Part shown: piece by piece, positions 1-64,000 of the stretch
How positions within the stretch are numbered: the stretch's first letter is position 1
How the letters are laid out: every line of letters begins with the position of its first letter
Source of the DNA: Trinickia dinghuensis
GTDB taxonomy: Bacteria > Pseudomonadota > Gammaproteobacteria > Burkholderiales > Burkholderiaceae
Reading direction: 5' to 3'
Assembly: GCF_003367175.1 (NCBI RefSeq)
Contig: NZ_QRGA01000017.1
Location: 124,001 to 188,000 of the forward strand
DNA: 64,000 nucleotides
Notes under the pieces: model-generated
Database searches by the model: none
Seen by the model: only the letters and a program-made list of their open reading frames with translations
What the model was told of the DNA's origin: nothing
Translations under genes and position numbers: made by a program

Positions 1-2
1 TC

Positions 3-500
3 GAAAGCGCGGTGCTGGAGGGGGAGGTCGAGATCGGCGTGGTGTTGCTGTCGAATCTCGAGCGCTTGAGCCGGTTCGGTAGCCAGGTGCTGATTCGCTC
101 GCGGCGGCAGTTATGGGTGGCGCCGTCGCATCCGCTGGCACAGTTGGATGCGCCCTCGCTGAAGGACATCGCGCCCCATCCGTACATCCTGATCACCGTT
201 GACGAGGCGGAGCAATCGACGCAGCGCTATTGGAAGAAGAAGCGGCTCGAGCCGAACGTCGCGTTTCGCACGAGTTCGATGGAGGCGTTGCGCGGATTGG
301 TGGCGCACGGCTTCGGCGTGACGATCCTGTCGGACATGGTGTTTCGCCCGTGGTCGCTCGAAGGCAAGCGCATCGAGGCGCGGCCGATCTTGGATGCCGT
401 GCCGCAAATGGATGCGGGCATGATTTGGCGCAAGGGCGTGCCGCTGAGCGGACCCGCCACTGCGTTGCAGCAGTTTCTGATCCATGCTTGCGGCACGTGA
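3..500 (+). CDS. LysR-family regulator, C-terminal part (cut by window edge)
   Basis: The reading frame is open from the first bases of the window to a TGA at 498-500, so only the C-terminal ~165 residues of a larger protein are present. The visible part matches the second half of a LysR effector-binding domain: the stretches LWVAPSHPLAQ and MEALRGLVAHGFGVTILSDM are typical of its second subdomain. The helix-turn-helix lies outside the window. It converges on the MFS/aconitase-like pair that follows (51 bp between the stops) and could regulate it. That is inference from position only. Confidence 0.8.
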   Translation, partial: ESAVLEGEVEIGVVLLSNLERLSRFGSQVLIRSRRQLWVAPSHPLAQLDAPSLKDIAPHPYILITVDEAEQSTQRYWKKKRLEPNVAFRTSSMEALRGLVAHGFGVTILSDMVFRPWSLEGKRIEARPILDAVPQMDAGMIWRKGVPLSGPATALQQFLIHACGT

Positions 501-551
501 GAGGGATAACAGCAATCGCCGAGCGCTATCTCCGCGCCCGGCACCGGGCTC

Positions 552-2003
552 TCAGTGCGAAATACTTTCGAGCGATTGACCAAGCGTCTTCGGCCCCATC
601 AAGCCGATTGCGAGCATGACGAGCATCATCGCGCCGGCGATGAAGACGAACACGCCGGTTACGCCGAATCCCTTTAGCGTGAACGCGATGACGAACGAGC
701 TGAAGACGGCCGACAGGCGGCTCCACGAATAGACGAAGCCGACGGCGCGAGCGCGAATCGCGGTCGGATAGAGTTCCTGCTGATAGGTGTGGTACGTGAA
801 CGAGATGATGTTCCCGGCCAGCGTCAACGCGACGCCGAGGAAGACAATCGCCAAGACCGACGACACTTGGCTGAACAGCAGCCCTGCGACGATATTCAGT
901 GCGGCCATCCACACGATCACGTGCTTGCGTTCGAATTTATCGGCGATCCAAAAGCCGATCAGCGGCCCGAGCGGCGCGGCGAGGCCGATCACCGTCGTAT
1001 AGAGCAGGCTGTGCGTCACCGTGATGCCTTGCTTGACGAGCAGCGTCGGCACCCAGTTCGCGAAGCCGTAGAAGCCGACCGTCTGGAAGATGTGAAAGAT
1101 GATCAACATGATCGTGCGTTGCCGATAGGGGCCTTTCCACATATCGGCGAATCCGGCCTTTCTCGGCACCGGGTCGGGCGCCTCCGGCTGAGGCAGCGGC
1201 TTTCCGTACTGGCGTGCGACCTTCTCTTCGAGCTGAGCAAGGACCTGTGAAGCCTCGTCCGTGCGGCCTTGGCCCGCGAGCCAGCGCGGGCTCTCCGGCA
1301 GATTGCGCCGGAAGTACCAGATGAAGAGCGCGGCGACGCCGCCGAGCAGCACGACCCATCGCCATCCCGCGAGACCGAACGGTGCCTTGGGGACGAGCAG
1401 ATAGGAAAGAAACGCCACGACGGGCACGGCCGAGAATCCGATCGTCTGACAGATGGCGAAGGCTCTGCCGCGCAGGCGCTTGGGCGTGAGTTCGGAGATG
1501 TAGGTGCCGATGGTGACGAGTTCGACGCCGATGCCCATCCCCGAAATGAAGCGCCAAAGGTTCAGACCGTTCGCCGTGTCTTGGAACGCCATGACCGTGT
1601 TGGCCGCGACATACCAGAGCAGGGACCACGTGAAGATCGACCGGCGGCCGAAGCGATCCGCCAGGAATCCGCAGGCGATGGTGCCGAGAAACAGGCCCGC
1701 GAACAGCGCGGCGATGAAGCTGGCGACGCCCGAGGTACCGAACAGGCCCGAGGTGGTCGGCGTGAGAATCCCGCTTTTGACGAGGCCCGGTGCGACATAG
1801 CCCGTGTAGAGCAGATCGTAGAGTTCAAAGAAGAACCCGAGGCTGAGCAATACGATCAGCTTCCAGATCGCGGGCGTCGCGGGAAGCCGATCGAGGCGTG
1901 CCGATATCTCGCCGATCGCGGTCCCGGCTCGCGCCGCGGTATCGGCCGGCGTTGCCGTGCGGCCTCCCGCGCCCAACTGCGACGCACCCTCCATCATGGT
2001 CAT
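552..2003 (-). CDS. MFS transporter, metabolite:H+ symporter type
   Basis: A 483-residue inner-membrane carrier of the major facilitator superfamily. The loop 2-3 signature reads GFLADRFGRRS and the protein has about twelve hydrophobic segments split by a charged central loop (residues ~250-290). I chose the ATG at 2003 because GGAGACGAAT sits directly before it. An upstream in-frame ATG at 2135 would overlap the end of the aconitase-like gene and adds a non-conserved, proline- and arginine-rich tail. It lies 82 bp downstream of the aconitase-like gene on the same strand, probably as one operon, so the cargo may be a di- or tricarboxylate. The substrate is not evident from sequence. Confidence 0.85.
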   Translation of the reverse strand: MTMMEGASQLGAGGRTATPADTAARAGTAIGEISARLDRLPATPAIWKLIVLLSLGFFFELYDLLYTGYVAPGLVKSGILTPTTSGLFGTSGVASFIAALFAGLFLGTIACGFLADRFGRRSIFTWSLLWYVAANTVMAFQDTANGLNLWRFISGMGIGVELVTIGTYISELTPKRLRGRAFAICQTIGFSAVPVVAFLSYLLVPKAPFGLAGWRWVVLLGGVAALFIWYFRRNLPESPRWLAGQGRTDEASQVLAQLEEKVARQYGKPLPQPEAPDPVPRKAGFADMWKGPYRQRTIMLIIFHIFQTVGFYGFANWVPTLLVKQGITVTHSLLYTTVIGLAAPLGPLIGFWIADKFERKHVIVWMAALNIVAGLLFSQVSSVLAIVFLGVALTLAGNIISFTYHTYQQELYPTAIRARAVGFVYSWSRLSAVFSSFVIAFTLKGFGVTGVFVFIAGAMMLVMLAIGLMGPKTLGQSLESISH

Positions 2004-2085
2004 ATTCGTCTCCAATTTGATTGTTCGATCGGGTCGCCGGTCATGGGCCGGGCGCGATCGCGTTTTTGTAGGTGCTGCTCGATGC

Positions 2086-4062
2086 TCACGCGTACCGGGC
2101 TCGCAGCTCGGCGAATGAAGCGATCCTGCCGGCAAGCGCGCTGGCCGCGACAGTCGGCGGGCTGGCCAGCCATACTTGGCCGGGGCCGGAGCGTCCCGGG
2201 AAGTTACGGTTGATGGCGCTGATGGTCACTTGATCGGCGTCGACGGATGCGCCCGGTCCGCAATTCGCGCACGCGCCGCATGACGGCTGCAGCAGCGTGG
2301 CGCCCACTTGCTCGAAGGCCGCCAGATAGCCTTGCCGCTCGCAGTAATCCCTTACGTCGGACGTGCCGAATTGGAGGTAGAGCTTCACGCCGTCGGGCAC
2401 ACGTAACCCGTGGGCGGCAGCCCATGCGAGCACCTCGTGATAGTGGTCGAAGTCTTCCCGCTTGCCGGCCGTGCACGAACCGCCGTAGGCGATATCGATG
2501 CGAGGCCTATCGACGAGCTGGTGCAACGGTATGCCGTTGCCGGGGTCGCCCGGCGCGGCGAGCATCGGCGAGATGGCGGCGCAGTCGATTTCGATGACGT
2601 CGGCATAGGTCGCGCCGGGATCGCTGTGCATCCACGGCTCGATGACGAAGTCGATGCCTCGCCGCACCTTGAGGAAGCGGACGGTTTCCGCATCGGGCGC
2701 GACGATGCCGCTGAATCCGCCTAACTCGGCCGTCATGTTCGTGAGCGTCGTGCGTTCGTCGGTCGTCAGTTGCGACATCGCCGAGCCGGCGAATTCGAAG
2801 ATCTTGCCCACGCCCGCGCCTTTCCTGATTCGCGGATCGGCAAGCAGGTGCAGGACCAGGTCCTTCGCCGTTACCCCAGGGGCAACCGCCCCGTTGAAGT
2901 TGATCAGCAGCGATTGCGGTACCGTCATCCGCACGGCACCGGTGACGAATGCGTTCGCCATGTCGGTCGTACCGACGCCGAACGCGACGCATCCGAGCGC
3001 GCCGCTGTGCGGCGTGTGCGAGTCCGTGCCGACGACGACTTGTCCCGGCAACGCATAGCGTTCGGCCATCATCGCGTGCGAAATGCCTTCGGAGCCTTCG
3101 TCGATCGGCGTGTCGGTTGGGCTATCCATTGCAATTTCGCTCAGGTAGCCGTGATTCGTGATGCCGTAGTCGCCCGCGAATTGGCGATGCGCGGCCGAAA
3201 GTTCGCGCACGTCGGGCAGCAAGCCGTTCCTCAGATGAAGCTCGCTCTTATGCGAATACGACAGGTGATCCTCGAACGCGAGGATGGTTTCTGGCTCGTG
3301 AAGCGACAAAGGTTTGCCGAACGCGGCATGCAGCATATGCGTGGCCATGCCCGTGTAGTACTCGTGGATGAAGCGCCAGTCCGCGCGCACGAAGCGGCCG
3401 GTGCCGGGCGTCATCGAATCGCTGGTGCCTTCCGTCTGCAGAACGTGACGTTCAAGGATTTTCTGTGCGAGCGTGCGGGGGGCGTTATCGGGTGCAACCG
3501 CGGCGCTGCGCACCTGGCTCATGTATCGCGCGCCATAGCGCAGCAGGCCGCCGCTTCGCAGAATGGAGGCGGCCAAGCTGTCGCGCGAGGCGACGAGTTC
3601 GTCGATCTCGATCGGCTCGCCGCGCCGGATGCGCTCGATCAGGCCGAAGTCCGTCGACGTGAACAGGCCGATGTTGTCCGCGTTCTGGCGATAGATGCGT
3701 TCGAAACTCTTTGCGATGACGAGCCGGATGCCCGCGCGATATTCCGCCAGCGGGCTGTGCTCCCGCGACGATCCTTTGCCGTAGCGATTGCCCGCTACCG
3801 TCACGCAGAACCCACCCGCGCGGATCGCGTCGAGACCGATAGGGTTTCGTCCACCCGTGCGAACGCCGAGATAGGGGACGCGGCCCAGACGATCGTCGAA
3901 GCGCGTCAGCACGCTCATCGGCGTGATCTCGTCGGTCGAAACGTCGTCTCTGAGTGCGTCGGGGGAGACGTTCGTCAGATCGACGCCCTCGCATTGCCGT
4001 TCGACAAGTTCGGGGTCTCTGCACAGAAACAATATCCGGCCTGCCAATTCCAATTGCGCCAT
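2086..4062 (-). CDS. Single-chain aconitase/isopropylmalate-dehydratase family protein (swivel domain first)
   Basis: A 658-residue [4Fe-4S] hydro-lyase of the aconitase superfamily. The N-terminal ~190 residues are a LeuD-like swivel domain (GNRYGKGSSREHS at 91-103). Residues ~220-658 are a LeuC-like catalytic part with GTDSHT followed by a Cys (SGALGCVAFG) and the Cys pair in PSCGACANCG near residue 600, which would hold the cluster. Aconitase A and AcnD have the swivel domain at the C-terminus. Swivel-first order is found in AcnB, but here the AcnB HEAT-like domain is absent. The start has a strong ribosome site (GGAGAAA) 5 bp upstream. Likely substrate is a hydroxy-tricarboxylate or substituted malate, imported by the neighbouring MFS carrier. 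The exact reaction is not assignable. Confidence 0.8.
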   Translation of the reverse strand: MAQLELAGRILFLCRDPELVERQCEGVDLTNVSPDALRDDVSTDEITPMSVLTRFDDRLGRVPYLGVRTGGRNPIGLDAIRAGGFCVTVAGNRYGKGSSREHSPLAEYRAGIRLVIAKSFERIYRQNADNIGLFTSTDFGLIERIRRGEPIEIDELVASRDSLAASILRSGGLLRYGARYMSQVRSAAVAPDNAPRTLAQKILERHVLQTEGTSDSMTPGTGRFVRADWRFIHEYYTGMATHMLHAAFGKPLSLHEPETILAFEDHLSYSHKSELHLRNGLLPDVRELSAAHRQFAGDYGITNHGYLSEIAMDSPTDTPIDEGSEGISHAMMAERYALPGQVVVGTDSHTPHSGALGCVAFGVGTTDMANAFVTGAVRMTVPQSLLINFNGAVAPGVTAKDLVLHLLADPRIRKGAGVGKIFEFAGSAMSQLTTDERTTLTNMTAELGGFSGIVAPDAETVRFLKVRRGIDFVIEPWMHSDPGATYADVIEIDCAAISPMLAAPGDPGNGIPLHQLVDRPRIDIAYGGSCTAGKREDFDHYHEVLAWAAAHGLRVPDGVKLYLQFGTSDVRDYCERQGYLAAFEQVGATLLQPSCGACANCGPGASVDADQVTISAINRNFPGRSGPGQVWLASPPTVAASALAGRIASFAELRARYA

Positions 4063-4200
4063 CTGATTTCTCCTTCGATGGAAATCTAGACGGCACCGGC
4101 AACGGCCATGAAGTGCTCGATCGGCACATGGGGCATCGCGGATCGCGATGTCGAGGTTAACCCTTGATCCTGTTACCGACGAACCCTTGCCGAAAAATCC

Positions 4201-4305
4201 GCCGATTTGTCACTGGTCGAAAGTTTGCTGGCCGAAGCCAAAGACCTTGGCCTGAACGTGTCCCAGGCGGCGGAGGCGGGGCTGGCGAAAGCGGTCTCCG
4301 ACCTT
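4201..4305 (+). pseudogene. Relic of a CcdA-type antitoxin gene
   Basis: In one forward frame the stretch reads ADLSLVESLLAEAKDLGLNV followed by SQAAEAGLAKAVSD. This closely matches the N-terminal half of CcdA antitoxins (N-L-S-V-D-x-x-L-L-x-E-A-x-x-L-x-L-N-x-S). No ATG or GTG start with a ribosome site precedes it, and similarity stops after the alternating alanine/leucine helix, before the toxin-binding C-terminus. No convincing CcdB toxin follows. I read it as the remnant of a decayed ccdAB pair. The rest of the gap 4063-4571 between two minus-strand genes shows no other gene. Confidence 0.55.
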
Positions 4306-4571
4306 GCCGCGTCGCCATTGCCTCGGTGTCACCGTCCACGAACCTGCAACCGACGATCAGATGGGTGGTAGCAATTGGCCTGCAAACTCCCATCTGCCTT
4401 CGCCAACACCGAGCCCTCGCGTTGACAGAGTGGTTCCAGCTAGAAACTACTCTACGATCGAACATGATCGTCTGTACCCGGGATAGCCCGCAATCGATCA
4501 ACGACAGTGTCGATGGAGTGGGCGTCGCTGGCGAAAGATCCTGCTCGGTTACGCCTGACCGTCATCGGCGA

Positions 4572-5576
4572 TCATCGCCTTGACTCCCGCTGTATGCAGA
4601 TTTGCTCGACCGTCAGCCCCAGTGCCGCCGCGACATCTTTCGCGACTTGCGACGCATAGCCGATCCTTATCAAGTCATGTATGGAAGACGGCAGATTCCC
4701 AAATGCACTTTCGCGAAAGCAGAGGTAATACGAGCGAGTCATCCGCGCATACGGCCGGCCGTCGCCGGAGAAAGCCGACAGGGGAACGATCTGCAGGTCC
4801 GGCAGATACTGGCGGGTCTGCCAGATGCACAGCGGTGTACTAAGCGCGAAGCCTATTCCGGCGGCCACCAGGCTCATCATTGGATCGGATGTATCGGACT
4901 CGCAGGTGCGTTCGATATTTTCCGAATGCATCTGCAAACCATATTCGATTTCCTGGCCAATAATCGAGCGCGCGGAATACCGGATGAACTGCAAGTTGCG
5001 GCTTAGAGCCGTCAGCGTCGTTAGTCGGTCCGTCGGGAATTTCTTCGGCAACACCGCCAGATACGGCTCCGAAAACAGTTGCTGGCGCTGGACGCCTGGC
5101 GCGACCGTTCCCCCCGTCGTGACGGCGAAATCAAGTTCGCGCGCTTCCAGTTGCCCTTGCAGCAAGGCCGTACTCCCTGCCCAAAGCCGCACTTGATTGG
5201 ATGTCGCGGCCAGCGCCTTGATGATGATGGGCCCGATGGTCGCAGCGAAAGAGTCCACACAGCCCAGACGAATCGTACTTCGCTTCGAATGTGCAACGTT
5301 TCGCACGCCGGTAAGCATATCGTCGGCGTTCTGCAGCAACTCGGTCGCGTACTCGTAGAGGCGATGGCCCGCGTTAGTGGGTCGCGCCGGCCGCGTCGCA
5401 CGATCGAGTAGCGTTACGCCCAGGATCGCCTCGAGGGCACTGATGCGATGTGAGACGCCCGCTTGAGTAATGCCCAGTCGCGTCGCAGCTTGCGAGATCG
5501 ATCCTGATGCGATGATCGCAACCCAACTGACCAGCAGTTCCCACTCTGGATAGCGCTCGAATGAATTGTCTTTCAC
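4572..5576 (-). CDS. LysR-family transcriptional regulator
   Basis: A 334-residue LysR regulator. The winged helix-turn-helix covers residues ~10-70 (SGSISQAATRLGITQAGVSH, then ALEAILGVTLLDR), followed by an effector-binding domain. I favour the GTG at 5576 because AAGGGG precedes it. An in-frame TTG at 5600 has no ribosome site. It is divergent from the MFS-FAD oxidoreductase-RidA-aldolase-ALDH operon that begins at 5977 and is the natural candidate to control it. The inducer is unknown. Confidence 0.85.
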   Translation of the reverse strand: MKDNSFERYPEWELLVSWVAIIASGSISQAATRLGITQAGVSHRISALEAILGVTLLDRATRPARPTNAGHRLYEYATELLQNADDMLTGVRNVAHSKRSTIRLGCVDSFAATIGPIIIKALAATSNQVRLWAGSTALLQGQLEARELDFAVTTGGTVAPGVQRQQLFSEPYLAVLPKKFPTDRLTTLTALSRNLQFIRYSARSIIGQEIEYGLQMHSENIERTCESDTSDPMMSLVAAGIGFALSTPLCIWQTRQYLPDLQIVPLSAFSGDGRPYARMTRSYYLCFRESAFGNLPSSIHDLIRIGYASQVAKDVAAALGLTVEQICIQRESRR

Positions 5577-5976
5577 GGATCTAAAGGTCCCCTTGCGCAA
5601 GAATCTTGGAGCAAGGGAAGTACTCTCCTCTAAGACGGTTTGCTGCGAGATCCACTATCGTCCGCTTTCCGGCGATCGTCGCCTCGCGCCCCAAGCGACG
5701 ACATGAGCTACCGCACGAACCGCCTGGCTCGCAAGCTGAGCGCCGTTTGTATTAAGCATAGATCGTACTTGTGTTCGAGCGGATCGCAAAATTGCGGGCG
5801 CACACTGGCTCTCAACTGCACCGGAAAGCCGGGACAAGTCCTCGCGGAAAAGGTCAATTCTTCGGCAGGCGTCCCCAGCCCATCGCGTTCAGTACATCGC
5901 CCATGAGCGATTCGCGCCCGATCGAACCAACGTGGAACGGCGGGCAGCACAACGTAGCCTTATCAAAGGACGAGAG
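5577..5976. promoter_or_regulatory. Divergent control region, LysR / MFS operon
   Basis: This 400-bp gap separates the LysR gene from the operon starting at 5977 and must hold both promoters. A perfect 10-bp palindrome (CTTGCGCAAG, 5592-5601) lies just upstream of the LysR start and could be part of an autoregulatory operator. AAAGGA at 5965-5970 is the ribosome site of the MFS gene. I found no gene in the gap: forward and reverse frames here are short and lack protein-like composition. Confidence 0.4.
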
Positions 5977-7356
5977 ATGAGTGAGACAGTGTTCATGGAG
6001 GATTTGCCTCTGCGCAAATTCCATTTCCGCGTCGTGTTGGCCGGCGGCGGGGGCCAATTCAGCGACGGCTTCATTCTTGGCATCATCGGCATCGCGGTGA
6101 GCATCGCCGCCAAGCCCATGCACCTCGATGCCATGTGGTTGGGGCTCATCGCCGCGGCGGCGCTCGCCGGCATTTTCCTCGGGAGCATCTGTACCGGTCC
6201 GTTCGCAGATCGTTTCGGCCGCCGCGGTATCTTCGCCTACGACATGATCGCGTTCGCCGCGATTTCCGCAGCGCAATATTTCGTGACGGCACCGTGGCAG
6301 CTTTTGGTCTTCCGCGTGGCCCTCGGCTTCATTCTCGGCGCCGACTATGCCGTCGGAAAATCGCTTGTCGTCGAATACCTGCCGCGCCGCTTCCGAGGCA
6401 GTATGACCAGCATGCTCGCCGTTTGCTGGGGCAGCGGCTATGTCTTGTCTTACTACATCGGGTATCTGATCCAAAGCTTCAACCCTGAGGGGTGGCGCCT
6501 GATGCTGGCCGTGAGCGGCATTCCCGCGCTGTTGATTCTGCCGCTTCGCCTCGGCATCCCCGAATCGCCGATGTGGCTCCTCAAACGCAAGCGGGAGAAG
6601 GACGCCGCGGCGATCGTTCGCGAGACCTTCGGCTCCAATGTGGTCATGGATAACTCTCCGGCGGCACGCGAGACGACCCAGCATACCGGCATGTCGTCAC
6701 TCTTCTCACGCGGCATGCGCCGAAACACGTTCGTCGGCTGCGTCTTCTTCACGTGCCAGGTCATTCCTTATTTCGCGCTAGGCACGTTTTCGCCGCGGAT
6801 TTTGCAGGCGCTCCACGTCGGTAACGGCTTCATGGCCGCCATGGTGTACAACGCGTTGCTGATCTGCGGCACGTTGGTCGGGGTCGCCATCATCGATCGC
6901 ATACCGAGACGCAGCTTCCTTGTCACGGCGTTCTACGCCAGCGCGGCGGCGCTTGCCGCACTCGCCCTGGTCAACGGCAGCGCAGCCTTCACGATTGCCG
7001 CCTTCGGTGTCTTCGCCTGCATCCTGTCCGCGTCGACGACGCTCGAGCCTGTCTACACCGCGGAGCTTTTCCCCACGGAACTCCGTGCAACCGGCGCCGG
7101 CTTCGTGATCGCATGCAGCCGTATTGGATCTGCATCGGCCACTTTCCTGTTGCCCTTGGCGGTTCAGCACATCGGGATCAAGGCATCTCTGCTGTTTTGC
7201 GTCGGAACGCTTGTCGTCGGCGGCGTGATCTGTCAAATGCTCGCGCCCGAAACGAGAAACAAGAAGCTCGCCGAAGTGGCAAACGGAAACGAGGCGGCCA
7301 CCCGAAGCGACGGTTCCTACTACAACAGCACGTCGTCTGCCCAAGCTTCGGATTAG
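5977..7356 (+). CDS. MFS transporter (metabolite:H+ symporter family)
   Basis: A 459-residue inner-membrane secondary carrier. It shows the MFS signature FADRFGRRG after helix 2, a second-half helix pattern, and ELFPTELRATGAG near residue 365, which is characteristic of sugar-porter and metabolite symporter branches. The ATG at 5977 follows AAAGGA by 6 bp. An upstream ATG at 5932 has none. It is the first gene of an operon with an FAD oxidoreductase (41 bp downstream), RidA, an RraA-like aldolase and an aldehyde dehydrogenase. It probably imports the amine or amino acid those enzymes break down. Confidence 0.85.
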   Translation: MSETVFMEDLPLRKFHFRVVLAGGGGQFSDGFILGIIGIAVSIAAKPMHLDAMWLGLIAAAALAGIFLGSICTGPFADRFGRRGIFAYDMIAFAAISAAQYFVTAPWQLLVFRVALGFILGADYAVGKSLVVEYLPRRFRGSMTSMLAVCWGSGYVLSYYIGYLIQSFNPEGWRLMLAVSGIPALLILPLRLGIPESPMWLLKRKREKDAAAIVRETFGSNVVMDNSPAARETTQHTGMSSLFSRGMRRNTFVGCVFFTCQVIPYFALGTFSPRILQALHVGNGFMAAMVYNALLICGTLVGVAIIDRIPRRSFLVTAFYASAAALAALALVNGSAAFTIAAFGVFACILSASTTLEPVYTAELFPTELRATGAGFVIACSRIGSASATFLLPLAVQHIGIKASLLFCVGTLVVGGVICQMLAPETRNKKLAEVANGNEAATRSDGSYYNSTSSAQASD

Positions 7357-7397
7357 CAACCGAGCATCACCGCGTACTCAGCCAGCAGTCTATCGCC

Positions 7398-8705
7398 ATG
7401 AACGTTACTGAAAACATGTGTCCGGCCTATCACCGGCCGAGTGGTTGGAATGCGCTGCTTCCTGCACGCGCGCCGTCAAGCAAGCTTCCCGATGAACGGA
7501 AATTCGACATCGTCATCATCGGGGCGGGGTACACCGGATTGGCCGCTGCACGACGCATCGCACAAGAGCGGCCCGATCAGCAGGTACTCGTCTTGGAAGG
7601 CAGCACGATCGGTGAAGGGGCTTCCGGACGCAATTCAGGATTCGTCATTGACATTCCCCACAACATCAAGGTCGGCGACGACTCCGATGGACGCGAAACG
7701 GCGTTGCGGCAAATCCGCATTTATGAGGAGGGGCTTTCATGGCTAGAGCAACTGGTACGCGAGAACCGGATCGACTGCGGCTGGAATCCGGTCGGCAAGT
7801 TCTATGCGGCGGTGACCGAGGGCGGCGAGCAAAAGCTGAGGGGGATGTTGCCTCAGTATCGCGATTGGGGCATTGCGTATAACGAGTTCGACCGTGACGG
7901 GCTCAAGGCCGAACTCGGCACGTCGTATTACCGATACGGCTTTTACTCGTCGCACAACGTATTCGTCCAGCCTGCAGCGCTGATTCGCGGACTGGCCGCC
8001 ACCCTGCCCGCAAACGTGACCGTGGTCGAGCAAACGCCTGTCACCAGTCTTTCCGAAAGCTCTCCGTTCCGCGTCACGACACCGCGATGTGAATTCACCG
8101 CGAACAAAGTCGTAGTGGCGAACAACGGCTTCGCTGCATCGCTGGGCCTGCTCAAGGATCGACTGATGACGATCCATACCTACGCGGCCATGACGCCCAA
8201 GCTCCACGAAGAAGAACTCGCGAAGTTGGGCCGCCCCGGCGAATGGGGCGTACTGCCGGGCAAGCGGATCGGATCGACCATCCGCAAGACGGCCGATGGC
8301 CGGTTCCTCGTGCGCAGCGCCCAAACGTACGGGCACGAGGATACCGGCGACAGGGTCCTCAAGATCTTGACGGAAAGTTACCGACGCAGATACCCGAACA
8401 TGGCCTCGCACACGTTCGAGCATTTCTGGTCAGGCGTCGTGGGCTTGACACGAAACGGTGCCAACTTCTTCGGAGAACTGCGCCCGAAGCTCTATGTGTC
8501 CGTCGGCTGCAATGGCGTCGGAATACTGAAGGGCTCCATGTTCGGTCGGCTACTAGGCGAACTGGCGCTCGGCGTCGATTCGCAAACCCTGCACGACGTG
8601 CTCGCGCTCGAGCGACCGACGTGGTTGCCGCCCGAACCGTTCCGCCGGATCAGCGTCATGTCGGCAATTCGTTATCAGGCTGCGGTTGCGGGCGCGGAGC
8701 GGTAA
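7398..8705 (+). CDS. FAD-dependent oxidoreductase of the DAO family
   Basis: A 435-residue flavoenzyme of the D-amino-acid oxidase/glycine oxidase superfamily, close in layout to gamma-glutamylputrescine oxidase (PuuB). The dinucleotide-binding motif DIVIIGAGYTGLAAARR lies at ~35-51, followed by the second FAD motif GASGRNSGFV at ~76-85. The C-terminal VGCNGVGILKGSMFGRL is the usual FAD-closing segment of this family. There is no signal peptide, so it acts in the cytoplasm. Such enzymes oxidise an amine to an imine with loss of H2O2 or transfer to a carrier. The RidA gene 56 bp downstream fits an imine product. The substrate is unknown. Confidence 0.8.
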   Translation: MNVTENMCPAYHRPSGWNALLPARAPSSKLPDERKFDIVIIGAGYTGLAAARRIAQERPDQQVLVLEGSTIGEGASGRNSGFVIDIPHNIKVGDDSDGRETALRQIRIYEEGLSWLEQLVRENRIDCGWNPVGKFYAAVTEGGEQKLRGMLPQYRDWGIAYNEFDRDGLKAELGTSYYRYGFYSSHNVFVQPAALIRGLAATLPANVTVVEQTPVTSLSESSPFRVTTPRCEFTANKVVVANNGFAASLGLLKDRLMTIHTYAAMTPKLHEEELAKLGRPGEWGVLPGKRIGSTIRKTADGRFLVRSAQTYGHEDTGDRVLKILTESYRRRYPNMASHTFEHFWSGVVGLTRNGANFFGELRPKLYVSVGCNGVGILKGSMFGRLLGELALGVDSQTLHDVLALERPTWLPPEPFRRISVMSAIRYQAAVAGAER

Positions 8706-8761
8706 GCCGCTTCGCTAACGGTCACCGTCAATTATTGGCTCTCGAGTATCGAAACACAAAC

Positions 8762-9106
8762 ATGTCAGAGATTAGTCGCATAGGCGCGCGGGGCAGCCGC
8801 GTCGTGAAGCACGGAAACACCCTTTACATCGGCGGACAGACCGCTACCGATCTCGATGGGGGAATCACGGTACAGGCCCGTCAGGCACTGGAGAAAGTCG
8901 ATCGTTTGCTTGCGCTTGCCGATAGCGGCAGGACCAAGGTGTTGTCCGCCACGCTGTGGCTCAAATCCATGTCGGATTACCAAGCAATGAATGCCGTATG
9001 GGATGAATGGATCGATCAGGACCATCCTCCCGTTCGATGTTGCGGTGCAGTGGAAATGGCCGATCCGCGCATGCTGTTCGAGGTCATCGTCACCGCTGCT
9101 ATCTAA
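8762..9106 (+). CDS. RidA/YjgF-family imine deaminase
   Basis: A 114-residue member of the RidA (YjgF/YER057c/UK114) family, the usual single-domain length. Visible family features are the N-terminal beta strand ending in LYIGGQTATD, the helix with QARQALEKVDRLL, and PPVRCCGAVEMADPRMLFEV at the C-terminus. The arginine in PPVR is the conserved substrate-carboxylate binder. RidA proteins speed hydrolysis of reactive enamine/imine intermediates. Its place directly after an amine-oxidising flavoprotein supports that role here. No strong ribosome site precedes the ATG, so translation may depend on the operon. Confidence 0.88.
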   Translation: MSEISRIGARGSRVVKHGNTLYIGGQTATDLDGGITVQARQALEKVDRLLALADSGRTKVLSATLWLKSMSDYQAMNAVWDEWIDQDHPPVRCCGAVEMADPRMLFEVIVTAAI

Positions 9107-9147
9107 ACCCAACTCGATCCATTTCAGAGATTTTAAAGGAGCATCCC

Positions 9148-9795
9148 GTGTCCAACCTTCTGCATCAGCTTTCTGTCTTCCCGACTTCAGTCCTGTCCGA
9201 TACGCTCGACGAACTCGGCATTCCCGGTGTCATTCCCGGCCTATCCGCGCAGCGCCAAGGCCAAGGCCGGGTCGTCGGACGCGCGCTTCCGGTCAAACTG
9301 CTCGCGAAGAAGAACGACCCCGACGCCTACCGTTTTGGCGGCGGTGTCGGAAAGCCGCTCGAAATGGTGCTGAAGACCATGGCGGACGGCGACGTCGTCC
9401 TGATGGATCTGGACGGCGCGAATTATGCCTCGGCTTGGGGCGGGCTGGCATCGCGGCTGGCCCAGCGTCGTGGCGTGCGTGGCACGATCATGTGGGGCAC
9501 GTGCCGAGACGTCGAAGAGATCCGCGAAATCGGCTACCCCGTGTGGGCGGTCGGCGTGTGTCCGAAGCGCAGCCGCAACGATTTCACTTTCGGCTCGATC
9601 AATGAAACCATCCACATCGCGGGCGTCGCCATTTCGCGTCAGGACTATATCGTGGCCGACGAAAGCGGCGTCGTCGTAATCCCGGGCGCACGCGCCGAGC
9701 AGATCGTTGAGATCGCGACTCGCATCGCCGCGCAGGAAGAAGAGCTGCTTGCGAAAGTCCGAACCGACTCGGTGACGAACTGGGACGAAGTCTAG
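9148..9795 (+). CDS. RraA-like aldolase (HMG/CHA aldolase family)
   Basis: A 215-residue protein of the RraA / 4-hydroxy-4-methyl-2-oxoglutarate aldolase fold. Family marks are SDTLDELGIPG near the N-terminus, DGDVVLMDLDG, and RGTIMWGTCRDVEEIREIGYPVW, where the catalytic-loop G-x-x-R-D appears as GTCRD. The GTG start at 9148 is set by AAAGGAG 7 bp upstream; earlier in-frame starts lie inside ridA. It is unlike the CHA aldolase encoded at 19718 in sequence detail. Its product may be cleaved or decarboxylated before the semialdehyde dehydrogenase that follows 18 bp downstream. Confidence 0.75.
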   Translation: MSNLLHQLSVFPTSVLSDTLDELGIPGVIPGLSAQRQGQGRVVGRALPVKLLAKKNDPDAYRFGGGVGKPLEMVLKTMADGDVVLMDLDGANYASAWGGLASRLAQRRGVRGTIMWGTCRDVEEIREIGYPVWAVGVCPKRSRNDFTFGSINETIHIAGVAISRQDYIVADESGVVVIPGARAEQIVEIATRIAAQEEELLAKVRTDSVTNWDEV

Positions 9796-9813
9796 GCCCA
9801 CACAGGACCGCTC

Positions 9814-11256
9814 ATGACGCAATTCAAGAATTTGATCAACGGCGAATGGGTTGCGGGCGAGCGCTGCGCAATCAATGTCAACCCGTCGGACGCATCGGAT
9901 GTGATCGGAGAGTTCGCGCAGGCAAGCGCTGCCCAAACCCAAGACGCCATTGCGGCCGCACGTAGCGCGTTTCCTGCTTGGTCGCAAAGCACACCGCAAC
10001 AGCGCTTCGATTTGCTGGATCAGGTGGGGACCGCGATTCTCGCCCGCAAAGGCGAGCTCGGTAAGCTCCTTGCGCGTGAAGAGGGCAAGACACTTGCGGA
10101 GGCAATCGGCGAGGTCGGCCGTGCGGGGCAAATCTTCAAGTTCTTTGCCGGCGAAGCGCTGCGCATCGGTGGCGAGATCGTCCCGTCGGTTAGGCCGGGG
10201 TTGACCGTCGAAATCACCCGTGAGCCGATCGGGGTCGTCGGATTGATCACGCCTTGGAATTTTCCGATTGCTATTCCGGCCTGGAAGATCGCACCCGCCC
10301 TAGCGCATGGCAACTGCGTGGTCATCAAACCTGCGGAGCTCGTGCCGGGCAGCGTCTGGGAACTCGCCAACGTCATCGCGGACGCCGGAGCACCCCCCGG
10401 GGTCATCAATTTGGTGATGGGACGCGGCTCCATTGTCGGCGAGACACTGGTTCAATCGGCCGATGTCGACGCAATCAGTTTCACGGGTTCCGTTGCAACG
10501 GGGCAGGCCATCGCGGCGAAGTGTGTGGCGACCAACAAAAAGTTTCAGCTGGAAATGGGCGGAAAGAACCCGATGGTCGTGCTCGACGACGCGGATCTCG
10601 ACGTTGCCGTGGACGCGTGCATCAACGGATCTTTCTATTCGACCGGACAACGCTGCACCGCATCTAGCCGCCTCATCGTCACCGCTGGAATTCACGATCG
10701 ATTTGTCGAAACCATGCAGGCACGCATGCGTAGGCTAAAGGTCGGCAATGCGCTCGACCCCTCGACGCAGATCGGGCCGGTTGTCGACGCGACGCAGCTT
10801 GCGCAAGACGAGCGATACATCGACATCGCGCGCAGCGAAGGAGGATCGGTCTTCGGCGGTCAACGGCTAATGGCGGCGACAGACGGCTTCTTTCTTGCAC
10901 CGGCGCTCGTGACCGAAACCACACCGGCGATGACGATCAATCGCGACGAAGTGTTCGGTCCGGTCGCATCGGTCATCAAGGTCGCCGACTATGAGGAAGC
11001 GCTCGCCATTGCGAACGATTCGCGGTTTGGGCTATCGGCGGGAATCTGCACGACGTCGCTCAAATTCGCGAGCCACTTCAAGCGCCACGCGCAGGTGGGC
11101 ATGGTCATGATCAACGCCGCGACGGCCGGCGTCGATTATCACGTGCCATTTGGCGGACGCAAGGGTTCCAGCTACGGCCCGCGTGAGCAAGGCAGCCATG
11201 CGCGGGAGTTCTACACCGCAGTCAAGACCACCTACATTGCACCTGGCTCAGCTTGA
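9814..11256 (+). CDS. NAD(P)-dependent aldehyde dehydrogenase, 2-oxoglutarate-semialdehyde type
   Basis: A 480-residue aldehyde dehydrogenase. The catalytic cysteine is C281 in GQRCTASS and the general base E247 in LEMGGKNP. The Rossmann segment FTGSVATGQAI and the oxyanion asparagine in TPWNFP are present. Overall it resembles the 2-oxoglutarate-semialdehyde (2,5-dioxopentanoate) dehydrogenases of Azospirillum and Burkholderia, which end several sugar-acid and hydroxyproline routes. That assignment is by recall of sequence style, not by search. It is the last gene of the operon starting at 5977 and ends 20 bp before the converging LysR gene. Confidence 0.85.
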   Translation: MTQFKNLINGEWVAGERCAINVNPSDASDVIGEFAQASAAQTQDAIAAARSAFPAWSQSTPQQRFDLLDQVGTAILARKGELGKLLAREEGKTLAEAIGEVGRAGQIFKFFAGEALRIGGEIVPSVRPGLTVEITREPIGVVGLITPWNFPIAIPAWKIAPALAHGNCVVIKPAELVPGSVWELANVIADAGAPPGVINLVMGRGSIVGETLVQSADVDAISFTGSVATGQAIAAKCVATNKKFQLEMGGKNPMVVLDDADLDVAVDACINGSFYSTGQRCTASSRLIVTAGIHDRFVETMQARMRRLKVGNALDPSTQIGPVVDATQLAQDERYIDIARSEGGSVFGGQRLMAATDGFFLAPALVTETTPAMTINRDEVFGPVASVIKVADYEEALAIANDSRFGLSAGICTTSLKFASHFKRHAQVGMVMINAATAGVDYHVPFGGRKGSSYGPREQGSHAREFYTAVKTTYIAPGSA

Positions 11257-11275
11257 AGGTCGCGTAGCCGCTCAA

Positions 11276-12226
11276 TCAAAGCGATAAGTCCGACGGCCGC
11301 TTTGCGGCCGGAAGCGCCAGGAGTATTTGTTCTCGCATCCACGCGTGTCCTGGGGCGTCCGCGTGTCGTCTGTGATAGGCGATCTTCAAGGCATACCTCG
11401 GCGCCTCGAATGGTGTCGGATAGAGGCGCAATTTCAGAAGGGGGGCATATTCCTCCGCTATGCGTCTCGGCATCGTGATGATCAAGTCCGAACCGGCAAC
11501 GACGAACGGAGCGGCCATCAGGCTCGGAAGATGAATAGCCGTGTCGCGCCGGTGGCCTGCCTTGAGCAACGCGGCGTCAATGACGCTTCCTTCGTTGCTC
11601 CACGGGGTGACGACGACATGGCGCTCCGCCAGATATTGCTCGAGGTTCAGTGTATGACCGAGCCGGGGGTGGTGCTTGCGAGCAACCACGACATATTCGT
11701 CCGTGAAGCACTCAAGTGATTCGAGCCCGCGATCGCCGTTTCCGGGTTCGGAAAAACCGACCGCGAAATGGATCCGCCCTGTGGCCAAGTCATCCGCGGA
11801 GTCTCCGTGCGTCGAATAGACAACCTTGATTCGCAGACGAGGCGCAGCCCGCTCCAGGATTGCCGCGAGTCTAGGAAGCAAGGCGAAGGCCGTGAAGTCC
11901 GTGGCCCCGAATACAAAGGTCATCGCGCTCGTCGATGGCTTAAACGGCCCAGTGGCGGCTAGCGTTGCCGTTAGCGATCTGAGTGCGTCTCGTACGCCAT
12001 CCGCAATCTGGTCGGCCTTGGCAGTGGGTTGCATTCCGGCCCCATACCGGACGAACAGCTCGTCGGACAGCGCATTGCGCAGGCGATTGAGCGCATGACT
12101 GAAGGCCGACGGGCTCAATGCCAACTCATCGGATGCGGCTACGACCGTCCGGTGGCGATAGAGCGCATCGAACACCACCAGCAGGTTGAGATCGATACGC
12201 CGCAACTGATCATGCACAACATACAT
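11276..12226 (-). CDS. LysR-family regulator, NodD/NahR-like branch
   Basis: A 316-residue LysR regulator. RRIDLNLLVVFDALYRHRTV at the N-terminus is typical of the NodD/NahR/SyrM branch, followed by the helix-turn-helix ASDELALSPSAFSHALNRL. I took the ATG at 12226, which gives the normal branch length. A 10-residue extension to 12256 starts inside a palindrome and is not family-like. It is divergent from the GNAT gene (72 bp gap) and converges on the aldehyde dehydrogenase. It may regulate the GNAT/PatB pair. Confidence 0.83.
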   Translation of the reverse strand: MYVVHDQLRRIDLNLLVVFDALYRHRTVVAASDELALSPSAFSHALNRLRNALSDELFVRYGAGMQPTAKADQIADGVRDALRSLTATLAATGPFKPSTSAMTFVFGATDFTAFALLPRLAAILERAAPRLRIKVVYSTHGDSADDLATGRIHFAVGFSEPGNGDRGLESLECFTDEYVVVARKHHPRLGHTLNLEQYLAERHVVVTPWSNEGSVIDAALLKAGHRRDTAIHLPSLMAAPFVVAGSDLIITMPRRIAEEYAPLLKLRLYPTPFEAPRYALKIAYHRRHADAPGHAWMREQILLALPAAKRPSDLSL

Positions 12227-12242
12227 TTTAAAGTGACAACAA

Positions 12243-12255
12243 TGCATTATATGCA
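12243..12255. promoter_or_regulatory. Palindrome in the LysR/GNAT divergent promoter
   Basis: TGCAT-TAT-ATGCA is a perfect 5-bp inverted repeat with a 3-bp centre, lying 17-29 bp upstream of the LysR start and about 45 bp upstream of the GNAT start, in a locally AT-rich stretch. LysR regulators often bind such sites to control themselves and the divergent gene. It does not match ATC-N9-GAT, so the assignment is tentative. Confidence 0.35.
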
Positions 12256-12298
12256 ATTCATCGGCGTCCTACAATCCGGTCTTCAGAAAGCCTCACGA

Positions 12299-12820
12299 AT
12301 GGCTGATACGAGTGGTCACCCAATGAACATCCCAATGCCGATCTTTCGCAATGCTGTTTCTACAGACGTCTCTCGCTGCTATGAGATCGAATCCTCGGCC
12401 TACGAAGGCGACGAGGCAGCGACCGAAGCCAAGATCGCTACCCGTATCCGGCAGTACCCGCAAGGGTTCCTAGTGATGGAGCGGGAAGAACGGGTCATCG
12501 GATTCATCAACAGCGGCTGCGCGTACAACGTCGTGATGTCTGATGAGCAGTTCAAGGAGCTTGTCGGACACGATCCTGACGCGCCGAATGTCGTGATCAT
12601 GTCGGTCGTGATCGATCCGGCTTACCAAGGAAAAGGCCTCGCGTCCTTGCTGATGCGGACTTTCGTCAATCGCATGCGTGAGCAGGGCAAGAAAACCATC
12701 CACTTGATGTGTAAGGAGCGTCACGTCGAGCTTTATCAACGGCTTGGCTATGACTACGTCAAGCCGTCCGACTCGGATCACGGTGGGATGTCGTGGCACG
12801 AGATGGTGATGATGCTGTAG
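12299..12820 (+). CDS. GNAT-family N-acetyltransferase
   Basis: A 173-residue acetyltransferase of the GNAT superfamily. The acetyl-CoA binding motif A is visible as MSVVIDPAYQGKGLASLLM (Q/R-x-x-G-x-G/A appears as QGKGLA), preceded by the acidic helix pair of the N-terminal half and followed by LMCKERHVELYQRLGYDYV, the usual motif B. The start is uncertain: ATG at 12299 (used) or 12323. Neither has a strong ribosome site. It is followed after 53 bp by the PatB-like lyase gene. The substrate is unknown; arylalkylamine acetyltransferase-like members share this length and motif spacing. Confidence 0.75.
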   Translation: MADTSGHPMNIPMPIFRNAVSTDVSRCYEIESSAYEGDEAATEAKIATRIRQYPQGFLVMEREERVIGFINSGCAYNVVMSDEQFKELVGHDPDAPNVVIMSVVIDPAYQGKGLASLLMRTFVNRMREQGKKTIHLMCKERHVELYQRLGYDYVKPSDSDHGGMSWHEMVMML

Positions 12821-12873
12821 GTGGCCGCACGCGCCCAAGGTGTGCCGTTCCATTGAGATAAGGAAAAATTAGG

Positions 12874-14112
12874 GTGAAGGCTTATTCCGCAGCGGTGAGA
12901 ACGGACGCTCCTATCGGCGGCAGCGTCAGCATTTTTGATGAAGTCATCGATCGCAAACACTCCAATTCGATGAAATGGGCGATCGCAGGGAAACTGCTCG
13001 CCGCCGACGAATTTGCGGCGCAACCGTTACCGATGTGGGTCGCGGATATGGACTTCAAATCTCCGCGCCCTGTAATCGATGCTCTGCACGAGGCAGTGGA
13101 ACATGGCGTGTTCGGTTATCCCGGCGGAGCGCCGGACAGCTATGTCGACGCGGTCGTCGGCTGGCAGGCCAAGCGATTCGGATGGGAAATCCCCAAGGAA
13201 TGGGTCGTTCAGAGCTCCGGCATCATCACAACGCTGAAGACCGCGGTACAGGCGTTTTCCGCACCTGGCGACACGGTCCTGATCCAGCCGCCCGTGTATG
13301 CCCATTTCCACAACGATGTCCTGATGAACGGGCGTCATCTGTCCCTCGCGCCGCTTGAGCGGACAGAGTCGGGTTACCGCTTCAACGCGGAGACGTTCGA
13401 GGCCGCGATCCGGGACAACACCCAACTGTTCATTCTCAGCAATCCGCACAATCCCACGGGCAACGTGTGGACCGAGGACGAGCTTCGCACCATGGGCGAG
13501 ATCTGCTTGCGGCGCGGCGTCCTTGTGATCTCCGACGAGATCCATCAGGACCTGATCATCAACCCCGCTAAGAAGCACATCCCCTTCGCCTCATTGAGCG
13601 AGACGTTTGCGCAGAACAGCATCACGTGTACGGCCCCGAGCAAGACGTTTAACCTGCCCGGCTTGCAGAGCGCGAATGTGTTCGTGCCCAATCGGCATCT
13701 GCGCGAAGCGCTGCTGCGGCAGTACGACAGGAACATGTTCCCGCTGGTGAACACGCTGGGGATGGTCGCCGCTGAGGCAGCCTATGCGCATGGCGAGGCT
13801 TGGCTAGAAGCGATGCTGGTCTATCTCCGCGAGAACCACACCCACTTCGCCAGCGCGATCAACAGCGCCACCACGAAGATCAAAGTATTGCCAGCCGACT
13901 CGCTTTACCTTGCGTGGTTGGATTGCCGCGGTCTCGGCATGAATGCCGAAACGCTGAACAAATTCATGCTGACCACGGCCCGGCTGTGGCTCGATAAGGG
14001 GCAAAAGTTTGGCATCGAGGGACATGGCTATATGCGGATCAATCTTGGATGCTCCCGCTCCACGGTCGATGAAGCGATCCGCCGACTGACCGCCGCGGTA
14101 GCCGGATACTGA
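12874..14112 (+). CDS. PatB/MalY-type PLP-dependent C-S lyase (aminotransferase fold I)
   Basis: A 412-residue pyridoxal-phosphate enzyme of the MalY/PatB cystathionine beta-lyase group. Marks are FDEVIDRKHSNSMKW and LPMWVADMDFKSP at the N-terminus, NPHNPTGNVW, VISDEIHQDL and the PLP lysine in TAPSKTFNLPGLQ. It would cleave cystathionine or another cysteine S-conjugate to a thiol, pyruvate and ammonia in the cytoplasm. The start is a GTG at 12874, preceded by AAGGA 8 bp upstream. Pairing with an acetyltransferase could indicate use of S-conjugated or N-acetylated cysteine compounds, but that is only context. Confidence 0.85.
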   Translation: MKAYSAAVRTDAPIGGSVSIFDEVIDRKHSNSMKWAIAGKLLAADEFAAQPLPMWVADMDFKSPRPVIDALHEAVEHGVFGYPGGAPDSYVDAVVGWQAKRFGWEIPKEWVVQSSGIITTLKTAVQAFSAPGDTVLIQPPVYAHFHNDVLMNGRHLSLAPLERTESGYRFNAETFEAAIRDNTQLFILSNPHNPTGNVWTEDELRTMGEICLRRGVLVISDEIHQDLIINPAKKHIPFASLSETFAQNSITCTAPSKTFNLPGLQSANVFVPNRHLREALLRQYDRNMFPLVNTLGMVAAEAAYAHGEAWLEAMLVYLRENHTHFASAINSATTKIKVLPADSLYLAWLDCRGLGMNAETLNKFMLTTARLWLDKGQKFGIEGHGYMRINLGCSRSTVDEAIRRLTAAVAGY

Positions 14113-14557
14113 ACGGGCAACCAATCGCGGTCGGCTGGTCTGTCTCGAAGGCAATCCCGGCGCCTCGTAAGTTCGCGGCCAAGCCGATCGGCTGCTTGCT
14201 GTGGTAGAACGGACGTTCGAATGGCCTTGTCACGCAAGAGGCGAAAGACGCTTTATGGCCGACGGACTAAACCGCTCGCGCAGTAGGGGCTACGGTCCGG
14301 CGCTGGAGGTTAGGGAGAGGCCGGTCACGCGGCTTTATGTTGGCGAATGAGGCAAATCCGCCTCGTTCTTCAGCAGGAGCCCCATCATGACCTCCTCACA
14401 GTCAAACGTCAGCCCGCGGCAGCATCGCCGATCTGCGGTTTTCGCGCGTCGTGACTGCCTTTGCACTTGAGCACACTCCTGAGCCGCGAGCCTTTCGGTT
14501 CAATGATCTACGAACTGGCCCTTAGACGGAGTCGATTTTCTCGGATCGATCAATCGG
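14113..14557. other. 445-bp intergenic stretch without a supported gene
   Basis: This gap lies between two converging genes. The only translatable signal is a 27-codon frame at 14387-14470 (MTSSQSNVSPRQHRRS and on) with AGGAG 7 bp upstream of its ATG. It matches nothing I recognise and could be chance. No repeat, tRNA or clear terminator was seen. Confidence 0.4.
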
Positions 14558-15454
14558 TCAATCGATGGCGGCGCACCGCAACGTATCGATCAGCGCCTGC
14601 ACCGCCTTGAGACGGGAGGATTTCCTCAGCGTATGGACCAGCAAGCGGCGGCGGGTCGCCCATGTCTCGTCGAGCGGACGCCGCACGAAGCCCAGCGAGC
14701 CGGCGAAAGCGGACGCCGCGCTCGTAGGCACGATCCCGATGCCGAGTCCGGCTTCGATCATCCGGCATTGCGCGTCGAAGCTATTGACCGTCACGGATAG
14801 CTGCAATGGGGTGCGCGCCGCGTCGGCGCGTTCCTTTAGCGTTTGATCCAACGAGCCGCCGGCTTGCAGCGCGACAAGCGGAAAGCGGATCACGTCATGA
14901 AAGGTCAGGGCATCGAGCGCCGCCAGTTCATGGCCGAGCGGCAGCAAGACCATGAGCGGATCGTCGGCGAAGTGCCATGATTCCAAGCCGTTGGGTGTCT
15001 CGCTGCTCGCCGAAATGCCGACGTCGGCTCGATCGTCGATGCAGGCGCGCACGACTTCGTCGCTGATCTCCTCCGTCAGTTCGATCTGAACGAGCGGGTA
15101 CCGTGCTTGAAAGGCCTTCAAACGTTCCGGCAGGAAGCCGACGATCGACGATGCGTTGGCGTATAGCCTGACGACACCGGCGACCTCGCCGCTCAGCGAC
15201 TGGACTTCGCGCGCCATGGATCGCAACTGATCGTGGACCGACACGGCGCGCTCGAATGCATGGCGGCCGGCCTCCGTCAATTCGACGCCCGACGGCGAGC
15301 GAATTAGCAGGGGCAGGCCCATGGCGGCCTCGAGATCCGCGATCCGCCTGCTGAGGGCGGAGGCAGCGATGTGATTGCGGCCGGCCGCACGGGCGATCGA
15401 GCCTTCGTGCACCACGGAAATGAACAGCTCTAAGCTGTAGGGATCGACTCGCAT
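14558..15454 (-). CDS. LysR-family regulator, probable gallate-cluster regulator
   Basis: A 298-residue LysR protein. SLELFISVVHEGSIARAAGR and NHIAASALSRRIADLEAAMG form the helix-turn-helix, followed by a standard effector domain (VRLYANASSIVGFLPERLK; GLGIGIVPTSAAS). AAGGA 10 bp before the ATG at 15454 favours this start over 15493. It is divergent from gallate dioxygenase, so control of the gallate genes is the obvious expectation. It differs from the second, two-headed LysR protein at the other end of the cluster. Confidence 0.82.
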   Translation of the reverse strand: MRVDPYSLELFISVVHEGSIARAAGRNHIAASALSRRIADLEAAMGLPLLIRSPSGVELTEAGRHAFERAVSVHDQLRSMAREVQSLSGEVAGVVRLYANASSIVGFLPERLKAFQARYPLVQIELTEEISDEVVRACIDDRADVGISASSETPNGLESWHFADDPLMVLLPLGHELAALDALTFHDVIRFPLVALQAGGSLDQTLKERADAARTPLQLSVTVNSFDAQCRMIEAGLGIGIVPTSAASAFAGSLGFVRRPLDETWATRRRLLVHTLRKSSRLKAVQALIDTLRCAAID

Positions 15455-15813
15455 GCCGACGGAATCCTTCTTCGATCGTTCGCCGGCTGTCATCTTAGCA
15501 GCCTCGTTTTCGGCGGCTATCGGCCATGGGGCAAGGATTCGGCGGCATCCGGCGCCGCGCTTTGCGACTTCATTTGGCAGCTATCCAAATCGTTTATCGG
15601 GCGGGGTCGCCGCAGATCGCGGGCGCCACCGGCGCTTCATATCCGCCTCAAGCCTTATCCGGTAAGGGTTAGAGCCAGATTTTCAAGGGCAAGAAGCGCT
15701 CCGAATGGCTCGATTTCGCCTCGCTTTTTCAATCGAATCTCGTTAACCCGTACGTTCAAACCGGCGGGCGCCGCATGTACTCTTTGCCTCAGCGGTCACG
15801 GAGGATCATTGGA
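15455..15813. promoter_or_regulatory. Divergent control region, LysR / gallate dioxygenase
   Basis: This 359-bp gap holds the promoters of the LysR gene and of the gallate operon. An imperfect palindrome CCTTA-TCCGG-TAAGG at 15653-15667 sits near its middle and is a candidate LysR site. GGAGG at 15800-15804 is the ribosome site of the dioxygenase gene. A proline/arginine-rich forward frame in the gap does not look like protein. No gene seen. Confidence 0.35.
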
Positions 15814-17109
15814 ATGGCACGAATCGTCGGAGGCATCGCGGCCTCGCACACGCCCACCATCGGCTTTGCGCTGGACAAGAACAAGCACGACGACCCGGTT
15901 TGGGCGCCGATCTTCGCGAGTTTCGCGCCGGTAGCCGCCTGGCTTGCCGAAAAGCAGCCCGATGTTCTGCTGCTGATCTACAACGATCACGTGACCTCGT
16001 TCTTCTTCGATCACTATTCGGCGTTCACGCTGGGGGTGGGGGACACGTGGCGCGTGGCCGACGAAGGCGGCGGCGCGCGCGATTTGCCACCCATCGCGGG
16101 ACATCCGGCACTGGCCGCGCACATCGGCAGATCGTTGATGACCGATGAATTCGATATGTCCTTCTTCCAAAACAAGGCGCTCGATCATGGCTGCTTTTCG
16201 CCGCTGTCGATGCTTTGCCCGCACGAACGCGATTGGCCGGCCAAACTGATTCCGCTCCAGATGGGGGTGCTGCAGATGCCGATCCCGAGCGCACGGCGCT
16301 TTTATAAGCTTGGCCAGGCACTGCGGCGAGCGATCGAAAGCTACCCCGAGGATCTGCGCGTGGCGATCGTCGCGACGGGCGGACTGTCGCATCAAGTGCA
16401 CGGCGAGCGCGCCGGTTTCAACAACAGCGAGTGGGACCAGCGCTTTCTCGATCTGTTCGGGCGCGACCCGGAGCAGCTCGCGCAGATGACGACCGCCGAA
16501 TACGCGACGCTCGGCGGCTTCGAAGGGGCCGAGGTCGTCATGTGGCTCACGATGCGCGGGGCGCTGCCGAGCAATGTCGTCTGCAAACATCGCAGCTATT
16601 ACCTGCCGTCGATGACGGGCATTGCCGCAGCCGTCTACGAGCCCGAGCAGGGCGACATCGAGCCGGGAATCGCAGAGCGCCACCGGCAACGCATGGCGGC
16701 TGAGCTCGACGGGATCGAGAAGCTCGAGGGTACCTATCCGTTCACGCTCGAAGGTGCCGTCAAGACGTTCCGGATCAACAGCTACTTGCATCGAATGGTG
16801 GAGCCGAGTCATCGCGAAGCGTTTTTGCGCGACCCGGAGGCCAGCTTCGAGGCCGCGGGCTTGACGCAGCAAGAGCGCGATCTGATACGTCGGCGTGACT
16901 GGCGAGGCCTGCTTCACTACGGCGTGATCTTCTTCATGCTCGAGAAGCTCGGTGCCGTGACGGGCGTATCGAACCTCCATATCTATGCCGCCATGCGCGG
17001 CGAAACGCTGGAGGCGTTCCAGCGTACCCGGAACGCGCCCGGTGCCCTCTACTCGGTAGCGGGCAAAGGGTCGGGCGATCTCGCTTGGGATCGCGGCGAA
17101 TCGCAATAG
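15814..17109 (+). CDS. galA: Gallate dioxygenase (extradiol, fused LigB-LigA type)
   Basis: A 431-residue fused extradiol dioxygenase that opens gallate to 4-oxalomesaconate. Residues ~1-280 are the LigB-type catalytic domain: H12 in AASHTPTIG and H59 in NDHVTS are the Fe(II) ligands in the same positions as in DesB, an acidic ligand lies in GGFEGAE (237/240), and H193 in GGLSHQVHGE is the catalytic histidine. Residues ~300-420 form the LigA-like domain (FLRDPEASFEAAGLTQQE). The length fits GalA/DesB and is longer than a stand-alone protocatechuate 4,5-dioxygenase beta subunit. I took the ATG at 15814 behind GGAGG. It leads an operon with transporter, hydratase and aldolase. Confidence 0.9.
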   Translation: MARIVGGIAASHTPTIGFALDKNKHDDPVWAPIFASFAPVAAWLAEKQPDVLLLIYNDHVTSFFFDHYSAFTLGVGDTWRVADEGGGARDLPPIAGHPALAAHIGRSLMTDEFDMSFFQNKALDHGCFSPLSMLCPHERDWPAKLIPLQMGVLQMPIPSARRFYKLGQALRRAIESYPEDLRVAIVATGGLSHQVHGERAGFNNSEWDQRFLDLFGRDPEQLAQMTTAEYATLGGFEGAEVVMWLTMRGALPSNVVCKHRSYYLPSMTGIAAAVYEPEQGDIEPGIAERHRQRMAAELDGIEKLEGTYPFTLEGAVKTFRINSYLHRMVEPSHREAFLRDPEASFEAAGLTQQERDLIRRRDWRGLLHYGVIFFMLEKLGAVTGVSNLHIYAAMRGETLEAFQRTRNAPGALYSVAGKGSGDLAWDRGESQ

Positions 17110-17247
17110 CAGCGCCGAAAGGCACCTCACCGCACCGGCTTCCAATCCGCCCTTCAAGGCGGTACCGGAGGCGCTCGACCTTGAAAAACGAAAACGACGG
17201 GCGACCGGTGCGCCGACACAGGAAAACAGGAGACAGGAGACAAAGCG

Positions 17248-18600
17248 ATGACGACCGGCAAGACAATCGACATTAAATCTTTCATCGACGAGCGGCCCAT
17301 CTCGCCGTACCAATGGCTGCTCGTGGCGCTTTGTTGCCTCGTGGTGATCGCGGACGGCATGGACGTCGCCATCATGGGTTTCGTGGCGCCGTCGATCATT
17401 CACGATTGGGCGATTTCACGGCCCGAGTTCGGTCTGGTGATGAGCGCGGCCCCGATCGGGCTCGTGATCGGATCGCTGGTGGCGGGGCCGAGCGCCGACC
17501 GGTTCGGCCGCAAGAACGTGCTGATCGCATCGATTTTTCTATTCAGCATTTTCACGATCGCGACAGCGCAGGCGGGCTCCCCCGTAGCCATGGCCGCATT
17601 GCGCTTGCTGACCGGTATCGGCCTTGGCGCAGCGATGCCCAACACCACGACGCTATTGTCGGAGTATGCGCCCCAGCGCAAGCGCTCGCTGATGATCACG
17701 ATCATGTTCACGGGCTTCAACTTCGGATCGGCATTGATCGGATTCGTGGCGGGCTGGCTCATTCCCGTGCACGGCTGGCGCTCGGTGCTGCTCTTCGGCG
17801 GCGCGCTGCCGCTTGCGCTGATTCCGCTGCAGTTGTGGCTCCTGCCTGAATCGGCCCGTTTGCTCGCGGTCCGCGGGGCACCGTCCGAACGTGTCGGGGC
17901 ATTGTTAGGGAAGGTATGCGGCGTGCGCTTTTCCGGCGACGAGGTGTTCGTCTCGACCGAGCCGCCGCTGCCCACGCGTAAGCCGATCGGTGTGCTGTTC
18001 TCGCAAGGCTATGGCCTCACGACGATTGCGTTATGGGTGACCTATTTCATGGGCCTGCTCGTCATCTATCTGTTGACCGGTTGGCTGCCGACGCTGATCA
18101 AGGATGCCGGACTGTCGGTCACTACCGCGGCGAACGTGACGGCCATGTTCCAGATCGGCGGCACGATCGGCGCGATCGGGGTCGGTTGGCTGATGGACAA
18201 AGTGCGGCCGGGGCCCGTGATCGGCGCGGCTTACCTGGGCGGTGGCCTCTGTGTGCTCGGGTTGGCGTGGATCGGCGCGTTGTCGTCGTCGCTGGCCTTG
18301 CTGGTCTTTGCCGCCGGCTTTTGCATGAGCGGCGCGCAGACGGGACTGAATGCTTATGCGCCGGGCCGGTATCCGACGGCCGCGCGTGCGACTGGCGTGA
18401 GTTGGATGCTCGGGATGGGGCGGTTCGGGAGCATTTTCGGGTCGGCGATCGGCGGTGCGCTGCTCGGGCTCGGATGGGAGTTCGCCGGGATTCTGGCGAT
18501 GCTGGCCGTGCCCGCGACGCTGGCGGCAGCCGCCATCCTGATGGCGCAGCGATCGACCGAAGGCGCGCCGGCGGTACGAGCGAACACCGCGGCACATTGA
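17248..18600 (+). CDS. AAHS-family MFS transporter (probable gallate/aromatic acid uptake)
   Basis: A 450-residue inner-membrane carrier of the aromatic acid:H+ symporter family (PcaK, GalT). The N-terminus IDERPISPYQWLLVALCCLV with DGMDVAIMGF in helix 1 is the family hallmark (the D-G-x-D motif), and the loop signature is GPSADRFGRKN. Twelve hydrophobic segments are visible. It sits between gallate dioxygenase and 4-oxalomesaconate hydratase, so gallate or a related phenolic acid is the likely cargo. It is separate in type from the P. putida outer-membrane GalP porin. Confidence 0.88.
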   Translation: MTTGKTIDIKSFIDERPISPYQWLLVALCCLVVIADGMDVAIMGFVAPSIIHDWAISRPEFGLVMSAAPIGLVIGSLVAGPSADRFGRKNVLIASIFLFSIFTIATAQAGSPVAMAALRLLTGIGLGAAMPNTTTLLSEYAPQRKRSLMITIMFTGFNFGSALIGFVAGWLIPVHGWRSVLLFGGALPLALIPLQLWLLPESARLLAVRGAPSERVGALLGKVCGVRFSGDEVFVSTEPPLPTRKPIGVLFSQGYGLTTIALWVTYFMGLLVIYLLTGWLPTLIKDAGLSVTTAANVTAMFQIGGTIGAIGVGWLMDKVRPGPVIGAAYLGGGLCVLGLAWIGALSSSLALLVFAAGFCMSGAQTGLNAYAPGRYPTAARATGVSWMLGMGRFGSIFGSAIGGALLGLGWEFAGILAMLAVPATLAAAAILMAQRSTEGAPAVRANTAAH

Positions 18601-18684
18601 ACGGTCGTGGGCGAGGCGCCTCGGCTCGAACGGCGCTTCGTTGGTCGCAGTACGAGGCAAACGATTTATCAGTTAGGAATACGA

Positions 18685-19725
18685 ATGATTATCGATATCC
18701 ACGGACACTATACCACCGCCCCCAAAGCGTTGGAGGCATGGCGCAATCGGCAGATCGCGGGCATCGCGAATCCGTCCGAGATGCCCAAGGTGTCTGACTT
18801 GCGGATCGACGACGATACGCTGCGCGAATCGATCGAATCCAATCAGTTGCGGCTGATGCGCGAGCGCGGCGTCGATCTGACGGTGTTTAGCCCGCGGGCC
18901 AGCTTCATGGCCCATCACATCGGGGACTTTCAGGTATCGAGCACTTGGGCGGCGATCTGCAATGAGCTTTGCTATCGCGTAAGCCGGCTCTTTCCCGAGC
19001 ATTTCGCTCCCGCGGCGATGCTGCCGCAAAGCCAGGGCGTCGATATCACCAGTTGCATTCCCGAACTCGTCAAGTGCGTGGAGCAATACGGGAGTGTGGC
19101 CGTGAACCTGAACCCCGATCCGTCCGGGGGGCATTGGACGAGCCCCCCGTTATCCGACCGGTACTGGTACCCGATCTACGAAAAGATGGTCGAGTACGAC
19201 ATCCCGGCGATGATCCATGTCAGCACGAGTTGCAACGCATGCTTTCACACGACGGGCGCGCACTATTTGAACGCGGACACGACGGCCTTCATGCAATGCC
19301 TGACGTCCGACCTGTTTCGCGATTTTCCGACGCTGCGCTTTGTCATACCGCATGGCGGCGGCGCCGTGCCGTACCACTGGGGCCGATTCCGCGGGCTGGC
19401 GCAGGAGCTGAAGAAGCCGTTGCTGCAGGATCATCTGCTGAACAACGTTTTTTTCGACACCTGCGTCTACCACCAGCCCGGCATCGACCTGCTCACGCGC
19501 GTCATCCCGGTAGACAACATCTTGTTTGCGAGCGAGATGATCGGCGCGGTACGAGGGATCGATCCCGAAACGGGGCATTACTTCGACGACACGAAGCGCT
19601 ACATCGAGGCGGCGCATATCGATGCCGGCGAGCGGTACAAGATTTACGAAGGCAATGCCCGGCGCGTCTATCCGCGTCTCGACGCGATGCTGCGCTCAAT
19701 CGAAAGGAACGCCGATCATGTATGA
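18685..19725 (+). CDS. ligJ: 4-oxalomesaconate hydratase (amidohydrolase family 2)
   Basis: A 346-residue amidohydrolase-2 family protein matching LigJ, which hydrates 4-oxalomesaconate to 4-carboxy-4-hydroxy-2-oxoadipate (CHA). The metal ligands appear as [13 protein letters not shown] at the start (H-x-H), the central MIHVSTS and [13 protein letters not shown], and the late [15 protein letters not shown]. The fungal and P. putida GalB hydratases are unrelated in sequence, so the symbol ligJ fits better. I chose the ATG at 18685, which gives the LigJ length. The end overlaps the aldolase start by 8 bp, indicating coupled translation. Confidence 0.88.
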
Positions 19726-20401
19726 GTTGGGTGTCGTTTATCGCAACATCGCGCGCGCGGACAAGTCCATCGCCGAGCAGCTCGGTGCCTTCGGCTCGGC
19801 GACGGTGCACGAGGCCATGGGGCGAGCCGGATTGTTGAAGCCCTACATGCGGCCGATCTACCCGCATGCGCAAGCGTCCGGCACGGCCGTTACCGTGTTG
19901 CTACATCCCGGCGACAACTGGATGATGCATGTCGCGGCGGAGCAGATTCAGCCCGGCGACGTCGTCGTCGCGGCAGTCACGGCGGAATGCACCGACGGCT
20001 ACTTCGGCGACCTGCTGGCAACGAGTTTTCAGGCGCGCGGGGCGAAGGCTTTGATCATCGACGCCGGCGTCCGCGATGTTCGCGTGCTCGAAGAGATGGG
20101 GTTCCCGGTATGGAGCAAGGCGATTTCCGCGAAGGGGACGATCAAGGCGACGCTCGGCTCAGTCAATATCCCGGTGGTTTGCGCGGGCGCGTTGGTGAAT
20201 CCCGGCGATGTCGTCGTTGCCGACGACGACGGTGTGGCGATCGTGCCCTCGCGCATGGCGGGACAGGTGCTAGAAAAAGCAGTGGCGCGTGAAGCCAACG
20301 AGGCGGCGAAGCGCGCGAAGCTAGCCTCCGGTGTGCTGGGCTTGGACATGTATGGCATGCGTGAGCCGTTGAAGCAGGCCGGACTGCGGTACATCGATTG
20401 A
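19718..20401 (+). CDS. ligK: 4-carboxy-4-hydroxy-2-oxoadipate (CHA) aldolase / oxaloacetate decarboxylase
   Basis: A 227-residue class II aldolase of the RraA fold, matching LigK/GalC, which splits CHA to pyruvate and oxaloacetate. Marks are [13 protein letters not shown] near residue 28, [23 protein letters not shown], and [22 protein letters not shown], with the catalytic arginine and metal-binding aspartate in GVRD. The ATG at 19718 lies within the hydratase gene behind GAAAGGAA. This finishes the route from gallate to central metabolites. Confidence 0.9.
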
Positions 20402-20420
20402 ATCTGAAAGAGCAGTGGAT

Positions 20421-21134
20421 ATGACTGTCGATCCCTTTGCGATTGGGCCGCTCGCCGGCATCTCGTCGATGGCGACTCGCCAGGTACTGGCGGAGCTCGC
20501 CGATGAATACGAGCGGCACTCGAGCCGCCGAGTGCGCATCGAATCGGTTGGAGGCGTTGACGCGGTTCGACGCATTTTGGAGGGTGAACCGTTCGACGTC
20601 GTCGTGCTCGCGGCCGACGCGATCGAGCGTCTAGCGAGCGCGGGCTGCGTCGATCCGGGCAGTAGGACCGACTTGGCTCGATCAGGTATAGCGGTGGCGG
20701 TGCGGGCCGGCGCGCCGCACCCCGAGATCGGGAGCCAAGCCGCGCTTCGAGAAGCCCTTCTCACCGCGCGGAGCATCGGGTACTCGACGGGGCCTAGCGG
20801 GGTGCATCTGCTGAGCTTGTTTGGGCATTTGGGCATTGCCGAAGCGCTTGCCCCGCGTGCGGTGCAAGCGCCGTCCGGCGTCGCCGTGGGCACGCTAGTC
20901 GCTCGAGGAGAGGTCGAACTGGGCTTTCAGCAACTCAGCGAACTGATTCATCTACCTGGGATCGATGTCGTCGGCCCGCTTCCCCCAGGCGCTCAACAGA
21001 TCACCGTCTTTTCCGCGGCGGTATGCGCGGGCTCGGCCCGCAGCGCAGATGCGAAAGATTGGTTGACCTTTCTCGCTTCGCTTGGAGCCGGACCGGTTAT
21101 CCGGCGCAATGGTATGGAGCCTGTCAATTCATGA
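20421..21134 (+). CDS. ModA-like periplasmic-binding-protein fold without signal peptide
   Basis: A 237-residue protein with the type-2 periplasmic binding fold seen in ModA-like proteins: ELADEYERHSSRRVRIESVG, FDVVVLAADAIERLASAGCV, the domain-crossing SIGYSTGPSGVHLLSLF and VELGFQQLSELIHLPGIDVV. Canonical members are exported, but the N-terminus here (VDPFAIGPLAGISSMATRQV) has no signal peptide or lipobox, so it should stay in the cytoplasm. The ATG at 20421 fits the GAAAGAG ribosome site better than the GTG at 20415. It overlaps the next gene by ATGA. Its placement inside the gallate operon suggests an enzymatic or ligand-sensing role rather than transport. No ABC permease is nearby. Confidence 0.7.
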   Translation: MTVDPFAIGPLAGISSMATRQVLAELADEYERHSSRRVRIESVGGVDAVRRILEGEPFDVVVLAADAIERLASAGCVDPGSRTDLARSGIAVAVRAGAPHPEIGSQAALREALLTARSIGYSTGPSGVHLLSLFGHLGIAEALAPRAVQAPSGVAVGTLVARGEVELGFQQLSELIHLPGIDVVGPLPPGAQQITVFSAAVCAGSARSADAKDWLTFLASLGAGPVIRRNGMEPVNS

Positions 21135-22036
21135 GTTCAATCGATCGAATCGCTTTCGTTGGCTTCGGCGAAGCCGGCGGTATTCTCGGCGCGGCGTTGG
21201 CGCGCAAGGGCATTGCCGTCACGATATACGACCGCCTGCTCGACGATCCGGCCACCGCATCGGCGATGCGCGAGAAAGCCGCGCATGCGCGCGTGCGGGC
21301 CGCGATGACGGTCGCGGATGCCATATCGGGCGCACAACTGATCGTCTCGGCCGTCACGGCGGCATCGGACGAGCAGGTCGCCGAAGCGGTCGCGAGTTGC
21401 ATCGTGGCCGGGCAAACCTACGTCGACATCAACTCTGTCTCGCCCGCAACGAAGCAACGGGGGCAACGACTGATCGAAAACGCGGGGGGTGTTTACGTCG
21501 AATCGGCGGTGATGGCGCCGGTGCCTCCGTATGGTTTGTCGGTGCCGATGCTGCTGGGTGGGAGATGGGCATACGAGGTCGCTGCGCAATTGTCCTCGCT
21601 CGGCTTCAACGCGCGCGCGGTGTCGGACAAAGTGGGCGTGGCCTCCGCCGCCAAAATGTGCCGCAGCGTCATGATCAAAGGCGTTGAAGCATTGACCGTC
21701 GAATGCTTGAGTGCGGCGCGGGCCTACGAAGCCGAGGAGATCGTGCTCGCTTCGCTGCGCGAGACATTCGAGAAGATGCGCGACATGCGCGATTTACCCG
21801 GCTATCTGATCAGCCGTGTCGCGGAGCATGGCCGGCGTCGTGCGGAAGAAATGCGGGAAGTCGGTCAGACTCTTCACGACGCGGGTATCAGGCCGTGGAT
21901 GACCGACGCATGCGCGCAACTCCAGGATCAGTTCGTCGACGACATGGGCGCGCACGATATCCGGTATGCCGCGTTGTCTCCTTTCGTCTGGCAGGACGTG
22001 GTCGATCGACTCATGCCGGAGCGCAATGACGACTGA
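21131..22036 (+). CDS. NAD(P)-dependent dehydrogenase, 3-hydroxyisobutyrate/6PGDH-like with DUF1932
   Basis: A 301-residue two-domain beta-hydroxyacid dehydrogenase-like protein. The Rossmann motif FVGFGEAGGILGAAL is at ~9-23. The substrate motif that reads DxSxxSPxxx in classical members appears as DINSVSPATKQ, and the catalytic-lysine region as KVGVASAAKMCRSVMIKGVE. The C-terminal half fits the DUF1932 dimerisation domain. The start codon shares ATGA with the preceding stop, so the two proteins are probably made together. It may reduce or oxidise a side product of the gallate route. The reaction is unknown. Confidence 0.78.
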   Translation: MSSIDRIAFVGFGEAGGILGAALARKGIAVTIYDRLLDDPATASAMREKAAHARVRAAMTVADAISGAQLIVSAVTAASDEQVAEAVASCIVAGQTYVDINSVSPATKQRGQRLIENAGGVYVESAVMAPVPPYGLSVPMLLGGRWAYEVAAQLSSLGFNARAVSDKVGVASAAKMCRSVMIKGVEALTVECLSAARAYEAEEIVLASLRETFEKMRDMRDLPGYLISRVAEHGRRRAEEMREVGQTLHDAGIRPWMTDACAQLQDQFVDDMGAHDIRYAALSPFVWQDVVDRLMPERNDD

Positions 22037-22072
22037 GCGAGCGGTGGACGATCGGCGTATTCGCTCATTCAC

Positions 22073-23320
22073 CTAGCGGCGGATGATCCGCGTGGTTCTC
22101 GCGACATCCCCGATCGCTATCCGGATCGCGTCGATCAGCACGCGTGCCGCAGGCGACGGTGCGCCGCCTGCGCGCAGCGTCAATCCGATGTCACGGCTCG
22201 TCTGCCGGGTGGGCGCATCGAGCGCCACGATTTCGCCGGATTGCCGTTCGTAGTGAAGTTGCTGGGCTGAAGTCACGGCGAGCATGTCCGTGCGAAGCAG
22301 CAAACCGCGAATCACGGCGAGGTCCGCCGTTTCTACGGTCGGTGTCGGCGGTTTGATTTTCAGGCGTTTGAACATCGATTCGAACAGGCCGCGTGCGGGC
22401 GATTGCCGGCGCGGCAATATCCATTGCACCTGCGTCAATTGCTTGACGGTAAGGTCATGCTGCGTTTCCAACGGGTGGCCGCGGCGGGCCAAGACGACAA
22501 GTTCCTCGGTCATGAGCTTTTCGTTCTCGAGGCCGCTTTCGGCATCGTACGGCCGGAGCGCGCCGAGAATGAAATCGACATCGCCTGCTCTAAGCCCGCC
22601 TACCAGCGACTCGTAAGCACTTTCGTCGGTCACCACCCGTACGCCGGGATATTGCCGGATAACGTGGGCGATGGCCTCGGGCAGGATGACCGTGCGCCCG
22701 AGCGGTAACGCCCCGACCGTCACGCTGCCTTGAATATGCCCGCGCAAAGCGGCCACATCGTCCGAAACGTGCCGCAACTCGTTCAACGCGCGCCGCGCAT
22801 GCAGCAGGAACGTCTCGCCTTCGCTCGTCAATAAGAGCCCGCGCGGATTCCGATGAAACAAAGGCATGCCTGCACCGCTTTCGAGAATCTTGACGGCGCT
22901 GCTCACGGCCGGCTGAGTGATTCCGAGGGCGCGTGCAGCGCTAGGCATATGCTTGTGCCGAGCGAGCGTCACGAATAGCTGCAGCCTTCGCGTATTGAGC
23001 AGATAGGCCGGCAAACCAGCTTCCGCTGCCGCGTGCCGGGGCGCGCGTCGCGCTCGGCTCCATCGTGCGATTTCTTCCAATTCTCCAAACACGCGCTCGC
23101 TGCGCCGGAGCACGGCGCGGCAAACGGCGGTTGGCAGCATGCCCGACGGCTTGCGGTCGAATAGGCGCTCTCCGAGCGCCGACTCCGTTTCCTGCACGGC
23201 TCTCGTGACGGCCGACTGCGCGCGAAAGAGCGCAGCCGCCGCGCGGCTCACGCTGCCCGTTTCGGCGATGAGACGGACGGCGTGCAGATGGGCCAGGTTC
23301 AGGGAGTCGCTTTCGTTCAT
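22073..23320 (-). CDS. LysR-type regulator with two tandem helix-turn-helix domains
   Basis: A 415-residue protein, about 110 residues longer than a normal LysR regulator. Two LysR DNA-binding domains follow each other: residues ~5-65 (AETGSVSRAAAALFRAQSAV, ESALGERLFDR) and ~110-170 (LARHKHMPSAARALGITQPA, ILESGAGMPLFHRNPRG), then one effector domain (GSVTVGALPLGRTVILPEAI). The order is HTH-HTH-effector. It converges on the DUF1932 dehydrogenase with only 36 bp between, so it probably acts on the gallate genes as a second regulator. The start at 23320 has no clear ribosome site, but the first HTH begins only a few residues later. Confidence 0.85.
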   Translation of the reverse strand: MNESDSLNLAHLHAVRLIAETGSVSRAAAALFRAQSAVTRAVQETESALGERLFDRKPSGMLPTAVCRAVLRRSERVFGELEEIARWSRARRAPRHAAAEAGLPAYLLNTRRLQLFVTLARHKHMPSAARALGITQPAVSSAVKILESGAGMPLFHRNPRGLLLTSEGETFLLHARRALNELRHVSDDVAALRGHIQGSVTVGALPLGRTVILPEAIAHVIRQYPGVRVVTDESAYESLVGGLRAGDVDFILGALRPYDAESGLENEKLMTEELVVLARRGHPLETQHDLTVKQLTQVQWILPRRQSPARGLFESMFKRLKIKPPTPTVETADLAVIRGLLLRTDMLAVTSAQQLHYERQSGEIVALDAPTRQTSRDIGLTLRAGGAPSPAARVLIDAIRIAIGDVARTTRIIRR

Positions 23321-23750
23321 CGGGAAGGAAGAGGGGCGTCGAAGCTTCCGGGCGTCGTCGCACGCATGGCGCCCATGCAAGGCTACGACAATCGGTTTAT
23401 CGGTTTCCGAGTGCGAAGTATAGCTACATGCAAGGCTACCGGATGCATCGATCAGCATGCTTGCGACTTGATTCTTTAGCCATCTGTTTTGCTTATTGGC
23501 CCGTTTCGAAGAGGTGGCCCAATCGACGTCTTAACGCAAACCGTGCGCGGCTTGCGGAGCCTTATGCCACGGGCTTCCGCGGGAAAACCCAACCGGGGCT
23601 TCGAAGCGTGCGGCCGTACGCTTCGCATGAAATCGCTCATTCGCTCACGTTTACCCTCGCTGTCCGCGGGCCGCCCCGCTTTCTTATCGTTCTGTCACGC
23701 GAGGATCACGGCCTCGCGGCGGCTTTATCGAACATGAGAGGAGAACGAAG
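23321..23750. other. 430-bp intergenic stretch without a supported gene
   Basis: The gap separates the two-headed LysR gene from the plus-strand membrane-protein gene and must contain both promoters. The only clear signal is the ribosome site GAGGAGAACGAAG directly before the ATG at 23751. Short forward frames across it are arginine-rich and not protein-like. Confidence 0.4.
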
Positions 23751-24287
23751 ATGAGTGGCAATTACAGTGCGAGCAACGGCAACGTCGACAATGGTCCGCA
23801 CTCGGGCGTGCCGGTTCAATCGAGCGTCAAGCAGACCCTTCGCGCGGGTCTCGCCGGTGGGTTGACTGGAGCGATGCTGATTTGGGTGTACGAGGCGTTG
23901 GTCTGGGTGGGGGCGCAGCATCTGATGCCGCTCGCGGGCATTCCGCGCAACGCGACGGGTCTCGTCTTCGGCAAGGGCGTACAGGATGCGCTCGGTATCT
24001 GGGCGTATTTTCTCGGGACGGCAATCCACTTCGTATTCGCGCTTTCCTGGGGCGTGCTGTTTGCGGTCATTTGGCCTTACTTCCGCAGGCGCGGGTACGA
24101 AGCGACCTTCGTGGCGCTGTTCTACGCGATCGCCGCTTGGATCGTGATGCATACGCTCATCAGCATCGCGTCCGCCAATCACCCTAACTATTTCGATCCG
24201 AATGTCGTCATCGGCGGGTTCATGTCGCATTTCGTGTTCACCGTTCCGCTTGCCTTGGTCGTCAAACGCATGTTGGCGCAGCGTTGA
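23751..24287 (+). CDS. Small four-helix inner-membrane protein, unknown function
   Basis: A 178-residue protein. A hydrophilic, Asn/Ser-rich N-terminus (1-28) is followed by four hydrophobic segments: ~30-52 (LAGGLTGAMLIWVYEALVW), ~83-107 (IWAYFLGTAIHFVFALSW), ~118-140 (ATFVALFYAIAAWIVMHTLI) and ~155-172 (GGFMSHFVFTVPLALVV). The pattern recalls the YagU/DUF1440 group, but I cannot confirm it. The ribosome site GGAGAACGAAG is strong. The porin gene starts 59 bp downstream on the same strand, so the two may share a transcript. Confidence 0.75.
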   Translation: MSGNYSASNGNVDNGPHSGVPVQSSVKQTLRAGLAGGLTGAMLIWVYEALVWVGAQHLMPLAGIPRNATGLVFGKGVQDALGIWAYFLGTAIHFVFALSWGVLFAVIWPYFRRRGYEATFVALFYAIAAWIVMHTLISIASANHPNYFDPNVVIGGFMSHFVFTVPLALVVKRMLAQR

Positions 24288-24346
24288 TTGAGGCGAGGAA
24301 GGACGAAGAACCTAAGTTCAAAACACGACAAGATCTCGGAGACAAA

Positions 24347-25468
24347 ATGAATCGAAGGCTCAGCGTGACGATGCTCGGCGCCGTCGCGGCGATACTCGGT
24401 GCGTCGCAGGCTCAAGCGCAATCGTCGATCACGCTGTATGGCGTGCTCGACGAGTTCGTTGGCTATCAATCGGCCACCGTCGGTGGCAAGCACACGTCTT
24501 TGTACTCGCTCGGCAACAACGGAGAAATGACAAGCCGATGGGGGCTGCGCGGATACGAGGACCTTGGCGGCGGCTATCGCACGACGTTCGATTTGGAGAG
24601 TGGATTCGATCCCGGCACGGGCAAGCAGCAGAATCAATATCGATTCTTCGATCGGCAAGCATGGGTCGGGATCGCGGCGCCGTATGGCGAATTCAGATTT
24701 GGTCGCCAGAACACGCCGATGTTCGCGTGGAGCGGCAGCATGGATGCGTTCGGTTCGGCAACCTATGCTTCGGGCTACAACGACTTTGCAAATTGGCTGG
24801 CGCGTGTCGATAACGACATCAGCTATCTCTCGCCGAAGTTCGGAACGACACAAGTCGAACTCCATTATTCCGTGGGGGGGCAGCCGGGGACGCTCGCGGG
24901 CAACGCCGTCTATCAGGCAGGTGTGCAAACTACGTTGGGTCCGGCATACCTCGCCGCGGCATACTTGAATGCGGCGAATGCGACGGCAAACAACCGCGTT
25001 CAGGAGTTCATGGCCGGCGGCAACGTCGATTACGGCAGGGGCAAGATTTACTTCGGCTACTTCAGGGCGAACGATGTCATTTCCGCTACGACGGGCAACG
25101 CACTCAGCAACCCGGCCGGCAAATACGATCCTTCGGTTGGGCCCGTCGGCAACGTGCCGGGCAACTGGCACAGCACGTATTCGTTGTCGGCGGATTATCG
25201 ATTCAGCCCGTTCTTATCCGCAGGTGCCGGCTATGCGTTCGTTAAGGACAGCTCATCGTTGGGCAACAACGCGCGCCAGATGAGCGCGATCGTGAACTGT
25301 GATCTTTCGAAGCGGACTCGCGTGTATGGCGTGGTCTCGCATCTAAGCAACAGCGGAACGGCGCAATACAAGATGACGGGCGCGAGCATCACGAGCGGTT
25401 CGTTCGTCACACCGGATGGCGGGCAGAGCGAAACGGGCGTGCAGGTCGGTATTCGGCATTTGTTTTGA
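24347..25468 (+). CDS. Gram-negative trimeric porin (OmpC/Burkholderia type)
   Basis: A 373-residue general porin of the outer membrane. Residues 1-25 are a signal peptide (MNRRLSVTMLGAVAAILGAS, cleaved after AQA), then the family start QSSITLYGVLDEFVGY. The strand RWGLRGYEDLGGGYRTTFDL and the loop-3 region with RFGRQNTPMFAWSG are typical. The chain ends in GVQVGIRHLF with the terminal Phe needed for outer-membrane assembly. The start has GGAG 6 bp upstream. A likely terminator follows 63 bp after the stop. Confidence 0.9.
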   Translation: MNRRLSVTMLGAVAAILGASQAQAQSSITLYGVLDEFVGYQSATVGGKHTSLYSLGNNGEMTSRWGLRGYEDLGGGYRTTFDLESGFDPGTGKQQNQYRFFDRQAWVGIAAPYGEFRFGRQNTPMFAWSGSMDAFGSATYASGYNDFANWLARVDNDISYLSPKFGTTQVELHYSVGGQPGTLAGNAVYQAGVQTTLGPAYLAAAYLNAANATANNRVQEFMAGGNVDYGRGKIYFGYFRANDVISATTGNALSNPAGKYDPSVGPVGNVPGNWHSTYSLSADYRFSPFLSAGAGYAFVKDSSSLGNNARQMSAIVNCDLSKRTRVYGVVSHLSNSGTAQYKMTGASITSGSFVTPDGGQSETGVQVGIRHLF

Positions 25469-25530
25469 GGGTGGTCGGCGGGCGTCAAAAACGTAAAACC
25501 GCGACGAAGCATCACGCACTGCTGGGTGGC

Positions 25531-25570
25531 GGCTCGACGAGCAGCGCGTCTGCTGCGAGCCGCTTATTTT
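25531..25570 (+). terminator. Probable terminator after the porin gene
   Basis: An inverted repeat GGCTC..GCAGC / GCTGC..GAGCC (25531-25560), with a 5-nt bulge on the left arm and a 6-nt loop, is followed by a T-rich run TTATTTT (25564-25570). It has the geometry of an intrinsic terminator for the porin transcript. Confidence 0.5.
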
Positions 25571-25640
25571 CGACAGTCTCTACGAAAAGCACCTCGATTC
25601 GACTAACTCCGCCACGAAGCTCATTCATTGCAATGGACGT

Positions 25641-25961
25641 TCATTCGTCCACGCCTCGCTTGTGCAACTCGATTAGCCCCAGAACGCGGTGCTGTCGCTC
25701 GGCGGCGGGCAACCGCAGCAGTCGCGATTGGCTGGCGTGGAGGCCGGTTCTCGTTGCGAAAGGCATACCCGCCAGCATCTCCGCAGGCGAGAGTTCGTTC
25801 AAGGGATCCTGGGCCGTCACAAGGAAAGCGTGGACTTCGGTTCTCGCGGCCCTACGAAGCGCCGCGAGCACGTCCGGAAACAATTCCGCGACGGCGTGTA
25901 CGGCTTGCTCGGATTCAACAGGTTGGCCGCCAGACATGATCGCTTCGATTTTCGGGTCCAT
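25641..25961 (-). CDS. Small conserved-looking protein, unknown function
   Basis: A 106-residue acidic/alpha-helical protein (MDPKIEAIMSGGQPVESEQA...; LNELSPAEMLAGMPF; RLLRLPAAERQHRVLGLIEL). Its composition is protein-like in this frame only, while overlapping frames are arginine-rich. I list the ATG at 25961, but the best ribosome site, AGGAGG, lies further upstream and is placed for an in-frame CTG at 25994, giving 11 more residues. I do not recognise the family. It follows the LysR gene on the same strand after about 140-175 bp. Confidence 0.5.
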   Translation of the reverse strand: MDPKIEAIMSGGQPVESEQAVHAVAELFPDVLAALRRAARTEVHAFLVTAQDPLNELSPAEMLAGMPFATRTGLHASQSRLLRLPAAERQHRVLGLIELHKRGVDE

Positions 25962-26137
25962 GTGTGCTATTCGCTCTCTCGTAACCTGTGCCAGGGTATT
26001 CCTCCTCAAATGGCTCGCGGCGAAGCACGCGCGAAATCAGACGCTCGGCAATTGCTGCGACGCTCCCGGTTCTGGGGTAGGTGTAATCAATCCTGGTACA
26101 GGTTTGATCATTTTTCGCGATCTTCTCCGTCACCGCC

Positions 26138-26998
26138 TTATTCCCCCACCCAAGACCCCCGCAGATCGCTGTCGAAAAGCAATTGCAGCAGCGTCTGCGC
26201 GGGCCGGCTGAGGCGTTTCGCAGCCAGCGCGATGAATTCGACGTCGGGTAAAAGGGGCAGGGCGGCGGCGTTGACCGGCTGAGAAAGCCCGCGCGCCGAC
26301 ACATACTGCGCGCGCACGGTAATGCCGAGCCCGCCGCGCGCCGCCGCGATGCAACCCGAATGACTGCTGCTGGTACAGACGATCTGCCACCGAAAATCGG
26401 TCTCCGCCAGCGCATCGAGCACGACCGCGCGCGTCACGCTAGGCTCGGCGACGAGAATCAGCGGCAGCGGCTGTTCGAGATCGACGAGCGTGCCCGTCCG
26501 CGCGAGCCATTCGAGCCGCCCGGTAAAGAGCGGGACGCCGCGCTTGTCGCCGAGCCTGCGCTTGCCTATAAACAGATCGATCGAGCCGTCATCGACCAGT
26601 TCGTAAAGCCGGCCCGTCATGCCGATGACGATTTCAAGTTCCACATCGGGATGCGCGTTGCGAAACGCCGCCAGCACGGTAGGCAGCGGACCGAGCGCGA
26701 TGTCGTCGGACGAGCCCAGGCGCACGCGGCCTTTCAGCCGCGGCCCGCGAAACTGCGATTCGGCGCGGTTCAGCGCCTGCAGGATCACGCCGGCATGGGC
26801 GAGCATCGCCTCGCCGTCGGGCGTCATCGCGAGCGAATGCGTGTCGCGCACCAGCAGCCGCCGGCCGACCGTGTCTTCGAGGCGCCGGATATGTTCGCTG
26901 ACGCTCGACTGCGTCAGGCCGAGCTGGCGCGCCGCCTCCGTGAAGCTATGGCACGCCGAGACGGTCACGAACGTTTTCAACCAGACAGGATTGAGCAT
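26138..26998 (-). CDS. LysR-family regulator, divergent from an MDR carrier
   Basis: A 286-residue LysR regulator with helix-turn-helix SFTEAARQLGLTQSSVSEHI, RRLEDTVGRRLLVRD, and an effector domain containing RVRLGSSDDIALGPLPTVL. I chose the ATG at 26998 (LNPVWLKTFVTV...). A start at 27034 would put a perfect operator-like palindrome inside the coding region. It is divergent from the MdtD-like exporter at 27183 and likely controls both genes. Confidence 0.83.
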   Translation of the reverse strand: MLNPVWLKTFVTVSACHSFTEAARQLGLTQSSVSEHIRRLEDTVGRRLLVRDTHSLAMTPDGEAMLAHAGVILQALNRAESQFRGPRLKGRVRLGSSDDIALGPLPTVLAAFRNAHPDVELEIVIGMTGRLYELVDDGSIDLFIGKRRLGDKRGVPLFTGRLEWLARTGTLVDLEQPLPLILVAEPSVTRAVVLDALAETDFRWQIVCTSSSHSGCIAAARGGLGITVRAQYVSARGLSQPVNAAALPLLPDVEFIALAAKRLSRPAQTLLQLLFDSDLRGSWVGE

Positions 26999-27006
26999 GG
27001 GCCGAT

Positions 27007-27029
27007 TGTTATCGGCAATGCCGATAACA
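27007..27029. promoter_or_regulatory. Perfect LysR-type operator in the LysR/MdtD intergenic region
   Basis: TGTTATCGGC-AAT-GCCGATAACA is a perfect 10-bp inverted repeat with a 3-bp centre. It contains the LysR consensus ATC-N9-GAT (ATCGGCAATGCCGAT). It begins 9 bp upstream of the LysR ATG and lies about 154 bp from the exporter start, the usual arrangement of an autoregulatory recognition site. Confidence 0.7.
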
Positions 27030-27182
27030 GTCAATGCCGCCAGTGGGGTTCTCGATTGAAACCGCTTCCAATATCATGGTTGGGTTTCCACCGATTGCGT
27101 CAGGCGTGATCGACATGGTTTGCAGAAGGGCGACCTCCTCGTTCGTTCTTTCAGCCGGCCGCGCATTTGAAGCATTTTCCAG

Positions 27183-28583
27183 ATGAATAAGGATTCCACC
27201 CAAACCGCGCTGTTGTGGATCGTCGCCGCAGGGTTTTTCATGCAGGCGCTCGACACGACGATCGTCAACACCGCGCTCCCGTCCATCGCGCATAGCCTCG
27301 GCGTCCGGCCCTTGGTGATGCAGTGGGCGATCGTCGCCTACACGCTGACGATGGCGACGCTGACGCCCGCGTCGGGCTGGCTCGCCGACCGCTTCGGCAC
27401 GCGCCGCGTCTACTTCACCGCGATCCTGATATTCGTGCTCGGCTCGGTATGCTGCGCAAGCTCGCACACGCTCGGGCAACTCGTGATCGCTCGTGTCCTG
27501 CAGGGCATCGGCGGCTCGATGTTGTTGCCGATCGGCCGCCTCGCCGTGCTGCGCAGCGTCAGCGGCGAGCAATACGTCTCGGCGCTCGCGATGATTTCCG
27601 TCGCCGGGCAAGTGGGGCCGATCGTCGGGCCGACGCTCGGCGGCTGGTTCGTCGAAGCGATTTCGTGGCACTGGATATTCTTGATCAACGTGCCGATCGG
27701 CGTGGTCGGGCTGTTCGCGGTCCACCGCTATTTGCCGCGCGCCACCAGTACCGCCGCGCCGCGCTTCGATCTGACCGGCTGCGCGCTGCTCTCGCTGTGC
27801 ATGATCGCGTTCTCGCTCGCCGTCGACGCGCCGTCGCAATCGCACCGCGCCGCATGGTCCACCGGCCTGTTCGCGCTCGGCCTCGTCTCCGCGCTTGCCT
27901 ATGTGCCGTATGCGCGCAGCCGCCGCAATCCGCTGTTCAAGCTATCGCTGTTTCGCGAGCCGAACTTCAGCGTGGGGCTGATCGGCAATCTCGTGTGCCG
28001 GATCGGGTCGAGCGCCGTGCCTTTCCTCGTTCCGCTGCTGCTGCAACTCCAGCTCGGCTATGCGCCGTTGCAGTCGGGATTGATGATGCTGCCGGCCGCG
28101 CTGTCGGGCACGCTGGCCAAGCGCTGGATCGCGCCGCTGATTCGCCGCTTCGGGTATGACACGTTTTTGCTCGTGAATACGCTGATCGTCGGGGGATCGA
28201 TCGTCGCGTTCGCGCTGATCACGCCGAGCACGCCCGCGATCGTCGCGATCGTCGTGCTGATCGTTTTCGGCGCGGCCAACTCGATGCAGTTCGCGGCGAT
28301 GAACAGCGTCACGCTAAAAGGGCTGTCGCACGAAGACGCCGGCGGCGGCAACAGCCTCTTCTCGATGGTGCAGATGCTCGCGATGGGGTTGGGCGTGTCG
28401 ATCAGCGGCACGCTGGTCAAGCTGTTCTCCGACCAATGGGGATCGGCGATTTTCGGGTTCCGGATGAGCTTCGTCTGCGTGGGCGGGATTACGCTCGTTG
28501 CCGCGCTGATCTTCCGCCAGATCAAGGAGACGCCGCCGGCCATCGCCTCGCCCGCCAAACCGGCTGTCGCCGGCGGGCGCTAG
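27183..28583 (+). CDS. mdtD: DHA2-type MFS exporter, MdtD-like
   Basis: A 466-residue drug:H+ antiporter-2 family protein with about 14 hydrophobic segments. Motifs are QALDTTIVNTALPSIAHSLG in helix 1 (motif D1), WLADRFGTRRVY (motif A) and RVLQGIGGSMLLPIGRLAVL with GQVGPIVGPTLGGW (motif C, exporter hallmark). The whole closely follows the MdtD pattern. It would export a drug or metabolite from the cytoplasm. No MdtABC RND genes or BaeSR are adjacent; instead a divergent LysR regulator is. No strong ribosome site precedes the ATG. Confidence 0.83.
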   Translation: MNKDSTQTALLWIVAAGFFMQALDTTIVNTALPSIAHSLGVRPLVMQWAIVAYTLTMATLTPASGWLADRFGTRRVYFTAILIFVLGSVCCASSHTLGQLVIARVLQGIGGSMLLPIGRLAVLRSVSGEQYVSALAMISVAGQVGPIVGPTLGGWFVEAISWHWIFLINVPIGVVGLFAVHRYLPRATSTAAPRFDLTGCALLSLCMIAFSLAVDAPSQSHRAAWSTGLFALGLVSALAYVPYARSRRNPLFKLSLFREPNFSVGLIGNLVCRIGSSAVPFLVPLLLQLQLGYAPLQSGLMMLPAALSGTLAKRWIAPLIRRFGYDTFLLVNTLIVGGSIVAFALITPSTPAIVAIVVLIVFGAANSMQFAAMNSVTLKGLSHEDAGGGNSLFSMVQMLAMGLGVSISGTLVKLFSDQWGSAIFGFRMSFVCVGGITLVAALIFRQIKETPPAIASPAKPAVAGGR

Positions 28584-28628
28584 CCCTCCCTATTGCGCCA
28601 GTGCCGTGAGCCGTGAGGAAGCGGGACG

Positions 28629-30587
28629 CTAGCGCCCGGTCGTGCCGGTCGCGGCTGGCATGCGTCGCGGCGAATCCCCGACCATGGCGGCAGGCCTGCC
28701 GAAGTGATAGCCCTGCATGAAATTGCAGCCTAGCTCGGTCAGCACGGCCGCTTGCCGATCGGTCTCCACGCCTTCGATCACGCAGCTCAGTTCGAGGTTG
28801 CGGCACAGTTCGACGATGCTGCGAACGATTCCCTGAGCCAAGGCGTCGTGCTCGATATTTCCCACGAATGTCCGATCGACCTTGACGCTGTTCAACGGCA
28901 ACTGGTGAATGCAGTGCAGGCTCGAATATCCGGTGCCGAAATCGTCGAGCGCGATCTTTGCGCCGAGCGCGCTCAATTGCGATAGCGCCGCGCGGCCTTT
29001 CGCGAAGTCCTCGATCACGGCGGTTTCGGTCACTTCGAACGTGAGGCGGCTCGCGTCGACGTTGCTTTGCTGCACGATCCGCCGGATCTGTTCGACGGCA
29101 TCGGGCGAGGCGAGGTCGCGCGCCGAGAGATTGAACGACACGCCGATGCTCGGATCGCTTTCCTCCATGAACGCGAGCGCCTTGTGCAGCAGCACCGCCG
29201 TCAACTGGTGAATCAGGTCGCTCTTTTCCGCGGTGCGGATGAAGACGTCGGGCGAGATCGGGCCGAGGGTGGGGCTGTGCCACCGCGCGAGCGATTCGTA
29301 CGTGACGACCTCGCCCGTGTCGACATTGAGAATCGGCTGGAAATGCAGCGTCATCTCTTGTTCGAGGTCTGCTTGCCGCAGTGCTTGCTCGATGCGGCCG
29401 AGGTGCCGAATCGTGCTTTCGTGCTGCTCGGAGAAGATCGTGGCTTGCCCGCGTCGATGTACCTTGGCGTGATAGAGCGCGTAGTCCGCGCGTTCGAACA
29501 ATTGCTCGGCCGTGCGGCCCGCTTCGGGGAACAGTGCGATGCCGACCGTGGCCGAAACGCGCACGGTCGCTTGCGGCAGCTCGTACGGCTCGCGCAGCGC
29601 GTCGCAAATCGCGGTGCTCGTCGAAATGAGCGCATCGTTGGCCGAGACGCGCCCGAACAGCAGGCCGAACTCGTCGCCGCCGAGGCGAGCGATCTGCACC
29701 TCGTCGTTGGAGAATAGATTCAGCCGGCGGCCGACCTCGCGCAGCAAGGCGTCGCCCGCGCGGTGACCGTGCAAGTCGTTGACCTGCTTGAAGCCGTCGA
29801 GATCGACGATACCCACGGCGAAGCGCCGCTCGTCCAAGCCGTCGTGCGCGAAGTGCTTGCCGAGACGGCCGAGAAAGTGGCGCCGGTTCGGCAATCCCGT
29901 GAGACTGTCCATGTTCGCGAGCCGCAGATTCTCGCTGTTCAGCGCCAGCAGCTGTTGCTGCTTGTCCTCGAGCACCTTCTTCGCGTTCACGAGATCGGCG
30001 AAGTCGCGATAGTAGGTTAGGAGCACCTTGATCATGGCCCCCGAGACGAGCACCACGTTGATCGCGATGGCGATCAGCACCTCGTTGCCGGTCAGAGAAA
30101 AGAACACGACGAACGGGCCGAGCACAATGGCCGTGAGCAGCAGCGCGGCAATGCGCACATGCATCAGGCAGAAGATGCAGGCGATCACGGTGATCGACAT
30201 GTAAAACGCCACGTGGACGTGTGCGTAAGTGTCGCCGTACCGATAAAGGCTCAAACCCCAGCTGGTGAAGGCCACGCCGAACATCACGACCATCACGACC
30301 GTATTTCGGATGCGTACCGCGATCTCGTCGTCGGTCAGCGTCGTGCGCAGCGAACGGCGGCGTGCCCAGATGACGAGCCGCAGCACGCAGCACGCGCACA
30401 GCACGGCTGGAACGATCTTGCTCAAGAAGGCCGGCGCGCTGTGCGCGTGCGTGAACGCTACCGCCAGGCTGTTGGCCACCAGCGTGAAATAGAGCAGCGG
30501 CAGTTGCCGCGAGAACGCTTCGAACTGGCTGCGCATCAATGCAATGTTCGCCGCGTTGTTGCGCTCGAATGATCTGATCAATCGCAT
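28629..30587 (-). CDS. Membrane GGDEF-EAL protein (c-di-GMP turnover)
   Basis: A 652-residue signalling protein. The first ~205 residues hold five to six hydrophobic segments of an unclassified membrane sensor. A short helical linker (KKVLEDKQQQLLALNSENLR) leads to the GGDEF domain with an intact active site (ARLGGDEFGLL). The position of the inhibitory RxxD site reads NDEV, so product feedback is probably absent. The EAL domain follows: the signature is ESL (TYESLARW), keeping the metal-binding Glu, with NLSARDL, TETAVIED, DDFGTGYSS and EGVET all present. Both cyclase and phosphodiesterase activity are possible. Confidence 0.88.
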   Translation of the reverse strand: MRLIRSFERNNAANIALMRSQFEAFSRQLPLLYFTLVANSLAVAFTHAHSAPAFLSKIVPAVLCACCVLRLVIWARRRSLRTTLTDDEIAVRIRNTVVMVVMFGVAFTSWGLSLYRYGDTYAHVHVAFYMSITVIACIFCLMHVRIAALLLTAIVLGPFVVFFSLTGNEVLIAIAINVVLVSGAMIKVLLTYYRDFADLVNAKKVLEDKQQQLLALNSENLRLANMDSLTGLPNRRHFLGRLGKHFAHDGLDERRFAVGIVDLDGFKQVNDLHGHRAGDALLREVGRRLNLFSNDEVQIARLGGDEFGLLFGRVSANDALISTSTAICDALREPYELPQATVRVSATVGIALFPEAGRTAEQLFERADYALYHAKVHRRGQATIFSEQHESTIRHLGRIEQALRQADLEQEMTLHFQPILNVDTGEVVTYESLARWHSPTLGPISPDVFIRTAEKSDLIHQLTAVLLHKALAFMEESDPSIGVSFNLSARDLASPDAVEQIRRIVQQSNVDASRLTFEVTETAVIEDFAKGRAALSQLSALGAKIALDDFGTGYSSLHCIHQLPLNSVKVDRTFVGNIEHDALAQGIVRSIVELCRNLELSCVIEGVETDRQAAVLTELGCNFMQGYHFGRPAAMVGDSPRRMPAATGTTGR

Positions 30588-30787
30588 GCGGAAAGCAGGG
30601 GTCGGACTATGTTTTACGAAACGCTTCCCATAGGTTTACGGCGGGGGTAAGAATTTCCTTAGGGGGATGGATCGCCTCTTTTGCTTAAATTGACGTGTTC
30701 GTTCGATAAAGCAGACGAATAGGGATCGAAGAGGATGAATTGAGCGCAATGCGGACGATGAGGCTTCGAAAGGTTCACGCATCCCGC

Positions 30788-31267
30788 TCATTCATCCGAT
30801 AAATCAACCGGCACGCTCATCCCCGCCTTGACGCGACTCATGCTGACCAGCGTTTTGAAACGCTTCACGTTGTTGTTGGAGAAGAACAGCTCGCGCGTGA
30901 GTTCGTTGTATTGCTCCATGTTGCGCGCGGTCAGTATCAGCACGAAGTCCCATTCGCCCGCGACGTAGTAGCACTGCTGGATCTGAGGGCACTGAGCGAA
31001 CGTGCGCTTCATCGCATCGATGAGGTCGATCTGCTCGCTCTCCACTTCGACCGTCGTGACGATGGTGAGCGGGTAGTCCACTTTTTCAGGTGCAAGGACG
31101 GCGCAGTAACGATCGATCACGCCTTCTTCGGCAAGACGGCGCAGCCGCCGATTGACCGCCGCCGTCGACAGGTGCACGCGTGCGCCGAGTTCATTTTGCG
31201 GAACCTGAGCGTCGCGTTGGACTTCCGCCAAGAGCTTGCGATCGAAGTTGTCTAAGTTGACCGCCAT
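30788..31267 (-). CDS. Lrp/AsnC-family regulator
   Basis: A 159-residue Lrp/AsnC protein. The N-terminal helix-turn-helix (LDNFDRKLLAEVQRDAQVPQ, GARVHLSTAAVNRRLRRLAE) is followed by the RAM ligand-binding domain (CYYVAGEWDFVLILTARNME), which has the G-x-x-D-F pattern of the amino-acid pocket. It is divergent from the diaminopropionate ammonia-lyase gene (97 bp apart), so it most likely senses an amino acid substrate of that enzyme. Confidence 0.88.
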   Translation of the reverse strand: MAVNLDNFDRKLLAEVQRDAQVPQNELGARVHLSTAAVNRRLRRLAEEGVIDRYCAVLAPEKVDYPLTIVTTVEVESEQIDLIDAMKRTFAQCPQIQQCYYVAGEWDFVLILTARNMEQYNELTRELFFSNNNVKRFKTLVSMSRVKAGMSVPVDLSDE

Positions 31268-31364
31268 GATTGAGCGCCTCGGGTGGGGTAAGTGATAAAT
31301 TTTTGCATTGACCGCCTAAATTATGAGACGTTTTGCGACAGGGTGCGCAATATGATTTCGCTCC

Positions 31365-32663
31365 ATGGACGAATACTTTTCCACGGAACCTATGTCTGCC
31401 GCGAACCTCGGCAGAAGGAGCGATGCCGCCATGCTGATTGCCAATTCCCGCGCTTCCCGCGATGCCTATCCGGGTGTTTTGAAGTCGATTCTCAACGTCG
31501 AGGCGGCCGAGCAAAGCCGCGCGTGGCTTTCGGCTTGGAGCCTGATTAGCCGTGGGGCGACGCCCCTATGGGACTTGAACGATGCCGCCGCGCAATTGGG
31601 CGTGGCGCATATTTCGGTGAAGGACGAAGCGTTCCGCTCGCCGCTCGGCAGCTTCAAGGCATTGGGCGCGCCGATCGCATTGATTCGCCTCGTCATGCGC
31701 TTATGGCCGACGCACGACGTCGACCCGAAGGCATTGATCGTGGGCGGCTATGCCGAGATGGTGGCGAACCTCACCGTCGTCAGCGCGACGGACGGCAATC
31801 ACGGCAAGGCATTGGCCGCCGCGGCACAAGCGGTCGGCTGCCAGTGCGTCATCGTCTTGCATGCGAATGTGAGCGTCGAACGCGAACGGGCCATCGCGGC
31901 TTACGGCGCGAGGATCGTGCGGATCGCCGGGAGCTACGACGAATCGGTCGAGCATGCGGCGGCGCTTGCGAAAGCCAACGGCTGGCAGGTGGTGTCCGAT
32001 ACGTCCTATGAGGGATACGAGGCTATCCCGCGCGATGTCATGCAGGGCTACGGCGCGATTGCGGCGGAAATCGTCGAGCAGTCGTCCATGAGCGGCGCGG
32101 CTCGCTCGGCATTCACGCACGTCTTTCTACAGGGCGGTGTCGGCGGTCTTGCCGCGGGTATCGCGAGCTTTCTATGGGAACGTTACGGCGCCGCGCGGCC
32201 GCGTTTTATCGTTGTCGAGCCCAGCCAAGCGGATTGCCTGTATCAAAGCGCGATCGCAGGCTATGCGACGAAAGCGACGGGATCGGTCGATTCCGTCATG
32301 GCGGGGCTCGCATGTGGCGAGGCATCGCCGCTCGCATGGAAGATTCTCGATCGATGTATCGACGATTTCATGCTGATCGACGATCGCGATGCCATCGATG
32401 CCATGCGCTTGTTGGCGGCGGGCGGTGGCAACGACGTGCCGATTGTCGCCGGCGAATCGGGCGCGGCGGGTTTTGCCGGCCTTTGCGTGTTGATGCGCAG
32501 CCCTGAGCTCGCCCGCGCGGTCGGGCTTGATCGCCACTCCCGCGTGCTCGTGATCAGTACCGAGGGAGCGACAGCACCGGACGTCTACGCCGAACTAGCC
32601 GGCGAATCCTCACAGGCCGTAGCGGCACGGCAGCAAGCGTGGTTGTGCAACACCGTTCGCTAA
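31365..32663 (+). CDS. dpaL: Diaminopropionate ammonia-lyase-like PLP enzyme
   Basis: A 432-residue fold-type II PLP enzyme matching DpaL/YgeX, which splits 2,3-diaminopropionate to pyruvate and two ammonia. The PLP lysine is K98 in SPLGSFKALG. The phosphate loop and neighbouring motif are SATDGNHGKALAAAA, with FLQGGVGGLAAGIASF and VAGESGAAGFAGL later. The start is uncertain: ATG at 31365 (used) or 31392, neither with a clear ribosome site. The divergent Lrp regulator and the following amidohydrolase point to amino-acid or amide catabolism. Confidence 0.83.
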   Translation: MDEYFSTEPMSAANLGRRSDAAMLIANSRASRDAYPGVLKSILNVEAAEQSRAWLSAWSLISRGATPLWDLNDAAAQLGVAHISVKDEAFRSPLGSFKALGAPIALIRLVMRLWPTHDVDPKALIVGGYAEMVANLTVVSATDGNHGKALAAAAQAVGCQCVIVLHANVSVERERAIAAYGARIVRIAGSYDESVEHAAALAKANGWQVVSDTSYEGYEAIPRDVMQGYGAIAAEIVEQSSMSGAARSAFTHVFLQGGVGGLAAGIASFLWERYGAARPRFIVVEPSQADCLYQSAIAGYATKATGSVDSVMAGLACGEASPLAWKILDRCIDDFMLIDDRDAIDAMRLLAAGGGNDVPIVAGESGAAGFAGLCVLMRSPELARAVGLDRHSRVLVISTEGATAPDVYAELAGESSQAVAARQQAWLCNTVR

Positions 32664-32700
32664 CGACGGCGTTTCAATCTATTCGACGAGGGTTTCAGCG

Positions 32701-33864
32701 ATGGAAAGCACGCTGCAGGGACAACTGAAGACCTGGCGCCGGCATCTGCATCAGCATCCCGAGACCGGTTTCGAGGAAATCGGTACCGCCGACTATGTCG
32801 CCAACATTTTGAAGACGTTGGGCTACGAGGTGCATCGAGGAATCGGCGGCACGGGTCTCGTCGCCAATTTGACCGTCGGCGACGGCAAGCGCGCGATCGG
32901 GATACGCGCGGATATGGACGCACTGAATATCGTGGAGCAGGCGCCGGATCGGCCGCATGCTTCTCGAACGCTTGGAAAGATGCATGCGTGCGGACACGAC
33001 GGGCACATGTCGATGGTGTTGGGCGCGGCTCGATTGCTGGCCGAGCAGCGCGATTTCAACGGCACCGTGCGCTTCGTTTTTCAGCCGGCCGAAGAGCATG
33101 GCCGAGGCGCGAAGGCGATGATGGCCGATGGGCTGTTCGAGCGGTTTCCCGTCGATGCGATCTTCGGTGCGCACAATATGCCGGGCATGCGGGCCGGCAC
33201 GTTTGCGACGCGGCCGGGCGGCATCATGGCCAGCGAGGACAACTTCGTCATTCGTATCAAGGGGCGGGGCACCCACGCGGCGCGTCCGCACATGGGCATC
33301 GATCCGATCGTCATCGGTTCGGAAATCGTGCTCGCATTGCAGACGATCGTTTCCCGCAACCTCGATCCGAGTTTGCCCGCCGTGATTTCATGCACCGAGT
33401 TCATCACGGACGGGCTCAGGAATGTCATCCCGTCCAACGTCACGATCAAGGGCGATACGCGCAGCTATTCGCCCGAGGTGCAATCGCTGCTCGCGCGCCG
33501 CATGCGCGAGGTAAGCGAGGGTTTGTGCCGCATGCACGGTGTCGAATGCGCGTTCGAGTACACGCACGAGTTCGCGCCTACCGTGAACTCGGAGCAGTTC
33601 GTCGATGTGGCCGTGCGGGCGGCCCGCAACGTGGCGGGAGACGGCAATGTCGACGCCAATGTGCAGCCCATGATGATTTCGGAGGACTTCGGGGCGTTCC
33701 TGCAAGCGGTGCCGGGGAACTTCATTTTTATCGGAAACGGCGAATCGGCGGATAGGGGCGGCGTTCCGCTGCACAACGCGACGTACGACTTCAACGACGA
33801 CATTTTGCTGACCGGTGCGCGATATTTCGCGGAGGTCGCTCGGCTCGAGCTGCCGCTGGGTTGA
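32701..33864 (+). CDS. M20D amidohydrolase (hippurate/N-acyl amino acid hydrolase type)
   Basis: A 387-residue metal-dependent peptidase-family M20 protein of the hippurate hydrolase/IAA-amino-acid hydrolase branch. Metal and catalytic motifs are GIRADMDALNI (~67-77), MHACGHDGHMSMV (C97, H99), FQPAEEHGRGA (catalytic Glu pair), the dimerisation-domain GTHAARPHMGIDP and late MISEDFGAFL. There is no signal peptide. It follows dpaL by 37 bp and is probably co-transcribed, perhaps freeing an amino acid from an N-acyl or N-carbamoyl form before ammonia release. Confidence 0.88.
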   Translation: MESTLQGQLKTWRRHLHQHPETGFEEIGTADYVANILKTLGYEVHRGIGGTGLVANLTVGDGKRAIGIRADMDALNIVEQAPDRPHASRTLGKMHACGHDGHMSMVLGAARLLAEQRDFNGTVRFVFQPAEEHGRGAKAMMADGLFERFPVDAIFGAHNMPGMRAGTFATRPGGIMASEDNFVIRIKGRGTHAARPHMGIDPIVIGSEIVLALQTIVSRNLDPSLPAVISCTEFITDGLRNVIPSNVTIKGDTRSYSPEVQSLLARRMREVSEGLCRMHGVECAFEYTHEFAPTVNSEQFVDVAVRAARNVAGDGNVDANVQPMMISEDFGAFLQAVPGNFIFIGNGESADRGGVPLHNATYDFNDDILLTGARYFAEVARLELPLG

Positions 33865-33882
33865 GGCTCTGACAATGGCCAT

Positions 33883-34686
33883 TTAGTGGCCATTTGTATT
33901 CACGCGATCGTTTAGGACCTCCTGCCTCCGCCGCAACTGCTCCATGTACCGGCGGGGCGGCATTCCCAACTGCCTTGTAAAGAGGGTCGTGAAACTGCTC
34001 GCGCTCCCATAGCCGAGGTCGAGCGCGGTTTGCGTAATCGACTGCCCACGAGTGAGCTTGTCCACCGCGCAGACGATGCGCAGATGTTCACGCCAGCGTC
34101 CAAACGTCATCTTCGTTTCGGCGGTGAAGAGGCGCGCGAGTGTACGTGAACTCGTGTGCACGCGCGCGGCCAAATCATCGAGATTGATGTCGTTGCCGGG
34201 ATCCAGCCGCAGGATGTCGATGGCCTGACGCAGCCTGCGGTCGCCGCCGTGCGGTACAAACAGCCCGGGCCCGCGTTGCGGCTGTTGTGCTTGGACCACC
34301 ATCAGTTCCGCAATCAGGCCCAGCGTATGCAACTCGCTTTCGTGATCGGCCGCGCTCAATCGCACGGCTTCTCGCGCGAGTTCGCGCAGCAGGTCGGAGA
34401 CGACGATCGAGCGGCAACCCTTCGGCAAACGTGAGGCGAACGACGAAGCGAATCTCAAATTGACGAGAGACGACGCTTCGCTGTAATGCGCCGCGTGAAA
34501 TACGTTCGGCGGTATCCAAACGGCGAGGCCTGGCGGTGCAAGCCACCAGCCTTCCTCGGCGGTGATCGTCATCGTCCCGCGCGATACGAGCGACAACTGC
34601 CCGCTGCCGTGCGCGTGTCCCGCGATCTCGACGCCCGCGGCGTGATCGATGGCGACGGCTTCAACCGGTAGGTTCAACATGAACAT
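33883..34686 (-). CDS. AraC-family transcriptional regulator
   Basis: A 267-residue AraC regulator. The N-terminal ~130 residues form a cupin-like ligand domain (HAHGSGQLSLVSRGTMTI, GLAVWIPPNVFHAAHY). The C-terminal double helix-turn-helix is at ~160-255 (INLDDLAARVHTSSRTLARL, ITQTALDLGYGSASSFTTLF, PRRYMEQLRRR). It belongs to the branch of AraC proteins that often control a divergent carrier or redox enzyme. The FMN reductase gene is divergent 117 bp away and is the likely target. Confidence 0.87.
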   Translation of the reverse strand: MFMLNLPVEAVAIDHAAGVEIAGHAHGSGQLSLVSRGTMTITAEEGWWLAPPGLAVWIPPNVFHAAHYSEASSLVNLRFASSFASRLPKGCRSIVVSDLLRELAREAVRLSAADHESELHTLGLIAELMVVQAQQPQRGPGLFVPHGGDRRLRQAIDILRLDPGNDINLDDLAARVHTSSRTLARLFTAETKMTFGRWREHLRIVCAVDKLTRGQSITQTALDLGYGSASSFTTLFTRQLGMPPRRYMEQLRRRQEVLNDRVNTNGH

Positions 34687-34803
34687 GGCAGCCTGGCGTC
34701 AGCAAATGGCAGGATCGCGAAAGAAATGGTGAATTATTGCGAGAATAATACATCGGTGCGTTGGCCATGGTGGCCAGCCGATTTCTAGATCCTGGAGTGA
34801 GCC

Positions 34804-35364
34804 TTGACATCGTCGCTCAACGTCGTCGCCATCGCGGGCAGCCTTCGTGCCGCGTCCTATTCGCAAATCGTCGTCAAATCCATTGCCCGGCTGTTGCCCA
34901 AGGGGGCCGAAGTCGACTCGCTCGACATCGGGTCGCTGCCGCACTACAACGAGGATGCCGAGCGGGAAGCCCTGCCTCGCTCCGTTGCTTCCGCCCGCGA
35001 CCGGGTTCAGGCTTGCGATGCCGTAATCATCGTGACGCCCGAGTTCAACCATGGGCTGCCCGGCGTGCTCAAGAATGCGCTGGACTGGCTCTCGCGCCCT
35101 GCATTCAACAGTTGCATGCTGGGTAAGCCGGTTTTCTTCGCGACGCTATCGCCGGGAGCGCTGGGCGGCGTGCGCGCCCAGTATCAATTGCGCGAGACGC
35201 TTTCGTCGATGCTATGCCACCTCGTGCCGCTGCGCGAGATTGCGATCACGCAGGTCGGGCTCAAGGTGGCGGACGGTGAATTGAAGGATCCGGCAACGCT
35301 CGAGCTCATCGACAAAACGCTGCGGCAGTTCGTCGGCGCGATTGCTCCCGTGAGTGTGGATTAA
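34804..35364 (+). CDS. NAD(P)H-dependent FMN reductase
   Basis: A 186-residue flavodoxin-like reductase. The flavin phosphate loop is IAGSLRAASYSQIV (G-S-x-R-x-x-S), followed by PEFNHGLPGVLKNALDWLSR, the hallmark of the ArsH/ChrR/YieF NADPH:FMN family, and LSPGALGGVRAQYQLRETL. The start codon is TTG at 34804 behind TGGAG, with no in-frame ATG before the flavin loop. It would reduce FMN, quinones or oxidised metals in the cytoplasm. The XapX gene starts 11 bp downstream, suggesting one transcript under the divergent AraC protein. Confidence 0.85.
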   Translation: MTSSLNVVAIAGSLRAASYSQIVVKSIARLLPKGAEVDSLDIGSLPHYNEDAEREALPRSVASARDRVQACDAVIIVTPEFNHGLPGVLKNALDWLSRPAFNSCMLGKPVFFATLSPGALGGVRAQYQLRETLSSMLCHLVPLREIAITQVGLKVADGELKDPATLELIDKTLRQFVGAIAPVSVD

Positions 35365-35375
35365 AGGAGACGGCG

Positions 35376-35531
35376 ATGACGCAGAGTCTGCTTGCGCTCG
35401 GCGCGGGGCTGACGGTCGGTATTCTGTTCTCATGGCTGCGCTTGCCTTTGCCGGCACCGCCAACCTTGACGGGCATCATCGGCGCGTTTGGCGTCTTTCT
35501 CGGCAGCTTTTTATTTCGCATGTTGGCGTAA
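35376..35531 (+). CDS. XapX (DUF1427) small membrane protein
   Basis: A 51-residue protein with start ATG at 35376 behind AAAGGAGA. It reads as two hydrophobic helices around a proline-rich turn: TQSLLALGAGLTVGILFSWL, then RLPLPAPPTLTGIIGAFGVF and a short tail ending FRMLA. The P-x-P-P-T-L-T-G-I-I-G motif is the signature of XapX/DUF1427 proteins, whose function is unknown. It follows the FMN reductase by 11 bp and is easily missed because of its size. Confidence 0.85.
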   Translation: MTQSLLALGAGLTVGILFSWLRLPLPAPPTLTGIIGAFGVFLGSFLFRMLA

Positions 35532-35617
35532 AGGCGTGACAGTCGGTCCTATCTAATGCGCGCCGTTCTGCGACAATACCGTCCCTTCGCTTTTCGCATG
35601 GCAAATGCATCGACGGT

Positions 35618-36136
35618 ATGGCATCGAACAGTGCTCATCACGCTACCGGCTGGGCAGCCGGATTGATTGCGGCGGTGCTCGTCGCCCAGGCCGGAGCGGC
35701 CGGTCCGTGGCATGCGGGCAGCTTGGTCGCATTCGTGGCCGGCGTCGCGGGCGGCACCGCGCCCGATTGGATGGAAGTTGCCTGGTGGAGCCGCGCGCGG
35801 CGGCTTTGGATCACGCATCGCACCGCAACGCATTGGGGCCTAGGCTGGGCCGCCGCACTTGTCTTCGCGTATTGTTCGCTTCATCACTCCCGTCCCTACA
35901 CCGCCGCGCTGTTCGGCTTTGCTTGCGGCGGCATCATGCACTTGCTTGCCGATTGGCCGAATCCGCTCGGTGTGCCTTGGATCTGGAAACGGCACTCTTT
36001 GAATTTGTGGAAGAGCGGGCGTTGCGATCTGCTCGTCGTGACGTTGGCGTGGGCTGCCGCATGTTGGATCGCGCGATCGCTATGGGAGCCGCGCATTGCG
36101 CCTTTGGTGCATTGGGTGCACGCCGTCGTTCATTGA
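35618..36136 (+). CDS. YdjM-like membrane-bound metal-dependent hydrolase (DUF457)
   Basis: A 172-residue inner-membrane protein of the LexA-regulated YdjM/DUF457 group. The metal-binding pattern is spread over the loops: MASNSAHHATGW at the start, GGTAPDWMEV, ITHRTATHW (the H-R-x-x-T-H motif) and GGIMHLLADWPNPLGVPW (H-x-x-x-D). Four to five hydrophobic segments separate them. It is unrelated in context to its neighbours and appears monocistronic. The catalytic function is not established for the family. Confidence 0.8.
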   Translation: MASNSAHHATGWAAGLIAAVLVAQAGAAGPWHAGSLVAFVAGVAGGTAPDWMEVAWWSRARRLWITHRTATHWGLGWAAALVFAYCSLHHSRPYTAALFGFACGGIMHLLADWPNPLGVPWIWKRHSLNLWKSGRCDLLVVTLAWAAACWIARSLWEPRIAPLVHWVHAVVH

Positions 36137-36216
36137 TGCGCGGATAAGATGGCCGGCATTCGCATCCCGAGGTACCTGTCAAACACGGAAAAAGGTGGCG
36201 CTCGGTTCGAAGTCGC

Positions 36217-36810
36217 TTATACGAGTTCGCCGATCAACGCTTCGGCCTCTGGCCACTCGCCATAGCCGGCGGCGGGATTCAGATGCCCGACCGCGCCCAC
36301 ATTCTCGAACCGGCTGCCCCACACGGACGCCAAAGCCTCGACGCGTGCCAGTCCCGCCAGCGGATCGTTGGTGCTGCCTGCCACGATGCTTGGAAACGGC
36401 AGCTTCTCGCGAGGGATCGGCAGCCAGCCGTGCGCCTCAAGATCATCGCGCGTCGGATAGCCCGCGGGCATTGGCGTTTCGAGATCGGCCGGCGCCGCAA
36501 GCAGCGCACCCGCGATGGGGCGCCGAAATCGCCGGGCCCAGTGTACGGTGATCATGACGCCCGCACTATGCGCGACGATCAGGACAGGCCCATCGATTTG
36601 CGCAAGCGCCCGGTCGAGCGCTTCGACGCGCGCCGCGCAGCTGAGCTTGTCATGCTCGAGTGGCGGCACCGAACGCGCGCCCGGCACCTTGCGTGCGAGG
36701 TGCGTTTGCCAGTGATCTTCCACGTGGTCGCGCAGACCGGGAACGACGAGGAGCGTAGGTGTCGTAACAGCATTCATGCGGTTCATCTCATCTAATGTGA
36801 AGGAGGTCAT
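36217..36810 (-). CDS. RBBP9/YdeN-type serine alpha/beta hydrolase
   Basis: A 197-residue small alpha/beta hydrolase. The fold starts at TPTLLVVPGLRDHVEDHWQT. The nucleophile serine lies in LIVAHSAGVMI (A-H-S-A-G in place of G-x-S-x-G, as in RBBP9), the acid in STNDPLAGL and the histidine in VGHLNPAAGYGEWP. I chose the ATG at 36810 because it overlaps the stop of the upstream carrier gene as ATGA, implying coupled translation. Starts at 36786 or 36777 would give a terminus closer to other family members. It is the last gene of the BKACE operon. Confidence 0.8.
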   Translation of the reverse strand: MTSFTLDEMNRMNAVTTPTLLVVPGLRDHVEDHWQTHLARKVPGARSVPPLEHDKLSCAARVEALDRALAQIDGPVLIVAHSAGVMITVHWARRFRRPIAGALLAAPADLETPMPAGYPTRDDLEAHGWLPIPREKLPFPSIVAGSTNDPLAGLARVEALASVWGSRFENVGAVGHLNPAAGYGEWPEAEALIGELV

Positions 36811-38129
36811 TGCCGTGCGGCCGCTTTCTCTAACGTTGCGAGGTGCCGAAGATCCCGCGGATAGCGTTGCTTGCCGACGACGAATGCCAGCGTGGCGGCG
36901 AGGGCGGCGAACGGAATGATCTGCAGTGCGCCGAGCAGGCCGATACGGTCGGCGATCACCCCGGTCAGGATCGGGCCGGGCGCGAGACCGATGAGGTTGT
37001 TGACCAGCGTGAGCGTGCCGAACGCCGAGGCATGGATTGCCTCGGGCGTCAGCCTGGCGACCATCGCGCCGGCCGGGCCCGATGTGCCGGCAACCAGGAA
37101 GATGCCCGCACCGAGCACAGCCAACTGTGCCGGGCCCGCGTGAAGATGAAACCCGACGGCCAGCAGGACGAACGAACTCAGCGAATAGGCGATCGCCGAG
37201 ACCCATTTCCGAATCGGAAAGACGCGGCTAACCCGATCGGTGACGATGCCGCAAACGATCATGCCGGTACCGCCGAGCATCAGGAACATCGCGGCCACCA
37301 CGCCGGCCTTGTCCGCAGCGAAGCCGTAGTAGCGATTCAGGAAGCTGGGCATCCAAGCCAGTACCGCGCCCATGATGAACAATTGCAGCGCGCTGCCGAG
37401 ATAGGCGCAAACCACGGACACCGTCGAGAACAGGCTCTTCAATAGCGCACGAAAGCTCGGCCGGCCACCGGAAGGCGTCTCCGTGCGGCCTTCGTCGTGC
37501 CAGCGCGATACGCCGATACGTTTTTCAGTCACGGTCACCCGATACACGACGACGAGCGCGAAGCCGAACGCGGCCATCGCGCCGAACGACCAGCGCCAGC
37601 CGAGATGAACGGCGACGATACCCCCGAGCGACATGCCGAACACGGACCCGAAGGCGCCGCCCGCCATGAAAGCCCCTGTCAACGTGGCACGCATCGACGG
37701 CGGGAAGATACTCAGCACGATCGCCAAGCCCACGCTGCCGTAGGCAGCTTCGCCCAAGCCGACGAATGCGCGCGCGAGCAGCATGTCGCCGTAGTTGCGC
37801 GACACCGCGCAGCCGAGCGTGGCAAGGCTCCAGAGCGCACCCATGAGGACGACGCTGCGCACGCGTCCCCATCGATCGGCGAGCACCGAGAGCGGGAACG
37901 TCAGCGTGCCCACCATCAAGGCTACGGCGCTGCTCAGCGCGCCGAGCCGCGTGTCGGACAGCCCCCACGAGGCTTTCAGTAGAGGAAATACCGCGTTCAA
38001 GACCTGTCGCGACATGTAGTCGGACAGGAGAAGTCCGAACGTCAGCGCGAACACGATCCACCCATAGGCGCACGAGGCGGAGGGTGATGCGGCGGCGCGC
38101 GGCGCGTCTTTGACACTGTGCAGGTACAA
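36807..38129 (-). CDS. MFS transporter of the BKACE operon
   Basis: A 440-residue MFS carrier. The motifs VLADRWGRVRSVV and GLGEAAYGSVGLAIVLSIFP, with about twelve hydrophobic segments, are seen. The start is a TTG at 38129, set by GGAGGAGACAACC directly upstream. Longer frames would run into the BKACE coding region. It resembles the hexuronate/phthalate (anion:cation symporter) style of carriers. It probably imports the substrate of the co-encoded dioxygenase and cleavage enzyme. Confidence 0.82.
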   Translation of the reverse strand: MYLHSVKDAPRAAASPSASCAYGWIVFALTFGLLLSDYMSRQVLNAVFPLLKASWGLSDTRLGALSSAVALMVGTLTFPLSVLADRWGRVRSVVLMGALWSLATLGCAVSRNYGDMLLARAFVGLGEAAYGSVGLAIVLSIFPPSMRATLTGAFMAGGAFGSVFGMSLGGIVAVHLGWRWSFGAMAAFGFALVVVYRVTVTEKRIGVSRWHDEGRTETPSGGRPSFRALLKSLFSTVSVVCAYLGSALQLFIMGAVLAWMPSFLNRYYGFAADKAGVVAAMFLMLGGTGMIVCGIVTDRVSRVFPIRKWVSAIAYSLSSFVLLAVGFHLHAGPAQLAVLGAGIFLVAGTSGPAGAMVARLTPEAIHASAFGTLTLVNNLIGLAPGPILTGVIADRIGLLGALQIIPFAALAATLAFVVGKQRYPRDLRHLATLEKAAARQ

Positions 38130-38193
38130 GGTTGTCTCCTCCAAGGCATCGCACGGTGGCCGCGGCGCAACGAGCGCGCGGCCGCTCCGGTCT

Positions 38194-39249
38194 TCAGGCT
38201 GCGCGTAGCGGAACGTTGACCTGGCCTGGCTTGCGATTCGGAGCCATGCCCAGCTTTTCGAGCGTCTCATCCGCGTCGCGATACTGAACGCCGATCTTGT
38301 AGATCTCGCGTGCCTCCTTGCCGGTTGCGATCTCCCGCCCTAGTTCCCGCGCGATCCTGACAAGCTGTTCGACCTGCTGAACCGAGGTGACGCGATTGCC
38401 CCTCTGATCGACGATCGTATCCTCGATCCCGCAGCGCGGATGCAAGCCCATCGCCATCGCCATCGTGTTGATCGGCAGCACGTTCTTCATCAGCGATTCG
38501 AGCGTGATGCACGAACCATCCGGGCAGCGGCGGATGAATTCCATGAAGTTGTACGGGTTCGGGCCGTCGAAGCCGCCGCCGATTCCGACCCACGTCACAT
38601 TGAGCGGACCTCGGTAAACGCCGCGTCGAATCAAGCGCTCCAGCGTTTCGAGCGAATGCATGCCGGTGAGCTGGAAGTGCGGCTGGATGCCGGCTGCCTG
38701 CAGCCGCTTCAAATGCTCCTCGACCCAGCCCGGGCCGGCCGGGACGGTCATTTCCTTGTACGCCTCCCAATAGGCGGGCTCGAACAGCGACGTGCCGGCC
38801 ACTTCGTCGGCGTTCATCAACTCGGTGATGTTCATCTGCACCGTGTTGATCGCGACCGTCACCTGATCGGGCTTCGGCGTCAGCTCCGCGAGCATGTGCC
38901 GCGTGTCGTCCGACAGCCATTTCGCGTCCGCCCCTTCGCCTTCGGGGGCGAACGAGATCGAGCCGCCGACTTGCAGGATCATGTCGGGCACGGCCTCGCG
39001 CAAGCCGGCGAGCAATTCATTGAACTTCGACAGACGCTTGCTGCCTTTGCCGTCCAGCTCGCGCACGTGCAAGTGCAGCACGGTGGCGCCGGCGTTGTAG
39101 CAGTCGACGGCCTTTTGCACATGCTCGTCCATCGTCACGGGGATGTCTTCGGGAAAGTCCTCGGGCATCCATTCAGGCCCGTAAGGCGCGACCGTGATGA
39201 CCACCTTGTCTTGATTGGCTGGGTGAAGCGAATCGTCGAGGAATTGCAT
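38194..39249 (-). CDS. Beta-keto acid cleavage enzyme (BKACE, DUF849)
   Basis: A 351-residue TIM-barrel zinc enzyme of the BKACE family, which joins a beta-keto acid with acetyl-CoA to give acetoacetate and a new acyl-CoA. Zinc ligands are in ATVLHLHVRELDG. Other marks are MILQVGGSISF, the central QPHFQLTGMHSLETLERLIR, and the late GLHPRCGIEDTI (family R-x-G-L-E-D-N). The ATG at 39249 has TTGGAGAA 3 bp upstream. Characterised relatives include 3-dehydrocarnitine and 3-keto-5-aminohexanoate cleavage enzymes. Which keto acid is used here depends on the active-site pocket and is not clear. Confidence 0.88.
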   Translation of the reverse strand: MQFLDDSLHPANQDKVVITVAPYGPEWMPEDFPEDIPVTMDEHVQKAVDCYNAGATVLHLHVRELDGKGSKRLSKFNELLAGLREAVPDMILQVGGSISFAPEGEGADAKWLSDDTRHMLAELTPKPDQVTVAINTVQMNITELMNADEVAGTSLFEPAYWEAYKEMTVPAGPGWVEEHLKRLQAAGIQPHFQLTGMHSLETLERLIRRGVYRGPLNVTWVGIGGGFDGPNPYNFMEFIRRCPDGSCITLESLMKNVLPINTMAMAMGLHPRCGIEDTIVDQRGNRVTSVQQVEQLVRIARELGREIATGKEAREIYKIGVQYRDADETLEKLGMAPNRKPGQVNVPLRAA

Positions 39250-39336
39250 GATGTTCTCCAATAATTCGATATCCGATACTCGGCATCCGAAGGTTGCGAG
39301 TGCGGAGCGAAGCGGCGTATGTAATCGCGTATGTAA

Positions 39337-40185
39337 TCAATACGGCACGTCGCCGACGATCGCGGCGCGGTCCATCTTGCGCACGCACGGCGGGTAATCC
39401 ATCACCGCGTAGTGCTGCGTGCTCCGGTTGTCCCAGATCGCGACGCTGTTCTTCTGCCAGCGCCAGCGCACCTGGTATTCGGGGATATAGGCTTGGCTGA
39501 CGAGATAACTGAGCAATTGACCCGCGCCCGGGTTCGCATCCTGGCCGAATCGCACGCGCTCGGGCGTGTGATAGTTCGTGAAGTGTGTCGTGAACGCGTT
39601 GACGAAAAGCACCTTCTCGCCTGTCTCGGGATGCGTGCGCACCACCGGATGCTCGGCATCGGGAAATTGAGCTTTGAGCGCGAGCCGCTTCTCGATCGGC
39701 ATGGCCGCGCCGAAGCTTGCCTCGATGCTGTGGCGGGCGCGCAAGCCTTCGATTTGCGCCTTCACGTGCGAGGGAAGGTTCTCGTAGGCGAGCACCATGT
39801 TCGCCCACATCGTATCGCCGCCGACGCTCGGACATTCGACGCAGCGCAGCACGCAACCGAACGGCGGCGCGGCCCGCCAGGTCGCATCCGTGTGCCAGGC
39901 ATTCTCGTAGCGGTCGTTCGGCTGCTCCGGCGATTTGTAGATTTGCACGAGGCCCGGATGCTCCGGATCGCTGCCGGCGACCGGATGATCCTCGAGTTCG
40001 CCGAAGCGGCGGGCGAACGCCACATGTTCCGCTCGCGTGAAATGCTGGTCGCGCAGAAACAGGACGCGGTGCTTCAGCAAGGCGGCGCGTATTTCGGCGA
40101 ACAAGCCCGCGTCTTGCACGGCGTCGGCGAGATCGACGCCGACCAGCTCCGCGCCGATCGCACAGGTGAGCGGTTCGATTCTCAT
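39337..40185 (-). CDS. TauD/TfdA-family 2-oxoglutarate-dependent dioxygenase
   Basis: A 282-residue Fe(II)/2-oxoglutarate dioxygenase. The iron ligands are H98 and D100 in AWHTDATW and H258 in NRSTQHYAVMDY. The 2-oxoglutarate arginine is R269 (CVRKMDRA). The N-terminus EPLTCAIGAELVGVDL is typical of TauD/TfdA enzymes, which hydroxylate sulfonates, phenoxyacids or quaternary amines. It starts 1 bp after the quinone oxidoreductase stop. In this operon it probably hydroxylates a compound that is then dehydrogenated to a beta-keto acid for BKACE. Confidence 0.88.
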   Translation of the reverse strand: MRIEPLTCAIGAELVGVDLADAVQDAGLFAEIRAALLKHRVLFLRDQHFTRAEHVAFARRFGELEDHPVAGSDPEHPGLVQIYKSPEQPNDRYENAWHTDATWRAAPPFGCVLRCVECPSVGGDTMWANMVLAYENLPSHVKAQIEGLRARHSIEASFGAAMPIEKRLALKAQFPDAEHPVVRTHPETGEKVLFVNAFTTHFTNYHTPERVRFGQDANPGAGQLLSYLVSQAYIPEYQVRWRWQKNSVAIWDNRSTQHYAVMDYPPCVRKMDRAAIVGDVPY

Positions 40186-40186
40186 G

Positions 40187-41176
40187 TCAGTCTCCCTCGA
40201 CCGTGAATATGGACGAGCCCGTCGTTTTGCCGGATTCGAGATCGCGATGGGCCTGCGCGGCGTCGTTCAACGGATACCGCTGATTGATCTCGATCTTGAT
40301 GCGTCCGGCGGCGACGTGGCCGAACAGCTCATCGGCCAGGGCTGCCTTTTCGGCGGGATCGGCGATGTAGTCGGCCAGCGCCGGGCGCGTCAAGAAGAGC
40401 GAGCCTTTCAAAGCGAGCAGTTGCGGATTGAACGGCGGAATCGGACCCGACGCCGTGCCCACGCATACCATCAACCCGCGACGTTTGAGCGAGTTCAGCG
40501 ACCCTTCGAACGTATCCTTCCCCACGCTATCGAATACGGCATCGACGCCTTTGCCGTCGGTCATCTCGCGCACGCGGGCGGCGACGTCCTCGCGGCGATA
40601 AAAGACGACTTGATCGCATCCGTGCGCCCGCGCCACCTCGGCTTTCGCCTCGCTCGATACCGTCCCGATCACCTTCAGGCCCAACAGCCTGGCCCATTGC
40701 GAGACAATTAGGCCGACGCCGCCGGCCGCCGCATGCAGGAGAATCGTGTCACCTTCCCGGAAGGCGCGGATGCGGCGCAGCAGATACGCGCTGGTGAGGC
40801 CGCGCATCGTCATGGCGGCCGCTGTCTCGCACGAAATGGCATCCGGAAGCTTGACGAGCGGGGCGGCCGGAATCAGGCGGGTTGTGCTGTACGCGCCCAG
40901 CGTGTCGAGAAAGCCCGTGTACGTGACGCGATCGCCGACCGCGACGTTCGCCACGCCGTCGCCAATGGCTTCGACGATCCCGGCTGCCTCCACGCCGATG
41001 CCGCTCGGCAACGGCACGGGATACAGGCCGCTGCGGAAGTACGTGTCGGCGAAGTTGAGTCCGACCGCCGCATGGCGAATCCTGACTTCGCCGGCGCCGG
41101 GACGTCCGACCTCGATGCTTTCCCAGCGAAGCACGTCGGGACCGCCCGTTTCATGAAAGCGAATCGCGTGTGCCAT
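40187..41176 (-). CDS. Quinone oxidoreductase (zeta-crystallin type MDR)
   Basis: A 329-residue zinc-free medium-chain reductase. It shows the QOR N-terminus (AIRFHETGGPDVLRWESIEV), the NADPH loop LLHAAAGGVGLIVSQWARLL (A-A-x-G-G-V-G) and VDAVFDSVGKDTFEGSLNSL. It lacks the Cys/His zinc ligands of alcohol dehydrogenases. It has a ribosome site (GGAGACATGA) and is the first gene of the minus-strand operon. It lies divergent from the LAL-type LuxR regulator, with 222 bp between. Confidence 0.88.
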   Translation of the reverse strand: MAHAIRFHETGGPDVLRWESIEVGRPGAGEVRIRHAAVGLNFADTYFRSGLYPVPLPSGIGVEAAGIVEAIGDGVANVAVGDRVTYTGFLDTLGAYSTTRLIPAAPLVKLPDAISCETAAAMTMRGLTSAYLLRRIRAFREGDTILLHAAAGGVGLIVSQWARLLGLKVIGTVSSEAKAEVARAHGCDQVVFYRREDVAARVREMTDGKGVDAVFDSVGKDTFEGSLNSLKRRGLMVCVGTASGPIPPFNPQLLALKGSLFLTRPALADYIADPAEKAALADELFGHVAAGRIKIEINQRYPLNDAAQAHRDLESGKTTGSSIFTVEGD

Positions 41177-41294
41177 TCATGTCTCCAGTTCATTGCAGTT
41201 CGTGTTCGTTTCCGGCGGGAAAGCATGGCGTCATGGTTTTCCCTCTTGTGAAACGTCTGTTGGAAAGTATCGTAGTGCCGTCGTGTTCCGGCTA

Positions 41295-41315
41295 CCCCTC
41301 TCGCGAAGGGAGGGG
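41295..41315. repeat. GC-rich hairpin, left of the LuxR gene
   Basis: A 21-nt hairpin: an 8-bp stem CCCCTCTC / GGGAGGGG (one G-T pair) around a 5-nt loop GCGAA. A near copy (stem CCCCTCCC, loop TCCGT) lies right after the same regulator gene at 44136-44156. It has no T-run, so it is a poor intrinsic terminator. Short dispersed hairpins of this look are common between genes in Burkholderiaceae. Confidence 0.5.
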
Positions 41316-41398
41316 GCAACCGGGGGCCGCGGAAATAAACATGTTTTCCGACGGGCTCCCGGTCGGTTGCGGAGCCATAACGACGATTTCACGAAACG

Positions 41399-44089
41399 AT
41401 GACGACCCTGATCGATAGCGCCATAGCCGAATATCTGCTCAAGACGACCGCGCCTCGGCCGCAGCCTCATTTGTTGATGCGCGAGCGTTTGGGCAGCGAC
41501 GGTCCATCTGTCCGCGACTACGCGGTCGTCGTGGTGCAGGCGCCCGCGGGCTACGGGAAGACGTCGCTGTTCTCGCAATGGCGCCGCGAGCAGCTCGCGC
41601 GTGGCGTCGCGGTCATCTGGTTTTCGTCGGACGAGCGCGACGACGCTCAGCGTTTTTTGCTGGGCCTCGTGCAGGCGGTCAGGTCGGGATGCGCGAGGCC
41701 GGCTTTCGGGCGGTTGTTGATGGACGGGGGGATCGCCGCGCTCGGCGAATTGGAGGGGATCACCGCGTGGCTTGCCGAAGTGTCGCAGTTGCCCGGCGAC
41801 GTGCTGCTGATCGTCGACGAGGCCGAGCGGCTGCCCGAGGCGGGCAGGGCGGCGCTCGCGTATGTCTTGCACAATGCGCCCCGGAATCTGCGCATCGTCG
41901 TGGCGGCCCGGCGGGGCTTCGACGATATCGTCGGCGATCTGCTCGCTTACGGTCAGGCCGTGCTGATCGGGCCCGACCGGTTGAGCTTTCGTCTCGACGA
42001 AACCATCGCGCTGATCGGCAAGCGCTTCGGGCCGCGGATCGACGCCGACGCCTGCGCGCGTCTCGTGCAATTGACCGACGGCTGGCCGCTCGGATTGCAG
42101 CTGGCGCTCTCGGCAATGACCCGCGCGGCCGACCCGCTTCAAATCATCGAGGCAATGGCCTCGAACACCGGCGCATTGCGCGATCATCTTGTCGGCGCGC
42201 TGCTCGCGAACCTGTCCGACGACGATAAGGCGTTTCTCACGTGCATCAGCATCGTCGATACGTTGCATCCGGCGCTGTGCGAAGCATTGACCGGCGATGC
42301 GCGCTCGGGTGACCGTCTCGCGCGCCTCATGCGCGAGACGCCCGTATTCGTGACGTCGGAGGCCAGCGCCTGGAGCCGGCTGCACACGCTGGTGCGCGAA
42401 GTGCTGATGGTGCGTGCCGCTCGGCTGTCGGACGAGGAACTGGTGCGGTTGCACAGCGCGGCCGCTGCCTGGTTGAGCGGGCAGCGCATGATCGAGGAAG
42501 CGGCCCGCCACGCGCATGCCGCCGGTCAGCTCCAAACGGCGTACGACCTGGCGGAAGCGTGCCTGCACGATGCCGTCAAGCAAGGGCGGCTGCAGGCAGT
42601 GCTCGACTGGCTCGACCTGCTGCCCGAAGCGGAGCTCGAGCGCCGTCCCCGATTGCGGCTTGCCGCTGCTTGGGCGCTCGCGCTCGGCGAGCGTCATCGT
42701 GAGGCCGAGCAGCAGGTCGGGCACATTTCCGCCGGGCAGGAAGAGGATCGCGCGTTGCGCTATGAATGCGCATTGATCCTGAGCGCCGCGGCGTATTACG
42801 CGGATGAAATAGACCGATTCGTCGAGATTTTTTCGCCCTGGATCGACCAGCCGCCCGAGAGCGGGTCGTGGCTCGTGCAGGCTCACGCCAACCGGCTGGC
42901 GGCTCGCGCGATCGCGCTCGGGGAGCCGGCGCAGGCGCGGCGTCAATTGCAACGAATGCCACGCGGCGACGTGGGAAAGGGGGTCGGCTTTCTGGTTCGA
43001 TGGGGCGACCATATCGGCGCGTTGAGCTACCTGTGGGAAGGCCAAATCCGGCTGGCGGGCGAGATTCTCACGCCGGCATTGGCGAGCGCGGAAGCGGATT
43101 TGGGCAGACGCCATCCGCTCACGTGCATGTTGGCCGCGATGGCTGCGCTGCATGCTTATGAATCCGATCACGCCGATCGGGCCGCCGCCCTGCTGGCGAA
43201 TCGGCTCGACGTGCTGGAGCGCAGCGGTACGCCGGAAACGGTGGCGATCGCTTATGCGACGGCGGCGCGTGTCGCCGCGGCTCAGGGGCAGGAGCATCGC
43301 GCCGTCGATGTGCTGGAGGCGCTCTACGCGATGGGTGTCATGCGGGCGCTGCCGCGCCTTTGCATCGTGAGCCTAGCCGAGCAAATCCGATTGCATGCCG
43401 GGCACTACCGGGGCGCGACGTGCGAGGCGCTGATGCATCGGCTCGACGGCGCGGTGGCCCAAGCAGCGCCACGGCACGGGCCGCTCTGGCAGCGCGTGGT
43501 GACGCCGCTGGTTGCGCGGTCGCGCGCGCGTGCGGCGATGGCTTCGCAAAACTGGCCGTTGGCGCTCGAAGCGCTGGGCGAGACGCACGAGCCGGCCGAT
43601 GCGCAGACGCTCGGGCGCGATCGCATCGAGTTCATGGCGCTGCGAGCGCTCGCGCTGGACCGGGCCGGGCGCGAGGGACGCGCACTGTTACTGGAGGCGA
43701 TGAATCTCGCCCAGGCCGGAGGTCTTGCGCGGACGCTCGCCGATGCCCACCCCGCGCTCATGGACTGGATCTTACGCATTGCGCGGGAGGAGGGCGATGC
43801 CGGGCACGCTGGTTACGCCGCTTCAGCGCCGCCCGTCGCTCACCCGGCGGCGCCGCGCGCACCGAGCGGGCCTCGCGCGGTACCGACCGTGGTGCTGACG
43901 CCGAAGGAACGCGAAATTCTCGAATTGCTGGCCCGTAATTTCTCGAACAAAGAGATCGCCGTCGCTGCCGCTATCGGGGAGGGCACGGTGAAGTGGCACT
44001 TGAAGAACCTCTTCGGCAAGCTCGACGCCAGCTCGCGCAAGCACGTGGTGCGTAGGGCGCTGGTGCTGGGTCTGCTCGAAGGCGCTTGA
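41399..44089 (+). CDS. MalT/LAL-type LuxR transcriptional activator
   Basis: An 896-residue signal-transduction ATPase of the large LuxR (LAL, MalT) class. The Walker A loop is QAPAGYGKTSLFSQW (K54, T55), Walker B is VLLIVDEAERLPEA, and a STAND-type ATPase/helical region runs to ~residue 330. A long TPR-like helical sensor region follows. The C-terminal LuxR helix-turn-helix is LTPKEREILELLARNFSNKE with GEGTVKWHLKNLFGKL. MalT and AlkS are characterised relatives, switched on by a small effector plus ATP. Its place before the acyl-CoA ligase, porin, alcohol dehydrogenase and flavoprotein units makes it their best candidate activator. Confidence 0.9.
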   Translation: MTTLIDSAIAEYLLKTTAPRPQPHLLMRERLGSDGPSVRDYAVVVVQAPAGYGKTSLFSQWRREQLARGVAVIWFSSDERDDAQRFLLGLVQAVRSGCARPAFGRLLMDGGIAALGELEGITAWLAEVSQLPGDVLLIVDEAERLPEAGRAALAYVLHNAPRNLRIVVAARRGFDDIVGDLLAYGQAVLIGPDRLSFRLDETIALIGKRFGPRIDADACARLVQLTDGWPLGLQLALSAMTRAADPLQIIEAMASNTGALRDHLVGALLANLSDDDKAFLTCISIVDTLHPALCEALTGDARSGDRLARLMRETPVFVTSEASAWSRLHTLVREVLMVRAARLSDEELVRLHSAAAAWLSGQRMIEEAARHAHAAGQLQTAYDLAEACLHDAVKQGRLQAVLDWLDLLPEAELERRPRLRLAAAWALALGERHREAEQQVGHISAGQEEDRALRYECALILSAAAYYADEIDRFVEIFSPWIDQPPESGSWLVQAHANRLAARAIALGEPAQARRQLQRMPRGDVGKGVGFLVRWGDHIGALSYLWEGQIRLAGEILTPALASAEADLGRRHPLTCMLAAMAALHAYESDHADRAAALLANRLDVLERSGTPETVAIAYATAARVAAAQGQEHRAVDVLEALYAMGVMRALPRLCIVSLAEQIRLHAGHYRGATCEALMHRLDGAVAQAAPRHGPLWQRVVTPLVARSRARAAMASQNWPLALEALGETHEPADAQTLGRDRIEFMALRALALDRAGREGRALLLEAMNLAQAGGLARTLADAHPALMDWILRIAREEGDAGHAGYAASAPPVAHPAAPRAPSGPRAVPTVVLTPKEREILELLARNFSNKEIAVAAAIGEGTVKWHLKNLFGKLDASSRKHVVRRALVLGLLEGA

Positions 44090-44135
44090 AGCGGGCGCAG
44101 CGCGCTCGCTTCAGGACGATAAGAGAATAGGGTCC

Positions 44136-44156
44136 CCCCTCCCTCCGTGGGAGGGG
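44136..44156. repeat. GC-rich hairpin, right of the LuxR gene
   Basis: A 21-nt perfect hairpin: 8-bp stem CCCCTCCC / GGGAGGGG with loop TCCGT, 46 bp after the regulator's stop. It is the sister of the hairpin at 41295-41315, so the pair brackets the LuxR gene. It may work as a weak transcript end or be a dispersed REP-like unit. Confidence 0.5.
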
Positions 44157-44236
44157 AAACGCGTTCATCGCGTGGGTATGCTGGGTCTCATGGTGTGGCA
44201 CGACGGCGCATCGCTGACTTCCCAGCAGGAAACCCC

Positions 44237-45925
44237 ATGCAGCAAGATAACCGCATCCCCGATCCCCTCGTTACGGCGACGCCGTCGGCCTACGACTACC
44301 CGCTGCTCGTCAAGCAGCTGCTGGTCAACGCGCTGGCCGTCAGCGCAAAACAGCAAATCACGTATCGCGGAGAAACGCGGTATTCATACGCGGATTTGCG
44401 CCGGCGCATCGGGCAGTTGGCGAGCATGCTCTCGTCATCGGGCGTAAAAGCCGGCACGACCGTCGCGGTGATGGATTGGGACAGCCACCGGTATTTGGAA
44501 AGCTACTTCGCGGTCCCGATGATGGGCGCGACGTTGTTCACCGTCAACGTGCGCATTTCCCCGAAGCAGATCGCTTACACGTTGAACGATTCGGGCGCGC
44601 AAGTGCTGATCGCCAATGCGGAGTTTCTGCCACTGCTGGAGCAGATATGGGGGAGCCTGGCGCATCCCCCGTTGCTGATCGTTGCGCGTGACGATGATTG
44701 CTCGGTCGAGACTGCGTCGTCGCTGCCTGTCGCTTGCGATTACGAACTGCGCTTGTCCATGTCGTCTTCCGATTTTGTGTTCGGGGACTTCGACGAGCGC
44801 ACACGCGCCGTGTTGTTCTACACGACCGGCACGACGGGCGACCCGAAAGGCGTGACATACAGCCACCGGCAGGTGGTACTGCACGCTTTGGCCACGGCCG
44901 CTACGCTTGCTTCGCCGCGTGAGGGGCAGCGCCTTCACCGCGAAGACGTCTATATGCCGATCACGCCGATGTTTCACGTGCTTGCTTGGGGCATGCCGTA
45001 TATCGCGGTGATGCTCGGGCTGAAAATCGTGTTGCCGGGCCGCTACGAGCCTCATCTTCTGCTGCGACTGAAGCAGACCGAGCAAGTGACGTTTTCTCAC
45101 TGCGTACCGACGATTCTGCAAATGCTGCTGGACGGCGCCCGCGGCGACAGCTTCGATTTGTCCGGCTGGAAGATGATGATCGGCGGATCGGCGCTGTCGC
45201 CGGGATTGTGCCGGGCGGCGCTCGATCGCGGGATCGATGTCTTCGCGGGTTATGGCATGTCGGAGACGGGTCCTATCGTTGCCCTCTCGCAGTTTCCGCC
45301 CGGAGCCATGCATGCGGAGGCGGATAAGGACGCGGGGACGGACGAGAGCGTGCGCAGACGCTGCATGGCGGGACGACCCGTGCCGATGGTCGACCTGCGC
45401 GTCGTCGACGGTGACATGTGCGACGTGCCTCGCGACGGCCGTACGCAGGGCGAGGTTGTGCTTCGCGCTCCGTTTCTCACGCTCGGCTATCACGGGAAGC
45501 CCGAGGCCTCGGAGGCATTGTGGGCGGGCGGCTATCTGCATAGCCAGGACGTTGCCGTCATGCACCCCGACGGCTACGTGCAAATCGTCGATCGAATCAA
45601 GGACGTGATCAAAACGGGCGGCGAGTGGGTTTCGTCGATCGAGATCGAGGCGCTCATCAACGAAGTGCCGGGCGTGCAGGAGAGCGCCGTAATCGGCGTC
45701 AAGGATGAGCGATGGGGCGAGCGGCCGATGGCGCTCGTCGTTCGCCGGCCCGGTTCGGCGGTGAGTGTCGCCACGATTCGGCAGCGCCTTTTGGCGCTTG
45801 CCGAGGCCAGCCGTATCAGCCGCTACGCAGTCCCCGAGGCGACGCGCATCGTATTCCTCGACGAAATGCCGAAGACGAGCGTCGGCAAACTCGACAAGAA
45901 GCGATTGCGCGAATGGATCGATTGA
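44237..45925 (+). CDS. AMP-forming acyl-CoA synthetase
   Basis: A 562-residue ANL-superfamily ligase that activates a carboxylic acid with ATP and CoA. The P-loop-like motif is FYTTGTTGDPKGVTYSHR, followed by PMFHVLAWGMPYIAVML, the A5 motif GYGMSETGPIV, and the C-terminal hinge and lysine (DRIKDVIKTGGEWVSSIEIE; TSVGKLDKK). It belongs to the medium/long-chain fatty-acid CoA ligase style. The ATG at 44237 follows AGGAA. A second ligase of a different subtype lies at 62877, so the region may activate two different acids or stages. Confidence 0.88.
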   Translation: MQQDNRIPDPLVTATPSAYDYPLLVKQLLVNALAVSAKQQITYRGETRYSYADLRRRIGQLASMLSSSGVKAGTTVAVMDWDSHRYLESYFAVPMMGATLFTVNVRISPKQIAYTLNDSGAQVLIANAEFLPLLEQIWGSLAHPPLLIVARDDDCSVETASSLPVACDYELRLSMSSSDFVFGDFDERTRAVLFYTTGTTGDPKGVTYSHRQVVLHALATAATLASPREGQRLHREDVYMPITPMFHVLAWGMPYIAVMLGLKIVLPGRYEPHLLLRLKQTEQVTFSHCVPTILQMLLDGARGDSFDLSGWKMMIGGSALSPGLCRAALDRGIDVFAGYGMSETGPIVALSQFPPGAMHAEADKDAGTDESVRRRCMAGRPVPMVDLRVVDGDMCDVPRDGRTQGEVVLRAPFLTLGYHGKPEASEALWAGGYLHSQDVAVMHPDGYVQIVDRIKDVIKTGGEWVSSIEIEALINEVPGVQESAVIGVKDERWGERPMALVVRRPGSAVSVATIRQRLLALAEASRISRYAVPEATRIVFLDEMPKTSVGKLDKKRLREWID

Positions 45926-46000
45926 GATTCGCCTAAGCAAGCACAAGCATGCCGGCCGCCTCGAAGCTGCCGGAACACAAACCCAAAGGAGGAGACATCC

Positions 46001-47149
46001 ATGAAAAAGAAACTCGCCGCGATGGCGGTCGGCGCGGCGTTCGCCGGGTCCGCCTACGCGCAGTCGTCGGTCACGCTGTACGGTGTCGTCGATTCGGGCC
46101 TGTTGTATCAGAGCACGTCGGGGCCGGCGATGGTCGGCTTGAAATTTACCCCAGGGCACGTTTTTGCCGTCAAGGACGGCGGCATCTATGCGAGCGGATG
46201 GGGGATCAAAGGCAGCGAGGATATCGGCAACGGCTACAAGGTCAACTTCAAGCTGCAGGAGGCGTTCAACAGCAGCAACGGCGGCTTCCAGCTCAGCGAT
46301 ACGCCGGGCGTCGGCGCGGCATTCAGCCAGTACTCGATGGTAGGCGTGTCGGGCCCGTTCGGCAGCTTCGATGCGGGACGCCAAATCGTGCCGATGATCT
46401 GGGCGATGGCCGATACCGACGTGCGGCACGCACAGTACTTCGGCAGCATTTTGACGGCTTGGATCGGCATGAATCAGGCCGCGGGCTGGGTGCCCACGAG
46501 CACGAACGCGCCGATCGGGGCACTCTACGACAGCAATGCGCTCGTCTATCATTCGCCGAGCTTTCACGGGGCGACGCTCGAACTCGAGTACGCACCGGGC
46601 GGCGTCGCGGGACAGGCGCAAGGCGGCACGCGCGAGTCGGCCGTGCTCAGATACGTGTACGACGGCTTGCATCTGGCCGCTGTGTACTACAACGGCCACG
46701 ATACGAATCCGTTCCCGGCTACCTATCCGAGCAGCCCGGCCACGCCCGCAACCGGCAACGACAACAATCGCTTCTATTATCTCGGCGCACTCTACACGCT
46801 GAAAGGTTTCTCGGTGTCGGCGTCCTATTCGCTCGGGAAAAATCCATCGAGCCCGGGCAAGGCGAACCTCGATCTCTGGTCGGCCGGGCTGGGCTACCGG
46901 TTCTCGCCCGCCCTCGAAGTCACGTCGGGGCTCTATTATCTGCGCAGCAAAGCTCAGGCGCTTCCCGGACATTCGACCGAGGTCTCGCTCGCGCTCGACT
47001 ACAGCCTGTCGAAGCAGACCACACTCTATGCGGAGGTCGGACACGTCGCCAACAGCGGGATCATGAATCAAATGATCGTCTACGGCTCGTTCGTCGCGCC
47101 TAACGCGAACACGACCGCGGCAATGGTGGGGATGCGGCACGCGTTTTGA
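46001..47149 (+). CDS. Gram-negative trimeric porin
   Basis: A 382-residue outer-membrane porin. A signal peptide (MKKKLAAMAVGAAFAGSAYA) is followed by QSSVTLYGVVDSGLLYQ, the Burkholderiaceae porin start. The loop region FDAGRQIVPMIWAMADTDVR and the terminal AMVGMRHAF with C-terminal Phe are as expected. AAAGGAGGA lies 7 bp before the ATG. It comes 75 bp after the acyl-CoA ligase on the same strand, which suggests that it admits the substrate of this catabolic region. It is distinct from the porin at 24347. Confidence 0.9.
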   Translation: MKKKLAAMAVGAAFAGSAYAQSSVTLYGVVDSGLLYQSTSGPAMVGLKFTPGHVFAVKDGGIYASGWGIKGSEDIGNGYKVNFKLQEAFNSSNGGFQLSDTPGVGAAFSQYSMVGVSGPFGSFDAGRQIVPMIWAMADTDVRHAQYFGSILTAWIGMNQAAGWVPTSTNAPIGALYDSNALVYHSPSFHGATLELEYAPGGVAGQAQGGTRESAVLRYVYDGLHLAAVYYNGHDTNPFPATYPSSPATPATGNDNNRFYYLGALYTLKGFSVSASYSLGKNPSSPGKANLDLWSAGLGYRFSPALEVTSGLYYLRSKAQALPGHSTEVSLALDYSLSKQTTLYAEVGHVANSGIMNQMIVYGSFVAPNANTTAAMVGMRHAF

Positions 47150-47244
47150 GGCTGGTGGATCTTGCTCGAAGGAACGTCATCTCGGCGGGGTGCGGGAAAA
47201 GGAGCCGGGCGGCGTTGAAAATCGCCACCGACCGGCCTCCCCAT

Positions 47245-48264
47245 TCACGCCCCCGGCTTGAGCACCACTCTGAATCGCGCTTTTCCGCTCATCATTCGGT
47301 CATAAGCCTCGGCCGCTTGCGATAGCGGATATTCCTCGATCATCGGCTTCACACCCGACAACGCGCTGAACGCGAGCGTGTCCTGCGAATCGGCCGAGGT
47401 GCCGGACGGCCAGCCCTGAACCGATTGGCGGCCCAAGACGAATTGCGTGATCGGCACTTCCACGGGTTCTTGGGAGACGCCGATCATGATCAGCTTGCCG
47501 TTCGAGCCGAGGCCGCCGAGTGCGGCCGTCATCGCTTTGCCGCTGGTTGCCGTCGCGAGAATCACACGTGCCCCGCCGAGTGCCTGCAGCGCTTCCGCGA
47601 CGTTCTGCGATGCACTGTCGATGTAATGATGTGCGCCGAGTTGCTTCGCAAGCGGTCCCTTGTCCGGACCGCGCGCGATGGCCACCGTGACGAATCCCAT
47701 TTTGTTCGCATACTGCACGCCAAGATGGCCGAGGCCGCCGATGCCGAGAATCGCCACCACGTTGCCCGCGCGCGCGCCGCTGTTGCGCAATGCATTGAAC
47801 GTCGTAATGCCCGCGCAGAGAAGCGGTGCGGCGTCGACGTCGGATAGATCGTCGGGCATACGTGCCAATGCTTCACGCGGCGCGACCATGTAGTCGGCGT
47901 ATCCGCCGTCGTAGCTGATACCTGGGATGAGCGCGCTTTTACAAGCGACGAAATCGCCGCGCCGGCAATTTTCGCAGTGGCCGCAATGCCCGCCATGCCA
48001 GCCCACACCGACGCGTTGTCCGACTTTCCACTCGTCGACGCGTGCGCCGAGCTTATCGATAACGCCGGCGATCTCGTGTCCCGGTACGCGCGGAAACTGC
48101 AGACCCGGCCAATGCCCTTCCTTCGTCAGCGAATCGCTATGGCAGATGCCGCAGGCCCGTACTTTGATCAGGACATGACCTTCCGGCGGCTCCGGTACGT
48201 CGCGTTCGACGATTTCGAATGGGCCGCCCGCATTTTTCACCTGCACTGCTTTCATCTTACGCAT
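47245..48264 (-). CDS. Zinc-dependent alcohol dehydrogenase (AdhP/CAD style)
   Basis: A 339-residue medium-chain zinc dehydrogenase. Catalytic zinc ligands are in CGICHSDSL and VPGHEIAG, structural zinc is held by the four cysteines of HCGHCENCRRGDFVAC, and the NAD loop is AILGIGGLGHLGVQYA. It oxidises a primary alcohol to an aldehyde, or the reverse, in the cytoplasm. The ATG at 48264 has AAGGAG 7 bp upstream. It is divergent from the flavoprotein unit starting at 48639, and the first copy of the repeated promoter element lies between them. Confidence 0.88.
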   Translation of the reverse strand: MRKMKAVQVKNAGGPFEIVERDVPEPPEGHVLIKVRACGICHSDSLTKEGHWPGLQFPRVPGHEIAGVIDKLGARVDEWKVGQRVGVGWHGGHCGHCENCRRGDFVACKSALIPGISYDGGYADYMVAPREALARMPDDLSDVDAAPLLCAGITTFNALRNSGARAGNVVAILGIGGLGHLGVQYANKMGFVTVAIARGPDKGPLAKQLGAHHYIDSASQNVAEALQALGGARVILATATSGKAMTAALGGLGSNGKLIMIGVSQEPVEVPITQFVLGRQSVQGWPSGTSADSQDTLAFSALSGVKPMIEEYPLSQAAEAYDRMMSGKARFRVVLKPGA

Positions 48265-48487
48265 CGCTTGCTCCTTGAAGAACGACGAACTCGCTTCGTT
48301 AGCGAGCGCTCCGGCCTCGCCGGGGGATGACGCAAAGCGCGCTCTCCGATGACTATAGGTTGCACGCGTGGACTTTGCCTGCCGTAAGCGGCAATGGGCC
48401 TGTCACGCTCGACAAGCGCAATTTGCGTGACACACGACCGCCGCGTCTCGAACGGGCGTTTGAAGGCGCCGTCGCCATGACGAGCCA

Positions 48488-48513
48488 AGACAGGGGAAAC
48501 CCTGTCTTTTTTT
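48488..48513 (+). terminator. Strong intrinsic-terminator hairpin (element copy A)
   Basis: An 8-bp perfect stem AGACAGGG / CCCTGTCT with a GAAA tetraloop, followed by seven T residues (48507-48513). On the plus strand it has the full form of a Rho-independent terminator, yet no plus-strand gene ends before it: the upstream neighbour is divergent. It lies 45 bp before the conserved promoter-like motif at 48535, a geometry repeated at 52293 and 61501. Confidence 0.75.
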
Positions 48514-48534
48514 CTCGATGCGTTGTTGGGTATC

Positions 48535-48566
48535 ATGACCTAAGTTTGGTAATGTGTACTAATTAA
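48535..48566 (+). promoter_or_regulatory. Repeated promoter/operator element, copy A
   Basis: The motif reads ATGACCTAAGTTTGG-TAATGTGTACTAATTAA. It aligns base for base with copies at 52337 and 61545; the shared pattern is TGACYTAA, then GG-A-TGTGT-CTA. Read as sigma-70, TGACC is a -35-like box and TACTAA the -10-like box, 16 bp apart. The flavoprotein gene begins about 70 bp downstream. The first gene of each of the three units has such a copy. Confidence 0.65.
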
Positions 48567-48638
48567 GAAAACGACACCGACCGAGGCCAGCGACGCCGGC
48601 CATCGATTCATTGCTTTCAGAAGAGTGACGAACACACC

Positions 48639-50126
48639 ATGGCAAAGAAGTCTTCCCACAACATGGCCGACGTGCAGCGCAGGCAATGGCTCAAGTACGC
48701 CGGCGCATCCGCGGCAGCGGGCGCCCTGGCGTTGGGCGCGGGACCGGCAAGGGCTGCCGCGGCCACGGTCAAGGCGGCCGGCAATTCGAGCGATGTGCTC
48801 GACGTGGTCATCATCGGTGCGGGGCTGGCCGGTTTGACGGCCGCGCGCGATTTGCGCCTAGGCGGCTGCGAATCGTTTCTGGTCCTTGAAGCGCGCAATC
48901 GCGTGGGAGGACGAACGCTCAATTACGAAGTGGGCGGCGGCTACATTTCCGAAGTCGGCGGACAGTGGATCGGCCCCGGCCAGACAGCCGTGGCGGATTT
49001 GGCTCGACAGTTGGAAGTGGGCACATTCCCTAGCTACTACGAGGGGAAGACGGTCATTCTCGGCGGCCAGGGCCGCGTGGAAACGGATCTGCACGGCACC
49101 TTCGGCACCGACGAGGCGATCGGCGCGAAGCTGAGCGCGATGTCCCGCGACGTGCCCTCCGGCGCGCCCTGGACATCGCCGAAAGCGAGTGAGCTCGACA
49201 AGCTTTCGATGGGCGATTGGCTCGGCAAACAGAAGATCGGTCCCGAAGATCGCATCGGATGGAACGGCTCGAGCCTGCTTTCCGGCGGCGCCATGCCAGC
49301 CAAGATGGGGTTGTTGCATTTTCTGTCGATGATCAATTCGGCCGACTGCGACTTCTCTCAGCTCGACTCGATCAAGCACAGCGCGCAGGAAACCCGCTTC
49401 ATCGGGGGCTCCCAAATTCTCAGCACCAAGATGGCGCGGGATTTAGGCGACAAAGTACGTATGTCGTGTCCCGTTCGCAAGATTTCAGGCTGGGGCGGCG
49501 AGGTGGTCACGCTACATACGGATCTCGGCGATGTGCGCGCCCGGAAAGTCATCATGTGTATCCACCCGGCCTTGTGCAACCAAGTGCAATTCGATCCGCC
49601 GCTGCCGGAAACGCGTGCGGCGCTGCAACGCGCTTGGCCCGGCCACTCGCCGGCGCGCAAAACGGCGATGGTCTATCGCCGTCCGTTCTGGCGCGACAAG
49701 GGGCTCAACGGTCATATCTTTCAAATCGGCGGACCCATCATTTGGGCTTACGACAACTCGCCTCCCGATGGAGCGATCGGGATCATCAACGCGTTCGTCA
49801 TGAATGCCGAACTGCCGTCCGATTACGAGGCCGCGAAGCAGATTCAGGCGCAGCTTTACGCGCAGGCGTGGGGCGAGGAGGCGTTGCATCCGGTGTCGTA
49901 TCACGATCGCGATTGGGGACGTGACGATCCTTGGACGATCACTTGCGTCTCGGCAATTCCACCAGGCTTCTGGACCGCTCACGGCGAGGCATTGCGCGCA
50001 CCGTGCGGCAATTTGATCTGGTCGGGCACCGAGACCGCGGACATCTGGGCCGGCTACATGGACGGCGCCGTGCGCTCCGGCCATCAAGGCGCGCTTCAGG
50101 CGCTCAACGCGCTTCGCAGCGTTTAG
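48639..50126 (+). CDS. Tat-exported amine-oxidase-fold flavoprotein (first paralogue)
   Basis: A 495-residue FAD protein of the monoamine oxidase superfamily. Residues 1-41 are a Tat signal (RR at 14-15 in QRRQWLKY, then an Ala-rich stretch ending ARAA), so it should be folded with FAD and sent to the periplasm. FAD motifs are VVIIGAGLAGLTAARDL (57-72), LEARNRVGGRT, GGQWIGPGQ and the C-terminal SGTETADIWAGYMDGAVRSG. By eye alignment with MAO-B, the conserved lysine (K341) is kept, the covalent-FAD cysteine is absent, and the aromatic-cage tyrosines are Cys436 and Tyr473. The cytochrome c gene follows by 14 bp, recalling NicA2-CycN. Substrate unknown. Confidence 0.87.
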   Translation: MAKKSSHNMADVQRRQWLKYAGASAAAGALALGAGPARAAAATVKAAGNSSDVLDVVIIGAGLAGLTAARDLRLGGCESFLVLEARNRVGGRTLNYEVGGGYISEVGGQWIGPGQTAVADLARQLEVGTFPSYYEGKTVILGGQGRVETDLHGTFGTDEAIGAKLSAMSRDVPSGAPWTSPKASELDKLSMGDWLGKQKIGPEDRIGWNGSSLLSGGAMPAKMGLLHFLSMINSADCDFSQLDSIKHSAQETRFIGGSQILSTKMARDLGDKVRMSCPVRKISGWGGEVVTLHTDLGDVRARKVIMCIHPALCNQVQFDPPLPETRAALQRAWPGHSPARKTAMVYRRPFWRDKGLNGHIFQIGGPIIWAYDNSPPDGAIGIINAFVMNAELPSDYEAAKQIQAQLYAQAWGEEALHPVSYHDRDWGRDDPWTITCVSAIPPGFWTAHGEALRAPCGNLIWSGTETADIWAGYMDGAVRSGHQGALQALNALRSV

Positions 50127-50140
50127 GAAGGAGAGCGAAG

Positions 50141-50797
50141 ATGAAAAAGTTCATGTTGCTCGCGGTTCCCATCATCGTGGTCTTGCTGCTCGTTCTGTTC
50201 GGCCCGAGCCTTCTAGGTGTTTATCGTCTTCAGCAGTACGTGACGGCTTCGGCCGAGTCCTATAAAGCCGACGGCGGCGACTGGCCGCATCTGACCGATG
50301 TCTGCATGGGGTGCCATGGCGTTAAAGGGCATTCGCTCCATCAAGGCTACCCGAGCCTCGCGGGACAGCCGGCGCTCTACGTTGCGGCCGAGCTTCGCGA
50401 CTTCGCGCGCGGACAGCGCAAAAGCCCGCAGATGAACCCTTTGGCGATGACGATGACCGACGCGCAAATCAAGCTGCTGTCCGATTACTACTCGCGGCAG
50501 AGCGTCGGCGCGAACCGCTACTTCCAGGCCGATCCGCAGTTGCGCGCGAAGGGCGAGGAATTGGTCAAGAGCGGGACCTGTACCGCATGCCACGGTGCTC
50601 GCCTAATGGGCCAAGCGCAATTCCCGAGACTGGCTGCTCAAGGCGACGACTACCTGCGTGAGCAACTCGACGCATTTGCATCAGGCACCCGCACCGAGTC
50701 CACCGGCACGATGCAGCGCCTCGCCGCGGCGATGTCGCCGGAGGACCGAAAGGCGGTCGCCGCCTATCTCGCCAGCCTCAAACCCGACACGAAGTAA
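50141..50797 (+). CDS. Membrane-anchored dihaem cytochrome c
   Basis: A 218-residue c-type cytochrome. An N-terminal hydrophobic segment (FMLLAVPIIVVLLLVLFGPS, no clear cleavage site) would anchor it with the rest in the periplasm. Two haem sites are present: C55-M-G-C58-H59 and C147-T-A-C150-H151, so it has two cytochrome c class I domains of the c4 type (GYPSLAGQPALYVAAELRDF and FPRLAAQGDDYLREQLDAF). A strong GGAAGGAG precedes the ATG. It most probably takes electrons from the flavoprotein encoded just upstream and passes them to the respiratory chain. Confidence 0.9.
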   Translation: MKKFMLLAVPIIVVLLLVLFGPSLLGVYRLQQYVTASAESYKADGGDWPHLTDVCMGCHGVKGHSLHQGYPSLAGQPALYVAAELRDFARGQRKSPQMNPLAMTMTDAQIKLLSDYYSRQSVGANRYFQADPQLRAKGEELVKSGTCTACHGARLMGQAQFPRLAAQGDDYLREQLDAFASGTRTESTGTMQRLAAAMSPEDRKAVAAYLASLKPDTK

Positions 50798-50831
50798 AGA
50801 ATCGACACCAATCCGCATCAGGAGATTAGTC

Positions 50832-51470
50832 ATGGATCTTAGAAGTTGCAGCATTTGTTTTGCCTGCGCGTTGCTTATCGCAACGTCGGGCGTGTTTGGA
50901 TGGAAGCTCGTCAAGAAAGGCAACTATTTGCTGGGCCTCGAATGGTGGGCCGTCACGTTTTCCGCGTCGAACTTTCTGATCTACTTGCTGACGAGTTCGT
51001 CGATCAACTACGAAGTCGCGCATTTCATGGATGCGTTTTCACGGGGCTTCGGCGTCCCGATCATCGCGGTCGGCGGGTTGATGGTCGTGACGCATGGCTA
51101 CAGACCGACAGTCGCCCACGATATCGTGCTCTTCGGTATGGCTATCCTCGGTACCTTCGTGTTGGTGTCGGCCGATTTCGTGACCGAAATCCTGCCTTAC
51201 TTCTACGTGGTGATGTGGACATTGCTGTCGCTCTACCTGCTGCTCTTCATCAAGCGATTGGTAAAGCAAGGGGAGGCCTTTCACGCGATGACGGTAACCC
51301 TGGCGTTGATCGCATCGCTCGGCATCGCGGGTATCTACGATTTCTACAAGATTCCCGGCGGCGACCACAACATCATCTTCAACTTCTTCGTCCTCGCGCT
51401 CACCACGTGGTCCTACATGATCGCCTCGCTTTCCTATGCGTACTTCGCGTTGGAGCGGGGGCGCGCGTAG
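50832..51470 (+). CDS. Seven-helix membrane protein, unknown function
   Basis: A 212-residue integral membrane protein with seven predicted hydrophobic segments from ~5 to ~205 and very short loops. A cysteine cluster CSICFAC lies at residues 6-12 in the first helix. Conserved-looking polar spots inside the membrane are GLEWWAVTFSASNF, HFMDAFSRGFGVP and IYDFYKIPGGDHNI. AGGAG precedes the ATG. It is the third gene of the first unit, 34 bp after the cytochrome. I cannot place it in a known family. A quinone-linked electron carrier or a transporter subunit is possible. Confidence 0.72.
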   Translation: MDLRSCSICFACALLIATSGVFGWKLVKKGNYLLGLEWWAVTFSASNFLIYLLTSSSINYEVAHFMDAFSRGFGVPIIAVGGLMVVTHGYRPTVAHDIVLFGMAILGTFVLVSADFVTEILPYFYVVMWTLLSLYLLLFIKRLVKQGEAFHAMTVTLALIASLGIAGIYDFYKIPGGDHNIIFNFFVLALTTWSYMIASLSYAYFALERGRA

Positions 51471-51490
51471 TTCGCCCCGAACCGGAGAGA

Positions 51491-52225
51491 ATGATGAATC
51501 AGACATCAAGCAAGATCGCCCGCCTCACGGCATGGAGCGCGATCGTCGGCGGTCTGCTCGCCTACGCGAACGTGGGCTTGTCGGTGGCGGTGACCGGATC
51601 GGATGCCGGCATGATTCTTCACGGCGCATCGATGCTGTCCCTGCCGTCCGACACCCGCGATTTGTTCAATTGGTGCATGGTCGCCGACATATTCGGCTTC
51701 TATCTCCCGTTCGCGGTGGTCGGCGGGTACTTCCTGCACGTGTTCCGTGACGAGTTGGGTGCACTCGGCAACATGGTGGCGTTCGCCATTGGCCTATACA
51801 TCATGGTGGGAATTGCCGGAGCGGCGATGCAGCTCGGCATTCTCGATCCGCTTGCACGGACCTATGCGGGCGGCGACGATGCGACGAAGGCGGCTGCGGC
51901 GGCGGCGTGGTCGACTGTCGCCAACGCGACCCAGAACGGATTATGGTGGTGCGAAGGACCACTCGTGCTGTTCTGGACGCCGATTGCAGCCAACGTCCTC
52001 GAGCGAGCAGGGTGGCGTGGATCATTCCTATTGAAGTTCGTCGGCTGGGGATTCGGAGCCTTTTTCCTGTTCGGTTTTTTCCCGGGACGCGACGTCCTTT
52101 CGAATGCGAGCGAGTTGATTGTCGTGCTGGTGCTGCCGCTGTGGATGCTGCTGTTCGGCTGGCAGTTGCTGCGGCGGATGCGGACTTCCGTCGAACCGAA
52201 TGCAGGGGTCGCCGCCTCGTCCTGA
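51491..52225 (+). CDS. Six-helix membrane protein, unknown function
   Basis: A 244-residue integral membrane protein with about six hydrophobic segments (ARLTAWSAIVGGLLAYANVG; VADIFGFYLPFAVVGGYFLH; GNMVAFAIGLYIMVGIAGAA; GLWWCEGPLVLFWTPIAANV; LLKFVGWGFGAFFLFGFF; LIVVLVLPLWMLLFGWQLL). A large loop near 125-150 is Ala/Asp-rich. GGAGAGA stands just before the ATG at 51491. An ATG three bases later is equally possible. The family is not recognised. It closes the first unit, 20 bp after the preceding membrane-protein gene, and both likely work with the flavoprotein-cytochrome pair. Confidence 0.72.
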   Translation: MMNQTSSKIARLTAWSAIVGGLLAYANVGLSVAVTGSDAGMILHGASMLSLPSDTRDLFNWCMVADIFGFYLPFAVVGGYFLHVFRDELGALGNMVAFAIGLYIMVGIAGAAMQLGILDPLARTYAGGDDATKAAAAAAWSTVANATQNGLWWCEGPLVLFWTPIAANVLERAGWRGSFLLKFVGWGFGAFFLFGFFPGRDVLSNASELIVVLVLPLWMLLFGWQLLRRMRTSVEPNAGVAASS

Positions 52226-52336
52226 GGTTATCTCGCCCCGATTCGTCCGCCCATCGGTATTACCCAAACCCCGCGATACCGCCACATATGGAACAAGGGA
52301 ATACCCCGGCTTCTTCTTTTTCTTTTGTTTGTCATC

Positions 52337-52368
52337 ATGACCTAACTTTGGCAGTGTGTTCTAGTACT
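52337..52368 (+). promoter_or_regulatory. Repeated promoter/operator element, copy B
   Basis: ATGACCTAACTTTGG-CAGTGTGTTCTAGTACT, matching copy A at most positions. It lies 31 bp upstream of the DUF1329 gene's ATG. A weaker hairpin-like sequence (ACAAGGGAATACCCC, 52293-52307) followed by a T-rich run starts 44 bp before it, the same distance as in the other two copies. Confidence 0.65.
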
Positions 52369-52398
52369 GCGCCGCCGTTGATCGGAAGGAGAACCTTG

Positions 52399-53760
52399 AT
52401 GAAGATGCACACAATCGGAGCCGCGTCCGCTGTCGCGGCAGCTTTACTGCTCATCGGCCACGTTGCGTTTGCGGATGATCTGACGCCGGTCGGCGCCGAT
52501 CGGGCTGCGAGCAAGGACGGCCTCGTTCCGGCCTTCTCGGGACGCCAAGCACCGGACGCAGGCTGGGCCTACGGCAAGTTTCGCGGTGACTTTTGGAAGC
52601 ACAAAGGCGAGAAGCCGCTGTATTCGATCGACGCTCAAAACGTCGACAAATACGCCGACAAACTTTCGCCGGGCGAGATCCAGCTGATCAAGCAGCAGAA
52701 GGGCTATCGGATGGACGTCTATCCGTCGCATCGCGAATGCGAGCTGCCGGATTTCGTCGAGAGCAATTCTCAAGCGAACCTGACGCAGGCGAAGCTTGCG
52801 TCCGACGGTGAAACAGTTCAGGCAGCGGTGTTCCCCGGTGTTCCGTTCCCACAGCCGAAGAACGGCGCCGAGGCCATCCTGAACTATGAGACGCGCTATC
52901 GAGGCGAAGGAATCGAATGGGCGCCGCTCGTCACCGTGATCTCTCCGCGCCCGGGCAGCAGCGACTGGATCGATGCCACGGGGCCGCAGGTCTTCTATTT
53001 CGCCGCCGGCAAGGACGGCAAGGCATCACCTCAGAGCGTCGATCAACTGAGCCTGGCCGCCTACTTTTCGATCGATTCGCCGCCGGCGCTCGCCGGGCAG
53101 GCTTTCGTCCAGCGCCAGTACTTCGATAAGGACTCCGAAACGTACTACTACTTTCCGGGGCAACGTCGCGTGCGGCGCATGCCGGCCTACACGCACGACG
53201 CGCCGCTGATCGGCTTCGAAAATCAGTATCTGATCGACGAATCCAACATGTTCAACGGCTCGATCGACCGCTTCAACTGGAAGCTGGTCGGCAAGAAGGA
53301 AATGATCGTGCCGTACGACGATTTCGGCATGTACACCTTCAACACGAAGCTGCGTGACGTGGCCACGCCGGCCGGTATCGCACCCGATCACCGCCGGTAT
53401 GAAGTGCACCGCGTCTGGGAGGTCGAGGCGACGCTCAAGCCTACCGCGCGCCACGCCGCATCGAAGAAGGTCTTCTATCTCGATGAGGACAGCTGGCTCG
53501 CGCTCGTCGGCGAGGACTACGACGCGCAAGGCAAGCTCTGGAAGGTACGTGAAAGCTATCCGATTCCGGTCTGGGAGCTGGGCGGAGCCTGCGATAACGA
53601 GCCGTTCGCGCAGTACGACCTCAGTGACGGGCGTTACGTTTTCGACGGCTCGTCGATCGGCCAAGGCAAGGACATTCGCTGGTACGAACAAATCAACGAT
53701 CCGCGTTTCAAGCAGGATTTCTACACGGCGGAATCGTTGCGGTCCGTGAGCGAGCGCTAA
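52399..53760 (+). CDS. DUF1329 periplasmic/outer-membrane protein
   Basis: A 453-residue exported protein of the DUF1329 family. A Sec signal peptide (MKMHTIGAASAVAAALLLIG, cleaved near VAFA-DD) is followed by DLTPVGADRAASKDGLVPAF, the characteristic family start. Other family stretches are YYYFPGQRRVRRMPAYTHDA and MNGSIDRFNWKL-like FNGSIDRFNWKLVGKKEM. The DUF1329 fold is predicted to be LolA/LolB-like in related proteins. The gene nearly always travels with DUF1302 and MMPL genes, as here. GGAAGGAG precedes the ATG. A lipid- or hydrophobe-carrying role in the envelope is inferred. Confidence 0.88.
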   Translation: MKMHTIGAASAVAAALLLIGHVAFADDLTPVGADRAASKDGLVPAFSGRQAPDAGWAYGKFRGDFWKHKGEKPLYSIDAQNVDKYADKLSPGEIQLIKQQKGYRMDVYPSHRECELPDFVESNSQANLTQAKLASDGETVQAAVFPGVPFPQPKNGAEAILNYETRYRGEGIEWAPLVTVISPRPGSSDWIDATGPQVFYFAAGKDGKASPQSVDQLSLAAYFSIDSPPALAGQAFVQRQYFDKDSETYYYFPGQRRVRRMPAYTHDAPLIGFENQYLIDESNMFNGSIDRFNWKLVGKKEMIVPYDDFGMYTFNTKLRDVATPAGIAPDHRRYEVHRVWEVEATLKPTARHAASKKVFYLDEDSWLALVGEDYDAQGKLWKVRESYPIPVWELGGACDNEPFAQYDLSDGRYVFDGSSIGQGKDIRWYEQINDPRFKQDFYTAESLRSVSER

Positions 53761-53829
53761 GACTCATCGCAAAAACAGGGAACGGCGAGCCCCAAAGGCG
53801 TTCGCCGGTACGAGGTTGACGGTGGAGAC

Positions 53830-55659
53830 ATGATGAAAACGAAGACGATCGGCAGGCACGCGGCGGTTTCGCTGGCGATGTTCGGAGCGGCGGTGCCGAC
53901 TGCATACGCTTACCAGTTTTCCACGGGGATCAACGATCTCACGGGATCGTGGGTGACGAATCTCACGGCGGGGGCGGGGATTCGCACGAAGAATCCGAGT
54001 TGCTCGCTCACCGGAGATCCGAACTCGTTCGGCTGCGGAGCGGGGGCGAACACCAATCAATGGGGCTTCGGCGACGATGGCGATTTGAACTATCGCAAGG
54101 GTCAACCGTTCAGCACGTACATCAGCGCGACGAGCGAATTGCTGATGACGATGCCCAGCGAAGGCCTCAAGTTCATGGTGCGCGGCACCGGGATGTACGA
54201 CTTCCTCGCCGGCGATACCAATCGAACGCCGCTGTCGAGTACGGCCAAGGCGCAGGTCGTCTACAACGCGCAGCTGCTCGATCTGTGGGCCGAGAAGGAC
54301 TTCACGATCAACGGCGAGGCAGCGCATTTCCGGCTCGGTAACCAGGTGATCAACTGGGGCGAGAGCATGTTCGCGATGGGCGGCATCAACGCCACCAACT
54401 CGCTCGACATCCAGAAATTGCTGATCCCCGGCTCGCAATTGAAGCAAGCGCTGCTGCCGGCGCCGATGCTCAGCTTCGCGGCAAATCTCGGTCACGGCAT
54501 CAGCACCGAGGACTACTATCAGTTTCAGTGGAACGGCAACCGCTATCCGCCGGTCGGGTCGTTCTGGTCGACCACGAATATCCTGGGCCTTGGGATCGAA
54601 CCGCTGACGGTCAGCACAAATAATCTGAACGCGGCGGGTCCGAGTGCGGGGACGATCGCAGGACCGAGCAGCGGCAATCAAGGCACCCTCAACGGGATCT
54701 ACAACGGTTTGGTCAACGGGGCGTACGCCGGGCCGCCGTACAACGACATCGGCCTTCCTGTCGGTTGGCAATCGCCTTCGAAGTACAAGCCGCAGTTCGG
54801 CGTGAAGTTCAACTATTCGCCGCGCTCGTTCGACGCGAACTTCGCGTTCTACTATGAGAACTACACCGACAAATCTCCCGTGCTCAGTTCGCTGGCGAAT
54901 GGGACGGCGCAGTGGTCGTATCTGCAGAACCGGCAGCTGTTCGGCGTCAGCGCGAACTTCGGGCTGGGCCCGTGGGCAATCGGCACCGAGCTGTCGTATC
55001 GCCCTCACGATGCCGTGGCGCTGTCGAGCTGCTATGGCGCGGGCGGTCCGCTCGATCTGAACACGAACGGCGTGGCCGGCATCAATTGCAATCAATGGGC
55101 CGACGAGAAGAAGTTTCAGTACGACCTCAACGGCATCCTGGCGCTCACGCGCAGCGAGTATCCGTTTCTGAAGCTGATCGGCGCGGATAGCGCGGCGCTG
55201 ACGTGGGAACTCACGTGGATCTATTACCCAGGGTTGAGCTCGAGCGGCGTGACGCGCACGGTCAATGGGCAGACGGTCACGCAGGTGCCGCAGGCGGGCT
55301 ACCTGCCGTGGCTGACCAACGGAACGCTCGGCTATCCGGTCACGATGGCGCAGGGCACATCGAGTTCAGTGGGGGCCACGGTCGACTTCAACTGGACCTA
55401 TGACGGCTCCCTGATACACGGCTGGCAGGTCACCCCGGGCATCACATTCGCCGATGGACTGTACGGCTACACGCCGACGCTGAGCGCGAATTACTTGCAG
55501 GGTGCGAAGTCGGTGAACCTCTACGTGCTGTTCAACCAGAACCCGGCGGTCTGGCAAGCGGGCATCAACTACACGATGTTCTGGGGCGGGCACAACACCG
55601 TGGGCAATCCCTACTCGGATCGCAATTTCGTCGGGATGTTCGTGACGCGCAACTTCTGA
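53830..55659 (+). CDS. DUF1302 outer-membrane protein
   Basis: A 609-residue predicted outer-membrane beta-barrel of the DUF1302 family. A signal peptide (MMKTKTIGRHAAVSLAMFGA, to ~AYA) is followed by YQFSTGINDLTGSWVTNLTA. Family stretches include FRLGNQVINWGESMFAMGGI with NATNSLDIQKL, and PAPMLSFAANLG. The chain ends in MFVTRNF with a C-terminal Phe, as outer-membrane barrels do. It lies between the DUF1329 and MMPL genes and would form the outer-membrane part of a hydrophobe uptake or export path. Confidence 0.88.
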   Translation: MMKTKTIGRHAAVSLAMFGAAVPTAYAYQFSTGINDLTGSWVTNLTAGAGIRTKNPSCSLTGDPNSFGCGAGANTNQWGFGDDGDLNYRKGQPFSTYISATSELLMTMPSEGLKFMVRGTGMYDFLAGDTNRTPLSSTAKAQVVYNAQLLDLWAEKDFTINGEAAHFRLGNQVINWGESMFAMGGINATNSLDIQKLLIPGSQLKQALLPAPMLSFAANLGHGISTEDYYQFQWNGNRYPPVGSFWSTTNILGLGIEPLTVSTNNLNAAGPSAGTIAGPSSGNQGTLNGIYNGLVNGAYAGPPYNDIGLPVGWQSPSKYKPQFGVKFNYSPRSFDANFAFYYENYTDKSPVLSSLANGTAQWSYLQNRQLFGVSANFGLGPWAIGTELSYRPHDAVALSSCYGAGGPLDLNTNGVAGINCNQWADEKKFQYDLNGILALTRSEYPFLKLIGADSAALTWELTWIYYPGLSSSGVTRTVNGQTVTQVPQAGYLPWLTNGTLGYPVTMAQGTSSSVGATVDFNWTYDGSLIHGWQVTPGITFADGLYGYTPTLSANYLQGAKSVNLYVLFNQNPAVWQAGINYTMFWGGHNTVGNPYSDRNFVGMFVTRNF

Positions 55660-55746
55660 TCGTCGCATTGCCGAAGTACCGCATTGCCGGGAGACGGCAT
55701 CGACGTTCGATGCCGATGCCGTCCACATGTTTGAAGGGAATCTGTC

Positions 55747-58107
55747 GTGTTGAATCGTATAGTCAAAACGCTGGAAAGGATGTTCTTCGGCCACCGCACG
55801 GCCGTGCTCGTGACGATCGGGTTGTTTACCGCCGTCATGGCGGTGTTCGCAGTCCAACTGCGCATGGATGCGGGCTTCGAGAAGCAGATGCCGATCGGCC
55901 ATGAATACATCCGTACCTTCCAGAAATACCGTTCGGATCTGCTGGGCGCGAATCGGATTACGGTGGTCGTGCGCGCCCGCAAAGGTTCGATCTGGACGAA
56001 GGCGGGGCTCACGCGCCTGTACAAGGTGACCCAGGCCGTCACGTATCTGCCGAACGTGGATCGGATCGGCGTGCGATCGCTTTGGACGCCGAACGCCTAC
56101 GTCAACGAGATTACCGACGAAGGGTTTCGCGCCGAACCGATCATTCCCGGCACGATTACGCCCGATCAGTTGACGCCGGATGTCGTCGGCAAGATCCGCC
56201 GCGCCACGACAGTCGCCGGTTATGTCGGCACGCTGGTCTCGCACAACGAAGACAGCGCGATGATCACGGCTGAACTGAACGAACGGGACCGCAACGGCAA
56301 GGTGCTCGATTACATCGCCTTCAACCATCTGCTCGAAGCGCAGATCCGCAAGCCGTTCGAGGATGCCGGCTATGAGATCCAGATCATCGGCTTTGCCAAG
56401 CAGATCGGCGACATCGCGGACGGCGCCAAGGCGGTGCTCGGTTTCTGCGGGATCGCGCTGCTGCTGACCGCACTTGCGGTTTACTGGTACTGCCATTCGG
56501 TTCGCTTCACGGTCCTGCTGATCTCGTGTTCCTTGACGTCGCTCGTCTGGCAGTTCGGAACGTTGAGGATTCTAGGCTTCGGTCTTGATCCTCTCGCGGT
56601 GCTGGTCCCATTCCTCGTGTTCGCGATCGGCGTTTCACACGGCGTGCAGCAGGTCAATTTCATTGTGCGCGAGATCGCCCACGGCCATAGCTCGTATGAT
56701 GCGGCGCGCGAGAGCTTCCGGGGGCTGCTGATTCCGGGCGTGCTGGCGCTCGTGACGGCGTTCGTTTCGTTCATCACGCTGCTGCTGATTCCGATTCCGA
56801 TGGTGCGTGAGTTGGCGATCACGGCATCGCTCGGCGTGGCCTACAAGATCGTCACGAATCTGATCCTGCTGCCGGTTGCCGCTTCCTGCTTCAACTTTAC
56901 GAAGGCCTACGCCGACAGCGCGCTCGAGCGTGCCGAGCAGCGCGCAAGGCCGCTGCGCGTGCTCGCGAAAGTCGCGCAGCCAAAATGCGCCTTGTTGGCC
57001 GTCGCGCTGACGTTCGTCGTGTTCGCGCTGGCTGCATGGCAAAGCCGCGACCGCGTGATCGGCACGCTGCAGCCCGGCGCACCGGAGTTGCGCGCGGACG
57101 CGCGTTTCAATCGGGATGCAACGTCGATCGCGGGCAATTACGACATCGGCCTCGACTGGCTGACGGTGGCGATCGAATCGAAAGGCAAGGCCTGCGACAA
57201 CCCGGCGGTCGGCCTCTATGAGGACGACTTCACGAGCGCCATGCGTACCGAACCTGGCGTTGTTTCGGTCGAATCCTATTCGGCGATGCTGCGTCGCTAC
57301 AACCAGGGCTACAACGAGGACTACCCGAAGATGAACGTCGTGCCGATCGATCCGGAGAACTACGGGGCGGTGTCGGTCGATGTCGGCCGCGTGAAGGGCT
57401 TCATGAGAAGCGATTGCAGCATGACGGCCGTGCATCTGTTCCTCAGCGATCACAAGGCCACGACGATCAATCGGGTGCTCGACGATGTGAAGCAATACCG
57501 TGCCTCGCATCCGTTCCCCGGCATCAACGTGCGCTTGGCGGCGGGCAACGCGGGCGTGCTGGCCGCGACGAACGAAGAGGTGGCAAAGAGCGAGTTGCCG
57601 ATGATGCTGTACGTGTACGCGGCGATCGTGATTCTCGTGTTCCTTGCGTACCGCGACTGGCGCGCGATGTTGGCCTGCTGCGTGCCGCTGTCGGTCGCCA
57701 CCTTCATCGGCTACTGGTTCATGAAGGAGTTGCAGATCGGGCTGACGGTGGCAACGCTGCCCGTGATGGTGCTGGCCGTGGGGATCGGCGTGGATTACGC
57801 GTTCTATATCTACAACCGGCTGCAAGTGCACCTCGCCGGCGGTCAGACGATTGTGAAGGCGGTGCAGCATGCCATGCTCGAAGTGGGCGTGGCGACGATC
57901 TTCACGGCGATCACGCTGGCCATCGGCGTGGCGACGTGGAGCTTCTCGGCCCTCAAATTCCAGGCCGACATGGGCAAGCTGCTCGCGTTCATGTTCCTCG
58001 TGAATCTGCTGATGGCGATGACGGCGCTGCCTGCCTTGGCCTCGATTCTCGAGCGCTGGTTCCCGCGCCGCAAACCGGCGCGCGCACCGGGCTTGTTCAG
58101 CCACTGA
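55747..58107 (+). CDS. MMPL/RND-superfamily hydrophobe transporter
   Basis: A 786-residue RND-superfamily protein of the MMPL/HpnN-like branch, built as two repeats. Each has one N-terminal helix, a periplasmic domain (~45-210 and ~440-610) and a six-helix bundle (~225-390 and ~620-765). Signature stretches are FLVFAIGVSHGVQQVNFIVR and VMVLAVGIGVDYAFYIYNRL (sterol-sensing-type G-x-x-x-D helix). The start is GTG at 55747 behind AAGGGA. Such proteins move lipids or other hydrophobic molecules across or out of the inner membrane. Here it would work with DUF1329 and DUF1302. Confidence 0.88.
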   Translation: MLNRIVKTLERMFFGHRTAVLVTIGLFTAVMAVFAVQLRMDAGFEKQMPIGHEYIRTFQKYRSDLLGANRITVVVRARKGSIWTKAGLTRLYKVTQAVTYLPNVDRIGVRSLWTPNAYVNEITDEGFRAEPIIPGTITPDQLTPDVVGKIRRATTVAGYVGTLVSHNEDSAMITAELNERDRNGKVLDYIAFNHLLEAQIRKPFEDAGYEIQIIGFAKQIGDIADGAKAVLGFCGIALLLTALAVYWYCHSVRFTVLLISCSLTSLVWQFGTLRILGFGLDPLAVLVPFLVFAIGVSHGVQQVNFIVREIAHGHSSYDAARESFRGLLIPGVLALVTAFVSFITLLLIPIPMVRELAITASLGVAYKIVTNLILLPVAASCFNFTKAYADSALERAEQRARPLRVLAKVAQPKCALLAVALTFVVFALAAWQSRDRVIGTLQPGAPELRADARFNRDATSIAGNYDIGLDWLTVAIESKGKACDNPAVGLYEDDFTSAMRTEPGVVSVESYSAMLRRYNQGYNEDYPKMNVVPIDPENYGAVSVDVGRVKGFMRSDCSMTAVHLFLSDHKATTINRVLDDVKQYRASHPFPGINVRLAAGNAGVLAATNEEVAKSELPMMLYVYAAIVILVFLAYRDWRAMLACCVPLSVATFIGYWFMKELQIGLTVATLPVMVLAVGIGVDYAFYIYNRLQVHLAGGQTIVKAVQHAMLEVGVATIFTAITLAIGVATWSFSALKFQADMGKLLAFMFLVNLLMAMTALPALASILERWFPRRKPARAPGLFSH

Positions 58108-58185
58108 TGCGCATGGATGTCGACGAGCACGATGACAGTACTAGCAAGCCACAGAGAGTGACTGAGACCTACCGAGACTGAAGCC

Positions 58186-59163
58186 ATGATCAAAACGCTT
58201 ATTGCCGCCGCCGCGCTGTGTGCGAGTGCCGCCGCGTTCGCCGGAGCTGGAACTGGAGCCGCCGGAACGGTAGCGGATTGGGCCGCGATGCCCGCCCATG
58301 CGTGGCCCGCACCGGCTCACATGATGCTCATGGACGCCGCGCGCGCGGGTTCGCGCCTTGTCGCCGTGGGCGAGCACGGCGTCATCGTTCATTCGGACGA
58401 TGGCGGGACAACGTGGCAGCAGGCCAGCAAAGTGCCGGTTTCGGCAACGCTGTCGGCGGTTACGTTCACCGACGCCCAGCACGGTTGGGCGGTCGGTCAA
58501 TGGGGCGTGATTCTCGCGACGAGCGACGGCGGCGATACGTGGCGCAGGCAGCGCATCGACCTTTCGACCGATCAGCCGCTGTTCTCCGTCCTCTTCACGA
58601 GCGCGAGGGACGGGATCGCGGTGGGCCTGTGGTCGCTGATGCTGGTCACGCACGATGGCGGCCTTACATGGACCAAGGTCGCGGTGCCGAAACCGCCGGG
58701 GGCGAGTCGAGCAGACCGCAATCTCTATCACCTCTTCGCTGATCGCCAAGGCGCGCTGTACATCGACTCGGAACAAGGGATGGTGCTCAAGTCGACCGAC
58801 GGCGGCGCGGATTGGACTTACCTCACGACAGGCGGCAAAGGCACGTTGTGGAGCGGAGTGGCATTACCCGACGGGCGGATCGTCGTGGGCGGTTTGCTAG
58901 GCAGCATGTACCAGAGCACCGACGGCGGCACGACGTGGTCGCCGGTGAACACGGGCACGAAAAGCTCGATCACGGATCTGGTTGCAGCGGGCAACGGACT
59001 GCTCGGTGTCGGGCTCGACGGCTTGGTGTTCAAGCAGCGCACCGCGGGCGAGTCGCTCGAGGTCATGCACCGGGAGGATCGCGCGACGCTGACCGCGGCG
59101 CTGCCCGAACCGGGGGCTAAGGAGATGCTGTTTTCACAGGATGGCGTGCTCGCATCGCGTTGA
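58186..59163 (+). CDS. YCF48-like beta-propeller, exported
   Basis: A 325-residue protein with a signal peptide (MIKTLIAAAALCASAAAFAG) and repeated Asp-box/BNR motifs: HSDDGGTTWQQ, TSDGGDTWRR, THDGGLTWTK, STDGGADWTY and STDGGTTWSP, about 40-60 residues apart. This is the YCF48/Hcf136-like propeller. Photosystem assembly is the named role in cyanobacteria, but bacterial homologues next to DUF1302/DUF1329/MMPL genes have another, unknown job, perhaps as a periplasmic scaffold. It starts 78 bp after the MMPL gene; the ribosome site is weak. Confidence 0.87.
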   Translation: MIKTLIAAAALCASAAAFAGAGTGAAGTVADWAAMPAHAWPAPAHMMLMDAARAGSRLVAVGEHGVIVHSDDGGTTWQQASKVPVSATLSAVTFTDAQHGWAVGQWGVILATSDGGDTWRRQRIDLSTDQPLFSVLFTSARDGIAVGLWSLMLVTHDGGLTWTKVAVPKPPGASRADRNLYHLFADRQGALYIDSEQGMVLKSTDGGADWTYLTTGGKGTLWSGVALPDGRIVVGGLLGSMYQSTDGGTTWSPVNTGTKSSITDLVAAGNGLLGVGLDGLVFKQRTAGESLEVMHREDRATLTAALPEPGAKEMLFSQDGVLASR

Positions 59164-59227
59164 GGCATGGCCGGTATGACCTTGCAACACGTGCGTCTCG
59201 CGAGCATCGACGAGCAGGGGGCACGAA

Positions 59228-60736
59228 ATGAAAATCGATTGGGCAACGAAGATGGATCGAAAACGCAAACCTAGGCCGGATCCGCAGACCCGGCGCCAGC
59301 TCTTGCGTCTCGCGGCGGTGGGCGCCGCGTCGCTGGCGGCCGGTGAAGTGTCTTCGGCACGTGCGGCAGTATCCAAGGGGGCCGACGGCGGCGTCCTGGA
59401 CGTCGCGATCGTCGGCGCCGGTCTCGCGGGATTGACCGCGGCGCGCGACCTGAAGCGCGCTGGGTGCGACTCATTCGTCGTGCTGGAAGCGCGCAACCGC
59501 GTCGGCGGGCGCACCTTCAATCACGATCTCGGGCATGGGGTCATCTCCGAGGCGGGAGGGCAATGGATCGGCCCGGGCCAGACGGCGATCGCCGACCTTG
59601 CGCGTGAACTCGAGGTCGGCACGTTCCCGACGTACTACGCCGGCAAGTCGGTCGTGCTGGCGGGCGATGCACGCGTGACGCAGGATTTCAACGGCGGCAC
59701 GGGCGGCGACGAGGCGATCGGCGCCAAGCTCGGAGAACTAGCGCGTGGGGTGCCTTCGGCCGAGCCGTGGAAAGCTCGGCACGCCGCGGAACTCGACGAT
59801 CTGTCGTATGGCGATTGGCTGCTGAAGCAAGGCGTGAACTACGAGAACGGCTATTTCCTCGGTCTGGCCGCGAAGCTTTCCCTCGGCGGTGCGCCCGCCC
59901 AGCTCGGGTTGCTGCACTACTTGTCGATGGTCAACAGCGCGAGCTGCAAGTACGACCAGCTGGAAGCAATCAAAGGCGGTGCGCAGGAAACGCGCTTCGT
60001 CGGCGGCTCACAGGTTCTGAGCATCAAGATGGCAAACGAACTTGGCAGCAAGGTGCGGCTCGCATGCCCGGTCCGAAAGATCTCGGGCTGGAATAGCAGC
60101 GTCGTCGAATTGCATACCGATCAAGGCGTCGTGCGCGCGCGCCGGGTCATCACCGCAATCAATCCGGCGCTGTGCAATCAGATTGCCTTCGATCCTCCGC
60201 TTCCGCAAGGGCGCGCACAGCTGCAGCAACGTTGGCCCGCCAACGCGCCGATGCGCAAAACGGTGCACGTCTACGACAAGCCGTTCTGGCGCGACGACGG
60301 CTACTGCGGCGAGATCTTTCAAGTCGGCGGGCCGGTATTTCTCGCCTACGACAATTCGCCGCCCGACGCATCGCTCGGCGTGATTGCCGCGTTCGTTCCG
60401 CCGGGCGCGTTGCCGAGCGATTCCAAGGGGGCGGAGCAAGCGCTATCCGCCGTCTATGCCAAAGCATTCGGGGAAAAGGCGCTGCATCCGACGCAATACC
60501 ACGACTACGATTGGGGCCGAGTCGATCCGTGGACTTTGCAATGCATTCATCCGCTGCCGCCCGGCTTCTGGACCACGTGGGGCGAATACCTGCGTCCCGA
60601 GGTGGGCGCGTTGATCTGGTCGGGGACGGAAACGGCCGACATCTGGGCCGGTTCGATGGACGGTGCCGTGCGATCCGGACACCGCGCGGCCTTGCAAGCG
60701 CTGGCGGCGCTGGCGCAGCCGAGCGAGGTGGCCTAG
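59228..60736 (+). CDS. Tat-exported amine-oxidase-fold flavoprotein (second paralogue)
   Basis: A 502-residue paralogue of the flavoprotein at 48639, with many identical blocks (GAGLAGLTAARDL, LEARNRVGGRT, GGQWIGPGQTA, VRKISGW, SGTETADIWAG). A Tat signal is present (RR at 22-23 in QTRRQLLRL, cleavage near SARA). By alignment with MAO-B, the conserved lysine is kept (RKTVHVYDKPFWR), the covalent-FAD Cys is missing, one aromatic-cage Tyr is Cys and the other is Ser476 (AGSMDG) where the first paralogue has Tyr473. This single difference could change substrate choice. The cytochrome gene follows with no gap. Confidence 0.87.
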   Translation: MKIDWATKMDRKRKPRPDPQTRRQLLRLAAVGAASLAAGEVSSARAAVSKGADGGVLDVAIVGAGLAGLTAARDLKRAGCDSFVVLEARNRVGGRTFNHDLGHGVISEAGGQWIGPGQTAIADLARELEVGTFPTYYAGKSVVLAGDARVTQDFNGGTGGDEAIGAKLGELARGVPSAEPWKARHAAELDDLSYGDWLLKQGVNYENGYFLGLAAKLSLGGAPAQLGLLHYLSMVNSASCKYDQLEAIKGGAQETRFVGGSQVLSIKMANELGSKVRLACPVRKISGWNSSVVELHTDQGVVRARRVITAINPALCNQIAFDPPLPQGRAQLQQRWPANAPMRKTVHVYDKPFWRDDGYCGEIFQVGGPVFLAYDNSPPDASLGVIAAFVPPGALPSDSKGAEQALSAVYAKAFGEKALHPTQYHDYDWGRVDPWTLQCIHPLPPGFWTTWGEYLRPEVGALIWSGTETADIWAGSMDGAVRSGHRAALQALAALAQPSEVA

Positions 60737-61417
60737 ATGAAGCGCGCAATCATCATCGGTGCCATTGTCGCAATCGCGGGGCTCTCGGGCGTAGGTGCGC
60801 TCTATGGACGGGACTTGCTCGACGGCATGCAGTTCGAAAAAGCGATGGGCGAGATCGGTAAGGCGAACGAGGCCAACGCCGGTTCCTGGCCGCAACCTCA
60901 AGAGACCTGTTTCTTCTGCCACGGCGCGCACGGCCAGTCGTCCAATTCTTGGTACCCGTCGCTGTCGGGTCAGCCGGAGGCTTATGTCATCGCTCAGTTG
61001 CACGCGTTCGCCGAGGATAAGCGCCGCAACCCCTACATGGGACCGCTGGCGAGATCGCTCACGGACGATCAGATGGAAGCCATGGCGGCGTACTTCGCAC
61101 GGCAAACCCCGGCGCGAAACGAAAGCGTTCAAGCCGACGCGGCGCTGAAACAGCGAGGTCTGGCTTTGATCCGAGCGAGCAGTTGTCAAGCTTGCCATGG
61201 CATTGCCCTGATGGGTAAGGAGAAGACGCCGCGCCTAGCGGGTCAGGGCGAAGGGTATCTGGCGAATCAGCTTGCCGCGTTCAAGACGGGGCAGCGTCTC
61301 GACCCGGCCGGGCCGATGAACGGTATCGCGTCCACGTTGTCCACGGACGATATCCGAGCGGTGGCCCGTTATATCGCAAGCCTCTCGCCTGACGGACACG
61401 CTGTCGGTACGCAATAG
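60737..61417 (+). CDS. Membrane-anchored dihaem cytochrome c (second paralogue)
   Basis: A 226-residue c-type cytochrome, paralogous to the one at 50141. One N-terminal hydrophobic anchor (AIIIGAIVAIAGLSGVGALY), then two haem motifs, C58-F-F-C61-H62 and C150-Q-A-C153-H154, in two c4-like domains. Its ATG follows directly on the TAG of the flavoprotein gene, so the two are translated together. It is the presumed electron acceptor of that flavoprotein. A terminator hairpin stands 83 bp after the stop and ends the second unit. Confidence 0.9.
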   Translation: MKRAIIIGAIVAIAGLSGVGALYGRDLLDGMQFEKAMGEIGKANEANAGSWPQPQETCFFCHGAHGQSSNSWYPSLSGQPEAYVIAQLHAFAEDKRRNPYMGPLARSLTDDQMEAMAAYFARQTPARNESVQADAALKQRGLALIRASSCQACHGIALMGKEKTPRLAGQGEGYLANQLAAFKTGQRLDPAGPMNGIASTLSTDDIRAVARYIASLSPDGHAVGTQ

Positions 61418-61500
61418 CAAAGCCGATGGCGGTGACGAAGGCCCCGGCAACGGGAGCCGCAGCGTCGTCGATAGCGATCGCATCGAAGCAATGCATGGTG

Positions 61501-61522
61501 ACAGGGAATCCCCCTGTTTTTT
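61501..61522 (+). terminator. Intrinsic terminator (element copy C)
   Basis: Stem ACAGGG / CCCTGT with loop AATCC, followed by six T residues. It ends the second unit after the cytochrome c gene. It begins 44 bp before the third copy of the promoter-like motif and its stem repeats the core of the hairpin at 48488. Confidence 0.75.
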
Positions 61523-61544
61523 AAAGACTCAAAGTTATTCAATG

Positions 61545-61575
61545 TTGACTAAGATAGGTAATGTGTTCTAAAACG
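61545..61575 (+). promoter_or_regulatory. Repeated promoter/operator element, copy C
   Basis: TTGACTAAGATAGG-TAATGTGTTCTAAAACG, aligned with copies A and B. Here the -35-like box is TTGACT, five of six matches to the sigma-70 consensus, and TCTAAA is the -10-like box after a 16-bp spacer, which supports reading all three as promoters. The first gene of the third unit begins 128 bp downstream. Confidence 0.65.
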
Positions 61576-61703
61576 TAAGCGAAATGTGGCCAAGGATTCG
61601 ACCGACGGCCTCGCGCCTACCAGGGCACTTGCTCATCTACTCATTCACTGATTCACATCCGACTGACTTCACTCTCGCGTTTTTTACGTCTCAGGAGACA
61701 CAC

Positions 61704-62834
61704 ATGGCAAAGCATCCCGTCGTCGTCTATGGCGCAAGCGGTTATACCGGCATGTTGATCATGGACTGGCTGATCGACCAGAACATTCCTTTCACCGCCG
61801 TGGCGCGCAACGCAAAGCGCACCCAGGAGATGATGGCGCAGCGCGTCGTGCGCCTCGAATCGGCCGAGTACGAGATCATCGAGGCCGAACACAACGTCGA
61901 GGCGCTCACGGCCGCGTTCCGCGGCGCCAAGGTGGTTTGCAACACCGTGGGGCCGTTCTACAACTTCGGCCTCGTCGGCGTCGAAGCGGCACTGAAGGCA
62001 GGCTGCCACCACATCGACACCACGGGCGAGCAGAGCTATATCCGCGGCGTGCGCGACGAGTTCGGCGAGCACTATCGTCAGGCCGGGCTGCTCGTCGCGC
62101 CGTCGATTGCCTACATGTACTCGTATGCCGAAATCGCGGCGGAGCTCGCGCTCGAGACGCCCGGCGTCGATGCGCTGGAAACGGCTACGCTGACACGAGG
62201 CCCCCGTGCCGCCGCGGGCGTGAGCGTGGGCTCGACGGCCACGATCTTCGAAGGCGCGCGCCAGCATTCCTGCTACCTCTGGGAAAAGAAGCTCGAGCCG
62301 CACGCGCCCGATGCGTCGTTCAACGTGGTCGCGCCCGAGTTCATGCAGCCGGTGTTCTGTCTGCCGTGGGGCGGCACGTCGCTGCCCGTGCACTTCCAGC
62401 ACGATTCGCGGGTGCGCAGCTGCATTTCGAGTGTCGGCTTCTACGACAACAACGTGATGCGGGTGGTCCATGGCTTCGGGCAAAAGTGGGAAGCCGAGTA
62501 CAAGCATCTGCCGCGCGAACAGCAAGATGCGATTCTGAAGCAGGTCGTGGATTCGACAACGCCGTCGATGCCGCCGCGCGAACGCACGACGATTCAGCGC
62601 AGCGTCGATTTCGCGATCGGCCGTGGCCAGCTTGCATCGGTACGGGCAACCGTCTACGGCATCACGCCGTACATCGCCACCGGTGCGTTGCACGCGGCGG
62701 CCGCCATCAAGCTGCTCGACGGCGAAACCGCGAAGGTCGGCTTCGCATCGGGTTCGAAGGCGTTCGGCCACCGCTACCTGCTCGGCTTCCTCGAACAACG
62801 CGGCCTCGCGCGTGCGTCGGTGCAGCAGCAATGA
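61704..62834 (+). CDS. Saccharopine-dehydrogenase-like NAD(P)-binding protein
   Basis: A 377-residue Rossmann-fold protein of the saccharopine dehydrogenase-like family. The dinucleotide motif is VVVYGASGYTGMLIMDWL at the N-terminus, then CNTVGPFYNFGLVGVEAALK and CHHIDTTGEQSYIRG, which match the trans-acting enoyl reductase/saccharopine reductase-like group. No signal peptide, so cytoplasmic. CAGGAG lies 8 bp before the ATG at 61704. It probably reduces or oxidises an intermediate of the pathway. It is the first gene of the third unit and is followed after 42 bp by the ligase gene. Confidence 0.82.
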   Translation: MAKHPVVVYGASGYTGMLIMDWLIDQNIPFTAVARNAKRTQEMMAQRVVRLESAEYEIIEAEHNVEALTAAFRGAKVVCNTVGPFYNFGLVGVEAALKAGCHHIDTTGEQSYIRGVRDEFGEHYRQAGLLVAPSIAYMYSYAEIAAELALETPGVDALETATLTRGPRAAAGVSVGSTATIFEGARQHSCYLWEKKLEPHAPDASFNVVAPEFMQPVFCLPWGGTSLPVHFQHDSRVRSCISSVGFYDNNVMRVVHGFGQKWEAEYKHLPREQQDAILKQVVDSTTPSMPPRERTTIQRSVDFAIGRGQLASVRATVYGITPYIATGALHAAAAIKLLDGETAKVGFASGSKAFGHRYLLGFLEQRGLARASVQQQ

Positions 62835-62876
62835 TCGCCAGAGCCGTGCCGGTATTCAATCAAGGGAAGACAGCAA

Positions 62877-64000
62877 ATGGCAATCATTGATTTCTTCGAC
62901 CGAGGGTGGCGCATCAATCCTCGCGGCGTTGCCTATATCCAAGACGAACGCAGTTTTTCGTTTCAGGAAATCGGCGATCTGTCTTGCCGGATCGCCAACG
63001 GGCTGGTTGCCGCCGGCTTCAGAAAAGGGACGAAGGCGGCGGTGTGGTCCGACAACGACGTCGTCGGCTGGAGCTGCGCGCTCGGCATGTGGCGTGCGGG
63101 GATGACCTACCTCCCCGTCAACGCGCGCAACGCGGTGGCCGAAAACCAATACATCCTCGATGCGTTCGACTGCGAAGCGCTGTTTTTCTCGCAAGCGTTC
63201 GCGGCGGCGATAGAAACGTTGCGCCCGAGCTTGCCGAAAGTGAAGCTCTGGGTGTGCATCGACGCCGATGTGCCGTGGGCGCCGTCGCTGGCGACGTGGA
63301 GCGAGGGTCAGCCGTCGGCGCCGCCTGCGATCGACTACGACATGCACGATGTCGTGACGCTGTCCGCAACGGGGGGCACGACGGGCGCCCCGAAGGGCGT
63401 GATGAATACGCACCGCGCGTTTCAGACGTACTTCGCGCAATTCATGATGGCGTTTCCATACGAGTCGGGGCGTCCCGTCAATCTCGCCGCGGCGCCGATG
63501 ACGCATACGGCCGGGATGCTCTCGCTGCCCTGCACGGCGCGAGGGGGGACGGTAGTCGTGCTGACGAAGCCCGATCCCGCGCTGCTGATCGGCGCGATCG
63601 CCAAGCACCGCGTCACCGAGTTGTTTCTGCCGCCGACGGTCATCTACCGTCTGATCGACATCCCTGGCATCGAGAAGCAGGATTTCTCGTCGCTCAAGTG
63701 CTTCCTCTATGGGGCCGCCCCGATGTCGGTCGAGAAGCTCAAGCGCGCGATCGAAGTGTTCGGCCCGGTCATGGCCGGCGGCTACGGGCAGACCGAAGCC
63801 CCGGCGTCGATTTCGTATCTGACGCCGGCCGAGCATTTCGTCGACGGCGCGCTGGCTTCCGACGAACGGTTGTCGTCGGTCGGCCGTCCCAATCCGCTTG
63901 TGCGCGTCGAGATCATGAACGATCGCGGCGACATCCTTGCGCAAGGCGAAACCGGCGAGATCTGCGTGCGGGGCGACCTCGTCATGAAGGGCTACTACAA
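62877..64000 (+). CDS. AMP-forming acyl-CoA ligase, 5' part (runs off the window)
   Basis: An open frame from the ATG at 62877 (behind AAGGGAAGA) to the window edge, 374 codons without a stop. It reads MAIIDFFDRGWRINPRGVAY at the start. The ANL nucleotide loop is LSATGGTTGAPKGVMNTHRA, followed by AAPMTHTAGMLSLP, LKCFLYGAAPMSVEKLK, GGYGQTEAPASI and the start of the GEICVRGDLVMKGYY motif. It resembles the fatty-acid or steroid/terpenoid acid CoA ligases of the FadD3/FadD13 style. The C-terminal lid with the catalytic lysine lies outside the window. A 362-codon antisense frame over the same stretch is a shadow. Confidence 0.88.
   Translation, partial: MAIIDFFDRGWRINPRGVAYIQDERSFSFQEIGDLSCRIANGLVAAGFRKGTKAAVWSDNDVVGWSCALGMWRAGMTYLPVNARNAVAENQYILDAFDCEALFFSQAFAAAIETLRPSLPKVKLWVCIDADVPWAPSLATWSEGQPSAPPAIDYDMHDVVTLSATGGTTGAPKGVMNTHRAFQTYFAQFMMAFPYESGRPVNLAAAPMTHTAGMLSLPCTARGGTVVVLTKPDPALLIGAIAKHRVTELFLPPTVIYRLIDIPGIEKQDFSSLKCFLYGAAPMSVEKLKRAIEVFGPVMAGGYGQTEAPASISYLTPAEHFVDGALASDERLSSVGRPNPLVRVEIMNDRGDILAQGETGEICVRGDLVMKGYY

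Follow-up and report, generated by a model that had tools for sequence, protein, structure and literature searches.

Two flavoproteins, here called A and B, are each encoded directly upstream of a dihaem cytochrome c, and the two gene pairs flank a cassette resembling AmeABCD. This island probably encodes a two-enzyme, cytochrome-linked amine dehydrogenase module for a hydrophobic amine, a reading that we put at a probability of about 0.6. In the proposed route, a hydrophobic amine would be handled at the envelope by the Ame-like cassette, and A and B would oxidize C–N bonds of that amine or of successive products. Electrons would pass from the flavin to the c4 cytochrome and on to a terminal oxidase, and the CoA ligase would then activate the carbonyl or acid formed, for breakdown by the acyl-CoA enzymes encoded nearby. 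The features lie as follows in the 64,000-nucleotide stretch of DNA that was analysed (the window):

48639..50126, + strand: flavoprotein A, 495 aa, MAO-fold FAD protein with a Tat-type motif and Lys341
49944..49949, + strand: codons of A Cys436 and Val437, at the MAO covalent-FAD cysteine and first cage tyrosine positions
50055..50057, + strand: codon of A Tyr473, second cage position
50141..50797, + strand: cytochrome A, 218 aa, dihaem, c4-type, hydrophobic N terminus
50832..51470, + strand: TM1, hydrophobic and membrane-like by reading, no Pfam match, homologue at 33 of 42 loci
51491..52225, + strand: TM2, hydrophobic and membrane-like by reading, no Pfam match, homologue at 14 of 42 loci
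52399..53760, + strand: DUF1329 protein (AmeB-like)
53830..55659, + strand: DUF1302 protein (AmeA-like)
55747..58107, + strand: MMPL/RND transporter, HAE3 type (AmeD-like)
58186..59163, + strand: YCF48/BNR protein (AmeC-like)
59228..60736, + strand: flavoprotein B, 502 aa, MAO-fold FAD protein with a Tat-type motif and Lys344
60542..60547, + strand: codons of B Cys439 and Ile440
60653..60655, + strand: codon of B Ser476, second cage position
60737..61417, + strand: cytochrome B, 226 aa, dihaem, hydrophobic N terminus, 41% identical to cytochrome A
61704..62834, + strand: DUF5938/saccharopine-dehydrogenase-like protein, also in related islands
62877..64000, + strand: acyl-CoA ligase ACS2, continuing beyond the window end

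Beyond the window, 3′ of ACS2, lie genes for a DAO-family flavoprotein, a TetR protein and an acyl-CoA dehydrogenase. The LuxR, ACS1, porin and ADH group upstream of A (41399-48264) was left out of the island. Of the 42 family loci, none has LuxR or ADH within about 10 kb of the match, one has porin and 18 have an ACS1-like ligase. A longer B. cenocepacia stretch carries ACS1-like (54%) and LuxR-like (28%) genes at its far end. No sigma-70-like promoter was found in 48200-48700.

Judged by their sequences, A and B are members of the FAO (MAO) superfamily, with the domain, the FAD motif and the N5-lysine all present. Pfam Amino_oxidase (PF01593) matches A at 162.7 bits and B at 184.1 bits (cut-off 19.8), the two proteins are 61% identical, and their best PDB sequence matches are MAO-type proteins (8p84 and human MAO-A) and putrescine oxidases. 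As the first-pass annotation had stated, the conserved lysine (Lys341 in A, Lys344 in B) is kept, and the alignment retains it in all 42 A rows and all 33 B rows. Tat export is predicted from the twin-arginine pattern and the alignment: the twin arginine is invariant in the 43-row flavoprotein alignment, and a simple RR pattern is present in 73 of 76 rows, the three misses being open reading frames that start inside the domain. These data bear out the initial description of two MAO-superfamily genes with Tat motifs.

That annotation had also described both enzymes as lacking the covalent-FAD cysteine and as carrying a cysteine in place of one cage tyrosine. HMMER instead aligns Cys436 of A with the cysteine of the MAO-A YSGGCY motif and Val437 with the tyrosine that follows. 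Relative to MAO, A has gained one residue at A429 and lost one after the cysteine; an ungapped alignment hides both changes, and the earlier assignment was one position out. Rows L041, L053 and L083 of the family do not have the A429 insertion, and L041 aligns without gaps to MAO-A and 8p84 between the preceding Trp and the cysteine. Cys436 of A and Cys439 of B thus align with the covalent-FAD cysteine of MAO, and the first cage position is the next residue, Val437 in A and Ile440 in B. A cysteine occupies the covalent-FAD position in all 103 scored copies, 96 of them distinct when compared over 330 aa; two further copies, not recovered by the motif search and left out of the 103, also show the cysteine.

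The other cage residue, Tyr473 in A and Ser476 in B, is as first claimed. The cage assignment is based on alignment to solved structures and to family members without the insertion, and by this alignment the two-residue aromatic cage keeps one of its two aromatic residues in A and neither in B. Since the first position is Val or Ile, B has no aromatic cage residue at all, a condition common to the whole B clade. The idea of a remodelled active site therefore survives, but the residues named for it do not, and only the second cage position differs as Tyr versus Ser between the paralogues. Superfamily members with an incomplete cage exist (NicA2 has Asn462), so cage loss is compatible with FAO descent. 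The difference between the A cage (Val, Tyr) and the B cage (Ile, Ser) probably indicates different substrates or sites.

The gene immediately after each flavoprotein gene encodes a cytochrome that has two CXXCH motifs and is hydrophobic at its N terminus, and the best PDB match of cytochrome A is cytochrome c4. Across the family, a two-haem cytochrome follows 102 of 103 flavoprotein copies, the remaining copy being an open reading frame fused to one, and a CytB-type cytochrome follows all 44 copies with a small residue at the second cage position. Gene order and the CXXCH pairs confirm the flavoprotein–dihaem cytochrome pairing noted previously; the hydrophobic N termini suggest membrane anchoring. 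The analogy drawn with NicA2 and CycN was right in kind: the combination of a Tat FAO and a membrane-bound dihaem c4 cytochrome has been published as a class, and the available part of Akram et al. 2025 (PMC12224317) describes clade 1 as cytochrome-linked flavin dehydrogenases of the FAO superfamily. A and B appear to be of the kind called clade 1, a placement drawn from species names and architecture, and B. metallica LMG 24068 has both an A and a B homologue. According to the same partial text, the O2 rates of the three cytochrome-linked clade 1 enzymes assayed are 160-590 per M per s, close to that of free flavin, and clade 1 reacts with the cognate cytochrome in solution at 290-2700 per M per s, only about 2-5 times its own O2 rates; a clade 1 relative without a nearby cytochrome uses O2 at 4500 per M per s. 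The apparently anchored c4 partner found here supports those authors' own account of the poor solution kinetics. In the available text of PMC12224317, we found no substrate for clade 1 enzymes and no mention of gene cluster, neighborhood, aromatic cage or covalent, and the A/B pair and the Ame-like cassette are not treated there.

The A and B sequences fall into two distinct clades, both with members in Burkholderiaceae and Pseudomonadaceae, and at 22 sites B differs from a residue that is fixed in A. Among 299 family genomes, all 36 strong carriers have at least two copies; two copies lie at most 25 kb apart in 34 of these carriers, and DUF1302 lies within 20 kb of the copies in 33. One Tyr-type copy is accompanied by one small-residue copy in 39 of the 42 records with at least two copies, or 37 of 40 after merging duplicates; the 42 A rows likewise include two same-gene pairs (L025/L089 and L040/L107), leaving 40 distinct. 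We did not find in print the separate A and B clades, the presence of at least two copies in all 36 carriers, or the island with its AmeABCD-like cassette. The earlier suggestion that A and B may act on successive intermediates fits the co-retained paralogues, their different second cage residue and their separate cytochromes.

Other relationships between the two enzymes and their cytochromes have less to recommend them. Redundant isoenzymes, arising by duplication without division of labour, would suit the 61% identity and shared architecture, but the persistence of two clades side by side in two bacterial families, the 22 diverged sites and the pairing of complementary residues at the second cage position in 39 of the 42 records make this unlikely. 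We regard as quite unlikely a heterodimer in which A and B are subunits of one enzyme. Their near-constant co-occurrence and the precedent of CtmAB, with two related flavin subunits, favour such an assembly, yet in 28 of the 36 genomes a gap of 2.5-17 kb separates the copies, each copy is followed by its own cytochrome even where copies are in tandem (L111-L113), and a Pseudomonas aeruginosa plasmid record has a single match, of the A type. It is very improbable that A and B are periplasmic O2-using amine oxidases with incidental cytochromes: both retain the N5-lysine, which is tied to oxidase activity, and the clade 1 relative without a cytochrome nearby is quick with O2, but the low O2 rates of the three assayed cytochrome-linked enzymes (both from the available part of PMC12224317) and the cytochrome that follows, or in one case is fused to, every scored copy argue against it.

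The cassette between the A and B pairs contains all of the DUF1302, DUF1329, YCF48 and RND genes by which AmeABCD is defined (PMC6394551); the RND gene scores 164.7 bits against TIGR00921 (HAE3), below the 351.9 cut-off. Because this adjacent cassette suggests a hydrophobic substrate, the initial proposal of substrates other than simple primary amines is plausible, although the cassette in the window cannot itself be counted as evidence for an amine. Of the genome's two other DUF1302 cassettes, one adjoins a NicA2-type FAO with a cytochrome and one a TTQ (mau) amine dehydrogenase, the latter in the only mau cluster found in the genome. These amine dehydrogenases favour a hydrophobic amine over a terpene hydrocarbon. 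Among the matches listed, DUF1302 is no more than 20 kb from 7 of 60 TTQ light-chain genes, against 0.45 expected, in a set of related genomes. RidA is near 21 of the 42 loci, as is a DAO-type flavoprotein, and thiolase and PhyH-type genes occur at relatives' loci; from window position 34001 to the contig end, no RidA-, PhyH- or thiolase-type homologues were found. A Baeyer–Villiger route via a ketone was rejected, as BVMO-like genes lie near 7 of 42 loci (with the motif in all four sequences examined) and none was seen at the window locus.

Several observations count against the amine module. The available text of PMC12224317 yielded no clade 1 substrate and gives cytochrome rates only about 2-5 times those with O2; an amine enzyme would not usually lack every aromatic cage residue; the Ame cassette is reported for monoterpene metabolism in Castellaniella (PMC6394551), and a benzene degrader expresses a related DUF1329/YCF48/MMPL cluster (PMC13101534); and the RidA, PhyH and thiolase types were not seen in the stretch searched. 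The two Ame-related reports and the cage-free B, together with relatives' thiolase and PhyH-type genes, which suit branched skeletons, would also accord with A and B hydroxylating or desaturating a terpenoid or sterol at an allylic or unactivated carbon in the periplasm, in the manner of limonene dehydrogenase CtmAB or sterol delta-24 desaturase, with the cassette handling the apolar substrate. We consider this doubtful: A and B are closest to MAO-type and putrescine oxidases and keep the MAO cysteine, the genome's other two Ame-like cassettes adjoin amine-type dehydrogenases, and CtmAB, a limonene dehydrogenase, is set apart by description as a phytoene-dehydrogenase-like heterodimer with histidyl flavin and a ferredoxin in the ctm cluster. 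A CtmAB-type heterodimer carrying out terpene hydroxylation had been considered first because of the Ame cassette, and lost ground in view of the cysteine, of each enzyme having its own cytochrome, and of what lies beside the other two cassettes. More tentatively, the cage-free B may perform a chemistry beyond simple amine oxidation and, with A, may make up a conserved periplasmic route for the two-step, two-site dehydrogenation of a hydrophobic alkaloid-like molecule, one that supplies respiratory c4 cytochromes and is served by a dedicated Ame-like carrier at the envelope; if so, Ame-like cassettes would be carriers of hydrophobic amines as well as hydrocarbons. A steroidal alkaloid substrate was dropped as speculation, with no literature match.

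Clade 1 FAOs have published kinetics, with no substrate or pathway found in the available part of PMC12224317, and the island suggests hydrophobic amines as a class of substrate. In the portion of PMC9396064 consulted, the aromatic cage is considered important for positioning the amine; the B clade, a MAO fold without an aromatic cage residue that extends from Burkholderia to Pseudomonas, makes this role testable in a natural enzyme. Should Ame-like cassettes prove to be linked with amine dehydrogenases, a transporter family hitherto tied to terpenes and hydrocarbons would be widened.

Among known systems, 8p84 and MAO-A share with A and B a cysteine at the aligned covalent-FAD position, but have Tyr at both cage positions where the first is Val or Ile in A and B. 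We know of no Tat signal or cytochrome partner for 8p84, MAO-A or putrescine oxidase. CtmAB and sterol delta-24 desaturase resemble A and B in combining two related flavoproteins with hydrophobic substrates, and the CtmAB organism also carries AmeABCD. In Castellaniella defragrans, AmeABCD likewise groups DUF1302, DUF1329, YCF48 and HAE3 RND genes; the island differs in its gene order (1329-1302-RND-YCF48) and in having two FAO–cytochrome pairs flanking the cassette. SphBC of P. aeruginosa, a Tat-exported oxidoreductase with a cytochrome c, is required for metabolizing the hydrophobic amine sphingosine (available part of PMC11893366) and may serve as a precedent only: compared by description, its cytochrome is predicted to be monohaem (PMC3900636, in part) and its oxidoreductase FMN-linked. 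Clade 1 enzymes of B. metallica, B. stagnalis and P. aeruginosa, as described in the available part of PMC12224317, pair a Tat FAO with an adjacent membrane-bound dihaem c4-type cytochrome of about 20 kDa, as here. NicA2 and Pnao of P. putida S16, with CycN, are similarly periplasmic Tat FAOs that donate to a cytochrome c, two to a pathway; they share one cytochrome, whereas A and B have one each, and in the accessible part of PMC9396064 their cages contain Trp (Trp427/Asn462 in NicA2, Trp434/Phe470 in Pnao) in contrast to Val/Tyr in A and Ile/Ser in B.

Two flavoproteins of the flavin amine oxidoreductase (FAO) superfamily, A and B, with a MAO fold and a Tat-type motif, are encoded in the window, which spans 124001-188000 of contig C9 in a genome of 7.37 Mb in 49 contigs:

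48639-50126, flavoprotein A, 495 aa, Pfam Amino_oxidase
59228-60736, flavoprotein B, 502 aa, Pfam Amino_oxidase

They share 61% identity, and the closest solved structure for both is the monoamine oxidase 8p84 (E 7e-83 for A and 1.5e-80 for B), with putrescine oxidases and MAO-A/B among their further best solved relatives. The first-pass annotation described a flavoprotein followed by a dihaem cytochrome, twice, and this holds: a 218 aa cytochrome (CytA) starts 14 bases after A and one of 226 aa (CytB) lies immediately 3′ of B with no gap, each with two CXXCH motifs and a hydrophobic N terminus. The two are 41% identical, and the top PDB match of CytA is cytochrome c4. Between the pairs come, in order, two hydrophobic proteins (TM1 and TM2), DUF1329, DUF1302, an MMPL/RND transporter and a YCF48 protein; the last four correspond to the set described as AmeABCD in Castellaniella in the available text of PMC6394551. 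Even at E 10, Pfam gives no match for TM1 or TM2 (50832-52225, after CytA). TM1 has a homologue in 33 of the 42 loci described below and may serve the electron transfer unit as a membrane partner. An intrinsic-terminator-like hairpin lies 5′ of A at 48487-48508, and no sigma-70-like promoter was found within 48200-48700.

The initial reading of the active sites, from an ungapped alignment by eye, was that both proteins lacked the covalent-FAD cysteine and carried Cys in place of one cage tyrosine. Neither claim survives gapped alignment. HMMER places WTITCVSA of A over YSGGCYTA of MAO-A, so that Cys436 pairs with the cysteine that carries covalent FAD in MAO and Val437 with its first cage tyrosine. 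Because A and B have, relative to MAO, one residue more before the Cys motif and one fewer after it, the shift is invisible without gaps. The extra residue is absent from the relatives L041, L053 and L083, and between the Cys and the Trp that precedes it L041 aligns gaplessly to MAO-A and 8p84; since such family members settle the alignment, we assign the Cys to the covalent-FAD position, where it may bind FAD covalently. Across 42 A rows (40 distinct) and 33 B rows (33 distinct), the distant row L012 excluded, this Cys and the lysine previously reported as conserved never vary. At the first cage position A has Val (40) or Ile (2) and B has Ile (24) or Val (9); the second is Tyr in all 42 A rows and Ala (18), Ser (13) or Gly (2) in B, bearing out the Tyr/Ser difference seen earlier between the window copies. 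When the comparison is extended to 103 copies (96 of them distinct) in 59 genomes or records, all 103 have the Cys, and the first cage residue is Val or Ile in 101 and Thr in 2; two further copies, dropped after failing the motif search, also contain the Cys. In the alignment of NicA2 (7c4a), Trp and Asn occupy the cage positions, the Asn being described as unusual and unique in the family in the accessible part of PMC9396064, and a word search of the available text of PMC12224317 found no report of an FAO clade without any aromatic cage residue. Separately, L111:7035-13179 (genome G342) holds three tandem FAO-cytochrome pairs, one copy having Thr at both cage positions.

A contig scan recovered 42 loci in Burkholderia, Paraburkholderia, Cupriavidus, Ralstonia, Pandoraea, Pseudomonas, Ideonella and one Nevskiaceae genome; in the genomes behind 28 of them, at least two matches at E 1e-60 were present in 25; in G078 the second of these is weak. 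A further sample comprised 299 genomes from the family to which the window belongs, counting the window's own and sharing some assemblies with the first sample; 39 of them match at E 1e-120. All 36 strong carriers (>700 bits; the weaker G003, G240 and G343 left out) have at least two strong copies, two of which lie within 25 kb in 34. Nine of ten other genomes of the genus lack a match at E 1e-120, and the tenth (G003) reaches 510 bits. The trait is rare: of 398 genomes sampled across the phylum, none but that of the window cleared E 1e-150. One copy with Tyr at the second cage position (Tyr-type) and one with a small residue occur in 39 of 42 records with at least two copies (37 of 40 after merging duplicates), the exceptions G105, G297 and G319 having two Tyr types within the stretches fetched. 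With duplicates kept, a CytB-type cytochrome comes after every one of the 44 small-residue copies. Of the Tyr-type copies, 49 precede CytA and 9 precede CytB, and the remaining one, with no cytochrome after it, is an ORF fused with its cytochrome. In Cupriavidus sp. UYMMa02A (L026:9953-12040), A and the cytochrome occupy one 696 aa frame, which may reflect either a genuine fusion or a fault in the assembly. A Pseudomonas aeruginosa plasmid (L087:19797-29772) carries A and a cytochrome without a B match, alongside Baeyer-Villiger-type monooxygenase, esterase, GMC and aldehyde dehydrogenase genes.

An unrooted tree of 78 rows, with A and B labels assigned by resemblance to the two window proteins, groups 38 A rows in a clade with support 85/90 and the 33 B rows in a second with 87/42. 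Four rows labelled A are not in the A clade: two, from Ideonella, sit beside B, and L087 and L041 have no clear placement. Burkholderiaceae and Pseudomonadaceae occur in each clade, a pattern that a single duplication predating both families would account for; spread of a ready-made A and B pair between the families would explain it too.

Neighbours were counted up to 10 kb per side of the 42 loci, 32 of which reach 21 kb. Part of the Ame-like cassette (DUF1302, DUF1329, YCF48 and RND) was seen in 31, all four genes in 17 and none in 11; besides TM1, the loci encode PhyH-like (22), RidA (21) and DAO-type (21) proteins, the ligase ACS2 (20), DUF5938, thiolase and ACAD (13 each). Some Pseudomonas relatives also have ALDH, GMC, an HSL-type esterase and a Baeyer-Villiger-type monooxygenase, the last in 7 of 42. 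DUF1302 lies within 20 kb of pair copies in 33 of the 36 strong carriers; of the other three, G144 has the cassette in locus L129, and copies in G174 and G302 are near contig ends. DUF1302 occurs in 105 of the 299 family genomes, which makes the cassette more widespread than the A/B pair.

The window's own cassette cannot by itself count as evidence for an amine. In the window's genome as a whole, DUF1302 matches and AmeD-like transporters number three each. The second cassette adjoins an FAO and a monohaem cytochrome (L010:10779-12637), the FAO carrying a Tat-type motif and matching structures of the NicA2 group, as well as two aldehyde dehydrogenases. The third adjoins a DAO flavoprotein, a cupin and a methylamine-dehydrogenase-type (TTQ, mau-type) cluster of heavy chain, MauE, thioredoxin-like protein, light chain and cytochrome, whose chains are the only such ones found in that genome; cluster and cassette together lie at L110:5285-9181 (G000:C7 ~92-96 kb) and L110:11139-17826. 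Set against the DUF1302 matches listed for the 299 related genomes, 7 of 60 TTQ light-chain genes have one no more than 20 kb away, versus 0.45 expected (Poisson 5e-7; weak fragment G020 dropped), and 53 of 60 have none within that distance. RidA- and DAO-type genes of the island likewise point towards an amine. Against an amine, the cassette was identified in the context of monoterpene metabolism, and a related cluster is expressed in a benzene degrader (available text of PMC13101534). We infer that A and B act on an amine, presumably a hydrophobic one.

Sequence comparison establishes the export motif, predicted fold, residues, cytochromes, gene order and pairing. A and B would share out labour between them, electrons would flow on to a terminal oxidase, and the CoA ligase and acyl-CoA enzymes would carry out the later steps. 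The original observation is partly confirmed and its interpretation partly supported, and the A/B module offers a clear route to the substrate.

The literature searched, which covered few subscription papers, gave no description of the A/B pair together with an Ame-like cassette; further sources drawn on, as available in part, were PMC4109377, PMC11061730, PMC11893366, PMC3900636 and PMC9396064. In the accessible text of PMC12224317, Akram et al. (2025) sort cytochrome-linked FAOs into three clades, of which clade 1 combines Tat FAOs with membrane-bound dihaem c4-type cytochromes of ~20 kDa. Acceptor preference is published there for relatives of A and B: the clade 1 enzymes of B. metallica, P. 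aeruginosa and B. stagnalis have rates of 160-590 per M per s with O2 and 290-2700 per M per s with cytochrome. Judged by architecture alone, the window pairs fit clade 1.
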